From Isoetes taiwanensis (Eukaryota; Streptophyta; Lycopodiopsida; Isoetales; Isoetaceae), in the NCBI GenBank assembly GCA_021234155.1, contig JAJEKV010000002.1, positions 39,235,841 through 39,299,840 on the forward strand: a stretch of 64,000 nt of DNA. Direction: 5' to 3'. The position numbers and the translations under genes are program-made. Shown in pieces: positions 1-64,000 of the stretch (the first letter of the stretch is position 1; the number at the start of each line of letters is the position of its first letter). The notes below the pieces were generated by a model. It was given only the letters and a program-made list of their open reading frames with translations. It searched no databases and had not been told where the DNA came from.

Positions 1-949
1 ATATGGGATGCAGTTACTTTGGCCCAAGTGAAAACTGGTCATTATCATGCACACATAAATCCCACCTTGGCACCAGGGCCCCAAGCTTATTTGCTTGCTT
101 CATTGTCCAGGAACAAGCTTGTAGCTATTGCATCAATTCGCACGGGGTCCCACAGGCTACGGATTGAGACAGGTAAATGGGAGCGGCCACAATTGCCGCG
201 AGAATTTTATTTACAATGCATCATTGGCTTCGAAATAACAGATTCAATAGTGTCAGGCTGTTTTAAAGCTTGCAATTGTCTAACATATTCCACAGTTGCT
301 CATGAACACTCTAGACAAACAGTTTAAAGTTGGACTGAAGCATAATATAGTTAAAAGATTGAGTCACCTTAAAGGATCTTCGCATGTCAAATCACAAGTT
401 GCATCACAAAATATGCAGAAATGATGGTACTTAAAGCTGGATACCAAACACGTTGATTATGAAATGGCTATGAAGAACATTATATATGCTTTTGCAAATT
501 TGCTCTCTAGAGAAATATTCATTTGCAGAGCAATGAAATGAAATGAAATGAAATGTTTGTTACGTCTTATCGAGACCTATCAGGTCTATAAGATGAAGAT
601 ATTTACAAAAAATATATTATCATGTCTCACTCTCGTATTCCTCCCTCTTATATCCTTCTACATCAGTTTTATCATCAAAATTATGTGTCTCATCTTCCCC
701 CTTCTCGTTATCCGAACCATTATTTTGTTTTTTACAGAGACTACTTTCATACAAAATTCTCTTTTTTTTAATACTTCATGTATATATAAACACTTACTTG
801 ATTCACGAGAAGTTCAAACAAATCAATTAGCGATGCAACTTTTATCTTGTATTTGCTCCTGATGTCCTAGTACTTGATACATTATAATAGAGTATGTGCT
901 TCATCCTAAACCACTATGTCAACTACTTCTGTAATTTCTCTACAACCAA
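1..949. other. No gene seen; AATGA pentamer run at about 533-555
   Basis: No open frame here resembles a known protein. A short run of AATGA units near 533-555 lies downstream (in minus orientation) of the LINE reverse transcriptase. RTE-type LINEs often end in short tandem repeats, so this may mark the LINE 3' end. That link is inference. Confidence 0.35.
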
Positions 950-2979
950 CGAAAGCCCGCAGGGAGGCTAGGTGCCTAGACCTCACATCCATAAAGGATA
1001 ACCATTTGGACAAGTGTTTTAACAATGTTCCCTTACGCGGCCAATTCCATAGCTCCATTTTGCTGCTCTAATTTTGAAGTGCACATAATGCCTTTAGGCC
1101 ATTGCTATATTGTTGCTCAATGCAGAGATCCCAACGGTAATTATTGCTTAAAGTAATCCCAAGATATTTGAAAGATGGCACATTTTCCAGGGGCATCCCT
1201 TTATGCAAGAATTCAGATTGAGAACAAGATCCAACTACTTAGTTTTTTATATATTCGCGGTCATTCTTGTTTGGTCACAAAACTTTGATAACATTTTAAA
1301 ATGCATCTCTAACCCCTTTTTACTGCGTGCCACCGTGGCTACATCATTAGCATAAAGTAAGAGTGAAATCACATAGCTCATCAAAGGAGCGTCAACTCCT
1401 TCATGAAACAATATCCAATCTTTTAGTTCATCTATGAAAATGCCAAACAGTATAGGAGATAGAGAGCATCCTTGTTTTACATCGATGCTGTTTCATTCTG
1501 GCCCATTTCAGTTTCTAACCAAGGGTGTGACAATTCCACTAGACTTTCTCATAAAGCATTTTAACAACCCCTTTAATATTAATAGGTACATTCAATGCGT
1601 TCATACGTTCCCATAATCTATCTCTTGGAACCATGTCAAAAGCTTTCTGAAAATCTACAAATGCCATAAAAATTGGTTTCTTCTTACCTTTGGCGCTGTG
1701 CACTATGGTCCTTACTGTGACTAGTTGATCTATTTTTGAATGTTTAGTTCTAAATCCCCCTTGTCCATGCACTTTCACTTCATTTTCCTCTGTCCAAGTG
1801 CTTAGCTTTCTTTCCACTATTGTTGCAAATAGTTTTGCCCATATGCTACTCATAAGTATGGTTCGATAGTTGCCAAGTATTGTTTTATCTTCGCTCTTAT
1901 GCACAGGCACTGTCCGATTACATTGCCATTCTTTTGGGAAACCTTGCTTCATCGCTTTATTAAACATCTTCATCACATACTAGACTACGCTATCTTCTAT
2001 CCATTTCAGTAATTCAGCCGCTAGTCCACACCTATCAAGTGCTTTGCCATTTGATAATTGTTGAATGCCATCCTTGACATCTGTACATGCGAAGAAAATT
2101 GGATCGGATGCATCTGGCAACTCCGTATTCATACATTGAGCTGTTCTTTATGATAAAGCCATTTCACATGCTCAAAAAGAGCCTCAGTTGGAAACTGCAT
2201 AGCTACTTCTTTTTTCGCCTCAGTTTGTTCCAGAATTTTTGCGGGTCTTGTACCCATTCATTTATCAAGGTCTCCTATCTAGATTTTATATATGCTCCCT
2301 TCTTCCTTCTGATTATGCCCCTTATATCTCTTTAGTTCTGTCAGCTTGTGCTCTTCTATTGCATTCAAAAATGTAGTGCATGCTTCTTTGCATTCATCAT
2401 CAAACCATGCATTATAAGATAAACCTTTTCGTGCTCTATTAGATTGAAAACATTCTTTGGCTGCTGAGATCATAGCATTTGTTAGCGTCGCACTCATTTT
2501 CTCAGTTGTCTCACATATTTTAACCAGGATGGATTTGAATCTATCTTTCTTCTGCCAATTCAAGAACATTTTTGGGTTTCTCTTAGTTTCTTGTACATGA
2601 ACTTTTTGCACTGTGATAGAGACAAATAATGGATGGTAGTCTGATTCTCCTCTCCCTTCTAGTATCTTGAATTCCTCTATTTGACCTACGAAATTCTCAC
2701 TGCAAATAAGGTAATCAACTACATTCTTTCCTTTGCATGTGCATATATCAGTGCCAAGGAACCATCGCATATACACAAATCAAAGCTAGAACACAAAGCC
2801 AATAAAGACTTACTCAATGCGGCCAAATCCCCCATATCGTTTGTCCGTGCTTGCATGCCTTTCGTTCTCCCATTAAAATCACCTATTAGCATGATATCTC
2901 CTTGTGCTGAGTATCTAAGTATGTCCTGTTCTAGATGGAAAAACGGCTCTGTTGGGTCCAGTTCCATTCTCATGTACAC
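950..2979 (-). pseudogene. Decayed non-LTR retrotransposon (LINE) ORF2: endonuclease and reverse transcriptase
   Basis: ORF2 encodes the enzyme for target-primed reverse transcription. Reading the minus strand, the piece at 2979-2719 has the endonuclease motif GDFNGR and the piece at 2776-2279 has VVDYLICSEN followed by ESDYHPL, the SDHxP-like active-site motif of apurinic-type endonucleases. The piece at 1976-1539 is the reverse transcriptase finger and palm: YRTILMSS, QGGFRTKHS and the first catalytic aspartate in FVDFQKAFD. Further down, in other frames, follow QDGCSLSPILFG, then LLYANDVAT (about 1345-1330) where YADD is expected, and KYLGITLSNNYRW (about 1175-1140), a thumb motif. The second catalytic aspartate of YADD is therefore Asn, and several frameshifts split the gene. 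It is a dead copy. RTE- or L1-like affiliation cannot be decided by eye. Confidence 0.8.
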
Positions 2980-3095
2980 TACCTAGTTAAGAAGAAGAAG
3001 CCATATAGAAGCCTAGGGGATGGGAAATCACATAAACTCTGACGCATTTCCAAGACAAAAAAGGAGACATTGACATCTAGGCCCATATGAATAGG

Positions 3096-3103
3096 ATTGG
3101 AGA
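3096..3103. repeat. Left target-site duplication of the hAT element (ATTGGAGA)
   Basis: The 8 bases ATTGGAGA sit directly before the CAGGGATA terminus and recur exactly after the right terminus at 12708-12715. An 8-bp duplication is the hallmark of hAT insertion. Confidence 0.93.
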
Positions 3104-3116
3104 CAGGGATAAGTTC
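3104..3116 (+). repeat. hAT left terminal inverted repeat
   Basis: CAGGGATAAGTTC starts the element. It matches the reverse complement of 12695-12707 at 12 of 13 positions and begins with the CAGGG typical of plant hAT ends. Confidence 0.9.
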
Positions 3117-3228
3117 AATACTGTATATGTTTTATACGTAATATATATTTTTCAAAAGATACGGCACAAATTTGACGTATAATACGTCAAAAATACGTCC
3201 AAAAACATTTCCGGCGTCGAAAAAAATT

Positions 3229-3478
3229 TGCGTAAGCGAAAACAACAGTTTCGCTTACGAGAAGATAGTTTCGCGTAAGCGAAACCGTTGTTTTCGCTTA
3301 TGCAAAGCGAGGAAATTTTTGCGTAAGCGAAAGCAACTGTTTCGCTTACGCAAAAATAGTTTCGCATACTGTTTTCGCTTACGCAAACTTTTTTAAACTT
3401 TGCGTAAGCGAAATCAAGAGTTTCGCTACCGCGAAAGTATCTTCGCGTAAGCGAAACTGTTGTTTTCGGTTACGCAAA
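3229..3478. repeat. Left subterminal motif array, GCGTAAGCGAAA in both orientations
   Basis: About a dozen copies (eight close to exact, the others with one or two changes) of CGTAAGCGAA or its complement TTCGCTTACG lie within 250 bp, often as head-to-head pairs able to fold into hairpins. The same motif forms the right subterminal array. In Ac-type hAT elements repeated subterminal motifs are the transposase binding sites, so these are inferred to be the binding sites of this family. Confidence 0.85.
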
Positions 3479-3596
3479 ATTTTACAAAGCATTTTAGGGC
3501 ATTTTGTTAAGGGAAAAAAAGTTTTTGCGCTACTGTCTGGTCTATTTTGAGCATGTGAATTATTATATATAAGAAGAATGTGTTTAGCCCTAGAAT

Positions 3597-3934
3597 TCAC
3601 CTCGAACGTTGACTACCAGGTCGAGTCAACATACTCCTTGGGAAATGGTCAGCCTTTGAGGGTTGGGTTTTGCGTTCGGGGCCTGACGCCGGAATATGTG
3701 AAGTGAGATTACTCCTTCACAAAGTTTTCCGACCTTGGGTTCCTACCCTATTCCTTAGAGACCTAAAGGTTCTTGTCTTTCCCTCCTTACGCTCGAACGA
3801 GACGTCGATGTAACATATGCGTAGTGAGCTTGCTCCTTCGCATATATAGACGTCGGCCTTTAGTTCGGACGATTAAGGAGTCTTTACCCTTTAGAATAGC
3901 AGAGCAGAGACAGTGATTTTAGATAGCAGCAGGG
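3597..3934 (+). promoter_or_regulatory. Transposase leader with serial hairpins
   Basis: The 340 bases before the transposase hold at least three short inverted repeats: GTTGACT with AGTCAAC near 3610, TGTGAAG with CTTCACA near 3698-3723, and ATATGCG with CGCATAT near 3816-3847. The last two share a GTGAG-TT-CTCCTT loop. This may be a structured 5' UTR or promoter. No function is proven, and no clear TATA box was chosen. Confidence 0.4.
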
Positions 3935-6473
3935 ATGGCAGCTGGGCACGCATCTACATCAGGCGGCGCTGGGGGCCATGCATCTACATCCCGTGCCGCC
4001 GGCGGTCATGCATCATCATCTAGGGGTGCGCGGCCGTCGCGCGGTCATGGCAGGGTCACGGGGGTTGCAGCAGCACGTGGAAGAATTGTATGTCGAAATA
4101 CTGGTGGTCGAAGGAGAGGTCCTGAGTGGGGATTTGTGAAGGAATTTGGCCAGAATGAGTGGCAATGTGTGTTTTGTGGGTACACGTTAATAAATGGATC
4201 TGCGACAAGAATACGAGCTCATCTTTTACGTGACTCTAAAATTGGGGTGCAAACTTGTACGGCATCTGCTGACATACGACAAGATGCAATTGAAGTGTTG
4301 GGTCTAAAAAAGAACTTCAGCAGAAAAACACAGCTAAGGGATAGTCAAGGACCTTCACCGTGCCAAGCAGAAGAGATCATTTACACCACCCCTCCTGCAG
4401 CGCCAATGTACCAACCAGAGGGTGGACTAAGGTCGATAGGAGGGTTAAGTAGGGCGCAAAAAGAATGGCAGAGACAATTGAAATAGTGGAAAGACAGACT
4501 AAGCAACAGAGGGTTGACCAATGCTTAACATCAGAGCAACTGAAGAAGACGCAATTGAAGGTTGTAGAGGCATTTTTATATACCGGATTGTCTCCACATG
4601 TCTTAGAACACAAAGTAATGAAAGAAGCCTTCCAAGAAGTTGCCAAAGCGGGGTCGGCTTTCAGGCTGCCATCATACAAGCATGCCAATAACAAAATGGT
4701 AGATGAAATACACGGGAAAATGGTGGAGAAGGTGGAGATGAAGTTGTGTCGTGTTACTGAAGCCAGGCCAGCTTCACTAGTGACTGATGGTTGGAGCAAT
4801 GTAAACAAGGACCACCTTATAAACTTTATGATCGTCTATCCAGGGGGCGAAGTATTTTTGAAGACCGTGGAAACTAAAACTGATCAGGTGACAGGAGATT
4901 GGATTTTTCAGAAAACAAAGGCTGTGATAGAGAGTTTTGGGCCGAAGAGAATATTTCAGGTCGTAATGGACAATGCGTCTAATTGTAAGTTAGCGGGTGA
5001 AATGTTGGGTCTGAATTTCCAGGATTGCACGCGACCAGCTGCCAATGCCATTGCCTAAACTTATTGCTCAAGGACTGGTTTTCACAGCACACTTGGTTCA
5101 AAGATCCCATTCAAAAGGCCCGTCATCTTGTGAAATTCATCACAAAGAAGCTGACAATTTATGCCAAGTCATTGCGTCAGAAGGCCCTAGCACTCATGAA
5201 TCCTGGTCAGACTCGGTTTGGTTCCAATTACATTTGTCTTGAAAGAGCGCTTAGGTGTCGCGACCCGATTATCTCGACCTTCAACCATACAGAGTTCTTT
5301 GAATGGGAGAGGAGGCAGAAGGGCAAAAATGCATCAAAACATCGGCAGCAAGCTGCTGCCCTTCGAGAAATGATTGGGCGGGAGACATTTTGGAAAGGCG
5401 TAAAGAATGTTGTCAAGTGCATGCAACCTGTTTGTCATGCCATCAAAACCCTTGATTCTTCGAAGGCAAGCACTGGAAAGGTCTGGAGGTGTTGGCACTC
5501 CATTCAATCCTTTCTAGAACGTGATGGCCCCAATGCACCATTTGATAATGCTAAGCACGCAACACTGTTCAGATGCTTCAATGAACGATGGAAGAAGTCC
5601 TACAATGATCTTCATGGCGCCGCACATGCCTTAGACCCACACAACCACGATATGGACCAGCATACAGATAAAGAAGTGATGGATTCATTGAAGAAGATTG
5701 CAAAAATGTATTATCCGAACAGCTCGGACTATAAGACCTTCATTGCCGAGTTAACTGAATACCAGAACTTGAGTGGAAGGTGGGCAAATGAAGAGCTTCA
5801 CGATGCACTGGAGAGTCATAAAAAGGAACCAAATATGGAATCCTATGCATGGTGGCAAGCCCATGGACAGGTTACTGATACGTTACAGGCCCTTGCAATG
5901 ACTATCCTCTCCTTGGTATCCTCCAATAGTGCAAGTGAGAGGAATTGGAGTGCTTATAAGTACATACACAGTGTCACACGAAATCGCCTGTTGCATAAGA
6001 AGGCTGACAAACTTGTATATAACTTCTCAAATTGGTGGCTTTTGAATCGCAACAGTGCAGATTCCGAAGTGGAAGAGGACAGCTTCAAAGACAGTGAGGA
6101 CGAGTTGCTTGCTGTAAATGCCGCTAACCATGTTGATGAGGACATTCAACATACCCATTTTGTCGATGCCGAAGATGATTTAGATAAGAACATGTTCTCG
6201 GACGACTCAGACGACAGCGAAGATACAGAAGAGGAGTCTGATGCAGAAAGGCCAGGTCCAAGTAATACAGGAGATCCGCTTGAGGACTTAACGGTACGTG
6301 ATCCAGCGGACTCTCCAATGCCAGTTACCCAGACAAACAGGCAACGTGTCAGAAGAAACACATCTCGAGGATGTTGCAGTAAGGGAAAGGGCCAGAGGAG
6401 GTTCAACCTAACCCTGCAGGCAGAAGAGGACGAAACTCTGGATGATGAAACTGATGAAGATGGTGCTGCCTAG
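3935..6473 (+). pseudogene. hAT transposase (BED finger, DUF659, hATC), two frameshifts
   Basis: The reading passes through three overlapping frames: 3935-4486, 4465-5058 and 5025-6473. The first begins with GHAST/S repeats and a basic stretch, then a BED-type finger (CVFCGY, a histidine in IRAHLL, a closing cysteine in VQTC). The second is the DUF659 part, with LVTDGWSNVNKDHLINF and VVMDNASNCKLAGEML carrying the conserved aspartates. The third begins at HCLNLLLKDW and ends with the hATC dimerisation block SNSASERNWSAYKYIHS and KLVYNFSNWWLL, then an acidic tail rich in Asp and Glu. DUF659 flows into HCLNLLLKD across a one-base loss near 5045, and the first two frames join across a shift near 4465-4486. 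All domains are otherwise complete, so the copy is young or recently broken. ATG at 3935 is the first in frame after the leader. An AATAAA lies 36 bases after the stop. Confidence 0.9.
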
Positions 6474-6508
6474 AAAAATGATGTGATTGTAACTGTGCTG
6501 GCACTATT

Positions 6509-6514
6509 AATAAA
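6509..6514 (+). terminator. Polyadenylation signal AATAAA of the transposase gene
   Basis: A canonical AATAAA lies 36 bases after the transposase stop codon in an AT-rich stretch, the right place for transcript 3' end formation. Confidence 0.55.
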
Positions 6515-6881
6515 AAGTAAAGTTTTTTGTTATAAGTTTTTGTCTTCTGTATATTTCGTTACCGTGTTCTATGTTTCTTTCATGTATGATGATTTAGGGT
6601 CATTTCAACAATTTGTAACTTCGTTCGGTGTTTCATTCATGTGTAACCCCAGTCGACATTGCCTAGAGAAACCTCGCCGTGTTCCATTACCTCCATCGAC
6701 CATAGTATCTTCTGAACCCTCCTCGGATCAGATCCGTCTCGACTTCCGTTGCTGCTTGCCTCTTCGCATGCCACAGAATCTTGCTGATGAGAAGTAATCT
6801 ACGCATGCCAAGGGGCCAAACAGCCACGGACCAGTTGGGACGAATCTGATGCTGAAGAGGGTTCATAAGGTACATGATCCA

Positions 6882-7125
6882 CATCGTCCCATCCACTGGA
6901 TAGGTAAGACGTATCTCCAGTACGCCAAATTGGCATTTGAATGCTATCAGGACCCTATACCTGTACTCCATTCTTTTGGGTGGCACATGCTCTACATACC
7001 TAATGGGTTTATATGGCAGGTGCCACCTAAAGGAATGGAGGTACAGATACACGATCCCGATGGCATTCAAACGCACATTTGGCATATCGGAGTTACGTCT
7101 TACCTATCCAGTGGACGGGACAATG
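6882..7125. repeat. Long imperfect hairpin, about 105-bp arms, inside the hAT element
   Basis: The arm at 6882-6986 (starting CATCGTCCCATCCACTGG) pairs with the complement of 7020-7125 (ending CCAGTGGACGGGACAATG), with a loop of about 33 bases and scattered mismatches. Read as RNA it would form a long stem resembling an inverted-repeat small-RNA precursor. It could also be a nested foldback element, but no flanking duplication was found. Confidence 0.75.
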
Positions 7126-7142
7126 GAACAAGTGATATCAGA

Positions 7143-7230
7143 GTGAAAGCATCGAGACTTCCCAAATCTTGCTTTCACGCTACATTGCCCAAAGAGGCGG
7201 GGAAAGAAAGATTGAGAAGTCTCGATGCTT
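7143..7230. repeat. Second hairpin in the hAT element
   Basis: AAGCATCGAGACTTCCCAAA at 7147 onward pairs with the complement of AAGATTGAGAAGTCTCGATG ending at 7230. A smaller inverted repeat (GTGAAAGC at 7143 and GCTTTCAC at 7171) overlaps it, so two alternative folds are possible. It lies 20 bp after the longer hairpin. Confidence 0.65.
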
Positions 7231-8253
7231 GAATTCATCAATCACTAATCTCTAATGAACCCACAAAATCGCAAGCAACCACTAGGCGGATATCATCCGT
7301 GGCCACAATAAAAATAGAGTACTCAAAAACCTTGTTACCTCCGTCCTTGTACAATCCACCACGACGCCAAAGGGGACGCGTCCTCTAATTTCAAGTCACA
7401 GTGCTGCTGGAGGTTCTCCATCAATAGCAAGAGTTAGGATATTCCATGATTTGGTGCCTAACAGCCGCTATATAGATGGACAAAGCCCAGGCACCACTTT
7501 GGCTTGAAATTAGGGTACGCTCTCACCTCTGACGTCATAGCAACTTGCATACGAGAACTTTTACCTCTAGAACGAACGATTTTTGCTCCAGATCCCATTT
7601 GGGGTTTTTTTGTGTAATATAACCTAGCAAAGTAACTAAACCACATTGACACAGAGAGACTCCAAAAGAGAGCCAGAACAAAGCTCGCTCTTTCTAAAGG
7701 AGGTAACAAGAATTTCAAGAAGTCTATATTGTTTGCCACGGAGAATATCAAGCCTGGTGAACTGACAACCATTCAAGAGGGTCACGCTCCAGGCTTACTC
7801 CCTTTTCGAGTTTCCTGCTTGATATATCTAAATCGCCACCTAAAATGAGTGAGCGACCTCATCCTAGAGGGCAATTTTGATACATCAAATAGGACAAACA
7901 AAAGAGACTAAGCCAGGGTGAAAGAGATGACAGTTAGTCCACTAATCCTAATTGGCATCTGTCCCTCTACATCAGGCCCTTCTTTTCAGTGATCACCATG
8001 GTTTTAACAACTATGATGTTCAAAGAAAAGAAGGCCTGACATGAGGTCCAGATGTCAAATATGTTGCGTGTGCAGATGATTTGACTCACTCACATACTTA
8101 ACTATTACACAAACAACTCAATGCGGCAACCCAACCCCCAAAATTTTATTAAGACAACAAATCCTCGTCAACGAACGTTGGTTCATTCATGTGCATCTGA
8201 GATCTTAGGAAAAAATATCAAAAAAATAATGTAGATAGCAGTGTATTCGAAGC
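7231..8253. other. hAT internal spacer with a third inverted repeat at about 7970-8043
   Basis: No protein-like frame is seen on either strand. CATCAGGCCCTTCTTTTC near 7971 faces GAAAAGAAGGCCTGACATG near 8024, forming an imperfect stem of about 18 bp with a loop of roughly 35 bases. The stretch may contain the promoter of the kinase gene, but no convincing promoter element was found. Confidence 0.45.
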
Positions 8254-8523
8254 TCATGGGTTTAAGTAATCGTCCTGATCCTCCACCACCACGTTTGCAC
8301 CAGGATTCACCCAATCACCTGTTGGCCCAGGAGCGGGAGGCAGGTACTTGTTAATGTCTGGTACCTCCTCACCTTCACGCGGTTCTTCCACCTCCCTCCA
8401 AAGGTCCATTTCACGTTGGGTATGGAATGCGTGAGCCATTCCGTCCCTCCTGCGAGCAATCAGAGGTGGCATGGGGGGGGCATGCGTGATTGCATGTTGA
8501 GCACGGCATACTGGAACTCTCAT
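8254..8523 (-). CDS. Short acidic, proline-rich ORF of unknown function in the hAT element
   Basis: An 89-codon frame runs toward the transposase and overlaps the kinase start by two bases. It reads like the end of a real protein: a basic start, then acidic and proline-rich text (EEVPDINKYLPPAPGPTG) and a C-terminus DDYLNP. No upstream exon was found on the minus strand because the kinase gene occupies it. It may be a divergently transcribed fourth gene, an exon remnant, or chance. I do not recognise the family. Confidence 0.3.
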   Translation of the reverse strand: MRVPVCRAQHAITHAPPMPPLIARRRDGMAHAFHTQREMDLWREVEEPREGEEVPDINKYLPPAPGPTGDWVNPGANVVVEDQDDYLNP

Positions 8524-9920
8524 GAAAGATGCTGAGAGAGTTTTTGGGCCTCGAATGATAGAGCTAGAACCTGAAAAGATTGATTCTGAAAGGTATGCTT
8601 GGATAGATGGGAATGTATCTCGTACAACTGGAAATATGATTCATGCGGTGGCAAATTTAACTAGACCGCAGAGTGCCTAAAAGATAAGGCTGTGGAATGG
8701 AATACAGCTTGGACGAATCGAAAGCTTAGAAAGGAAACCCATCAACCCCCTCATCTAATTAAGAAAGTTTTGGTACAGACTATTAGAGCCAAGCGTCCTG
8801 GTGAGACTGATAAAGAGTGGGAAAAAAGAAAAAGGGTAGATGCCAAGACTATATGGTTTGCAATGGTGGATTCCTCTCAGATAATCAACAGGACTAGAAT
8901 TGGTTCGGGAACAGATAGAACGGTGTTCAAATGCAATATCTTGGATTCTAGTTTTCTTAAAGACGAACCCTATTGTGTTAAATTTCAGAATGATGATGTC
9001 CGATTAGGTACGGCGAGGCCTGATGTGATAGTAAAGGCCATGATGAAAAACATGAGGGAGTCGCAAATGCAGGTTAGACATGGCTCTATCATACGCTGCA
9101 TTGGTCATACAACTGGGTTAGAAAGAACAGGGTTGATATTTCCTTACTGGAATGGGGGTTCTTGTGCATCTCTTTTTGTGCATCATGGAGATAATGAGTT
9201 TGCGAGGCATGCATTTCAAAGATTAGGGTATAAGCCTAGTGTCGAGGTCGACGTCCATAAGCTTGAGCAACGGAGGAAGCAAGAGTTATATGTTGCTCAA
9301 AGAGTGGGTGATCTAACTATGTCGTTTTTAAGCGGCTTGCTTAAGCTTCATAAAGAGCACCATTTACACATGGACTTGCACCCGGGCAATGTCTTGCTTC
9401 ATTTTGACTTTGGGAAAGAGAGAGGATGCACGGACCCCCAGGCTATTTATATTGGTATATGTGATTGGGGAGAAGAAAGGCTAATAGGTGAGCTTGTGGA
9501 AGTGAAGCGGTGGGCATACAAAGGCATGGATGGTGCTGCCAAAAAGACGATTGAGAATGAAAGACTTGCCTATCCATACATGCATGATGATTTGTATTGG
9601 GGTCCAAAAAGAGATGGAACTAAGATGGTGCCTGCAAGGGTAGATTTCGACCTTTTAGGGGCAGCCTACTTTATCTATTACCTTGCTGATTTTGCACGCA
9701 GGCATTCTTTCTTGGAGGCTATGGGTACCACTGAACAAAGCCAGAGGTTTCGAAACATGTGCAATTATTTGAAGCACTGTGTCGAATCCCAATACGAGAC
9801 AAGGCACGCAAGTTTGATCTGAACCAGCTACTGAACACCATGCGGAGCACTTGGAATTGCTCTCCAACACATTGCACAAGACCCCAAATGGAATCAGATT
9901 GGATTCCTCAAGTTGGATAG
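8522..9920 (+). pseudogene. Divergent protein kinase carried by the hAT element, two frameshifts
   Basis: The main frame (8692-9822) has the marks of an active-type kinase fold: a glycine loop IGSGTDRTVFKC (residues 70-81 counted from 8692), the ATP lysine in YCVKF (K97), a catalytic loop HMDLHPGNVL with Asp228 and Asn233, and a metal loop ICDWGEE where DWG stands for DFG. HMD replaces the usual HRD. The reading clearly extends at both ends in other frames: 8522 onward gives MKDAERVFGPRMIELEP, joining near 8677, and after about 9790 a shifted frame gives KFDLNQLLNTMRSTW and stops at 9918-9920. One-base losses at these two points would explain both. The protein would be about 465 residues, with no membrane segment. 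It may phosphorylate the transposase or host factors, but that is speculation. It lies downstream of the transposase on the same strand and was probably expressed separately. Confidence 0.8.
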
Positions 9921-10196
9921 GTGCAGACGATGCTGATCAAGCTAGACCAAGTCACGCTTAGCGTGCCATTTATGAGCTCTCTTGTATGCAACCAAAAAAA
10001 TTTATTGATTGAACAATTGCTTTAGACACATTTAATAAAACATCTTTGGCATTCTTATATATTTATTTTTGTTGCACTTGATTTTTTTTATAATTTATAA
10101 GTCATATTGAGTAGTTTTTTATTTTGCGTAGTTAACAACATAAAGCGTATATGCAAGTTAACGAACAAACAAGTTACCTAGTGCCAAACAAAAAGA

Positions 10197-11156
10197 ATGT
10201 CTCAACAACCGAGTTCGTCTCATCAGCAAGATACTATTTCTCGTCAGACGAGAGAAGGGGCTGATGAAACTGGGCAAGGAGCCAACTTATCCTTGCCGTC
10301 CTCTTTGAGAACTCCAGATGGCTTTGTATTCCCTTCTCTACCTACATTGTCGGAGATTAGGGCACAACAGCTATAGAGAGCAAAGGAACATGCTAGAATA
10401 AATGAAGCGCGTGCAAAAGAGCTGTTGAGGTTGAGGGCAATGGCAGAAGTGGCCAAGAAAGAAGGTGTCACAATTACAGAGGTGCATGGAGTTGCATGTG
10501 ACATGAGCCCAGGTTGTTGCCCGCATGGAGCGGATTATGAGGATATCGAGGCCAATATAGACGCCAAACAGTTTGACGTCGACTGGCCAAGCAGGAGAGC
10601 AGGTAAGTATAAGGCATATGACTGCAAGATCCCTGAAGTCTGAGCTAAAGCTTTGGAGAGGTGGGTCCAAGTGAAAGGAACGATGATAAAAAACCATGAA
10701 TTCAGCAAGACGTTTGCCAAGCAAGTGTACTATGAGATTGTGAAAGGGGAGCCCGTAAATTATGCTAGTAGAAAATGGAAACAAGGAAGCGGTAGTGGTA
10801 GCAGCAAGAGAGTGAAGCTCGCGAACGATTCTGAAAGCGCTCTTGGTGATGAAACCGTGACTATAATCTATTTGCTTCAAGATGCCATAAAACTTTTAGA
10901 TGTGGCGGGGGTTGCAGCAGCAGGTGCAGTGACAGAAAAGGTGGATCAGTTAGAGAATGAAAGAAGTCGAAATCTTACTCTGTCGAATCAACTTGCAGCT
11001 TTGGGTAGGGAAAACGCGCATCCTTCGTCTGTTGTAGTAATCAACTCTAACTCAGATGGGGTGGCGGCGCATATTCGCTCACAGAGCCAATTCATCAAAG
11101 CAGGTCTTAAAGAAGACCATAGCTGTTGGGGTCTTGATCTTTTCCTCTGCATCTGA
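10197..11156 (+). pseudogene. Third hAT cargo gene, unknown nuclear-type protein, two in-frame stops
   Basis: One frame runs from ATG at 10197 to a stop ending at 11156 (about 319 codons) and is broken only by TAG at 10374-10376 and TGA at 10641-10643. The absence of any frameshift over 960 bp suggests a gene that was coding until recently. The N-terminus is Gln/Ser-rich. A helical Ala/Lys/Arg stretch (AKEHARINEARAKELLRLR) follows, then a Cys/His-containing segment (CDMSPGCCPHGADYED), a Lys/Arg patch (SSKRVKLANDSE) that could be a nuclear signal, and a coiled-coil-like tail (VDQLENERSRNLTLSNQL). I recognise no family. It follows the kinase by about 280 bp, same strand. It might be an accessory DNA-binding or regulatory protein of the transposon, by analogy with TnpA-like partners in other plant elements; that is inference only. 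Confidence 0.55.
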
Positions 11157-11332
11157 GTAGAGGACTCGGCCTCTGGGTTCATGTGCGGCTCTGCTTCTAG
11201 CCTAGGTCCTTCTTTGGGGCTCATGTGAGGCTCTGCTTCTAGTTTAAGTCCTTCTAACTCTTGTGGATTCATAGCAGCTTTAGAAGAAACTGTGTAGCTA
11301 GCAATATGCCAACAGTAGCAAAGCAGGAACAA
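10988..11332 (-). CDS. ORF with a 39-bp repeat, antisense to the third cargo gene, doubtful
   Basis: A 114-codon minus-strand frame converges on the third cargo gene. Its centre repeats LEAEPHM twice (LKLEAEPHMSPKEG and RLEAEPHMNPE), from a 39-bp tandem duplication near 11180-11260. The repeat alone can keep the frame open. It could be an acidic peptide exon, but the overlap with the plus-strand gene makes coding use doubtful. Confidence 0.2.
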   Translation of the reverse strand: MFLLCYCWHIASYTVSSKAAMNPQELEGLKLEAEPHMSPKEGPRLEAEPHMNPEAESSTQMQRKRSRPQQLWSSLRPALMNWLCERICAATPSELELITTTDEGCAFSLPKAAS

Positions 11333-11339
11333 TACCTAA

Positions 11340-12393
11340 ATGTCTGGGGGAAAAAAAAACCCACTTTAGTGAGTGTCAATAAGCTGTGAAATAGTTCATT
11401 AAGATTCTAGTAAACTACTGAGCTTCAAGTTTGACGGTTAAACCCTAAACCCTACTAAATTTCAAGTTGACGGTTATAGGCACCCTATGGTTAATCTACT
11501 GAGTTTGACGGTTCACGGTTATAGGAAATGCATTTTTCTCATTCTCTTCAACAAGTTTAACTTATGATCTGACCCAGCTACTGACTCCATGAGGAAACTC
11601 CCTCATAGAGGTTGGCACTCAACTGCATTTGACCGCCTGGCAAACTCACGAATATTTAATGAAATATACGCCAATCCCTATATTAGTGTTGGACTTTCGT
11701 CAACAACACCGTCAGAGAATAGGGTATATCTCATTAAAATATCCTTCTGACCTTCTTTAAGAGTACAACACCCACCTTTCGAAACCGCATGACCGAAGCC
11801 AACAAGCTGCACCAGGAGAGGGCTATACACCTCGATGAAAGGTTGACCCTAGCAATCCTCGACATCAGCAATGACACCCACCCTCGGCATGGCACAATTC
11901 AATATGGTACACCAGGCGAGGATCACTGCCGAAACTCTAAAACCTAATCTCTCTTAATCAACTCCCTAACTGCTACATTTGTCGATAAAAAGAGAGGGCA
12001 ACTAAATTTCTAATTCTTATTTTTTTCTTTTGTTTTTCTTTTATTGTTTTTTTTTCTCGTTATTTTATTGTTTCTGTTTTATTGTTTCTCTTTCTTTTTT
12101 TCTCATTATTTTCTCTACGAAAATCAGTCTGGATTCGTCCATAGAACAAGACGCTCACCATCGTCACGCCCCCCGATGGAGGGGGGCAACAGACAAGGGC
12201 CTCACTATGGAGGAACCCTAGACCTACTATAAAAGAAACAACAACAAAAAACTAACTAAGTTTGGCTAGAAACTAAGAAAAAAGTAAAAAAAAAAAGGCA
12301 AAGGGGCACAGGTTGTGGAGCAGGGCGCAGAAGGTTTACCTTGTTCTGCGCAAAAAAACTGAAACAGCGTCTCGTTATATATAAAAAAAAAAA
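11340..12393. other. hAT right interior: no gene; partial echo of the kinase 3' end; pyrimidine tract
   Basis: Near 11566-11600 the text resembles the end of the kinase gene around 9818-9850 (both read close to TGATCTGAMCCAGCTACTGA), suggesting a duplicated kinase tail. Nearby, ACGGTT-type short repeats occur at 11430-11525. A T/C-rich tract spans about 12015-12115. No protein-like frame is seen. Confidence 0.4.
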
Positions 12394-12589
12394 TTCGCGT
12401 AAGCGAAAACTACTGTTTTGCTTACGCGAAAACCCTTTCCCGTAAGCGAAACCTTCAAAACAGCTTACCCGAACAAAAAAAAGTTTCGCGTAAGCGAAAC
12501 CTAAAAGTTTCGCGTAAGCGAAAATTAAGCTTTCGCTTACGCTAAAAGATTTTCGCGTAAGCGAACCTGAAGGTTTCGCTTACGCGAAT
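12394..12589. repeat. Right subterminal motif array, GCGTAAGCGAAA in both orientations
   Basis: About nine copies of the left-end motif occur in both orientations, such as TTTCGCGTAAGCGAAACC and GGTTTCGCTTACGCG. They show that the left and right ends belong to one element and are the likely transposase binding sites. Confidence 0.85.
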
Positions 12590-12694
12590 TTTTTTTTTTC
12601 GGCCGGCAGGTTAAAAATACGAAAAATATGTATTTAACCTAAAAATATGTATTTTTTGACTTTATATGTCTGGAAAAATAATTTCGTACGTACA

Positions 12695-12707
12695 GAACCT
12701 ATCCCTG
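12695..12707 (-). repeat. hAT right terminal inverted repeat
   Basis: GAACCTATCCCTG is the inverted partner of the left end, with a single mismatch over 13 bases. Past these bases the match weakens, as usual for the short hAT repeats. Confidence 0.9.
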
Positions 12708-12715
12708 ATTGGAGA
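12708..12715. repeat. Right target-site duplication of the hAT element (ATTGGAGA)
   Basis: An exact copy of 3096-3103 directly follows the right terminus. Confidence 0.93.
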
Positions 12716-14057
12716 GACGCTGTGATGGACGCCATATAGGATCCTGATGCAATTTTCTTCATAACTTCTAGCTCGAGTGTCAGATTCGGGTGTTTTTTAG
12801 TGAATTGGAAGGCTAGAACCCTCGGTGTGTAGCCCATATAGTGATGATGGGCCTAGCTGGGCTAGATTTGGAGTTTACAAATTTTAGCCATCATGGAAAA
12901 TCCTAGTTTGCCAGCTTGTGGATCATGTTTGAAAGCAAAGAAAGTGGTAGGTGATGCTTTTGCTTCTTCTTTTACACATGATATGAATTCTCCTTTGCTG
13001 TCTGAGTCTATATCATCAGCCTCTTTTAATGAGGATCAACATTCTCCTCTTCAGGACATTGCTTACAAGCAAGAATTATTGGAAGTATGATGGTCTACTC
13101 TATGTATGAAAAAGCTTACACGTTGTAAGAATAGATCAGCTCCTCATGCTGCTCTAATTCACTCTGTAGCTCCAATTTCTACTATGATTGTTGTAGTGGA
13201 TGTCCCTAATTTAGTGGCATTGAGACACCAAGTAGCAGATCAAGTTGCGGTTTTGATTTATGGATGTAGAACTTTGATCTGGTTAAACTTATCCGTTTTG
13301 AATATATAATTATATATTATTCTTCTGTCTCTAGGAAAAGAAAGTAGTATGATTTGCATTATACTGTCATGCCTAGACGAGCAGCCCTGCTCAGTTGGAT
13401 CTGTATTGTATTATGTATTATTATCGAGCATTATTAATAAAGTCTGACGTCCTTAAGAAAAATCCAAGGCAAAAGACAACATGAATGAAGAAGAGAAATT
13501 TTTCGAAGGGATTTACTGTTTACAGCCATAAAATTAGAAATTAGTGGATGTAATGGATAAGACAAGTTCATATTAAACACATATGATGTAGCAGGCCATG
13601 TGGATAGGCTAAAATTCAAGGAATACCTAAGAAAAGGCAAGTCTGCTAATCATAATCGTATGCAATGTAATTATAATACTATTGGCACATGGGGCGTAAT
13701 TCAATAAAAGCCCAATATATATTCTACAGAAAGTCTTTATGGTCTGTTAAGTTTTATAGAAAACCTTTGTTACTCTCGCCCCTTTGACTTTGTCACTCTC
13801 GCCCCTTGGATGTAAAAGCCGTATACGCTTTTCATATGATTGCAATGATTTTCTATCGAGATAATACAAATTTCCTCACAGTGATTATAATCATCCTCTG
13901 TGCCTTTGTCCCCTCCTTTACGAATATGTAGAAAAAGAACAGGGGGTTCCAGGGGGATTTGATATGGATGTAAAAAATAACAATTCCGGAAACCATAGAC
14001 CATATATCCCTAAAACAATTGAATGGGTTATTATAAAAAAAAAATAAAATAAAATAA

Positions 14058-14060
<3 letters not shown>
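12716..14060. other. Flank right of the hAT element, no recognised gene
   Basis: The pre-insertion site continues from 3095 to 12716. Short frames at 12893-13090 (plus strand, with SCLKAKK and LQDIAYKQELLEV) and 12634-12837 (minus strand) have somewhat protein-like composition and could be remnants of a retroelement, but none shows a domain. Nothing else is seen. Confidence 0.3.

Positions 14061-14119
<59 letters not shown>
14061..14119. repeat. CA dinucleotide microsatellite
   Basis: About 29 uninterrupted AC units follow an A-rich AAAAT run. Open frames through it are artefacts of the repeat. Confidence 0.98.
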
Positions 14120-14121
<2 letters not shown>

Positions 14122-14139
14122 TTCAAGATAAAAAATAAT

Positions 14140-14440
14140 CACATTAGTTCACTGAGTATATTGGTTAAAGTAGTCTTATTAGGATATTGAATTATTCTGG
14201 TAGAGGTTCGAGTCCCCGTATTTCATATTCTAAAATCTTAGGCAAACTCGTATAGAGGTTCGATATTCCCTCAATACCTTAGGTGAAATCGTATTTTATA
14301 TTTCAAAATCATAGGCGCTCACAGGCCCCAACATACGATCTGGGTCGTAGAATCGCTGAATCCGAAGACTGTGGTAGTCCAGGGTGGTGGCTGTTTCCAT
14401 TATGGTATTTTAATACAATCTCTCATCCTTAAAAAAAAGA
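14140..14440 (+). mobile_element. tRNA-derived SINE
   Basis: A perfect RNA polymerase III B box, GGTTCGAGTCC, lies at 14205-14215, with an A-box-like TTGGTTAAAGTAG about 40 bases upstream, the spacing found in tRNA genes. The sequence does not fold as a complete tRNA, continues for over 200 bases and ends in CCTTAAAAAAAAG, like a SINE tail. Edges are approximate; target duplications were not identified. Confidence 0.6.
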
Positions 14441-15675
14441 TCCTTAAAGGTTATAATGCTTATAATGAACTTAAAATTCCTGGATGGGTTTTAGTCTAAT
14501 CTAAGCTCATCTTTGGTAAAGCTCTATCTCAAATTTTTAGATCATAAGTGCTTTATAAATTCATGAAGTTTATTGTTTCAAAATGTGAATAGACGATGGC
14601 ATTGCTTTTCAAATTTGAGGTGCCAACGTGGATGAAGTCTAAAAAAATGTGCTAATATTTTTCCAGGGAAATATAGGCTCCCAAATTGGGGGTCGGTTCT
14701 AAGAATCGCTAAGCCAAATACCCTCGCATGGTATTCAGCTCATAAAGTTCAGTTCTACCAGGAAAAATTCTGGCAAAGAGGGATATTCGGCTTATCTAAT
14801 ACATCAAAATTATTCCCTAAGTCAAATACCACACAGATATTCGGCTTTTCTAATTTGCCAGAGTTTATTTGCAAGTCGAATACCTTTGAATTGATTATGC
14901 AAGTCGAATACCTTAAAACTCCCTGCATTCACCATCTATGATGTCATTTCCTGCTATAAAGAGCTCGCAGCTGATCCACTTTGTTCGCAGATCATTCAGC
15001 TCCAACACAAATTCATTTTTTTCAGTCTTAACCTCTTTGTTTTTGTCTTTGAATTGACTATGACACATGCTATGCATTAGATCAAAATATACTTTAAGGA
15101 ATCCTCAACTATTGATTGAGGTCTATTATTTAAGAGGCATCCTTTCCATTTGAAATGCACTCTCAAGATGCTCGTACAAAAGCTCCTTTGTTTGACCTAC
15201 TGGTAAACTTGAAGCATTACACGATGGAAGTCGATCTTTGAGGTATTTGGATGTGCGCTCTTATGCTAGGTAAGTTGCTTCACTCGGTGGGTCTCTGCTT
15301 ATCCGCTGAGGTTTTATTCCTGTCTTGCACGTATACTTGTATTTGACTCTTTGATTAAATAAAGTTTGGCATCCTTCAACAAAAAAAGGGGGGGGGAGGG
15401 GGGGTCCAGGGGTCCGAACCCTTAGAATGAAATATGATCCTAAGCTTAATGTGGAACACTTGTTGGAAGAAATGGAAAGTGACTATAGCAAACCTATGGA
15501 CATTGTATCTGCACCTACATACAGAGGTTAGGAATAAATTTGTGATTTAGACAAGCCTAATACCGAGGTATACTAGAAAAGAAAAAGAAAAGGAAAAGGA
15601 AAAAGAAAAAAGAGGTATTCAACTTATGCAATAGTCGAGGTATTTCGACTTGTAAAATATAGAGTCAATTTAGAT
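14441..15675. other. No gene seen; TTCGGCTT / GGTATTCG-like short repeats
   Basis: Short phrases about AAGTCGAATACC recur irregularly (14720-14930 and again after 15610), suggesting old tandem or dispersed repeats. A G-run sits at 15388-15404. No coding frame of note. Confidence 0.35.
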
Positions 15676-16560
15676 GGTTTTTTTTTTTTTTTTTTGGAGA
15701 AAAGGAAGTTTTTATATTTTATATAATAAAAAAGTACAGAGTACAATGTTTCAAACTTCACAGAGGATTACTACAGGAGCAACTCAACCTCTTCATCCTC
15801 TATGAACTGAAACTTATTCAAATGAGTAACAGCAAAACAAAAGAAGTATAGGATACCTAACAATGGTTAAAGAAACCTGATTCTCAAAATGTTGTGTCTG
15901 AGGTGCATAGTAGAGTGCTGCATTGTCGGGATCACAGATAGCCTAAAGCTAGCTAGGCTTAGTACAAAGCCCAGTATGAGACTCCTCCCCTAAAAGCCCG
16001 GGTGCGGGGATATAGAAGCTCTGTATAGCCCCTAGCTCGGCAATCTCCTTTGAAAAGGTCACCCCTCAAAGGGAGTCTTCCACTTCCATTGTCCCATCAA
16101 GGAGCCCATACATCCTTGATAAATAAGCACATCCATCTTGTTAATCATGGCAACTACCACCAAATACCAGTATACTACTTTTGAAGTAGCATAGAAGACC
16201 CGGTTATACCACCACCACATCCTTTGCACATTTTACTCTTACCGAGATACAAAGAAGTGAAATAAAGAAACAAATCGATTGTAAGAAGAGGTACCGCCCT
16301 CTCTGCTCATAGAAGCACGCCACCGCTTCATGGATTACGGTCTCGGCTTTACTCAAATAAATCACTGTGGAATTGCATCAAATAAAAATCTTTGCATTGT
16401 CGGGGTAGGCAATCCAATTGAAGCTAGCTAGACAAAAAATATGCCCCTTGAGACTCCTCCCTCAAAAGCCGGTGCAAGATGTGTAATCTTCCGCCTACAT
16501 CATATCCCTAGCTCGGCTATTCTATTCAAAACAGATCCAAAGAATTTATTTGCATAAAAC
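15676..16560 (-). mobile_element. Reverse-oriented retroposon remnant with poly(A) tail and duplicated core
   Basis: An 18-base T run at about 15678-15695 would be the poly(A) tail of a minus-strand insertion. Two related blocks follow, near 15920-16030 and 16395-16510. Both contain GCATTGTCGGG, AAGCTAGCTAG and AGACTCCTCCC, so the core is duplicated about 480 bp apart. No reverse transcriptase is readable. A LINE 3' end or SINE cluster is the likeliest source. Confidence 0.45.
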
Positions 16561-17345
16561 TAGAAAGCCCCAAAAGTGCACGAAAGTACCGATGCGTTCT
16601 TAATACACATTTTGTCTTTTCCGCCAAAGAAGAAAGGGTAAGAGTAAATCCAAGATACTTCACGTAAGGCGCAAGACTTTTACCTCTTTAGATGAAGCTT
16701 ACCCCGCACTAAACGGAACATGAGCCCGCTCAGTTTTGATCAATTAAGCCTACATAAATCCCATCCATCCCAGGTTGACCCAGCCTCAAAAGAATCCTTC
16801 GAGAACTGCAAGGAAAGAGTGGGAAATGCAGCCAAGACTGACCCAAAGTTGAAGATCGCCTACAGATTACATCCCTGGAAAAATCTGGAGAAAACCTGTG
16901 ATAATCAATCTTGCGGTTAGAAAGCATCATGGCCTGGCATCCCACTCCAGATCTTTGCTTCATGTCTCGCTGCTAATCCGGAAGCAAGGTGAAGCGGCGG
17001 TAGCCTCACCTCCGCCACCGCCCTAGCCGCTGCCGCTTCCGCTCATCTCCCAATTTAGATGAGTCTAATAGTCGACGTATTCAATTTGTATTGTAAACTA
17101 TAGAGAGTCAATTTAGATGTCTAATAACCCCTTGGGTATTCGACTTATGAAATATGGCGGCGTAATTTTAGACGCGTCTAATACCCCATTTTTTTTAGAA
17201 AGCCATTCCGGCAATGGAGTTTTTCAATTTTTGGAGGTATGCAACTTATGTAATATCTATTTGAACAAAACATAAGAGTATTTTGTAGTTTTTCCCTTGA
17301 GGTATTCGACTTGTGGAATAACCTAGAAATCTGAAACCACGAGGA
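16561..17345. other. No gene seen
   Basis: Frames here (such as 16720-16920) show no domain. GTATTCGACTTGTG-like phrases of the same short-repeat family as 14720-14930 recur near 17080-17320. Confidence 0.35.
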
Positions 17346-17348
17346 TAA

Positions 17349-18000
17349 GGGTGCCTTCACACCTGCGATTAGGTTAAGGTTAAGTTAATTTTGACCTTTA
17401 AGTTAAGTTAGTGTTAACTGGATCCTCCTGCCTTCAGACCAAACTTAGTTAAGGATTCCCGTTAAAATTAACCTAACGACAGTTCCATGAAATGCATTCG
17501 CACATGCCCAATTTAAGTTATCCTTTAAATTAACATAAAGACAACATGTTCATACATGCCTCGTTAAGTTACCTTAAGTTATCATTAAAATGGCCTTAAC
17601 TGACCTTAAAGTGACCTCTTAAGGTCACTTTAACTTTTAGTGTATTTTTTGAATTGGGTTAATTTTGTGTTAATTTTACTAACTTAACCCAACATAGTGC
17701 GAACATAATTTTTGTTAACATTTTTATTTAAAAAAGTTAACTCACACTTAACTGAAATTCTTAACCCAATGCTAACTTAACTAGCAGTGCGAACGAAACT
17801 TTTACTTAAAAAATAAATTTGTCCTAAGTTAAAGGTGGGAACATAGTGCCAACATAATTTCCGTTAACATTTTCATTAAAAAAAGTTATGTGACACTTAA
17901 CTAAAATTCTTAACCCAATGCTAACTTAACTAGTGTGCGAATGAAACTTGTGTTAAAAATTAAAATTTATCTTAACTTAACGGCGGGTGCGAAGGTACTC
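17349..18000. mobile_element. Harbinger/Tourist-like MITE, TAA target duplication
   Basis: The element starts GGGTGCCTTCACACCTGCG and ends with the complement of GAGTACCTTCGCACCCGCC, so the termini are inverted with a few mismatches. TAA flanks both sides (17346-17348 and 18001-18003), the duplication of PIF/Harbinger elements. The 652-bp interior has no coding frame and is built from TTAACTTAA-rich repeats with a period of about 150 bp (ACATAGTGCGAACATAA at about 17692 and again at about 17842). It lies 3' of the MSBP gene. Confidence 0.75.
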
Positions 18001-18372
18001 TAATACCCCCATGAGTCTAATACCCTTTCTAGATTCCAACCACAAATCCGGAGCCAATAAATGCATCAAGTATTTTTACTTCTTGTTAAAGAGTTGCAGT
18101 ACGACATCATGCCATTAAAACACGACCATTATAGAATTAGCACTTATATTAGTATCGAAGAATATACTTATCCATATTGAATTTTTATTTTTCCAGCATC
18201 AGTCTAGCAAAATGTTAATTGGACCAGGGCTATATATTGTGACAAAAGAAGTAGTTCCACATATTTTCTCGCCATTCCAATGGTACATTCTCAATATAGA
18301 TAGATTGTCTTGTAACCATTTTGTTGGAAGAACACTCCGGTTTCTGGAAACAATATTATTGAAAGCCAAATC

Positions 18373-19563
18373 TTATTCTGTACTAACCTCTGGATTCTTG
18401 GGGACATCATTGGTATCAACACTGGAATCCTTCTTGACTATTTGTCCCACTTTCACATATTTGCTCTCAAACTTGTATTCCCAATCTGAAAGTACATCCA
18501 GTTCATATGAATTCAAGCCTTCAAGGTTTCCATTCAGGTCTTCTTCCTCAAAAGACATTTTAGCCAATGCTCGGCTGGCATCCTTTCCTGCGAACAGCGC
18601 ATATGGTCCACCGGGCCCATAAAATCCCCTGCACATATGAAAGGATGAGTATTTATAATAGGATAACGCCACTGAACCAGCTGCTTGAAGAATCTAGGAA
18701 AAATAAGACATGCAGTTATTACATACAAAGAATGCACTGGATAAGATAGGCCTATTTTTCTAAGATAAACCACGAAGGCAATTTATACATGTTAATGTAA
18801 TGCAGGAAAGAAAACCGTAGCCATAAAATGTAATTCTGAGTGATAGGCCATATAATAAAATATCTAAGAGCTAGTAAAACATGCTGCCTCAGCCTGCAAA
18901 AACTAAATCTGAAACTAGTAGCCATAAGGACACTGTGATGTATAGTTGAGCTTAATGTATAAATTTGCAACGACAACATTCTTCCTTGTAGTGCTAAATG
19001 ATGTAAAGTTCTACACAATGCATCCTTTCTGTGCATATGGCTACAAAAAATTGACGTTTAACACAGATCTCAAAATGTACAGATTCCTGATAATAGATGT
19101 AACGGCATGTAGGCATGATCTTTTTCCGAGGATCCATTGCAAGATTAATAAAACAATTCTTGTAGAAAGCGAAGTAATACAGAGGCCGACTCAACACGTT
19201 CCCATCAAAGATGATGCAATTTTGGGGCAAAACACTGCTGAAAATGGTGTTGCAAACCTACGAAAAGAAAATGAAAAGGACATACCTGGACATAGTAACA
19301 TCGTAAATCTTCCCTTTGATGGCCATAAGCAGAGGTTTTCCTTCAGTATTGCCGTCATAATCCCGAAGCTCCTCTTCAGTTACATCACCAAGCTGGGCAG
19401 GGGGAGGCGGGGGGACATATTTTGGGGCAGGAGGAGGGCTTGCAAACCATCCCGATACTACATAATAAAATGCGAATGCAACAGCGACAAGGGTAAAAAA
19501 GGTGCCTGCTGAAAATCCCGTGTATGTTGGAATAGCCGCTAGCAAATCGGACACAAGCGCCAT
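18373..19563 (-). CDS. MSBP: Membrane steroid-binding protein (MAPR family, cytochrome b5-like), two exons
   Basis: Plant MSBPs are membrane-anchored haem/steroid-binding proteins of the endomembrane system, related to PGRMC1. Exon 1 (19563-19286) encodes a short N-terminus, one membrane helix (TFFTLVAVAFAFYYVVSGWF), a proline-rich linker and the start of the cytochrome b5-like domain (VTEEELRDYDG, LLMAIKGKIYDVTMS). The donor CCAG|GTATGT and acceptor GTGCAG|GGG join in phase to exon 2 (18628-18373), which gives GFYGPGGPYALFAGKDASR and SDWEYKFESKYVKVG, the family signature. ATG at 19563 is preferred over TTG at 19581 because the family begins with MAL. The product is about 177 residues against roughly 220 in Arabidopsis MSBP1. 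A donor-like GAG|GTTAGT just before the stop could splice to TTGCTAG|ACTGATG near 18205 and give another short tail. This is the only apparently intact host gene in the window. Confidence 0.9.
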
Positions 19564-19731
19564 AGCTGGACCTAAACTCAAAGCTCTTCCGGTCCTTGAT
19601 GTGGACTAAAAGAAAAGTGAAGGGTTGGTGTCAATGTTTCCCTTCATTCAAAACAAGTTGAATTTATATTTTAATCTACTTTTAGCGACCATAATGCCGT
19701 GTGGAGACCAATTGAGATCCTTCCACTCTTA

Positions 19732-20481
19732 GGCCCTTTTTCCACGGCAAGGTTGTCTTAAAATTTTCGAAGTTTGATTGGGCCACTTCACCAAATAAGA
19801 CTCAAGAGCTTTTCCACGGAGGGTTTTGCGACATGTCTCATTTACATACCGCAGTTTTCTTTGTCCGTTTTCTTAGGAAACCCCCACATTTTGCGACATC
19901 AACTCTCTTGTTGCCGTAGAAGAAGGGAAGTAAAAAAAAAAAGATTTTCTGGGAAGTTCGAACATCCTGGATGCGTCCCTGCTTGGAAGCATGCATCAAA
20001 TTCATCTTGAAATTCATACTTGGCATCTTCGATTTGATTCGATTCATGCTTGGAGCATCTTAGATTTTCTGGAAGGTCGTTTTTTGGTTTAGGGTTTGTT
20101 GAACTATGAACAGCATGAAGGGGCTGCCCTGAAATCGCAGAGATTCGAAGCTCTTGCAGAGGATTTGCAGGTCGGATTCTCAGCTCTTGAAGCTCCTGCA
20201 GGTCGAAATTGCAGACCCGAAGTTCTTGTAGGTCGTATTTCCAGCTTTCTCATTTATCTTGCTGCAGCAGGTCTTTGCTCCAAGAACTGGAAAATGGTCA
20301 TGCAGCAGGTCTGTGGAAAACCAATATTTTAAAACACAATTTATCTTAATAGTACATGTCTTAAATTTGAGTAATGGAAAATCGATCTCTTTAGGACGTG
20401 ACATGGAGCTGAGATGGATCCCAAAGGGTGTCTTATAGAAATGTGACAGCCATAGAATAAGGCTGCTATGGAAAAAGGGCC
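19732..20481. mobile_element. Tourist-like MITE upstream of MSBP, TTA duplication
   Basis: The termini GGCCCTTTTTCCACGGCA and, inverted, GGCCCTTTTTCCATAGCAG frame a 750-bp interior without a gene. TTA flanks both sides (19729-19731 and 20482-20484). A stretch at about 20148-20245 repeats GAAGCTCTTGCAGG-like units. The left end is only 166 bp from the MSBP start codon, so the promoter of that gene must lie partly inside or against this element. Confidence 0.75.
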
Positions 20482-20484
20482 TTA

Positions 20485-20626
20485 GGCTGGATTCACATGC
20501 ACCATCGCGGCCTTCCCCGTCGTGTAAAATGCCACGCCCTTTTACGCCCACCATCGCTGACCATCATCAATTTGCAAAGGGTATAATAGGGCCCCTCTCC
20601 GACCATTGTTGCATGTGAACCCGCTC
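20485..20626. mobile_element. Second Tourist-like MITE abutting the first, TTA duplication
   Basis: The element is 142 bp with termini GGCTGGATTCACATGCACCA and, inverted, GAGCGGGTTCACATGCAACA. TTA lies on each side (20482-20484, shared with the neighbouring MITE, and 20627-20629). The TTCACA core resembles the ends of the MITE at 17349, so the two may share a transposase family. Confidence 0.75.
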
Positions 20627-20629
20627 TTA

Positions 20630-21582
20630 TTGGGATGTTTTTATCTTGTTTTTTGACCATTGATCTAGGGAATATTCTCAAATCAAGGGCCCCTAATTTT
20701 TTCTACGTCCACGCCAAGAAAGTTCCAATGGTGCAAAACAGACCAATGGTTGGTGCCACAGAAATAAAAAACATGCAAAACCCATTGAAGCTGCCTCTAG
20801 ACTGCTGGAATGAATGCTTTGTTTGTGCTTGATTAATCCCTCTACCAGGGCATTCTTCAAGGCAAATCGAGCCCCCAAATCGAAGCCTCAGGTCGGCTTC
20901 AGGGGATTCTCTGCCTTCACTACCAGATCGGCTTCAGGGCTTCAAATAAAAGCTCCCGGCTGAATGGTACAGGCTGCGGTTTGGGACCACGTAAAGTTTG
21001 GGTTGGTGAAATTCTAAAGTATCCACCAATCCTAAAGTGCCACATGTACATCATTCTATTAGGGAATTGTCAATTAGTTGCAATTCTGTTAATCTACTTA
21101 CATTCTTATATCCTACTTATATTCTACATGTCCAACTGTTTTTCTGCATATCCTATTTACATTCTGCATATCCTACTTACATTCTGCATTCTTATTCCAA
21201 CTGTTTTTCCATAACACATACTAAACACATACTAACATTTTTCTTTAAAACCCTTTTTGCTTGCATTCTGATAAGAGATTATATACCAGTACTATGCAAT
21301 TACAGATCAAAAGGAATTACAGATTATAGATTACAGATCAAACATATTCTAAAATCAATTGGATTCACAACTGCAAGAATTTCAGCATTACAACTTCCAA
21401 AATCAATTGCATTCACAACTGCAAGACTTTCAGGTGAAGAAGTTTCAGAGTTCCACAACAGCACATCAAAAAAGTTTCAAGAGTTTCAGAACACTAGTTC
21501 AAATCTTTCGATTTCTCATCATATTCACCATGATATCATTCAACTCTTCTCGAGAAATATACGGCATCACAATATTGCAATT
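20630..21582. other. No gene seen; short tandem phrases at 21090-21215 and 21355-21435
   Basis: Units such as CATATCCTACTTACATTCTG recur at 21100-21190, and AATCAATTGSATTCACAACTGCAAGA recurs at about 21352 and 21401. The frames here (21037-21591) are open because of these repeats. The stretch forms the 3' flank of the tyrosine recombinase gene. Confidence 0.4.
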
Positions 21583-24500
21583 CTAAAATGAGCCACCTGT
21601 AATGCTACTAATATTCACTTCCATACCCATCGCCTTTCTCACAATTGGATCACTCTCGGACAAGATATCAATGTCTTTGTTTAATTGGATGTTGGAAGAC
21701 TCCATTGCAGAAACAGACACAACTGGATCAACAGAAGAAACTACCTGACCTGAAGGTATCTCGACAATAGAAGACTGCTTAATACACCATTGATAGCAGA
21801 ACTAATAGTACCTATTTTGGTACTCTTAGTACTAAAATAGGTACTCTTAGACTGCTTAGTACCTATTTTGGTTTGCTGAATTGCAGGATCTAACACCAAC
21901 ATGTAGACTGCTTAATACACCATTGATAGCAGAACTAAGAGTACCTATTTTGGTTTTCTGAATTGCAGGATCTGACACCATTTTGGTTTGCTGCACTGCA
22001 GAATCTGACAGAATGATATCCCTAAGGCCAATTCCATCACGGTCCAGCTCATCTAGCTTTTCCAACTCCTTAGAGTACACATCCTGATACATTTGCCTCT
22101 GCCCATTATCATCAAATGGTTTACTTAACACATACATAGCACATTTTGCTTCCACTTCCTTGTTCTTGTCATATCTAGAAACAAAAGAAAATTACAAGTT
22201 AGAAACATAATGAAGAAAACTTAGAAACATAACTAAGAAAAAAAGTTCCTACTATATGCCTCTGTTATCCTTTGTCCTGTAACGCGCATCCCAACATTTT
22301 GTGGAACCCCAGCCCGAACCATTCTAGAAATGGCAGTAGTACGACCAGACTTACCCGAAAACTTTCCTTCCATACCAATTATTTTCAACATATACTTCAT
22401 CCAGCTAGCTAACTTTCTTGCATTAACCCAGTTGACTGAATTATACCATACATTTCCTCTATGATTAACATTCGGCTGCATAAAACAGAATGGAGAAGCA
22501 ACTGTCCCATTATCATTAGGCTTTGGATTATGTAAATGCCTTAACAGCTGCCTATAAGTCAAAACTACATCAGCCTCATAACATTTACAAGCCAATCTAA
22601 CTTGTTCTTCTTGGTAATGATTCATGTCCGCGTCGTAATTCTTACTAGTTTGCTCATCATATTCCAAGTACTCACTAGCATTTTCTGTTCCAACACAAGA
22701 ATCTGACATTACCAACAAATGAAGCTTCTTTTGACCACGAATCGCAAAATCTAGAAACACAACAGTACAAAAACCTGCCCATTCAGGAAAAAAAAAAAAC
22801 CTGTCCTATGTATAAAGCTGTGCCAATCTGACAGGTTCTCTTCAGCAGATCCAAACCAAAAGGCAACTTGATATCTATTTTCCTAATATGCTTTGTGAAA
22901 GCTATGGCATCTGCTTCTGCTTTCAGCACTTCATCCTTTTTGAGTCTAGCAAGCAAAATAAATGATTCCTTACTCAAGGGAGCAATAGTACCCAGATTTT
23001 TGCTGTTCCAAAGTGTTTGTCCAAACTGCTCCCCATGGATTTCTACATTTCTGTTAGACATAATAGGAAAAGCCCCACAATTGAAAAAATTAAGTTCTTT
23101 GAGACTATACTGATCCAGCATATCCCTAATCTTGCAGTCCTCATCCATATCAGTATTAATTACAGGATCAGCAGCAGAATTATTTGTTTCAGTGGCACTG
23201 TCCCCCAACCCATCCATATCAAAGAGGCAATTGTCAACAGAAGTAGGCTGGGCCATCTTTTCAACAGTATCAGGTTTGGCATTTTGGGGAAAGGATAAAG
23301 GCTTAATGTTATTCTGAATTTCAAGGACATTGAGGCCTTTAATAAAAGCAAGCATGTCTCTAATATCCTGTCTATCTTCAGCCATATGAAAACCAGGAAG
23401 CTTATTATAGGTATCAACAATAAGATCATGACAAACCTCAGCCTTAGCATTTTTGAACCCTGAAACAAGCTCGAGCATCTTGTTGAACCCCAAAAACAGA
23501 ATGGCAGAAATCTCACCTTCAACAAGTGAGCACTCCTTACAAATGAGCAGATTATGTATTTCCTGGTTTCTGATGCATGCCAGAACTGTTTGTACTGCTT
23601 TATTAGGTGCAATGATGCCTGCAGCAGCATAACCCAAGCTTGCCAACTCCGGATACCAATCAGGTCTATTTCCATATGTATTTTGATAATTCGTCTGCTG
23701 ACTGTTTCCATTGATGTTGAAGATATAGCGCAGGTTAGAATTACCTTCCTGAAACCAACAGAAATTTAGAGATATATAAAGAAAAGACCATAAGCTTAAA
23801 GACCATACAAAGGAAAACAGGTTATCCCTAAGGCCCACTCTGGTAAAACCAGAGATTTGAAATAGGGTATATATACTAAACCAAACAAATCCTCATGACT
23901 TGTCAAGTAATCCAAATCATTCTTAACTAACTAACAAGAAGATTGGACTTATCAGACCCCAAACGGGGAGGCCTTAGGGATTTTTAAATTGCCATAGTAC
24001 AAAAAAGAACAAAGCATATATACTACAACCTAGGGTTGCTTTAGACTGTAGAAAATACTTGCAAACAAGACTAAACCAGGAAGGAAATATCATTAAGGCG
24101 ATGAGATTTTCAGAAATACATTTTATTCAAGTGTAATAACCAAATTTAAACAAAAAAGGAAACTCAAGCTGAAAGAATTGTAAAACAACAACAGGCAAGC
24201 TGCACTACATAAGGTAAACAGTCAAAATAAGGGACAAAAAACCAGAAAATTTTTTTTAAGGGGCAAAGGAGATGTAAATCATACCAACTCATATACTATC
24301 CACTATTAAAGACAAGAAAAGACCAAGAATAAAACCAAGGGAATACTGAATTTGCATTAATAATAATAATATGTAAATGTTTAAAGAGAAAGATAGAGAA
24401 TACCATATGTTCCAACCACTGCTGTAAGAGATCCAATAAGAGTTCCAACAGAATTCTTACCATGAAGATTAAAACAAATTACAAGTGTTCATATCCGCAA

Positions 24501-25671
24501 ACACGCAGAATGCCTAAAGAACCACAAGATAAGGGAGAAGGAGTTCGGTTATATGCAGCAAAAGAGCATTTGTTAGCCTAAGAAGGGTAAAAATGCCTAT
24601 GCTAGCAGGTAAGCTATGAACAACCTTGGCCTTTCGGCCCTTTACTCTCAGATTATTATAAATACCATGTAACAAGTTAAAAAACCAGAATAAATGCATG
24701 AAGCAAGTTTAAAACCAGAATTTAGACCATGGTGTAGCCTATTACTTACATTACAATTTTAAATAAGACAACCTTAAGAATCAGAATAATCAGAACAATA
24801 ACGATATTATTTGCCCAAGATTCACATATAGCAGTATACCTTAGGGATTAGCAAGAACTAGTTACCGTATTTATTGGATAAGGCAGTGAAGTTATACTAG
24901 AGGAACAGCGCTATCAAGACCAAACAAATAAGAACCCCTACATTACCAATTATGGATTACTAGTGTGATATTTACAGCCTAAGGCCAGAGCCCGGTTCTG
25001 ACTACCCAGATCCACATATTATTAACACAGGTGTTTAAAAACAGCAAGGAATAAACAAGATTTACAGCAATCTCAATATATCAATACTCCAAAGGACATA
25101 AAACCATTCCAGGAATCCACAAAGTACACGGGTATACAAGGAGCCACAGGCTGAAAGCAGAAGATCATAGTAACATGCCTCAAACATCAGGGATAAATTA
25201 AAGGAATTCCCAAGTGCAAGGTCTGCCAGAACACAGCTAGCACCACATGTAAATAGATAGAACCAAACAAAACCCATAAAAATCATACCAAACATCAACC
25301 AGAATTTGAATGGGAAGCAAATAATACTAAAAACCACTGGAAACCTGGTTGGGCTGGATCTGATCATCCTCAAAATCGTCATCACCATCAGATTCGGATA
25401 GAGGCACCACCTCCACATTGCTGGTAGAAGTCCCCAGCCCTGTCATAGCCTTGTTACTGATTCCCTGCTGCCCTGGTATAAATTTCTTAATGCCAGGGTC
25501 ATTCCTATCCCTATTTGGATCCAGACCATGCTGCCTACAGAGCTCCAGCAGATGAGCTTTGGATGGTTGAGAGCCACTGTGCTCCAATCCATTCCTCCTG
25601 AGAAACTCAATTAATTTGTGCCTAGTTTGCCCTTTATTGGGAGTGCCCTCAGGTCTGCCAGCCTTCGTCAT
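21583..25671 (-). CDS. Crypton/DUF3504-type tyrosine recombinase gene, exons 1b-3, with lesions
   Basis: Exon 1b (25671-25345, 109 codons) opens with AGRPEGTPNKGQTRHKLIEF and a SAP-like GLEHSGSQPSKAHLLELCR. It splices in phase (AACCAG|GT to TTTCAG|GAAGGT) to exon 2 (23748 to about 22249). Exon 2 ends with the recombinase domain: FAIRG with the first catalytic Arg, EYLEYDEQTSKN, VWYNSVNWVNARKLASW, KSGRTTAISRM with the second Arg, and VTGQR. Exon 3 (22174-21583) would supply the nucleophile Tyr (YDKNKEVEAK) nine residues after the Gln, then a Ser-rich tail. KxxR replaces HxxR, and GQ replaces GH. The frame is lost by one extra T in a 12-T run (22788-22799) and resumes at once as FFFPEWAGF. The phase-correct donor reads AG|GA, not GT. 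Tandem duplication also disturbs the tail at 21780-21960. It is either a fresh pseudogene or a domesticated, non-catalytic relative. Confidence 0.7.
21775..21960. repeat. Tandem duplication in the recombinase tail
   Basis: The phrase ACTGCTTAATACACCATTGA and AGTACCTATTTTGGT recur at about 21774-21820 and 21905-21953, with a shorter AGTACCTATTTTGGT copy at about 21858. In minus translation this repeats KIGT-SSAINGVL. The duplication shifts the frame: sense text resumes as KQSSIVEIPSGQVVSS and ends at a TAG at 21585-21583. Confidence 0.6.
23749..25344 (-). other. Intron between exons 1b and 2 of the recombinase gene
   Basis: Flanked by GT and AG in the expected phase. A candidate micro-exon CAGTGGTTGGAACATATG lies between a TCTTACAG and a GTATTC near 24402-24419. 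No other coding frame is apparent. Confidence 0.4.
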
Positions 25672-25702
25672 CTCTTGAAGATATACGAAATGGGCTCATC
25701 TA

Positions 25703-25710
25703 TATTTATA
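25703..25710 (-). promoter_or_regulatory. TATA box ahead of recombinase exon 1b
   Basis: TATAAATA in minus orientation lies about 35 bp before the exon 1b ATG, implying a very short 5' UTR or initiation just at the ATG. Confidence 0.5.
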
Positions 25711-26584
25711 GCATTAGCTAAACCAGATTAAACATGTTTAACATTTCATTAATTCTAAATCATAAGAGTACCAGGCCTAAACCAGCTTGGCTTGCACGAG
25801 AAAATCAAAAGAGTTCTGAATATGATTACCTGGATTCGATTGCCAGATAAGAGCACGTGAACAAAATAGCTCCATGCAGAATACAACTGGGAAATCCTGT
25901 TATATGAGAAATTGCTTACATCAGATCGAAAAGTACCATTACTCATACCAAATCGCACCATGCTATTCCATCATCTTGCACGGACACAGCCGGAAAACCA
26001 TCGTCGCGACCTTCTTTAGGGTTTCAGGTAAAACATATGTTAGGTTACGTTTGTCCAAGTCACAAATGTCCTTTACCAACCCTAAAAGAAACATTTTATC
26101 CATAGGATAAATAATATTACCTCGAAGCTATTTTTTAATGTACAAAAATTGCCACTCATCCATATAGGTATTATTAGTCCAAGAATTTACCTTATAAGTA
26201 TAGTGCCAAAGGCAAGACAACCAGGTATACACAATTATCCCTCTTACGAGGTCAAACAGAAACGTTGTATTTAATGGTAAAACCCCCAAAGATTGAGCAA
26301 AACATCTCACATCATGTTCGTAAGCCTACAAGTTCTCAAAAAAAAGGCATGTAGAACCTTACCCCAGGCTCTGCAAATGGTTTTAGCAAATGCTGTAAAG
26401 TGTAACTTTACCACCAGATCATATCTTGAGGCTCAATTCTTGATAAAAACCTAGAATGGAATAACATAAGATATTAATGGAGAAAAAAAGGTTGACAGAC
26501 CATACTTGGCAATCAATTACACTTATTAGCCCGATAATGTACAAGGAAGACTCAAGCTTGTACAAGCCATATTATATTCCCAGC

Positions 26585-26800
26585 TTACCAAATAAGTCCT
26601 GCACCACATCACTCCAAGGAGTGACCTAGGAAATTCATGAAGTACAGCATATTTAAGCAATTTTTTTTAAAAAAAAGCAACCAAATGTGCCAAATGTAAC
26701 ATAAGGCATGTCCAAAACACACCATATTCCAGCACATCAAAAAAGTCTTGTACCACATTCCTCCATGGAGTGACTTAGAAAATTCTTGAGGTATAACATA
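26585..26800. repeat. Diverged direct repeat
   Basis: CACCACATCACTCCAAGGAG at about 26600 and CACATTCCTCCATGGAG at about 26752 belong to two copies of an 80-bp unit, about 150 bp apart. Confidence 0.5.
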
Positions 26801-26880
26801 GTTAAGCAGGTTTATATGGCAAACAAATGTGCTGAGTGTAAGAAAAGGCCAAAACATGCCAAATACTTACCCTAAACTTC

Positions 26881-26992
<112 letters not shown>

Positions 26993-27175
26993 TTCCCTTT
27001 TCGGTTCCCAGAACCTACTCCAAGATATCCTTCCTTACCATCACGGCATGTCAGGATTTATCAGTTCTTGACCAAAGTCAAGAGAATCCTAAGGACCAGT
27101 CCAGTTCCATTTTTATTTAACCATTATTTCTATATCAAATTCAATGCCCAAGAAGCAAAATATTATCATAAAAAA

Positions 27176-27450
27176 AGGAGCAAAGTCCTGTATATCAGGT
27201 GTTTCCATGAATAGGCCATCTCAAACAAATTCAAATTGCATATGCATTATTTCCTAGGCAATATTAAAGCTATGCCCACTGCACCATTTACCCTTTGCAA
27301 AAAGCCTATACAAAAACTAGATCAAAGTCCTATACATCAGGTGTATCCATGGATAGGCATTCTTGAACAAATTCGAAAATGCATATGCATTATTTTCTAT
27401 GCAACATTTTAGCAGTGCCTACTGTATCATTTACCCTTTGCCAAAAAAGG
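27176..27450. repeat. Tandem duplication of about 142 bp
   Basis: Two copies share AAAGTCCT-TA-ATCAGGTGT, AATTCRAA--TGCATATGCAT and CATTTACCCTTTGC, starting near 27183 and 27325. It lies in the long intron region of the recombinase gene. Confidence 0.7.
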
Positions 27451-28281
27451 CCTTATCACCCATGCACAGAATATGCTATTTAACAATTCTCAATAATGGT
27501 AGAGTTTTCAGGATTACTTCTGCAGTTCGTCAGTATCCTAACTACTGCCCGAATATATCAGTTTCTTTACATGGGTTTTGCATCATAAATTACATGCCAA
27601 ATAATCAAGAAATAAATTCCTATATATTTAGTTGCTTAACCAAGCTTACAAACAGGTCCACAGATTACATTTGAACATTTTTCTACTATGCCATATGTAT
27701 TATCATAAGACTTTTAGCAAAGATACCAAAACTGTATTCCCAAGCCAGCATATGCAAATGATAAAACTTCCATTAAACGATTGTGTTCATGAAAATATTA
27801 TCCAAAAACTTAATGCATGGAATAAATCCATCATTTCCTGTCTTAGAAACCTGGAGCATTTCGATCCATATCATATATGCTACTGTTTATAAGTTTGAAA
27901 AAGGCTTACCATATACTGCAGGAAGCAAATACTACTAAAAAGAAAAAATATTTCGTCACCATGATGGCCACAGTTGCAAGGCCATTTGTAAAAGTCTGAA
28001 TCCTCAAGCAAAACGAATTTGGAGGAGTTAGACGGGTTACCTGCAGTGAAACCAAAGCACATTAGCCTTAAACAGGGTAACATACTAAGCCACTAGCAGG
28101 TAAGCTATCGTCTATACTCGGCTCTTCGCCCTTCACCAAATTAAAGACTGAAAAAATACACATTAATCATTCTGATTCATTAACTGAGATAACAAGTTTC
28201 AGAACAGAGCTTTATAGTTAAGCCAAAACTTAGATTCGATTTAACTAAGAGGTTTAGAACAGCAGAAGAAGCCTGCTGAAC

Positions 28282-28644
28282 CTGATTTAGCGCGATTGGA
28301 TCACATTCATCCGGATCCAGCTCATTGATTTGGTTGAAATCCTCTTGCTCAGCTTCAGGAGTATCAGCAATGCTGGTAATTTCATGGTTGGGCATCCCAC
28401 TGTGGGCCAAATCTGTTCCCATGCTGCTCTTAAAGAAATTCGTGACAGTGCCTGCCTTGACCTGGGTGCTGCCGATTAGATTATACCTATGCACAATCTT
28501 TTCCAGAAATACCTTGCCCGGTTGAGCAATATTTTCCCCTCCCGCTTTACATAGTGCTTTTAGATCCAAACCAGCCTTATCAATCAAATCCAGTAGTTTA
28601 GCTCTAGTGAGGCCACGGTTCTGTGTGCCCTCCGGCCTCGGCAT
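28282..28644 (-). CDS. Alternative first exon (1a) of the recombinase gene
   Basis: A 121-codon frame from ATG at 28644 begins MPRPEGTQNRGLTRAKLLDL and carries GLDLKALCKAGGENIAQP then KVFLEKIVHRYNL, the same architecture as exon 1b (RPEGT-N-G-TR-KL, then a helix pair ending in HGL or YNL). It ends in acidic text, PIALNQ, followed by GTTCAG, so the splice donor AATCAG|GT has the same phase and the same NQ ending as exon 1b (QPNQ). Either exon can therefore join exon 2 without changing frame. A TTTATAA box lies about 60 bp upstream on the minus strand. It could instead be the first exon of a second, lost copy of the gene. The domain is inferred to bind DNA from its SAP-like pattern. Confidence 0.6.
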
Positions 28645-28864
28645 AACCGAAAAGAATAGAAAAATTAGGCAAAGTAGAACTAACTGGGTGTTTCCCCTGC
28701 TTATAAATCCCCGACAGACCCAAAAACATAGAAATTTCCAGAAATAGTTACCAAAGGGTGTCCTTAACTTTCTGTTATACCTTTTCTGCTGGTATTGGCC
28801 ATTTGGCTTACATCTTGCACGCTGGCGATTACGGCCATATCCGGTCCCTAGGATCACTCTCATG

Positions 28865-29379
28865 ACTGTGTGTGGTCTAATCCGAGCGCCAGCAGCGATC
28901 TTGCTCTTCTGTACACATTAGGTTTGCATGATAAACCCTAAAGTGTTAGTATGACATACGTTCGTTACACGCATACACCCATGCGCATTACTTGAACAAT
29001 TTGTTATTTTACTAAGATCTCGAATGAACCAGCTTATTGTCTTTACCCATGCCCAAATATTTAAATATTTAAACCCTTACCATTTGAAGAGGCCTTAACA
29101 TAAGTTATGCCCCCATGTCTTACCATTCCCTTGCGTTGTTCCCCATGTGATGCGCCCGAAAAAATCGGGTTACACTAACTCATGGTCCCAGGAAATCAAC
29201 CTATGGTGCCCAACTGGTTTGTCATGCAACCAGTATACCAGCCATGGATACTAGGTTTGTATGAATACTGGTTTGTCATTGATTCGTCATGCAGGAAACC
29301 TTGTACCCTTGCAATCTGGTTCTAAGAAATACCATACTCCAAGTTAATTAAACCATTGCTTTTGAGATATCTTACCTTT
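28865..29379. other. Upstream flank of the recombinase gene, no gene seen
   Basis: No protein-like frame. ACCAGTAT / TACTGGTTTGTCAT phrases near 29210-29290 form short repeats. Confidence 0.3.
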
Positions 29380-29912
29380 TGAGGTGCGTTCCAGCTGTTT
29401 ATGGTCCAGACACCTAGTAGTTAGTCTCCGTTACTTAATCCAGTTATCCTAAGCTGTAAGGCAAGGATCAAAGCTATTTTTGCTATTTTACTTAAATGCT
29501 CAATGTTAGTAAATTGGGTCATGTTGCCATATAAAACGTAAAGCCCATGGTAAATTCCTTATGCCTGCTCATTTCTCTTGGGCGTCTGTCCTTGTTGCAG
29601 ACCTTCAAAAAATTGGTGTACTTACCTTATGGCCCTGAAAATTCCAAAATACCAAGCCTAGTTATACCATCAACAAGTGATGCCCTTGGCAAGGTCCTTA
29701 TGCGTGTTCATATTTTTTGGTAGCAGACCTGTTATTCCTACTCCATGGTCCTAAAGGGTCCTGTATTCCATTTTTACCATTGCCATCATTTATTACAATG
29801 CCTTACCTTTCAGGTGTGCATCTGCTGTTTATTGTCCCAGCACCTAGTATTTAGTCTTCATTACTTGATCCTGTTATCCTAAGCTGTAAGACTAGGATCA
29901 AAACAAAAATCG
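29380..29912. repeat. Direct repeat of about 105 bp, two copies
   Basis: Both copies contain CTGTTTAT-GTCC-CACCTAGTA, TTACTT-ATCC-GTTATCC and TAAGCTGTAAG. They start near 29382 and 29812, roughly 430 bp apart, with clear divergence. Confidence 0.7.
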
Positions 29913-29939
29913 TTTGGATATATCCTTATCCTTATCCTT

Positions 29940-30190
29940 ATCTGTTATATATATACAATTACTTAAGCACCCCCCTTGTTATATAGAGATTGATCGCAAC
30001 CGTCGATTATGAAATCGATGGTTCTAATGCAGCCACCTCGTCCTGACCTTGTTATGTAGAGATTGATCTCGGCCGTCGAACGTGCAAGATCGATGGCCCA
30101 GATAAAAGCCCCCTTTATTTGGGGCTTTTGATCTACACCGTCGGATTTAAAAATTGAATCTTGACCATCTAAAAAAGTCAATCAAATTAA
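29940..30190. repeat. Dispersed repeat family, copy 1
   Basis: Starts near TATATATATACAATTA and continues with GAGATTGATC and CGTCGA hairpin-like text. The same head occurs at 33812 and 35588. Confidence 0.55.
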
Positions 30191-30199
30191 ATGCTGCTT

Positions 30200-33100
30200 A
30201 AGAGGTGTCTCTATATCATATGTCATATTTTTATTCCTCATTAATTTGACCTTTTGGGGTGATGTGCCACTCTATTTTTCCATGTGTCATTTTCTTTTCT
30301 CATTTATTTTTTTGCATCAGTTTAAGGCTTTCTCAGAGATTCTTTGGGCGGGCAGCGCTGGATTTGCATTCATCTATGTGCGACGGATTTGGCCATGTTT
30401 TTGGAGCTACTCCTTTGCGCATAATGCCGGTGGAGCTTATGCCCAGTTCTGCATCACTTACGGCCTCTCCTTCTTTCCATTCTGGCGTCATTCACAGCCA
30501 TGATTGGCAAACATAGCTGCGCTAAGCTTTCGCATGCATCGTTTCTTCTCTTCCCCTGCATTTGTCAATGTCGATGAGAAATGAGATGCAAGCTTCCCCT
30601 TTTTTTTTGTTAAATCAGCCATACAGAGATTTCGCCTTTCCACCATCTGTTGTTGCGGCGGCAGCAGTCCTTTCTGCGCTGGAGCCATGGAGCTTTTGTT
30701 GTTGCCGATGGTATGAAAGCTTGTTTGCTCAGACTATAGTTCTTCATACTATGCTCTGTCGTTTCAATGCCATGAAGCTGCCTATAGTTCCCTACAGCAT
30801 TATCGGCTCTACAGAAGCGTTGTGATGCTTGCGGTGGCCCTTCTTGACGGCTCTGCAGGGGAAAGACATCTTAAGAGGTTGTCGTAGGTGCGATCTGGGC
30901 TTTGAGCTTTGCAAGCTGAAGCATTTGATTCTTGCTTGTTGAAATCCAACCACATTTGATTCATGCTATCCGGTAAGCTTTATACACTGTTCTATTGAAT
31001 TTCTTAAGATTTTTAAATATTATACACTGACGTTCATCTTTGTGTGGAGAAAATAACATTGTTTGATTATGAAATGCAGCTAACAGCTAACAGAGACTAC
31101 ATAGAAGAATTTGGATTGGTCCACAGCATATGGGCGGTTCACACTTTTATTTGTGTTGCTAGCGTATCCAATATATCTGATAGATATCAAAAAATGAATA
31201 AATCTACATGTGGTGCTGAATTTTATGAGGTTAGTTCAAAAACATTTTGTGCTGCCGATTTTTCACGGTTGAAGGCAGCATGGATTCTGAATGATCTTAA
31301 CAAAACTGTCTATGATATACTCACAGGATGGAATGGCATACTGTTAACCAAAGTTTCTGTTTCATCCACCCAGCTTGCTCGACCGAAGAAATTAGCCATA
31401 CAACTAGATTTTGCAGTTTTTAGCCTAGATTTTTGCATCTTAAATTTTTGCATTCTTAATATGATGTATTTTTCTGCAGATTTAGTTATTCCATAGTTTC
31501 AGGGTGAGTCGCACTTGCGGACGTGTTTCTGTGATGGTGACTGAGGAGATTCAACTTCATTATGTCTGCTTGAAGCCAATCCCCAAGAACTCCGTCTTTG
31601 ACCTTTCTAGCATGCCAGCAATTTCAGATAAAGGCTTCGCTGATCACTGATTGCTCTTTCCCCTTTTGTTGGCTCTGTTTTAATACTGATGTTTTCTCCT
31701 TTCTCCAACAGATGACCATTGCTCAGCTAAGGCGGCAGCCGGCTTCTGATGCGATTGGTCTAAAATGGCACATCCGACCTTCACTATTGGCACAATCTGG
31801 ACAAAGCTATTCTGAAAGATATGGTTATCTTCTTGAGCTCTGTTTTGCCATTAACTCCAATGATATGCAATACCATTTGAAGATCGTACTGCTTATAAAA
31901 CACCTTATAAAACCCGGGCCCTAGTTTTTCCATATGCAGGCCCTGGTACACACATTTGAACTCCAGAGCTAAGGCGATAATATTTCTTGCTGCGGCCTGG
32001 TAAAAATGTATTTGAATTTCATCTTTGATGCTTGTCTTAACTCTAAAATATTTGATTTTAGCTCTCCTTCATTTCTGTCCCTTTTTTCAAAGAGACTTCT
32101 CTGATTTGAATATATGCAGGGAACCCTTGGACAGTCCAATGTCGAGGCAACTATTACCTGCAAAAAGGTACACCACTTGCAACTTGGATGATATGTTTAA
32201 GATCAAAGCAGGAATACAACAACACTTGCTATTTATTCTCTTATTTTCTTACATGCAACACTTGGAGGTGGAATGAATTGAAGAGCCATTCAGGCAGTCC
32301 CTGTCAGAAGGTAAAGTCTCCATTTTGTTATGTTAATTCCTCTTGGAACAACCACATTGGCAGACTCCAATTTCAATTTACATCTGTATTTAATTGTAAT
32401 TTACTCGGTAACACAATGATGTGGCCCGGTCAGCTTCTCATGTCCATTGCTGAATAATCTAGGACAAAACGTCAAGCAGACAACTTGAAAAAGAAAGGAG
32501 CAAAGGTCAGTTATAAATTGCAAGAAGAAGGGATGTCTTTAACACAAACGTTCCTGCAACTAATTGTACCTAGATATTACGGCATAACATAGGAGAAACA
32601 TACCTTATGCACAATGTTGATTTCCTTGATCTCCAGGGAAAAGAAATCAATTTGTCATAGTTTTGGCATTCTCAGCAGTCCCACCATCATTAGAACGCTG
32701 CTCCACTTCAATACCTCTCTGATCATTTAAGAATAAATGCCATAAAAAGCCCTAAGGTAGTCTGTATATATGACGCCAGTTACCAACAGCAAGTTGCTTC
32801 CTAAGCTTCTCCAAATATTCGAACAATAGAGACTGAACGTTTAGAATGCCCTTTTTTTTGTGTGTGTTAGGGATACTATTGTACAAGCACATCCAAACTT
32901 GCTATATTACTGGAAGATTTATGTTTATACGGGGGCATCTAAACTGTGTATGAGATGTGCGCATTGCAGTATCTATTCCTTGGACCGCAACCTTGACATT
33001 ACATTTGTAGCTATGATCTCATAGACTTTATTGCTATCTTCCTGGCATATGGTGCAAGGGCACGTATGAAACTATCGTACACACTGTGCTTTTTAATAAA

Positions 33101-33800
33101 ATGTTATTATTAGTGTAATTTCAATCTGTAATGGTTTAGGCGTCTTTTTGTCAGCATTGTAAAGTGATGCTTATGTTTTCGCTCATGCATGGCAAGCCTT
33201 CAACATCACAAGTTCTATGCCCGAGGGTGGTTTCCAGCTTCCAGATGATACACGTCACAAATATCGAGCAATCCAAGATAGATTTAAGGACTATCATATT
33301 CCTATTTTTGTGCGTTGAGAAGTCTCAATAGACAATGGTGAGCTTTTCATTGTTTGAGAATCTCAAGCTGGTCATTGATTGGCTATTAGGCAAGGGGTTT
33401 AGCTTAAAACTTCATGACTTTGGTCTAGATCCATTACTCCCATTTGTGCAACAGACAATTGAGAAAGGTCTCAAATAAGATGTGCCTCAAAGACAGTAAT
33501 GAATTCACCCTATGATGACAATAAATTAGTGGATTATGATATTTGATACCAAAGCATTGAATTCGCCTTGAACAAAAGACTTCTACTTATCGTAGATTGT
33601 TAAACGATTATATGTCAGGAGAATATGAAATTATATGAAACTAAATGGCAATGTTGACCGATGCAACGTCCACTATGGTATTGACTTCTTCTAATTTAAT
33701 TCTTGACACTCGACTTTAGATATTGATTGTTTAAGCTTAGATTTTACTTCCAGCTCTTCATAAACCATAGGCAAGACACCTATTCATAGTACAAAAACTT
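30200..33800. other. No recognisable gene; scattered splice-like and coding-like scraps
   Basis: Frames such as 31044-31496 and 31598-31924 show no domain. A short stretch at about 33193-33318 reads GGFQLPDDTRHKYRAIQDRF in one frame and looks coding, but I cannot assign it. The composition resembles spliced gene debris rather than satellite. Confidence 0.3.
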
Positions 33801-33811
33801 GTATATCTCTT

Positions 33812-34110
33812 ATATATATACAATTATTTGATGGGTCCTATGGGGGGTTGAATGTGGGTAGAGATTAATCCTATCCGTCTAATTTTTGAGGTGGCACTTA
33901 AATGGCCCTTGGATTTGATGGGGGGCATGCATGGGCCATGCATGGGCCATGCACCCCATCCATGAACCGTTGATCGGGCACGTGTGAAATCTTGGCCCTT
34001 GATTTTTTAAAGGGAAGATGCAAGGAAGGTCCCTTAAAAGGTGCTTTTTAGTGCAAATCAATCTTAACCGTTGGATCAAAAGGGGGAGGAAAAATCCTAA
34101 CCATTAAATT
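33812..34110. repeat. Dispersed repeat family, copy 2
   Basis: Head TATATATATACAATTATTTG followed by GTAGAGATTAATC. It also contains the palindrome-rich GCATGCATGGGCCATGCATG stretch near 33925-33950. Confidence 0.55.
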
Positions 34111-34384
34111 TTTTATTAAATTGCAATTTCTTTATTAAAAGAGGTGAGGTGGCACCCTTTATTTAATAAAAAAGGTAATGAGGTGGCATCAACATTAATA
34201 GGTGGACTTTCAGGAAGCTTCTTTTTTTATAATCGCCTTCAAAGGCCGATAACTCATAGAGGGGTGGGATGAAGGTGAGACCCACACCATTGGATTCCTC
34301 TCGCCGAGAACTTTCCAATGAGTGGTGCTTTGGCATCGTTCCCCGCAGTTGGAGCTAATGTGATCGAATACTAAGTTTCCTTTT

Positions 34385-35545
34385 GGAAACTTAGAATTTT
34401 ACAGAATCTATGCGAATTTAAAAGAATCTAGGGGAATCTCCATAGGATTTTAGAGAATTTAAAGGAAGCTCAAGAGAATCTTTGGGAATCTATGAGAATC
34501 GCAAAGGGAATCTTTGAGATTCTATATGAATCTTTATGAAACCTTTGAGAATGTAGAAGAATCTTCATAGAATCTAAGGGAATCTAGGAGAATCTACATA
34601 GAAATATGAGAAATCTAGAGGAATCTTGAGATGATCTTTAGGAGGCTAGGGGAACCCCAACAAAATTAGGGAATTTATGGGAATCTCAAGAGAATCATAG
34701 AGAATCTAGTAGGATCAAAGTGCATCTTCATAAAATCTTTGAGAATCCTTGAAAATCAGAGAATCTAAGGGAATCTACATAGAATCTAAGGGAATCTATA
34801 TAGAATCTAACAAAATTTAGGAGAATCCACATAGAATTTTGGAGACTCTAGAGGTTTCTTGTGATAAGTTCGAAAATCTAGAGGGATCTTTATAGAATCT
34901 TAAGAATCTAGGGAAGCTTTGTGGAATCTTAAGGAATCTTTCATTAATAAGTGTGTTTAGTAGGGGAATCTCGATAGAATCTAAGAGAATCTATATAGAA
35001 TCTTGGAAAATGCGGGATAATCTTTGAGAATCTAGTTGAATCTTAAGAGAATCTTAAGTAATTTATGGGATTAAGAGTATTTAAGAGAATCTTCCTTAAA
35101 TCTTTGAGAATCTAGGATATTTTTTCCGAATCTTCAAGAATCTAAGTGAACCTTTATAGAATCTTCATTGAATGGCTCGAATCTAGCAGAATCTAAGCGC
35201 ATCTTCATAAAATCTTTGAGAATCTAGGGGAATCTTGATGGAATTTTCAAGATTCTAGGGGAATCTCTATAGAATCTAACAAAATCTAGGAGAATCTACA
35301 TAGAATTCTAAAGAATTTAGAGGATCCTTGTGATAACGTTTGAAATCTCGAGGAATCTTTGTAGAATCCTAAGAATCTAAGGGAATCTTAGGGAATCTTT
35401 TACACTAAGTGTGTTTTTCTAGGGGAATCTTGATAGAACCTAAAGGAATCTAAGAGAATTTATATAGAATCTTAAGAAATGTAGAGAAAATTTGGGATAA
35501 TCTTTGAGAATCTAGGGGAATCTTAAGAGAATCTTAAGTTTGGAT
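34385..35545. repeat. Degenerate AGAATCT satellite-like array, about 1.2 kb
   Basis: The stretch consists almost wholly of loosely repeated GGGAATCT, AGAGAATCT, ATAGAATCT and TTTGAGAATCTAG units of about 10-18 bases, purine-biased on this strand. Longer phrases recur: AATCTACATAGAA and AAGTGTGTTT occur at least twice (34951 and 35406 for the latter), so higher-order duplication also took place. No coding frame. Confidence 0.85.
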
Positions 35546-35584
35546 GGCTCAAAATTTGTGTACTCCCTTATAGTACACTCACTT

Positions 35585-35870
35585 GTATATATATACAATT
35601 ATATGGAGGTCTGATCGATGGTGTAGAGATTGATCTCGGCCGTCCATCTCTGAGATGGACGGCCCAGACGGTGCCACCTCGTAACACCCCAAGCATCCCC
35701 CCTTATTTGGGGCTTTTCATCTGGGCCCTTGAAATTGGGGCATTTCATCTGGATCGTCGATTTAAGCAGACCTCTTCTTTTGGGGCTTTTAATCTGGGCC
35801 CTCGAAATTGGGGCATTTTATCCTGGCCGTCCATCTCAGATCTGGACGGCCGACAACAGAAGCCCCAATC
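35585..35870. repeat. Dispersed repeat family, copy 3, with palindromes
   Basis: Head TATATATACAATTATATGG, then GTAGAGATTGATCTC. A perfect palindrome, GGCCGTCCATCTC facing GAGATGGACGGCC around one base, lies at about 35638-35664, and a related one at about 35826-35852. Between them TTGGGGCTTTT-ATCTGGGCCC-GAAATTGGGGCATTT repeats with a period of about 85 bp. Confidence 0.65.
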
Positions 35871-35879
35871 GAAGCCCCA

Positions 35880-36803
35880 ATCTGATCCTTCTGTATGGCC
35901 GCCTGTATGATTTGTTGGATGCAGATGCAGATTGCGTTACTGGCCATGGCGACTTCTTCGGCAATTGAGCGACTGCTCTGGCGAAATCCATCAGTTGGCA
36001 ATGCTTGATGTATTTTTTAAGTTTTCTCATCCCTTTCTTATTGATTCGGCAATGGAGGGACTTCTCCAGTCGGTTTGGCCCGCATGTGTTGAAGCGGCGT
36101 CAAGATCCTATGCCATGCCTTTGTTTTTTCTTACCTCTGTTTTTTCTTACAGTCTTATATGGCAGAGGTACGACTTGGGGGCGATTTGGGCTTTCTCTCT
36201 ACTTCGTTTACATTCGCTTCGACTTTAAGTTTTCTCTCTACTTCGTTTACATTCGCTTCGACTTTAAGTTTTGGCAGCTGCCCTTGGTCATACCTATGCC
36301 CGTAAGGTGTGTGGCTCAGAACACTTTTCCAGATTTCTCAGAGTCAATGCAGGCTGCAAAATTGTAGTGTAAACTTATCTAAGTTCAGGCAGATGTGCTT
36401 CTCCGAGGATACAGTGGATTTAACACGAGATGGGAACTTTGCTTGCTGAATGAAGTCTTTCCCTTGGTACGTGTACATTCTAGCAGAGAGATTTGGCAGT
36501 TGCTTGCTGACAAATTGCAGGAAACACAGATTTTGCTCATGAAGTTTTTGTTTCTAGATGGCATGATGCACCATATTGGCTGAAGTAGAAATCTATGCCC
36601 AAAAACGCAAGAAAATTGTACTTTCATTATTCTTGCTGGCTTTACAAGTTTTTTGCACATCGTGACTGATTTTTCTTTTGCATTATGAAACAGCGCTGCA
36701 ATTCGCATATTCTTGATTTGGCAATTGGACACAGTAATTGAGCCTTGATTAGCACGTTGTTTAATATTATAATCCTGTGATCCATGTTATCAGGTCCTTG
36801 CAG
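35880..36803. other. No gene seen; 50-bp tandem duplication at 36190-36270
   Basis: TTTCTCTCTACTTCGTTTAC and ATTCGCTTCGACTTTAAG occur twice in tandem near 36191 and 36230. The remaining frames lack domains. Confidence 0.4.
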
Positions 36804-37333
36804 AAAGGTGGATAGCATATTGTGCCAGTTACGGGAGCTGCAGGCTTTGTGCAGGCTTTATTCATTCTCACGTTTCATTGGCACTCAAGAAACGTGGAGA
36901 TGGCATCATAGGTCTGGATAATTTCAATAATTATTACCCTGTTTCTCTTAAAAGAGCCCGAGCAGAGAACCCCAAATTGGCTGGAATGTAAATGCCCACG
37001 AAACCCTCTTATTGCTTTCCATCTGGCCTTCTTTGTTAACTAATTTGTGTTCCTTATCTGATGACAGATTTGTCGTAGAAGGTGATATTAACGATCAACA
37101 ATTACTAGGAGAACTCTTTGGGTTGGTTGTCTTCACGCATGTGCTTCATTTGGCAGCCCAGGTTTCAATTGTTCTCCCTTTAGGTTATTCATTTCGCTGA
37201 TCTAGCTATCGTGTGTTTGGTCTAATTTCATTTGGGTGTTCTGTAGGCTGGAGTACGTTATGCAGTTCATAATCCACTGGCATATGTCCACAGTAATGTT
37301 GGCGGATTTGTGACACTTCTAGAACAATGCAAG
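36804..37333 (+). pseudogene. GAE: UDP-glucuronate 4-epimerase fragment, three exons
   Basis: GAE enzymes make UDP-galacturonate for pectin in the Golgi. Exon A (to 36987) holds the Rossmann start VTGAAGF, then HSHVSLALKKRGDGIIGLD and LKRARAENPKLAG. Exon B (37068-37161) gives FVVEGDINDQQLLGELFG and FTHVLHLAAQ. Exon C (37247-37333) gives AGVRYAVHNPLAYVHSN and GGFVTLLEQCK. GT-AG borders and phases fit at both introns, so this is not a processed copy. Lesions: an 11-bp tandem duplication (36840-36850 and 36851-36861) shifts the frame within the glycine-rich loop, and a TAG stands a few codons before VTGAAG. The usual loop glycine after GF is His. The remaining two thirds of the enzyme (SSSVYG, YxxxK and the C-terminus) are absent downstream. 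Known Arabidopsis GAE genes are, to my knowledge, intronless, so the introns are notable. Confidence 0.8.
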
Positions 37334-37571
37334 GTATAACATACACCTTATGTCAAAACAAGGCCTTAATGTCATAGTAAAAGATTAAAGTAAAGACTGT
37401 GTCAGAAACAGTTAGCTATGGATCTGGCCTATAGAACATGCATGTTAATTAATGTCTACAGTTATATTTGTTTCCAGCACCATACAGTGGAACTAATAGT
37501 ATCTTGTTTTTTTATTCGCCTCCTCTTCTGCCCGTTTTCTAACGAGATCACGTTTTCTTAACACCAAACTA

Positions 37572-37844
37572 TGTCGTTTCAAGGTATTCCCTATGTTGGT
37601 AGTAGAAGCCTGTCTTTCCTTTGCTAGAAGCCTTCTCTCCTCTTCTGGATCTTCCTGCAATAATCTCAAGATGTTAATAAGAAATATAGAAACTCGACTA
37701 AGCAGGGATGTATAGGACAGAAAATGAAGGAATATCTGCCAGAAATTAGTGTAAGCTTAAACAATAGGTAACATAAAAGCCTCAGCAATAGAAACATAAG
37801 GATAAAAAACAAATCATGCAAACCCATAGGACGGGCATATTTCA
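37572..37844. repeat. 273-bp direct repeat, copy 1
   Basis: This 273-bp unit recurs at 38011-38283 with about seven substitutions and no gap (about 97% identity by eye). On the minus strand it has an acceptor-like TTATTGCAG followed by DPEEERRLLAKERQAST, and the frame runs past the repeat as LRKRDLVRKRAEEEAN, so the unit may include an exon of an unknown Arg/Glu-rich protein. Confidence 0.9.
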
Positions 37845-38010
37845 AAAGACCATGCAGAAAAGACATTGAATTTGTCTGAGGGTTCTAGACAGATAGTTAT
37901 GCTTGGTAATTAATGGTCACATTTGCTGCTGTAAGTGTAAATCTTGATATCATATGGAAGCTTTTACTTTCTACTACATCCTATATCCCCAATGTGTAAA
38001 AATGAGTTGA

Positions 38011-38283
38011 TGTCGTTTCAAGGTATTCCCCATGTTGGTGGTAGAAGCCTGTCTTTCCTTTGCTAGAAGCCTTCTCTCCTCTTCTGGATCTTCCTGCAAT
38101 AATCTCAAGATGTTAATAAGAAATATAGAAACTCGACTAAGCAGGGATGCATAGGACAGAAAATGAAGGAATATCTGCCAGAAATTAGTGTAAGCTTAAA
38201 CAATAGGTAACATAAAAGCCTCAGCAATAGAAACAAAAGGATAAAGAACAACTCATGCAAACCCATAGGACGGGCATATTTCA
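38011..38283. repeat. 273-bp direct repeat, copy 2
   Basis: Near-identical copy of 37572-37844, offset by 439 bp. The exon-like minus-strand text is retained. Confidence 0.9.
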
Positions 38284-38289
38284 TTTATT

Positions 38290-41200
38290 GATATTGCCCT
38301 TCTTCAAACGTGACCTCAAATGCTAAGCATTGGGTCCCCACATTCATATCCTTGCATTTGTTTATTTCATACTTTCCTTGCCTTTCTGTTTGGCGAATGG
38401 TGGTTAAAATGGCGAATGGCGACCTTGCAGCCAAGTGGCCGCTATGGTACCATTGCATATGGAAGAACAGAAAATGAAAAAATAGGTTTGAATCCGCTGA
38501 CTGGAAAAATAAAACAAGTGTATTCCGAATTTGCTTGTTGCAGCGAGAAATCAACTCAAAAACCTTCCAATTCTGCCTTATGTAGCCGGAAATCTGCTCC
38601 AGAGGTATGATCTATAGCTGGATCCATTTGTTGATAGCTAGATTAGCCGTTTGTTGAAGGCTTTTCCCTTTCATTTTTAGGCGTTAATACAGAAAATTGA
38701 ATCTGTGCTATGATAAATGACAGACCGTTTGTGGAAACTGGTTGTTCCGGGTCTGATAGTAGAACTGGCTGTGGCATTATGCAGTTGGGTTGTGCTAGTG
38801 ATATGTAGATTGCATTTTCCGTTTTATGGCAAGGGTTTATTTTCCATGGAGCTACTGGCCGATTTTGCATTACCTCAAGATTTCTAATGACAGCGTGCTT
38901 TTGGAGATAGCAAAAAGATGGATGAAGTGGGCTCTTCAACATGTGTAGCCCTATTCTGCATGTGCGCTGGTATAAATGGGTTTTATTGCCTTTGAAATGA
39001 CTTGGCATGGTTTGTTCCTTATTCCTGCTTCCAAAAATGCTATTGTTTTTTTCGGTCAATCTTTTGAGTTGTGCAGGTTTCCCTCTTCTTAGTCGCAATG
39101 AACTTTAAGAAAAAACCGTTTTCATGTCCTTAGGAAGTTGGTCAATTCTGGTAGACATGTTTACGATCAGCACATTTGTGACTTCATGCTGCAATTTGGC
39201 ATTCGCTGAAATGCACGCTGCAAATTTCAGCCCAAATGTAGTCAGTTGAGAACCTGTACAGTGTACATTCCTGTGTTGTTAAAAGTAAGTTAGCAAGTAT
39301 TGTTGTGGAAACAACTCCATTTAGGATGGCCATCTAATGTGCTACATTAATTGTGGAACATTGGAAGCTGCAAGGAGTACCGAAAAAAAGCATTATTTCT
39401 TTTAACACTGTTCTAGATGCCTTCGCAAACATAGAATTCAAATGTAGGCAGACTTAATATATAGATAGGCCCACGTTGTTGCATTAAAGGTTAATGCCCC
39501 ATCCACAACAAACTACTCATACCATTGTATATATTGAATAGTTGGTAGGTTCCTATACTCAATATTTAATGTGTTATCCTTGCGGGTTGGGCTAAATCAG
39601 GTAGTTCTTGGTCCATGCGTTATCTTGGTTGTTTTGGAATAGTTTGTGGCAAGGCCAACTGCATGAACTTCCCAAGCAATATCAGTATAAGGCCCTGTCG
39701 ACTTTAGCAGTGGTACAATTTCAAGTTGTGTCTTTTGTGCATATTTGGACATTGTGCCTGACAGGAATCATGTCTACAGGTTGGAAGTTCTGGATTCCTG
39801 CAAGTGTTGTAAATTTTGGGTGAGTGGCTTCCCTGTGCTTATCATTTTACGTAGAAATGCCTTGTGTCAACGATAAGTTCTTCGCAACTGTGATGCTAGA
39901 GAAGTATGAAATCTTATCTAAAAGTCAGGAAGGACATACATATTATACAAATCTCTACATGAAGTCAAGCTTCATAGTCAGCAAAGGTCGGGAGGTTTCT
40001 GCACTTTTTTTGAGCTATGAATTGTCCAAAAAGTTGACCGGAGAAGAATTCATTCAACTCTACTTTCTTAATGCGTTTGCTGAAGTGACATTCTGTTGCA
40101 AAGCAGTAAAAGATATTTCAATCAGAAAGTCCAAACATACATAGTTATGCACGTTCGTTTAGAGCTAGATTCCATGGGCAGAAGTTAGTGACTGTTAACT
40201 GCTTAAGGACTGTGTAATCTTGGACTGCCATTTTACAAGCATAAGATTCAATAGATGTTAGGCATGTACAAGTGTAAATGCAAAAGAACAGGCAGGCGTA
40301 ACCAGTATGGGGCATAACTACAGTCTAATTGAGCAGAGCTTTTGGATCTCCTCGTGATATTCCTGATAAACTCCTTGCAGCACTTTCTATCTGTGCCATT
40401 AAGCATGGTTTCAAACATACTTGTGGGCAGTAGGCCCCATTTAACAGGGCAGTTAGTGATACAAGTCTCTAATAGTATGCTGGACTCCGAAGTTGCACAT
40501 ATCACTAAATATTGCCAATGACGGGATTATTCAGCTTCTAAGGTGACATTTGCAAGAGTTGAAAACTTGCATGTCATGAAAGCCATATTTGGATGCATTT
40601 TAAGGTCTGTCATTCAAAGTGACTCCTGCTCAACTTATTGTGTATAAGATCATATTCATTTTTTACTTCATACACTGACAAGTATTATATGTTTGCAGTG
40701 TGCTGCCATTACAAACAAGGGTTGCATTCATGTCATGCTGTTGCATATTTTGGAATTTCTACCTTTCATCTACAATGGGTCCCCCAGCCTGAGCTGACTA
40801 GGGAATCTGCTGGTTCTAGAAATTTATTTTATCTCCTTCCTAAGCAGAAGGAACTTATTTGTCCATCCATTGTTTAGTTCTATTTTAAAAGTTATATGCT
40901 AAGGCAAAGAAAATTAAAGACAGGATGGAGCGACCTGTGGATCTGGGGAAAGTTTATTGCTGTAAGAGTAGATCCCTTCCTGTCCAGCCAAAAAGCTTTG
41001 TCTTATACTGCGCTCACTTACATTTTTCTTGGTCATGTTGCCACAGTAGTTGATACGTTCGTTTGTTTCCAAAATGCGCTGAAGAGGATCATTTGCATCT
41101 AACTCCATGGCCTACGGTCCATTGTAACTTGAACTAGAAGGAATGCACCACAAAGAAAACTATTGTTAACTTTGTGGAATTGTTCACATTAAGGTCGATA

Positions 41201-41880
41201 AACTTTATAGCCTCTTTCAACGTATCACGAAACGGCTGACCACCTTGGGATGATATTGAACCTAGTTTTGTTATGCTTAAATAAACATCAGTAATTGCTC
41301 CTGTATTGAAAATCCCTGAGATGGATAAACAATCCCAAGTTGTGACGGATGCTATTAACTTGCATATCAACCATGCTTCCAAGTTTTTTGCTACATAGTT
41401 AAAGTTTTTCTAGCTTCTAATTGTTTTAAGAACATGGAGCATATTTTCAAGTACGCCGACAGCATGCGCTAGCATCCCTAGTAGCATGCTCTAGCAATAA
41501 GGTATGTGGTATCATGGAATACAATAACTGCAAAATCTGTAATAAGGTTACATTTTTGGCAGCATCCTTTATGCATGCAACTGCAATGATTGTATTGATG
41601 AGGGTGGGCTATTTATGATTTATGACTATTTTGTCATGTCAACAATTGAGCATATGGCTTGAACAATTATGCATTTTTCTGTTTGTATAGATGTTCCAGT
41701 GTTGATTTTTTTGGGATTGGTAGTCAGATACCGCCCAAATTTGTGCCTATTCTTTATGTTGCAGCTACTTTTTGGATTTGTAATTTGTAAGTAGGTCTTC
41801 ACATTTTTTAGTTCTTGCTTTCTATCGTCAATAAAATCATGCTATCTTCAAACTAACTATTTAATGTTAAATATGAAGCA
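38290..41880. other. No recognised gene; coding-like scraps between captured fragments
   Basis: Stretches at 38440-38608 (ends at a donor-like CAGAG|GTATGA), 39824-40144 and 40638-40877 have open plus-strand frames. The last has CCHYKQGLHSCHAVAYF, which loosely resembles a SWIM zinc finger. None can be assigned with confidence. They share the orientation of the GAE and CDIN1-like fragments on either side. Confidence 0.3.
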
Positions 41881-41910
41881 GCGTATAACAGATCAATATA
41901 AATATATTGA

Positions 41911-42444
41911 ATGCCACGAGACGGCGCTTCACTTTTCAACTTCTATCAAGTCATAAAAGCCAAGGTTTATGAAGAAGTTTGGCAGGCACTTTTGCAGAAG
42001 GAACCAGATGCACTGGTGAAAGCCCAACTCGTATTTCCACGGGTAAAATTTGATACTTTGGTGGCAATCCGTTCCCAGGAAGATATGCGCAATCTTAGAC
42101 TCACCATAAGTTTAGGTCATCACAGAGGACGCAAGAGTATCTGACAAGGTCTGCACTTGCAAAATTTCTTTACAGGATTACATAATGTTGTATAATTTCA
42201 GTGTTGACTGTTTCGTTTTGTATGTAGGTGCATTTCTGGTGAGGATGTTTTAAGCATCAGTAGTGCATTTGAGATTTCTCCATGCCCCTTGATGCGAATT
42301 CTGTTGGAACAGACTCGTGAAAGAAGTTCTGATCAGAAGGGACTGTTCCAAAGTCTAGGCTTTACGATGATATTTTTGCCGCTGTGTCGAAATGACTATG
42401 TGCTCTCCTTATGTTGAAACTATTAGAAGAGCTGCTGGACTGGA
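41911..42444 (+). pseudogene. CDIN1-like (C15orf41 family) nuclease fragment
   Basis: CDIN1 is a predicted restriction-like nuclease that binds codanin-1 in animals; plants have homologues. The first exon (41911 to about 42130) contains VYEEVWQALLQKEPDALV and FDTLVAIRSQEDMRNLRL. After TATGTAG, the second exon (from 42228) gives CISGEDVLSISSAFEISPC then PLMRILLEQTRERS, matching the family's helix before the nuclease core, and CRNDY followed in another frame by CSPYVETIRRAAGLE, matching its C-x-x-ND-x-x-x-GP-x-V-D motif. A one-base lesion separates those two pieces. The fragment ends at a donor-like GGA|GTAAGT. The catalytic C-terminal part (WIESKA region) was not found downstream. The assignment rests on remembered motifs, and a profile search would settle it. 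Confidence 0.5.
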
Positions 42445-44180
42445 GTAAGTCTTACAATTGGTCTAATGGTCAGGGTACACTAGCTCCTTCCCTTGTCGCT
42501 AATCCAAGAGTTGAACTTGAAAATTGAGCGACACCTGATAGGCTGCCAAATCCCAGTCTTGTGTTTCAGGGTGTAGAAGATGAACTGTGGTAATTGGATA
42601 CATTGGTGCTTTTAAATCAGCGGTCATTTAGTGTGAAGGAGAGTTTGCAGACCCTAGAATAGTCAGGGTTTTTTTTATTGTACTGTCATGAATGCTTAAA
42701 CCAGATTCAACGCGATGGCTTAACTTGGCAGCAAAATCATTGGCCATTCCTCCCCACCTGTTGGTACCTTGCACACACAGCGAGACTAAAGCAAGTATTG
42801 GATTCAAAGCTGCGGCTTCTCCGGTTCGCCGCCACTACCAGAGAGACTCCCATGTTGAACTAAGAAGAGTAAGAGAGATAAAGAACTTTGTTTCACATGA
42901 TGATTTTGGGGCATCGTACTGTTGAACTTCTACAAGAACAGGTTCCTGCTGCTTAATCGCTCTGGATGAGCATATTAGAGCTCAGGCTCTCTATTTAAAA
43001 TTTTCTCCCTTCTTTCACGAACAGGTGATGCCTAGAAGTCTATTTCTATCTGTCTAAAAGAGCACCATTTCTTTTGTGCAAAGAATGAAAAAACATTATA
43101 ATTCAGGCACGACTTCTCGCAGACAATTAACATTTGTTTTTTCATTTTTAATTAAAAAAGAGAAAAATAAAAGGAGACATGGCTGCAACAGACCAGAGAA
43201 GTTGAGAATCATACTGTTGAAGTTTCCTTGGATGTTTCATGCATTTGTTCCATTTTTAAACGAAGGCCATTTGTACTAAAGGACCAAGTAGGGGCATGCT
43301 ATCTCCAATAAATACAATTAAGGAGACTTCCATTTTCAAATATCAGGCTAAGATCCACAATTTTTCCACTGTGTTTCAAAAGAGGCTAAATAGAGAAGCC
43401 ATTTCATTAGTTTGAATTCAAAGGCTGGATAGTGTCTATTTCAAAATGATTTCATAAGAGATTCTTTTACATTTTGAGTAGCTTGGACTTGCATTCCTTG
43501 TCATTGAACTCGTGACCATTGTTCCTGATCACCATTTGTCAAGGAACCATTCAAGAATGATGACAAGACAATTGATTTTGTTTGCCTATGACGTTCTAAT
43601 TTGTGGTTTATGGTTTGAAGAAGTCATTTTTGCTATTGCCGGAAGTAATCAATAATATTTCAACCGATTAAAAGCTCAAAAATAAGTCATTGCATTGTGT
43701 AATGTGTTTTTTGGAGCGCTCATTGCTTTTTTCAACAGTCAAGGGAGCACATGGTCAAAGAAGTTATCTGGCACGATACTCACCATGTTGTCAAATTATT
43801 CTGCACGTAGTTGAGATGATTAGGAATCTAACAATGAGTTACGTTCACAATTTTAGTAGGTTGCAAGAGTGTGTGGATGGATTTTCTGTAGGTTGTTCAA
43901 CAAATATGCTTATGCTACTTGGTAGAGGAGACATTGAATTCGACTTATCTGAGGCAAAGACACCCCGCACTCTGAGACCAGGAATGGATGCCCATTGAAT
44001 AAAAACAGTTAAGATAATATCTATGCCAAGAGTAACTACACTTTTAGCTACTGATTTGCCTTTTTTATTTCACTGTGACTGCAACTTTGACTTTGACTTC
44101 TTAGTAAGCGACCAGTCTTATAGGCACTAGTTTGCAAATAAAATCAAACAAATAAAAAATAAAATCAAACAACTAAAATA
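42445..44180. other. No gene seen
   Basis: Plus-strand frames at 42678-42925 and 43690-43998 show no recognisable domain. They may be further captured or decayed exons. Confidence 0.3.
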
Positions 44181-44230
44181 TTACCTCCGTTGAAGCCCCT
44201 TTGGATGATTGATCTGGTGATCAATATCAG

Positions 44231-44440
44231 CCAACAATGCTAACTCATCAGCATATGCTATCTCATCCACTTTCTTATGCTTCTTACAGACTCCAGAAGT
44301 TCTTCTAGATCTTCGCATTACTGCCACACAAGCTAAACGCGCCCTCTCGAAGACATATGCTAACTCATCAGCATATGCTAACTCATCCACTTTCTTATGC
44401 TTCTTACAGACTCCAGAAGTTCTTCTAGATCTTCGCAATT
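44231..44440. repeat. 120-bp tandem duplication
   Basis: TAACTCATCAGCATATGCTA through AGATCTTCGCA occurs at 44241 and again at 44361, almost unchanged. In minus translation both copies read RRSRRTSGVCKKHKKVDE then AYADELA, so an 85-codon frame stays open. Confidence 0.9.
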
Positions 44441-44610
44441 GTTAGTTCTTGATGTCTTCTAGTAATGCTACCAAATTTTCTGAACATGTCCTGCAGACTG
44501 GATAAAAAAGAAGAAGGCATAAGAAAAAGAGTAAAACTGATATTGCTCATTGTTGGATCCAATAACTCTGCGCACATTACATAAGCTCAGCAGCGACTCT
44601 TCTATTCCTC

Positions 44611-45395
44611 TTGCCTCAATGCCCCGGATCAATGGGGAAGCCACTTCCCCTTGAAATCGTGTGCTCAAGTTCCTCTATATCTCATCTTCCAGCCCCAAGT
44701 CACTCCTCCTCTGAAGATTCACCCAAATATTTTGTGATCTTTTACAGTACCTCACAGATCTGCTGTGGTTGGTTAGAAGGTCCTCCAGCTGATATCTGGG
44801 CATTTCTTGTTGAAGAAACTGTCTTCCCTGAAATTTTCTTCATTGGGGAGCAGTCTCATCCCACTCAAGATCCGTCTGCTGCTGCTATAGAGCTCAGAAT
44901 TGCTTATCTGGGTTCAGACCGCTACCCAATAGCACGATTTTATATCTACTCTGAAGCCTTCAACAACTACATCACCTTGAACTGCACAAGGCTGATTGAT
45001 GAGGCTCAGATATGGAATTTTTGGTCTTGTCAACTGACTCTAGCCCTAAGATCTCAGAAGAGTTAGCCCATTCCTTTTCTTCTGATCCATCGTCCCTCTC
45101 TGTTCAAATCCCTGTTATACACCGAGCTGTCATTCTTATTAACACTGAATACATTTGGTGGGGATATATTGAAGGGCCTATCGATATTTTGTGGGTCTCT
45201 ATAATCGACAGCAGGCAGCTCTACCTGGACCAGTTCTCCTGTGTTGGTGGTTTCGCCATTAGAGGGTTTGATCCGAGCTTTGTTCGTAGATTGGTAAGGC
45301 TGCTTATCTTTGGCAACGTGGAAGCTCTACCTACACAATCTCTTCTAGTCCAGTGCGCTTGGCTCCAGGAATATTATTGGCTAGAAACATACTAG
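44611..45395 (+). pseudogene. Unknown protein with two related modules, one frameshift, upstream of a LINE ORF1
   Basis: Frame 44611-45066 passes to frame 45012-45395 near 45015-45060. Each half has a similar core: YFVIFYSTSQICCGWLEGP then ADIWAF, and AVILINTEYIWWGYIEGP then IDILWV. The protein therefore seems to be a duplicated beta-rich module of roughly 100 residues. I recognise no family. It lies on the same strand, directly ahead of the minisatellite and the DUF4283 gene, and could be the N-terminal part of the same retroelement product or a captured domain. The start codon is uncertain. Confidence 0.4.
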
Positions 45396-45417
45396 TCTGT
45401 CCAAGTTTACCATGGCT

Positions 45418-45795
45418 GAGGCTATTGTTCTGCCTCCAGCACCAATGGGAAGTATGTCTTCCTCTTTGAAGGAAGATCTTGAGGCCATTGTTCTGCCTCC
45501 AACACCAATGGGAAGTATGTCTTCCTCTTTGAAGGAAGAACTTGAGGCCACTGTTCTGCCTCCAGCACCAATGGGGAGTATGTCTTCCTCTTTGAAGGAA
45601 GATCTTGAGGCCAACTGCTACGCCTCCAAAGACCAATGCTAAGTATGTCTTCCTCTTTGAAGGAAGATCTTGAGGCCAAATTACGCCTCAAAGACCAATG
45701 GGAAGTATGTCTTCCTCTTTGAAGGAAGATCTTGAGGCCACTGTTCTGCCTCCAACACCATTGGGATCCTCTTTGAAGGAAGATCTAGCTGCTGT
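45418..45795. repeat. 63-bp coding minisatellite, about six copies
   Basis: Units begin at 45418, 45481, 45544, 45607, 45672 and 45734. The first three are exactly 63 bp and encode 21 residues, E-A-IVLPPAPMGSMSSSLKEDL. Later ones carry two-base gains or a one-base loss and leave the frame. The array separates the two-module ORF from the DUF4283 ORF. Confidence 0.95.
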
Positions 45796-45809
45796 ATCCC
45801 TTCGTAGAG

Positions 45810-47234
45810 ATGGCGAACCGGATTTGCCACCTTGATAATCAAGCTTTGATTGTTAAAATAATAAGAGGTAATCCCTCTTTACCTGAGCTTAAGAAGACCA
45901 TAGAGCGTATCTGTCGGGGCAGAATCCTACCCCGTATTCAGCCTCTTGATAATCTATACTTCCTCATTACTCTTCAGTCTGATAGAGAGGCCTCAACTCT
46001 CTTCAAGAAAGGGATTCTCACATGTCCAAATGGCCAGATTCTGCTTCAAAAGTGGCAGCCAGGCTTTAACCCTCATAAGCCAGAAGCTTTGTTTTATCCT
46101 ATCTGGCTTTCCCTCTCAGATCTTAGTGCCGAGTATTGGACTGAGAAGGCATTCAAAGCCATTGCCTCTTGTCGAGGAGAGTTTATATGCATGGGAGGGA
46201 CAACCATCGAAGCTCCAAAGATTTGTATCTCTGTTGATACCTTCAAGCTGCTCCCAGAATCTGTTTTTTTCCATAGCTTTGACAACAAGCTCACTGAGTT
46301 TAAACTCTCCATTTCTGGCATGCCTCTTCCATGCTCTATATGCGGAGCCAATGTGCATTCAGGAGTGCTTTGTACCAATTCCCAGTTACCTCCTAAGCTG
46401 GGGCCTGACATGAAAGGGAAAGAGACATTTGATGGGAATGTAGACTTCGAAAAATCCATGCTCCTTAGTTCTGCCATAAAAAAGGCTGTTGTCCACCTCT
46501 GTGAAAGCTCCAAGGGAGGCAGCTCTGGACAAAATAGACATGGGCAAACTATCCAAGCTGACATTGCATCAATCTCCACTGTATCTATTGATCTGACTGC
46601 AATCCAGCCCTCTGTAAGTGTCGCTTATGCTCCTAACAGACCAGTGCCTCTGTCCGTCCATTCCCAAAACAGATATGCTCCTTTGGTTGGGATTGAGAAG
46701 CCCACCTCTCCGCCGGCCTTGATCAACACACATCTGGTCTGCTCTTCTGATAGAGACTGCTCTTTGGAGGCGGCTGATAATCACAAAGAACACCCCAAGA
46801 TGATTTCAGATCATCTCCAGAAGGTAGATCACGGCTCTATTGCTTCCACTGGTTCTAGTCTTCATATCAGCGCCATCAGCTCTTTTCTCCATACCCGAGA
46901 TGGCCCTATCTCACCCAAGGGCATTCATCAAGACCGAGATGGCCCTATCTCTCCCAAGGGCATCCAGCAAGATTGTGCCAGTACTCCGCATCTGGCATTT
47001 GGTACTTCTGAAAATGGTTCCAAGTCTGCTGGACCAGCAGCACCCAAGGTTTGTGATGCCATTGTGAATGGCGAAATGGATAAGGTTGGGGATGGCTTCA
47101 AATCCTCTGAGCCGGCAACTATTGAAGGTGAAATGATGGAGGCCTCTCAAGCAGGTAGACGCTTGCCTCTTCGTAAGCCTCTGTTGGAAAAAAGAAGAAA
47201 AACTTACTACAGAAGCACGATAAACAGGGTTTGA
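45810..47234 (+). CDS. LINE ORF1-type protein: DUF4283 domain and zinc knuckle
   Basis: DUF4283/zinc-knuckle proteins are the nucleic-acid-binding ORF1 of plant L1-type LINEs; they coat the element's RNA. The 474-residue frame has an N-terminal DUF4283-like region (about 1-175) with LYFLITLQSDREASTLFKKG, QILLQKWQPGFNPHK and FYPIWLSLSDLSAEYW. A knuckle CSICGANVHSGVLC (C-x2-C-x4-H-x4-C, about residues 176-189) follows. The rest is low complexity, with a duplicated 13-residue DGPISPKGIHQDR from a 39-bp repeat at 46897-46974, and a basic end, LRKPLLEKRRKTYYR. ATG at 45810 lies at the start of the domain. No endonuclease/reverse transcriptase ORF2 follows within several kb, so the element is truncated or the ORF was captured alone. 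The frame is intact. Confidence 0.7.
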   Translation: MANRICHLDNQALIVKIIRGNPSLPELKKTIERICRGRILPRIQPLDNLYFLITLQSDREASTLFKKGILTCPNGQILLQKWQPGFNPHKPEALFYPIWLSLSDLSAEYWTEKAFKAIASCRGEFICMGGTTIEAPKICISVDTFKLLPESVFFHSFDNKLTEFKLSISGMPLPCSICGANVHSGVLCTNSQLPPKLGPDMKGKETFDGNVDFEKSMLLSSAIKKAVVHLCESSKGGSSGQNRHGQTIQADIASISTVSIDLTAIQPSVSVAYAPNRPVPLSVHSQNRYAPLVGIEKPTSPPALINTHLVCSSDRDCSLEAADNHKEHPKMISDHLQKVDHGSIASTGSSLHISAISSFLHTRDGPISPKGIHQDRDGPISPKGIQQDCASTPHLAFGTSENGSKSAGPAAPKVCDAIVNGEMDKVGDGFKSSEPATIEGEMMEASQAGRRLPLRKPLLEKRRKTYYRSTINRV

Positions 47235-47239
47235 AGCAT

Positions 47240-50200
47240 CCTGTAGAAACCTTCTTGAGCACTCTCAAGAGAGGGCAGCAAGTCTCTTGTGATTTCCTAT
47301 GCTTCTTGATCAATAGATGGTTTGTCAACAACAATCGAGAATAATGATGCTTTATCATGCAAACAATTTTCTCTATATTTGCATTAAATGTGGTTACCAT
47401 ATCTAGCATCAAGGCGTTTTTTGTGTCGGGGCTTTGCGCTATATAATATTATGATTTTGATATTTGGAGATATTTTAGTCCCCTCTTCAAGTTGAATAGT
47501 GCATGTTACGTTATCTGGGTTTCCTATATATTCCATAGAATTGCTCCAGGAAATTTTGTTGCGTAAATATTTACATGTTATCACCATGGCCGATTTATAT
47601 TCAAAATAATCATTGAGATGGTCTATATGTTGTCCAAATCCTTACCCATGGAAGGGCGGGTGCAACTGAAAATATAACTTCCTTTATATTTGAGCGACTT
47701 CTTAAGGCAATGCAGGTGGTGCCTTTACACCAACAATGGCTACATTTGGTCTTGGCCTCGGAATGACCACATCAGACTAAGTCCCAAAGGCCCTTTTTGT
47801 CTTTATTGACGCTATTACTCAATGCATTCCCCTTTGGATTGGAAGTACGGAGAACACTTTTGGACCTTCCTCGGGTATTAACAAACTTAGCTTTGCACCA
47901 CCTGGCTGAGGTCCCATCAAAGATTAAATTGGAACAATTCAGGAGGTTTATATAGGCAATTCTCATAGAGATTATTTTAAAATCAGTGCACGGATATATC
48001 TCAATTCTATGTTGTCACCACGATAATAATAGCATTATGGTGTAGTTAATGGGGGCAATAAGAACCTTGGTTCCCATAATCACTTAGGTTCCTACCACAT
48101 CTTTATCCCTCCTCATGAGACTTTTGAGGTTACCCCAAGGTACTTGAGTGGCATATAATGCGTTTGGGGAAGTTCACATTATATAGGAAAATTAAGCTTT
48201 GTAGTACCGTGGAGTGCAAATAAAGAAGGCTGAGAGTTGCATCAGTCACGTGTAAAAGATGAAGTATCTTGACAAGCTGACCCTTTACACTTACTATACA
48301 CACCACGAAAATTTATCTCACGGAATCTTGAAACAGAGGTATAAAAGGTGTCTCAAAGCGTGGCGAGGAGTGCTTGCGCCCTTAGCTCATGAAGTAGGAT
48401 GTTATTCTTGTCCGGGGAACACAGGCATCACGTTTTGAAGCAGAGGCGCTCTATACCTGGAGCAAAATGGGTTCCATTAATTACTCCTCACTTAGCTTTG
48501 TACGACCACGAGGACAAAGGAGGTACTTGCCATACTTTGCCAGGAAGGCCTCACTCAAAAATGTCCTTTTTCTTTGCAAAGAATGGTTGATGGCGAAATT
48601 TGTGATCTTTGAATCAAGGAATGTGGGGCCCTTTATCAATGTCTCTCGCCTCTAACAAGAAACTGCTTGAAAGAGGCGGTTATGTGGAAGGGAAATTGAA
48701 AATTTGATTAGTCATCCAGGGTGACGGAGTGGATCTTAGGGGATTTGGCTTATGGTGATACGTGTGTAGGGATCGGTGATTGGGTTACGGGAATCTATTA
48801 GAAGATGTGAGGGCAGTGGAACTCCTTGTTTAACAATGGTAGATTTAATGCAGTTTCCACCTTCCAGTATGCGCTACATTCTCGAATCAGAAGAAAATAA
48901 ATAGAAGGGGGCTGGGAAATTACTTATTTATACATTAGGCAGAGATTTTATATATAATAACTAAATGCATGCTTCATATGGGCGGGTGTTATGCGAGGAG
49001 GGATCACGGCGGCCTTCTCTCCACCACGATCATGTCCCCCAAAGTTTAGTATTCAGAGGATGTGTATCTATAGGTGGGATAAGTAGAAAATATTATTCCA
49101 TTCAAGTTCAATACGTCTGGGGAAGGCGTGCAAGTAGTTTAGAATTATTTATTCGTCTCTCTCCTAACAACCTCGACACTTAGTATACAGCTTTGGAGTG
49201 CGGCGCGATCTCATGAAACACTGGGATTTAAAAAGGTGGGGTAGAGTGGGGAGCTTTGGCGACGAAGGTTGGGAGGTATACACTTTGTGCGGGGAATAAT
49301 TCCAGCGCTATCCGACCCACGCTTGATGACAAAAAGCGGAAGGAATGTGGGCTGATTTGGAAGGGGAAAGCAAGGGCAAGCTGGCGAAGGGGAGGGAGCA
49401 AAGTGCGAGCATTGCGATCCAAGAAGGCTTCAAATGTATCTTTGGTAGACCATGAAAACTCTAAATGCTTTTTTTTTTAGAATGCATTTGGAGCAAAGGT
49501 TAGCGAAAATATCATCATAGTTAAAGAGCTGATAATTCAAACATATTAGAGAATCCCGGAAATCAGGTCCACTTATAAGGGGAAGTTTTTGAAAATGTCT
49601 TTTGGAAGACCCTACCCCCTCCTGCATTCTCCGGATAGCTACTGAGATTTATTCTAAAGTTGAAGGCATTTGGGAAGAGGGTTACCCCGAAGAATGGGCG
49701 ACTCTGCAAAATATTAGAGGGAAGGGTTACAAGACCCTATGTTCTCCAGCAGCAGGAAAATCCACAGCCTAATGGTTTTCCTCGAATTCTTTTGTGAATT
49801 TTGGGATGTGCTTCAGTCATGACTTTGCTCCAGGAAGCGTGTATGTAAGCGGCGTGGGGTTTCAAGCTCCTGCAGTAGCGCGGGCTTTATATCACTTATT
49901 CCAAAGATACAAGGCCTCGTGCCTTAGTGAATGGCAGCCAACACTCACAATGTCATATATAAAGTGATCATGAGAGCTGGCTGCTTAGCAAGTTTAGGCT
50001 CCAATCCTCCAATAGGATCATTGGGTGAGGCAATGCTGCAGGGCTGGGAATGATGTCTAGCCTGCTACAGATTGCAGCCGAAGGGAAGGCTCACGTATTA
50101 GTGCCAGGGCCTCAAAGCAGAAATGTGCCAGTCCCGAAAATGCCGGTTTGAGAGGCCTGCTATTTGACTCCCTCGGATGGGAAATTTTGAGGTATGCTTG

Positions 50201-51130
50201 ACCCATGGTTGAGTTGCAGTTCTCAGAGTGGCTGGCAGGGTTAGACAACTTAGTACGCCAGTAGATAGTGGGCCATGGAGTGCTTTAGTCTCAAGAGGTA
50301 CAGACAAAATTTTGCCCTCACGACCAGCAGCTGCTACTCATCATGGCCTAATCTCCTCACAAGAATAGTTTCAACTAAAGAATGGCAGAAGGAGAATTTT
50401 GAAGGGACTCCACTTTCACGAGAATTCTGTGAATAAGCTACTTGTGTCAATGTCGATGCAGCAGTTTAATGCTTTTACATGTTTTCTCGGATATATGATG
50501 ATAATATAGTTTTCACTTTCATTTGGAGGAGATCACCGCGCTTGGCTAGGTATTTAATTACTTTGAGTGGGATAATTTCCGTTTCCATTTTTGAGATTGT
50601 TAATTTACGCTGAAAAAGGCACAGGCAGAAACTATCCTTAGATTTTTTGCGCTACTAGAACTGCATCCGAGCTTCCTCCGGTTGGGTTTTACGTTAAGTG
50701 AGGGCAAGAACAATGTGAAACAAGGGAAATTCATTAAAGATTGAAGATAAGTTAGATTGAAACCAAAAGTTTGTGGTTGAAGATATACATGATGGTCGGT
50801 GACACAAATATTTACATCATCTTACTTTGGGACACCCTACGGAACAACCTTGCTTCTGAGCAGGTGCGTTGAAATACAAAGGCAACTTGAAGAAGGCGAA
50901 ATACGAAGACGCTAGCTGAAGCGAAGCCGATCATGTCCTTTCCTGGTGCCATTTGTACTGGGAAGAGCAAAATCAAAAGTTAGTGCAAGAAGTTGATACT
51001 GCAGACCATTACAAATCAACCTTCTGATTCTAGGGCGCATTTTCACGGAGTAGGTACGGGCGCTACCGACTACGCGCCAGTCGAGAGGAAGGCCCCTGTC
51101 TATAGCTTGGGAAGCTTTAAAAGGCAAAAA
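47240..51130. other. No recognisable gene
   Basis: Frames on both strands are short and lack domain signatures. No repeats of note were seen, apart from A/T runs. Possibly very old transposon DNA. Confidence 0.3.
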
Positions 51131-51139
51131 CGAGGAAAA

Positions 51140-51880
51140 AGATTTACCTTCTTTTTTTCCTAAGTAGGCGAAAAAATTTTTTGAGGGGCGCTTTCTAGGC
51201 TGTGGTCGAGAAAGAATGAAAGAGCCCCCTCTGGCAAACAGCCTTTCTCGACTTCATGAGTCGAGAAGCGTAGCTTCGGAGGAAGTAAAAATTTTTTTTT
51301 CTACTTTTTTTAACTAGGAAAAAAGTTTTTCAAAGAAAAATTTTTGCTTGAGGCCTTTCTGGGCTAGGTGGTCGAGAAAAAGCATGCGAGAGTAAAAGCA
51401 GCGCCTTGATTTTGTGGGGGGGTTGAAGAGGAAGCTCAAAAGCGCTTTGGTCTTAGGGGTTAGAAGAGAGCCTTTCTACCATTTCGCGCGAGCGTCGCCA
51501 GCAGCGAGGGTTTTAAGGGTTAGAAGGCGCTTTACGGCCTACGCGAAACCGAAGAAAGGCATCAAAAAGCGGGTTTTGGGGGTCAAAAGACAGCTTTCGA
51601 CTGCAGCGAAGTGTTCGAGAAGCGGCCTGTAGCAGCGGTTTAGGGTCAAAGACCTTTCAAAACTCGCGGTCGAGAAGAAGCGTCATGAAAAAACACGAGT
51701 TTGAGGGTCTTTCTCAACTTCCTTGATGTCCGAGAAAGCGGAGTTCTAAAGGCCTTCAAAGTAAAAAATATAGGTCGAGGTAAGAAGAAAACTATAGTTC
51801 TAAGGCCCTTTAGGAAATAATAAAAAGGGTCTAGGCCCTTCAAGATAGAAAACCTGAGTCTAAAGGCCATTTTTGGGTAG
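51140..51880. repeat. Patch of GGTCGAGAA / TTTCTCGAC dispersed repeats, organelle-like flavour
   Basis: GGTCGAGAA-like phrases and their complements recur at about 51202, 51247, 51267, 51369, 51609 and 51668, including the palindrome-like TTCTCGACTTCATGAGTCGAGAAG. GGGTTAGAAG-type units recur near 51457 and 51510. Such AG-rich, TCGAGAA-bearing text resembles spacer DNA of plant mitochondria, so a nuclear mitochondrial insert is possible. I could not match a mitochondrial gene. Confidence 0.35.
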
Positions 51881-54210
51881 AAAAGAAGCTACAACTAAGT
51901 CAGAAGGTGAAAATGAGCCGCGCTTCCATCCCGCTGCTATTCACCCCTTTGTTGTGCTTGATGGCAATCCACAGCAAATGTGGCGAACCTACTTTTTACT
52001 TGTCTCACACTTTTTAATATGTAAATGTTTATCTATGGCTTTATTCAAGATACCTTTCTTGGTAAATAGGGTATATACCTTAGCATTTTTACAATGCAGA
52101 CAGTATCCTATCTGCTATGTATTTTTAATAAACACTGTGCTCTACTGTACATTTTCTATGAAAAAATACCCCTCCCCATAAAATTTCCTATGTATTTTCC
52201 ATTGTGCCCACAATGCACACATGTAAACAGCAACATGTACTTGCACCTATAATACGCATTACTGCTTAAAAAATAATTTTACCTTATAACTAATAATAGC
52301 ACACCATATAAATATACTTACATATAGCTATATAATAGCTGCACACCATATAAATATTATGCCCGTGACTTGTTTTCCAAGACTCTCTTTACTCCTCTAC
52401 TCTGGGACTTGTTTTCAGAGACTCACACACATACTTTTTTCCCCCAATATTTTGAATTTGGAAATTTAATTTTACTTTATAAGATCATGTTGTACCACTT
52501 GGAAAGGAGAAACCACTGCAGTTTAGGAAGATTACACAACCCGATCGTTTCTTGAAGAATAACACCACAAAGAATGCGTGCATTCGACTTTCCTTGCTAA
52601 AGTATCACGGCAGAACTACTAGAGCAGCCCACAGAATCACATTTGTTTGGGTCCATTTTGGAGCCACACGAAATTTACTCCGAGATCACACTTCATAACC
52701 CGTTCTTCCAAGAACGCTACCCACGTAAAGAGGCTTCAGAAACTTCTAAGCTTCGATATCAATTTGGAGATAAACACTGCCGACCTTGGCGGCTTTTGGC
52801 GGGAATACCAAAAGCAGCTCGATATATCCGGCGCTTCCAAAGCGGCTGCTGTAATTCGCGACTAGTTGGGATAATGGATGCGCTCATCTTTTACAACAAC
52901 GCCTCCTGCGGTCGACCTAGCGGTGCGGCAACTCGGCATGGTGCCATCTATAAACCGCTTCCATTACATTCACCAGCACACTAAGCCGCCGGCCAGCCCG
53001 CACTGTCCGGCTGCCACCAAAGCGCCAAAGCGGCCTTCTTGAGTCCACGCCAATGCCCGTAAGCACAGCCTTCTTAAATCACGTATTGCTTTTATGGCTG
53101 CAGGCCTTCTCCAAATCCTGCGATTCAAATACGCTCTCAATACCTTTCCAAATAAGTACTGCTGCTTTTTATTCGAGTAGCATAAATTACCGCGGCTTAG
53201 TTTAAAGGCCCGGCCCCCCTACCGATTCACGGGTTTACATGGAATCACGAGGAGGTAATTTTGTCTGTTGCTTGGATTGATTTATCTTTGTGCGATTTTA
53301 CAGCCGACTGATTCGATCTATCTTGGGAGTAGCGACGCGCTACTATTCCAGATGGGAAATGAGGCGCACCTTTTGCTTTTCCTTTCCATTTCGAGGTCGC
53401 GAGCGGGGGTTTGGAGGGGCGTGGATTGGCCCGGGAGGCTTTCTTTGGGCATAGCCAAGGTCGTTTTCTTGGCCGAAGAAGCAGGAGGATAGAAGAATGC
53501 GGAAGCAAGGGTAAAAGCAGAAGAGCAAGAAAGAGCCGATGTAAGCGATTATTGTCTAAGAAATGGGGAGGAAGAAAGAAGCTTTGGAACAATTCAATGC
53601 CTCGGAGTTGAAAATAAGAGCCAGCCCAATTACGCCCGAGATAATACAGTCGAGAATGAGGCCTAGCGAGGGAGCTACTTGCGGATACTTTGATAGGGCC
53701 TTAAACGGCAAGAACTTATTTCTAAAGATTTCTGCTGAGCAAGGGAGTTTGCATCTACACATGTTTCTTCACTTCCTAATAGTGGCAAAAAACCCACGCG
53801 TAGCCCTCGGCTCGGACCATCAAGTGCTCGGTCTACCCGGGTTGAAGGGTGCAAAGAAGAAGCTGATCTCTTAGACTCGATTTACCAAAGGAATGGCATA
53901 AAATAAAAAAAATGCCTTGGCCGACACATGAAAAAGGTTAAAAGCGGATGGAGTCTTTGCGTATGCGAGAAGCTGTCCGGCTTTTTCACTATGTAGGAAT
54001 ACTTCTTGACGGAAGGGTAGGGTCAATTGCTTTACTTTTGAAAGACTCTTCAATTCTTTCGACTCACTGTAGTAGAGAACAGTTAAATACCACCAAGTTT
54101 GGCTATTATTTCACGATTCATTATATATATATTGTTTTTTTTTTTTAATTAATTATAATAATGTTAATTCTGCCAATTATATTTATTATAATTATATTGA
54201 TTACTTATAA
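51881..54210. other. No assigned gene; one GC-richer ORF at 53563-53874
   Basis: The 103-codon plus frame at 53563 (MGRKKEALEQFNASELKIR, later KNLFLKISAEQGSLHLHMF) has protein-like composition but no recognised motif. The surrounding 53200-53880 is richer in G and C than the AT-rich stretches on each side (52000-52450, 54115-54215). It may belong to the same foreign or organelle-like patch as 51140-51880. Confidence 0.25.
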
Positions 54211-54219
54211 TTACTAAAG

Positions 54220-54545
54220 GTTTGCGCATCGCACACCCCTTTTGCCCTTTCTCTCCCTTCCCATTTGCCCTTTGCCCATCACATACTCCTCCCGGTCCCT
54301 GCTTTGCCCATCCTCCTTCCCTTCTCCGATTTGCCTTTCCCGCCCTCCCTCCCTCTCAGTTGCCTCTTTCCCATCCCCCCCCTCCCCCTCCCAGTACTTG
54401 CGAGTCCTCCTCCCCTCCTGGATTTGCCTCACCCTGCCCCTCTTCTCACACCCCGAGACTTCCTCCCTCCCCCTTCCAACAGCAGCCCCTTTGCCCGCTA
54501 CTCTCAGCTTTCTCCTTTCCCTTTACCTCCCACGATCTAGCTGCT
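54220..54545. repeat. CT-rich low-complexity tract
   Basis: CCCTCC, TTCCC and CTCTCC runs dominate 320 bases on this strand. The three overlapping Pro/Ser/Leu-rich frames here are artefacts of composition. Confidence 0.85.
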
Positions 54546-57500
54546 TGATTCAATGAAAAAGAATTTTTTGTCCCATTTTCGATTAGAGGTCCCAAAGGTC
54601 GAGATTTATCCCACTTTAATTAAATCGACTTGCCGCTTATCCTTTGAGGTTATACTCGGGGAATTGGCTTATGCAAATAAATGCGATTCTGCGGGGCCTG
54701 GGGCCGTGTATCATTGGCCGGGCGGAGAATTACGGAAGCTTTCAGGATATGCAATGGCGGCCGGGGGTCAGTCAAACTTTTGGGCCTTCCCCTTGTACTC
54801 TCGGCCGGTCCACAAAGGGCCTCACGGAAATTCCTATACTGGATTACCTCAAAAGAAGCTGGTACGTAATTGCGCAAAACCTTCCCAGCAACATGCAGAG
54901 TGATGTCCACTTGGGGCGGCTATGCATTACTGGCTCTCACATACTTTATCACTACCTTCGCCGGTTATGGATAGTTTGCCGAAGGGGTCACAACCAAATG
55001 CAGAATTATCATAAGAAGGTGTTCCTTTTGGGGAGGCGAGAGGGGCAAAGTGGCACAGGGGAGCTTTGCGATAAAGGGATGGTGGACTAGGATGCAAAGA
55101 CCCTTTTATTCAAGCTTTCGGGCTTTTGCTAAATTCGTCTAAGAAGGACTCTACAAGGGAGGAATGCTTACGAGGTTTGCCTATCACCGCTCTAAAATTT
55201 GTATCATATTGGCTAAAACAAGGTAAGCTCACAGGAAGCGGCCCTACTTGAGAGAGCTGGGGAGCTTTGCTCATTACAAGATAATGGCCAGTCGTCTCTG
55301 TAATGAGAGAAAGATCCTCGAGGCATGGATAGATGTGCAACATTTGTTTCACCTAGCAGATACTCCAGAGGCGCCGGGTGGATTAAACTGTTCAGGAATA
55401 GCAAAGGAATACTATGGGAGAGAGAAAGGTCTTCCATTGGCACTTTCTCCCATCAGTATCTTCACAAATGGAAGGGATTGTGGAATATTAAGTTTACAAT
55501 ATCTCACGGGTAAATGATAGATGGGTTTTATTTGGACACATTAATAGGAAAAGTATACTGGTGAAGAGGAGATGCGCCAAAGTACTAAAGGGGTTACAGC
55601 AAATGTCACTGCACCAACCACCACCGGGTATTATTGGCCCATGTGAACAATGGTCATTTGGGCATTAACTGGCTAATGCCTGAAAACTGTTGGAAGCGTG
55701 GTAGCATGAAGGTCTTAAAGGGGAAATGAGGAGATCCAACCGGAGTTTTGATCCATGATTCAAAGGTACAATTCTATCTCTCTACTGCTTATCACAGGCG
55801 TCTCCCTCGGAAGGAGGCAGGTTAAAGCGGCCGTTTAGGAAAGATTCCCTTTCTAAATTTGTGCTGGGCCATTGGCGATTTATCCATGAGTATTAGGTAA
55901 TTTTTCTTAATGTCTTTGTGTGGGTGCTGCAGCTCATGTTTGGGCAGGGGAGTACCTAGTATACATCTTCTTGCCTCTATATTGTGTACTTAATTTCGTC
56001 AGCTTCAAAACAGTAGTCTCAGGTACCCGGAAGGACATCTACGAATATAGTGGCATGGCTATGATTTATGCGACGTGTGCAGATTTTCACAGAAGCTGTG
56101 GGGGAACAGCAGAGGCTTCGGGAGTAAGCGCAATGTAGTGGCCAAAAATGTAACTCTCACAAAATACATGTGCCTAGGAAGATACAAATTATGCCGGTGG
56201 AGGTAAACGCTCTGCGCGAGAATTACAATGGAAAGTTTGTTAAACAAAGGAATTGTGGTTGACAGCGAATTTCGCGGAACATCAGAATCCAGAATCTATG
56301 GGGCACCCCTCTTCTTACGCCCTATGATCTCGAGAATTTTGGCAATGGGTAAGTCTATATTTGGGCTAATGGCACACCAATTGGCGGCTGAATTCAGTCG
56401 TGACCGGGTCATGTAAGGGCCTCCTAAGTGAACTTTGCGGCATTGTGGGTCATGGAAACCGTTGTAGCGTGGCTTTGAGGATTGGTAGGGGATATCGCAG
56501 GAAGTTACCAAAAACTTCTTTCCTTCGGAGGATTCGCGGCTCATGGCATTATCCCATCACGAAGCATGGTATAAACTACAACAAAAGAGCTTGATAGACT
56601 AGAAAAGGACCTTAGGGGTTTCCTTGCATGCCGAGTATAAGCTGGATGAATAATGATAATAATGAGGGAAGAAGCGAAGAACGTTAGACGAAAGCGGTTA
56701 CTGCGTAATGGCGTACCAGAACTAAGGATGTGTGGAGGTGGGGATCGGCGTTGGAGCGGTACCTCTCTCTATAATTGCCTGCCTCACTTTTTGGGTGAAG
56801 ATGGGTAACTTCCCTTATAGTATCAAGCTTGATCGAAGATGAGGAGATGCTTAACTCCCTTTGGTACATATGTTGTGGCAGCCTATCACTACTTTTTATA
56901 TTGTACATGGTTTTACTATATTTAATGTCATTACATATAATCTTACAAAAAAGGAAAAAGCTGGAAATGCAAGAAAAGAATACTAAAAATTGACTTACGA
57001 TTCATTTTGATAGAATTGGCCATTTGCATTTTTGTGACCTGCGGCATAAAATCACCTCTCAAGTATTAGGAAAATTTAACAAGGTCCGATGGCAATCCTG
57101 CGTGTCGGTGGAGTCCTGCAGAAAATATCACTCCGGAGAGATCAAATCTCTTTTGAGGTCAAACAGATTTTGCTCGGCCGGACTTTTGGCACCGCACACT
57201 GCATCTACTATACTTCCCTTTGAAGTTCTTCGTTTCAGAAAGGCACTTTCGAACTCCCACCATCAAGTAGGTGGATTTGAAGGCATTTAAAGGTATTGTC
57301 GTAAGAATTCAGTTAACCCGGCATCATGTGCATGTATGCATCTCTTGCCTCATCGCAAAGTACGGCGAGCTGCCATCAGAAAACAAATTTATTAACCCCT
57401 TATGCCGGAAATCATTTTACGAGCACTCATTAGCTCTTGCATTGCACCTTTACTGGTGCATGAAGCACATCTCCTAACCATTAAACGTTTGAATCAGAAG

Positions 57501-60500
57501 AAGATTGAGAAATATTGCTTGCTTTAAAGCGGTCTATAACTCCCATCAAAGAACCACATTATACTTCATATTAAGCTCTCAAAACTTCGGCATCTCTCTT
57601 CAGCTCCCTAAGAGACTCGACTACCATAACTGATTAATCTTGATAGGTCAACTATAAGTTAAGCTAATACATTATAAAGAGAATTAGGTAGACAAGATAT
57701 ATAGCCATTTCCACTCAGGATATTTGGAGAGCCTTTTGCTGACAGAGACATTGAAGATTATCATCATAATTTGGAAACATAGAACCTTTGTAAACAAAAT
57801 AAAAAGAAATTACTGAATACTACGAGAATCAATTTTGCAATTGCCTTGAACGAGAAGAAACTCTTCCCACGAGAAAAAAGGCGGCTAGAACGTATATGGC
57901 GATGTCTTAGAAAAGAGCGAGGGGGTAAAGTTAAGCTGAAAATCATTACAAGCGGCCAACCCCCACTACAGCGCCTTGAGTAGTAAGAATATACAAAAAT
58001 CATGAGTTCTTCACGAGGCTTTTAGCAAATCTTGCAAAACAAAAGAAAACAAGCGAGATTGTAGCAGCGCGAAATCACGCCCGGAAAGGATGCATTTCAC
58101 GTAGAAGATGCCATTTAAAGGCGCAGCGAGCGACGGCGACATGCATAGACTACTGACTTAGCATACCATGGCAAACCAGAAAAGATGGAAGAAGGAGAAG
58201 TAAGAAAAAAAAGAACGAAGATTTATACCTGCGTGAGAATTTCACCAAACCTAAAACTTCCGTTAGAAGGAGATATTCGCTTCCGGGACATTAAATGATG
58301 TCGATCCTACGCCTCACGCTGGCGTGCGTCGGCGTCAACTTCCGCACGTTGAAATGTCTGTAAAGGACATTCTTATATACAAAAGATGCATCATCTACAA
58401 CGTCCACTCTAATCGAGTAGCGGGATCCGGAAAGCGGCCAAGCAAAGCGGCCCGCAACCGCCGGTCGAGAGCTCCCAAGCATCTGGGATTTTCCATACCA
58501 GGTGCCTTTGAAGCCCTTAGCCCATGATGCCCAAGCAGCAATCCTCGACCTATGTATAACATAAAAATAAGGCGGGAGAAGCGGGCATTTGAACCTCGGT
58601 ACAAATCGGCCCCTTGATGCTCCAAAAGAAATAACACCACTGGATTTCAAGCTTCAAAGCCTGAGCAACAAAGGGAAGACCCTCGTTGGTTTCATTCCAT
58701 CCTGCCGAGCTCCCTACGCAGCGAAAAATCGCGCGAGTATGCGGCATGGGCAAAAGGAAACAAAAGGCACGCGCCGTGTCTGGCACGGCCCGCCCGCTTC
58801 CATATCTCAGGAGGAGGATGGCTGCTCATCATATTCCCGGAAAACGCGCAAAACCTCAAAGAAGCATCCACATCAGATATAGTTCTATACTCACACGCCT
58901 TCTTATGCTCTAAACTCCCTATATCTTAGCCGTCTGAAAGCCCATTCATTTTACCAACTCTGAGGAGCAGAGATGGGTCTAACTTAGCGCACTTTATCTG
59001 AAAACTCATATGGGTGATGGTACAGAGGATTTTTGGTATTGGATCGAGGTGAGAATAGCTCTCCGTGCTTTGCCTTCTAACATTATGTCCTAGTAAAGGG
59101 ATCTAATGTCTACGTGATATGTCAAAATAATAGCAATCTAGATCGGGGCCCTTACAGTAGGACATATATCGAAGGAAGCTACAATTTGAAGAGTGCCAAC
59201 CCAGCAGAAGTAAGTGGCGCCCTAGGGTACATAAGAAAGGCATCTATTTCCCCAACCCACATTCCAAGAAGGAAGATCAAACTAGAGCAAAATAATCAGT
59301 CCCAAGATTCTCGGGATGTCTGCCTCACTTCTAAGAGCACTAAAGAAGCCTTAACCAAAGCTAAGGGATAAAAAGTAAAAAGTCAAATTCACAGCTCTAT
59401 TCTTGCTGAAATTTATGCTTTCCTCTATTTTCCATTCGACTGAAGATCATATCACCGGAATTTAAGAGGCATAAGGGCATGCTAAAGTAGAAAGGTTCAT
59501 ATCTCTTGTCCAGAAAATAAAGTTAATATCATGAAATTGTAGTCCGGGAGCATCACTCTACCTCTTTGGGAAAACTTCAATCTTGGCTCCTGGATCAAAG
59601 GGTAGCGAATTTTACATCTATCATTGCCACCGAGAGCCTATTGGTGGGGTACAGCGCTATATGGAACTGTATTTCAATCCTTGAAGTTATTCCTAATAAT
59701 TACGCTTAAATGTATCTCTGTTAAGCATGTTAGAGGGTTAAGATTGGCATTACAGATGCTTATGCTTCTCTACTAATTCCAGAACATAGATGCCGCTTTT
59801 GGCAGAGACATCTTAAGCGATCACATTCTCAACCCTGTAAGATTAGTTTGTTTTGAGACCTAGATAACACTCCTCATTGGGACCCTAAAAAGCAATAGTA
59901 GGCTTAACATGTTAAGAGAGGAAAAGAACCCTGGAATAAATAAAGCCAAGCATTGAAAGGACACTACATCACTTTCCAGTTCTATAAATATACTTTGGAG
60001 CAATAAAAGGCAAGGGAGAAAGGGACATTTTGTACCTTAAGGCTGAGGTTTGTATCTCAATTCTAGCATAAGCACATTGTTGGATGAAGTTGCGCATTAC
60101 TAGTGACAATGGGAACACTCAGGACAATACATGGCCATGGATTTTGGATGCCTCTCATCACGAGAATTAATATTTCAAAATCCACCTTCCTCTCACGGGA
60201 CAAAGTTGCTTTTGTGGTAGGATTATTGTAGCTCTACGGCACCTCCTCCGTTTAAAACCACCAGACCATTACCAAATTTTAACTTAACCGGACTTAAAAT
60301 TTTATGAAAGCATGGACTAAAAATAGGGGGCATAAGAAAATTACAATGAGAGTAGGACTTTAAGCGTGAAAAAGCTTGTCCTCAAATCGAGAATATTAGA
60401 CATGCTCTTATGGACAACCCAAACAACATTACGGCCATCACTACTTGAGAACTAATTTTGGAAGATCAAGATATAATCGAGGAGGGGAGGCTAAAAGGAA

Positions 60501-63500
60501 TGGCCCTTGATCAAGGTCAAGAACTGTAATATGGAATTTGCATTTGCATGACGATCAAATTAAGAAGAGTTCATATCCACCTACACTAAGCGCAAAACGG
60601 TGTATATCATGTGGGTCTAAAATTACTACACACATGTATTTTTCTTTAGCATATGTAAAATAGGTTTGACTAGAAACTACCTTTAGATTAGGCTAAGTTT
60701 CCAACACACAGCTACACTAGATGATTTTTCTTCATCATGATTTCTTGCCTTTGGCTAAACTTTCCTAAAATGGAAGGCAAATATTAGCCATAACATTTAT
60801 GCACTAATTTTAAAATCAAATCTTTGAACTTAAGGACATTGAATATTGTCACTACAACATAATTCAACATAGATAAAATAAATGGCAATCAATGTAATAT
60901 GGCATAATTGGCCCAGATTATAGTCATTATTATAACTTTCAGATAAAAAAAAGCAACAAAAGGCATAAATTAAAACATAAACGCATACATGAACATGTTA
61001 AGTGAGAAGAAAAGAAAAATACCTTATTTCTTAAGATTTGATCACCTCCTCGATGTAAACTTAGTACAGGAATAGAATCCTATAGATCCTAGGTGTTGAA
61101 TTCTAGAGGCTAATCATCTATTCAACATGGCCAAAATCCTTTTGCTTGCTTCTAACGCTTCCTTGCTCCCTCTGTCTTGCTTGCACCTTATGCGGCGGCA
61201 GAAACGCTACTGTACAATGCTTACTATAAATACCAAACCATAAATGCATCTTCAATGAAATCGGGGACGCATTCTTGTGAATCACGATCATCCACTAGCA
61301 GGCATTTCGAGAGGAAAGTGGAGGATGCAAGAAGAAACATAAAAGCTAAAGGGGAGAATGAGCAAAAGCATTGGCGAAAGAGTGAAAAATTGAAAAATTA
61401 GCCCGAGAAAAGAAAAAAAAGTTCCTACAACTCGGCTATTCCGCTTTTTCAGTCCACCTTTGGCGTGGCGCGCTCGACCCAAAACTTTTTAAAGTAAGTA
61501 GATTAGCAAGTTCACGCGAATAACATAACATATATAAAACATTGAACATAGCACAAATCCATAACACACCAAAACAAAAAGAATTCAAATTTTTTAAAGT
61601 ATAAGCGTGGCCACCATAACATCATCTTCAAAGTAAAGAGATAGAAAGGGTGGGAAAATAAAGCGCCCAAACTACCTATGTTAGTTTCAATATCACGCAC
61701 AAAAAGGTTATTACACTTACGTGATGTGAGGACAAGAGACATAATAAGGTTCTGGCATCTCCTCCTTCGCATGAATTCAAAAGGCCCCAAATTATACCAT
61801 GCGTACACACAGAGCTAGATAAAATCAATTTATGGCCAATTCAATAAAAGTCTACTAGTAGAACCATTACAATGCTGCCAGTTCTCTTCTTATATCAAGA
61901 AGAGAGAACTATAAGTTACAGGAAAGGGGCCTCACATTTTGGCATCATGCTATTTTTGGGCGTGAGTCATCTTTGCTGAGAGCTTTCTTTGTCACATGAT
62001 TTCTTTAGCTCTATACGCTGCTATATCCATGTAGCTTCAAGCAATTCTTCGGTGTTTCCTTTGAAATTTGAATTCTCTCCTTGCTTGTTCAATGTTACCC
62101 TCCGACACTCTCTTTCATTTTAGATGCTTTGCTCTCATTTATCCACGAGGATGGATTGGGCCGGAATTACCAGCTCTTGGGGATCCGCGGTATTCTTGCA
62201 ATCCACGTCCCTTTAAACCAATATAGGCATTTTACTCCGTTCTTGCTTTCTTCTCTCCAAACTTTTTTCATGCTCATCTTTCTTTCATATTGTTAGCCCT
62301 TTTGACCCACTTATACATTGCTCTGTTTTGCTCTTGCATTTTTTATCTTTTCGTGTGCCATATTCTTACGCTCTGTCTTCCGGATTCACCGGTTCTTACA
62401 TTATCTGCTCCTCTTTTTGAGTCGCCCTATTCTTTATCACTTCGATTCCTATCCTTCCGATTAAATCATGGTCGCCATGTTATTTGCTTCTCTCTCCTTT
62501 GTTGTGCGTGGCGGTTGCTTGCCTTCAATTTTCGCGCTGCTTGAAATGCGGCATCCGGTTTGAGCCCTCACTCCGGTTTTGCGTCGTGCCAATACTGCGG
62601 GTAGGATTACGTCATGCTTTTGCCCCAAGATCAGTTCGGTTGCTTCTCTGTTTCTTTTTAGGATCGGCTCATGGGCTCTTAACATGTTTCATACTACATT
62701 GCGCTAAACACTTCCCCCTCATCTCTCGCTTGCAGCTTGCCATGCGCCACTGTTCTTATGCGGCCGTGGATATGCTGCTGATCTCGTACTTTTGCCGAGG
62801 ATCTGGAATTGAGGTATCAAACTGAAGGCAGATTAGTCGAGGTTTAGGGGTCGATATCCCCGGTGTTTTCCTTTTCCTTTTCTAGGTTTAGTTTGGTTTT
62901 TCTTTTTCATATGGTTCCAGCCGGTTTTATGTAGTGTTTTTGACGTTATTTGGGTTGGTAGGGTATGTATAGTTTGTTTTAAAAAGGTTCGATGGTATTG
63001 GCAGCAATGCTGGATGGACTGTTTGGACTTCACTTGGGTTATGTGGGTGATCTCATGAACTTTGGCATCGCATTCGCTAGTTTATGGTATAAGGAAATAC
63101 TTTGTACGGAGAACCTTCGCAAAACAGGGGTATATATGATCCATATCAGTATTAGCTTTTTACTAGTCACTAATTCTCTCATCACTTTCGTCTCTTTATT
63201 TTAATATTTGTTATATTGATTTGTTTTGCTTTTATTTCTTATGACCTCTCATTTTATTAAGCACATGTGGACAATTGCCATTATGATTATCTCATGGAGT
63301 CACATTGGGGGTTTTGCCCTGAATAGGGTGGGTTTGGGATTTGTTTGATTCTTTTTACGTTTTTTTGGCAGTTTGTATGATCTGTTTCTTTTTTGTTGGT
63401 TTTAGATTTGTTTATCTTTTTCCTTCCATGTTTTTTCAGAGTTTTTCACATTTCCTTCCATGCGGTTCTCCTCCTTTTTGCTTTGAGTGACCATGTGTAG

Positions 63501-64000
63501 TACTCCGATCTACTCTCGGGCTTTTCCCACTCGCCCACATAGATGCAGGCATTACCCCTGCATTTGTGCCCGTCATACCACGGGGACTGCTCCTATTCCC
63601 GCGGCCCCACACACTTTTTTGCCTTTTTTCCATTTGAGGGCCCAGCATTTCATGCTTTGCATTGCTTTCAATCTCAGCCATTTTGTTTTGGTCCCTTGGC
63701 CAATGCGCTACATCTTCTCTTCTTTGACATTTATGTCAGATTGCCTTCCGATTCTCCTCTTACGGATGATGCGGTACGGAGGGTAAGATTTTGGTCATTG
63801 ATTATTCTGGCGACCCCATCAGCCGGGCTGGTTTTGGTTTGGAGGTCTATGGTGTATTTTAGATCTTGCCCAGCGTTGGTGCAGGAATGGCCCGCGTCTT
63901 ATTTAGGTTCGGTTGCGGTTGTTCCTCTGCCTTGTTGCGTGTTGCGTTTCTCATGCCGGGGTTGGAGATCACGAGTTATACTCGTTTTCCTCCGTTTTCT
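54546..64000. other. No recognisable gene in 9.5 kb
   Basis: Open frames up to about 150 codons exist (for example 54644-55090 and 58291-58650) but overlap each other on both strands and show no domain, membrane pattern or splice-consistent continuation. The last 2 kb (62040-64000) is T-rich on this strand. No tRNA, rRNA or retroelement protein was seen. Confidence 0.35.

Follow-up and report, generated by a model that had tools for sequence, protein, structure and literature searches.

The window analysed here, a stretch of 64,000 nucleotides from Isoetes taiwanensis, contains a hAT element that spans exactly 3104-12707 and is flanked on both sides by an exact 8-bp duplication, ATTGGAGA (Table 1). 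Its terminal inverted repeats (TIRs) are 13 bp long and agree at 12 of 13 positions (CAGGGATAAGTTC at End A, CAGGGATAGGTTC at End B); the only two zero-mismatch matches to CAGGGATARGTTC in the window are the TIRs themselves. All 26 matches to the motif TTCGCGTAAGCGAA (with up to two mismatches) fall within the two subterminal arrays, compared with an expectation of 0.24 per window. In genome-wide searches, the End A query (3104-3250) gave 40 scored places out of 1166 candidates and the End B query (12590-12707) gave 40 out of 1388. Chance or artefact as the source of the element signal was rejected in view of the TIRs, the arrays, the genome copies, and the duplications found elsewhere. By its 8-bp duplication, its short TIRs with subterminal repeats, and a transposase with DUF659 and a dimerisation region, the element belongs to the hAT superfamily.

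Table 1. Features of the hAT element in the window and of its flanks
Feature	Position	Strand	Basis or remark
Target site duplication ATTGGAGA, left copy	3096-3103	none	
Left TIR (End A) CAGGGATAAGTTC	3104-3116	+	
Left subterminal array, TTCGCGTAAGCGAA-type motifs	3227-3478	none	motif scan
hAT transposase gene, broken	3935-6473	+	domain search; start codon by eye
Intergenic stretch, between convergent genes in other copies	6474-8253	none	
RING gene, C-terminal end, left behind in original orientation	8254-8514	-	
Inversion junction 1	8515-8520	none	6 bases fit both sides (compared with C1075, C1038)
Kinase gene without N-terminus, inverted relative to other copies, frameshifted	8515-9962	+	right end by eye
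RING gene, 5' part, inverted, RING domain absent	10197-11018	+	
Inversion junction 2	11018-11019	none	comparison with C1075
Kinase N-terminal codons (MNPQEL...), left behind in original orientation	11019-11272	-	
Right subterminal array, TTCGCGTAAGCGAA-type motifs	12394-12588	none	motif scan
Right TIR (End B) CAGGGATAGGTTC	12695-12707	-	
Target site duplication ATTGGAGA, right copy	12708-12715	none	

The transposase gene of the window copy is broken into open pieces at 3923-4486, 4453-5058, and 5001-6473. It matches the Pfam families DUF659 (67.5 bits, cut-off 34.7, E 1.3e-18) and Dimer_Tnp_hAT (36.2 bits, cut-off 21.4, E 5.2e-9), while a zf-BED match at the N-terminus is weak (11.9 bits versus a cut-off of 20.6, E 0.24); Hermes structures match by sequence in the C-terminal region only. 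Relatives of the transposase were scored at 87 genome places, the window included (of 2308 candidates). The adjoining intergenic stretch carries an 85-bp inverted repeat (6882-6966/7041-7125).

The second gene, open in the window at 8665-9822, contains the catalytic loops of a kinase. This piece scores 26.4 bits with Pfam Pkinase, below the cut-off of 31.7, and the uninterrupted stop-to-stop frame of another copy, C1075 (621 aa), reaches 33.3 bits, above it. Among the scorable copies of 35, the catalytic residues are kept (K 33/33, D 33/34, N 34/34, and the D of DWG 33/33), and several copies have kinase frames of 550-621 aa without stops; in the window copy, the glycine loop is mutated (IGSGTDRTVF). 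Judged by these motifs and matches, the gene product belongs to the protein kinase superfamily. A 580-aa ENA protein (P0001), for which the longest contig measures 4196 bases, is 43% identical over 85% of the kinase and has a similar N-terminal extension and similar catalytic motifs. When bacterial and archaeal genomes were scanned, 90 stretches matched, with one weak 30% match in a MAG. A viral origin was rejected, as none of the 31 pattern stretches found when viral contigs were scanned with alignment A1 was a relative of the kinase. AlphaFold models of five sequences (the window piece and P0001-P0004) had mean pLDDT values of 44.1 and 40.0 in two runs, too poor for use.

Two in-frame stops interrupt the 5' part of the third gene in the window, one ahead of 10377 and the other at 10641-10643; relative to C1075, 72 bp are deleted at 10984/10985. 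In C1075, the gene forms a frame of 448 aa, short of the first residues, which matches zf-C3HC4 with 23.7 bits (cut-off 21) and zf-RING_2 with 25.4 bits (below the cut-off of 27.3); in C1038, zf-C3HC4 scores 20.9 bits, just below its cut-off. Of the RING ligand positions, scorable in only 13-26 of 30 copies, seven carry Cys or His (C in 25/26, 24/25, and 18/18, H in 17/17 and 16/16, and C in 14/14 and 13/13). Past the seventh ligand, only an aspartate four residues on is invariant (14/14), and the usual eighth Cys/His is absent. From its sequence, the fuller third gene encodes a RING-finger protein, which is probably a RING-type ubiquitin ligase. No relative of the third gene was present among the 7998 and 7997 candidates scored. 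An NCBIfam search returned nothing near any cut-off.

A preliminary description of this DNA had proposed ends with an 8-bp duplication and 12/13 TIRs, the same motif array on both sides, and, between them, a hAT transposase, a kinase with recognisable catalytic loops, and a third coding-type frame. The ends proved exact and the arrays far exceed expectation, the domain matches bear out the transposase and the kinase, and the third frame is a real gene, the RING domain of which is missing from the window copy.

Both ends and all three genes are present in five copies, the window and four others that measure 9.4-10.5 kb. Exact 8-bp duplications, all different, flank four of the five (ATTGGAGA in the window, ACTTTTGT, ACATGAAA, and GTGTCTGG), and that of the fifth agrees at 6/8 positions. 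Among the matches listed, cargo (the kinase or the third gene) lies within 15 kb of 40 of the 87 scored transposase places, downstream of the transposase in 40/40 pairs and on the opposite strand in 39/40; similarly, 15 of the 40 End A places have cargo within 20 kb, in the opposite sense in 14/15. Second pieces of the same place (3/110 kinase and 8/95 transposase matches) were dropped before these counts. The other 47 transposase places and 25 End A places are without cargo among the matches listed, and the genome may hold transposase-only relatives. The layout of the family is as follows: the transposase reads inward from End A, and the convergent kinase (~590 aa) and then the RING gene (~480 aa) read inward from End B. 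These data support the earlier claim that a hAT family has a kinase and one more gene as cargo. The proposed search for other copies with different 8-bp duplications found both genes between both ends at independent sites, and the outcome named as contradicting the claim, ends that never enclose the cargo, is at odds with the four further copies.

Purifying selection acts on the kinase, the RING gene, and the transposase. At dS 0.1-0.3, median dN/dS is 0.26 for the kinase, 0.31 for the RING gene, and 0.30 for the transposase. Between two old subfamilies, in both of which the kinase and the RING gene are kept, dN/dS for these two genes is ~0.09 at dS>1 (35 and 23 pairs), a value that is only rough because dS is saturated in this range. 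Control calculations gave 0.90-2.04 for other frames, except for the mirror frame (0.30-0.42), and 0.57-0.83, not 1, for non-coding sequence. For the final values, we dropped the reference row and the rows of duplicate places (at most five per gene; REF, L011, L021, L035, L043, L005), copies with fewer than 100 scorable codons, pairs with fewer than 80, and pairs without computable dS; codons with stops or gaps were skipped, in one run together with those touching insertions. From the kinase tree, in which the young copy C1075 has a terminal branch of 0.002, L042 and L044 were left out as well.

Kinases and RING proteins are common among plant signalling proteins, and this, together with the stop-free kinase frames of several copies, would fit a cargo that is kept for the benefit of the plant (e.g. 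in defence), selection then reflecting host fitness. We consider this improbable, as the genes decay after insertion, with median dN/dS values of 0.42 (kinase) and 0.54 (RING gene) in the closest pairs. Selection is visible mainly along the lineage that propagates, which fits the prediction of selection at the level of the element.

Slightly less probable still is a passive capture, by which two host genes would hitch-hike in the transposon in the manner of Pack-TYPE elements, their coding look being left over. Plant DNA transposons including hATs do take up gene pieces, and Pack-TYPE elements, among them Pack-hAT, are described in the available excerpts of PMC8903248 as non-autonomous elements carrying captured gene pieces. 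The family resembles them in being a TIR-bearing DNA transposon with host-like coding sequence. Unlike that of the elements in those excerpts, however, its cargo consists of long frames that are under purifying selection and have long been multiplied together with the transposon. Pack-TYPE elements are defined by the lack of a transposase gene and by captured fragments as cargo; here, the transposase gene is present in 5/5 complete copies (broken in the window), and beside it lie long uninterrupted frames (621 aa for the kinase and 448 aa for the RING protein in C1075). A passenger would have drifted, and the dN/dS of ~0.09 between two subfamilies that both have the cargo therefore disfavours passive capture.

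Compared with the other copies, 2.5 kb of the window copy (8515-11018) are inverted, which splits both the kinase and the RING reading frames. Relative to C1075, junction 2 lacks 293 bases that include the RING domain, and a further 15 bases are missing from the opposite breakpoint. At 29 other kinase loci, including the places of C1075, C1038, and C1047, the kinase 5' junction is uninverted in 26 cases, inverted in none, and uninformative in three; the order is canonical at 7/7 third-gene loci, and L026, the kinase copy nearest to the window (dS 0.033), is uninverted. The window copy is dead and internally rearranged, and its gene order and strand result from a derived inversion that was seen at none of the other loci examined. 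Placement of all genes on one strand, given in the preliminary description as a feature of the element, is restricted to this copy, 39/40 placed pairs among the matches listed being convergent. Its view that all genes carry slight damage of similar extent is only partly right, since the inversion junctions cost the kinase its N-terminus and the third gene its RING domain.

The orientation of the kinase/third-gene block in the window, unlike that in other copies, could suggest an independent mobile element that had inserted into the hAT element. This is very unlikely: the block is bounded by the inversion junctions, which are deletion/microhomology junctions and not the target duplication of its own that the earlier text had named as contrary evidence, the cargo and flank of C1038, C1018b, and C908 are colinear with C1075 up to End B, and the loci of the second subfamily (group 2) keep the same gene order. 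An ancestral window order, with the convergent order derived, found no support and can be practically dismissed, as the window alone is non-convergent among the 40 placed pairs in the matches listed, its nearest kinase copy is uninverted, and the inversion splits both reading frames.

To our knowledge, hAT transposons have been taken to need one protein, with Ac, Hermes, Tol2, and Tgf2 known for their transposase alone. The Isoetes taiwanensis family shares with these elements the 8-bp duplication, short TIRs, short subterminal repeat arrays, and the DUF659 and hAT dimerisation domains, but, with a length of 9.4-10.5 kb, it encodes a kinase and a RING protein in addition. Among the entries listed by literature searches, no hAT element of this composition appeared. 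The BED domains of Hermes bind subterminal repeats at the left end (PMC10368747, excerpt). As a three-gene DNA transposon, the family resembles the VANDAL elements of Arabidopsis, which are Mutator-like and have the genes VANA, VANB, and VANC; in these elements, the accessory protein is far less conserved than the transposase and targets non-coding repeat motifs, which change between families (PMC5735166). VANDAL elements are described in PMC5735166 with a Mutator-type transposase and a DUF1985/DUF287 anti-silencing protein, whereas the present family has a hAT transposase, a kinase, and a RING protein with putative roles. Membership in VANDAL was rejected: hAT domains are present, and Pfam scans (E up to 1) with pieces of all three proteins contained neither a Mutator transposase nor DUF1985/DUF287.

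The two subfamilies differ in their arrays by one repeat base (TTCGCGTAAGCGAA versus TTCGCGTACGCGAA), the group-2 side of this comparison consisting of two termini only. The motif has TAAG only in 6/6 group-1 elements and TACG only in the arrays of both group-2 loci compared. Five group-2 loci were sampled; two of them showed the transposase together with the RING gene, and one showed the kinase and the RING gene with End B. The kinase groups were split at a 74% line of our choosing, and decayed copies blur this split.

Taken together, we favour, with a probability of roughly 0.7, a three-gene hAT family in which the kinase and the RING protein are transposon accessory factors, the window holding a dead, rearranged copy. 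The kinase and the RING protein have been kept through saturated synonymous divergence in many copies and therefore matter to the element. Their targets may be the transposase or else host proteins involved in restraining or silencing the element, as the preliminary description had suggested for the kinase. Such a role would resemble that of VANB and VANC, which accompany other DNA transposons, as does MuDR-B. Each subfamily would have a specificity set of its own, made up of the kinase, the RING protein, the N-terminal DNA-binding part of the transposase, and the subterminal motif, whereas the two would have the catalytic core of the transposase in common. More tentatively, and in our view rather doubtfully, the kinase and the RING protein could be a counter-silencing or licensing system specific to the subterminal motif of their own element, an analogue of VANC that arose separately in hAT elements and works via phosphorylation and ubiquitination. 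Two recognition groups would then have formed by the one-base repeat change (TTCGCGTAAGCGAA to TTCGCGTACGCGAA) along with the N-terminal DNA-binding part of the transposase, the RING gene, and the kinase, the transposase core being exchanged by recombination.

For annotation, these findings carry the warning that kinase and RING frames of a transposon can pass as plant genes. For the biology of the family, a kinase and a RING protein present in many copies offer a testable case of a cut-and-paste transposon exerting control, over itself or over its host, by phosphorylation and ubiquitination, and the motif switch between the subfamilies provides a ready test of how a recognition code changes across many repeats.

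The hAT element of the window is one member of a family that carries a kinase gene and a RING-finger gene (the third gene) beside the transposase. Searches of the genome (1,658,258,908 bases in 1110 contigs, with the window at C1018:39235841-39299840) found at least 40 (1166 candidates), at least 40 (1388), at least 87 (2308), at least 107 (1541) and at least 150 (1034) scored places, window included, for the left end (End A, 3104-3250), the right end (End B), the transposase, the kinase and the third gene, respectively. We fetched five further copies of the window's own subfamily (group 1). Four of them (C1075, C1018b, C908 and C1038) have both ends enclosing all three genes, and the fifth, C1047, has End A and the genes, with no right end found within the 14 kb fetched. 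With these four, the window copy makes five independent insertions, each at a target site of its own. The ends, target duplication and subterminal arrays of the window element are as the preliminary description claimed; its transposase (DUF659, Dimer_Tnp_hAT and only a weak match to a BED finger), kinase and third gene are all broken.

Coordinates of the elements compared and of further features (window positions unless a locus is named)
Feature	Position	Details
Window hAT element	3104-12707	9604 bases
Coordinate match	8423-8520	C1075 7026-7121
Inverted match	8515-10984	C1075 10016 down to 7521
Inverted match	10985-11018	C1075 7448 down to 7415
Coordinate match	11019 onward	C1075 10032 onward
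Insertion C1075		10,269 bases; duplication ACTTTTGT, exact
Insertion C1018b		~10,273 bases; duplication ACATGAAA, exact; right TIR read with one-base deletion
Insertion C908		10,459 bases; duplication GTGTCTGG, exact
Insertion C1038		9,389 bases; duplication TCTTCAAC/TCTTCATG, 6/8 matching
Arrays compared, window	3227-3478, 12394-12588	
Array compared, locus L059	2453-2700	
Array compared, locus L054+L055 (reverse complement)	13167-13394	
Short derivative, L054+L055 (reverse complement)	4077-4816	740 bases; both ends, no room for genes; duplication CCATGCAT, exact
Short derivative, deduced from matches to both ends	G000:C1018:30846013-30846738	726 bases; no room for genes
End A copy, locus L007	1501-3098	transposase lost; third-gene parts kept in canonical orientation
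Helitron frame adjoining group-2 kinase, locus L056	4046-8296, plus	1417 aa, no stops; Helitron_like_N 1.8e-34, PIF1 6.4e-49
Intergenic inverted repeat	6882-6966 / 7041-7125	85 bp, 82%
LINE-like endonuclease frames (by eye)	2279-2982, minus	immediately left of the hAT insertion; no Pfam match for 2279-2779
Two overlapping frames, tyrosine-recombinase-type by eye	22233-23892, minus	no Pfam match
Open frame	45789-47234, plus	481 aa; DUF4283 (4e-15)
Last 2 kb of window	62001-64000	AT skew -0.414, very strong

The preliminary description placed all genes on one strand, which does not hold as a feature of the element: in 5/5 other group-1 copies, the transposase and the kinase/third-gene block are on opposite strands. 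Among the matches listed, a kinase or third gene lies within 15 kb of 40 of the 87 transposase places (kinase below 74% identity in seven, by hand tally), and neither accompanies the other 47; this cargo is downstream in 40/40 and convergent with the transposase in 39/40 placed pairs, the two sharing a strand only in the window copy. Listed cargo within 20 kb accompanies 15 of the 40 End A places, in opposite sense in 14/15, and none is listed at the remaining 25. The matches between the window and C1075 show that ~2.5 kb is inverted in the window copy, which explains the single strand reported and why minus-strand frames at 8254-8514 and 11019-11272 supply the ends that the third gene and the kinase, respectively, lack. 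Compared with C1075, the window copy lacks 293 bases with the RING domain at one breakpoint and 15 at the other; six bases of junction 1 are compatible with both flanks, and the junctions appear to bear the mark of end-joining repair. The kinase 5' junction is uninverted in 26 of 29 other kinase loci, inverted in none and uninformative in three, and third-gene loci are uninverted in 7/7. The nearest kinase copy, at locus L026 (dS 0.033), is itself uninverted, which makes the inversion a recent one and, within the set of loci examined, unique to the window copy.

In C1075, the kinase frame spans 621 aa from stop to stop (~590 from the likely first Met) and matches Pkinase at 33.3 bits (cut-off 31.7). 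The third-gene frame there covers 448 aa without the first ~35 residues, and comparison with the start of the gene in the window copy, at 10197, gives a full length of ~480 aa. The C1075 transposase frame is broken; one other place has a stop-free frame of 766 aa spanning nearly the whole query. Kinase catalytic residues are kept across 35 copies (K 33/33, D 33/34, N 34/34 and DWG D 33/33 scorable). The C1075 third gene matches zf-C3HC4 at 23.7 bits (cut-off 21), with zf-RING_2 below its cut-off; the best sequence match of the third gene among solved structures is an E3 ubiquitin ligase (6f98, E 0.0035), and inspection by eye shows a KRVKL stretch resembling an NLS as well as a probable coiled coil. 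Seven ligands of the RING are conserved in all scorable copies apart from two single changes. Full zinc binding is uncertain, because there is no Cys at the eighth position and four residues past the seventh ligand comes an invariant Asp (14/14 scorable). Of 7995 scored candidates from the protein database, one is a clear relative of the kinase (P0001, 580 aa, 43% identity) and three are weak ones (25-27%); the third gene, queried as a single sequence or as an alignment, gave no relatives in that database.

All three genes have been under purifying selection along the propagating lineage. We computed pairwise dN/dS (Nei-Gojobori) on de-duplicated copies, leaving out pairs without a computable dS. 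Median values at dS <0.1, 0.1-0.3, 0.3-0.6 and >1 are 0.42, 0.26, 0.20 and 0.09 for the kinase (35 copies) and 0.54, 0.31, 0.23 and 0.09 for the RING gene (30 copies), those at dS >1 being rough because of saturation; the transposase (8 copies) gives 0.30 at 0.1-0.3 and 0.15 at 0.3-0.6. The rise toward young pairs is the pattern expected from decay after insertion. In controls computed before de-duplication (dS 0.1-0.4), the right frames give 0.25, 0.31 and 0.24 and other frames 0.90-2.04, except mirror frame -1 (0.30-0.42), which has third positions in common with the right frame. A non-coding stretch gives 0.57-0.83, which puts the neutral expectation for this comparison below 1. That the cargo is kept for a benefit to the host seems to us unlikely. 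Its passive capture by the transposon is quite improbable, as a dN/dS of about 0.09 at saturated dS is hard to reconcile with it.

Kinase matches fall into 59/107 at 74% identity or more and 48/107 below, a line that is our own and is blurred by decayed copies. From the second, old subfamily (group 2) we fetched five loci. At C1028 and C1007, the transposase and RING gene converge as they do in group 1. C1049 has End B together with kinase and RING gene, and the 14 kb fetched contain no transposase; left of its cargo, a Copia-like frame (by eye) seems to contain a short group-1 derivative. C941 has a kinase with an adjoining Helitron, and the C919 stretch a RING gene and no transposase. The Helitron at L056 is possibly young. 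Between the groups, the transposase piece compared diverges at synonymous sites by only 0.38 and 0.49, against 2.4-3.1 or an inestimable value for the kinase and the RING gene. Group-2 nucleotide identity to C1075 is 70% in the N-terminal part of the transposase, 90-91% in the DUF659 part, 84-85% in the middle, 88% in the dimerisation part and 72% in the C-tail, compared with 84-96% in intergenic DNA, 66-68% in the RING gene and 69% in the kinase; this mosaic suggests that core and intergenic DNA may have been exchanged between the subfamilies.

At the fetched ends, the array repeats of the two subfamilies are one base apart, TTCGCGTAAGCGAA versus the palindrome TTCGCGTACGCGAA. Only the TAAG type occurs in 6/6 group-1 elements and only the TACG type in the arrays of the two group-2 loci with fetched termini; the one TAAG motif at C1049 belongs to the short group-1 derivative there. 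The parallel divergence of cargo and array motif, which rests on two group-2 termini, is a new observation. Since BED domains bind the left-end subterminal repeats of Hermes (PMC10368747), a matching change would be expected in the N-terminal DNA-binding part of the transposase. Intergenic DNA beside the 85-bp repeat has two matches in each of C1075 and C908, and differs less between the subfamilies than the cargo genes do.

A hAT element carrying a kinase or a RING gene is described in none of the titles and abstract openings surveyed in the open-access literature, a weak negative; the two genome papers on Isoetes (one being PMC8566536) have no word beginning with hAT in their main text, and a plant gene-capture review of 2026 mentions neither kinase nor hAT. 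By their membership tests, the three-gene family is neither a Pack-TYPE nor a VANDAL element. VANDAL is nonetheless the nearest precedent in its working: VANC is reported to reverse silencing via family-specific motifs and to be less conserved than its transposase (PMC5735166, PMC10398659). The kinase and RING gene move with the transposase in a convergent layout, under selection and in two subfamilies, and we infer that their products are accessory factors of the transposon. They may control transposase activity or turnover or, alternatively, clear away host silencing factors.
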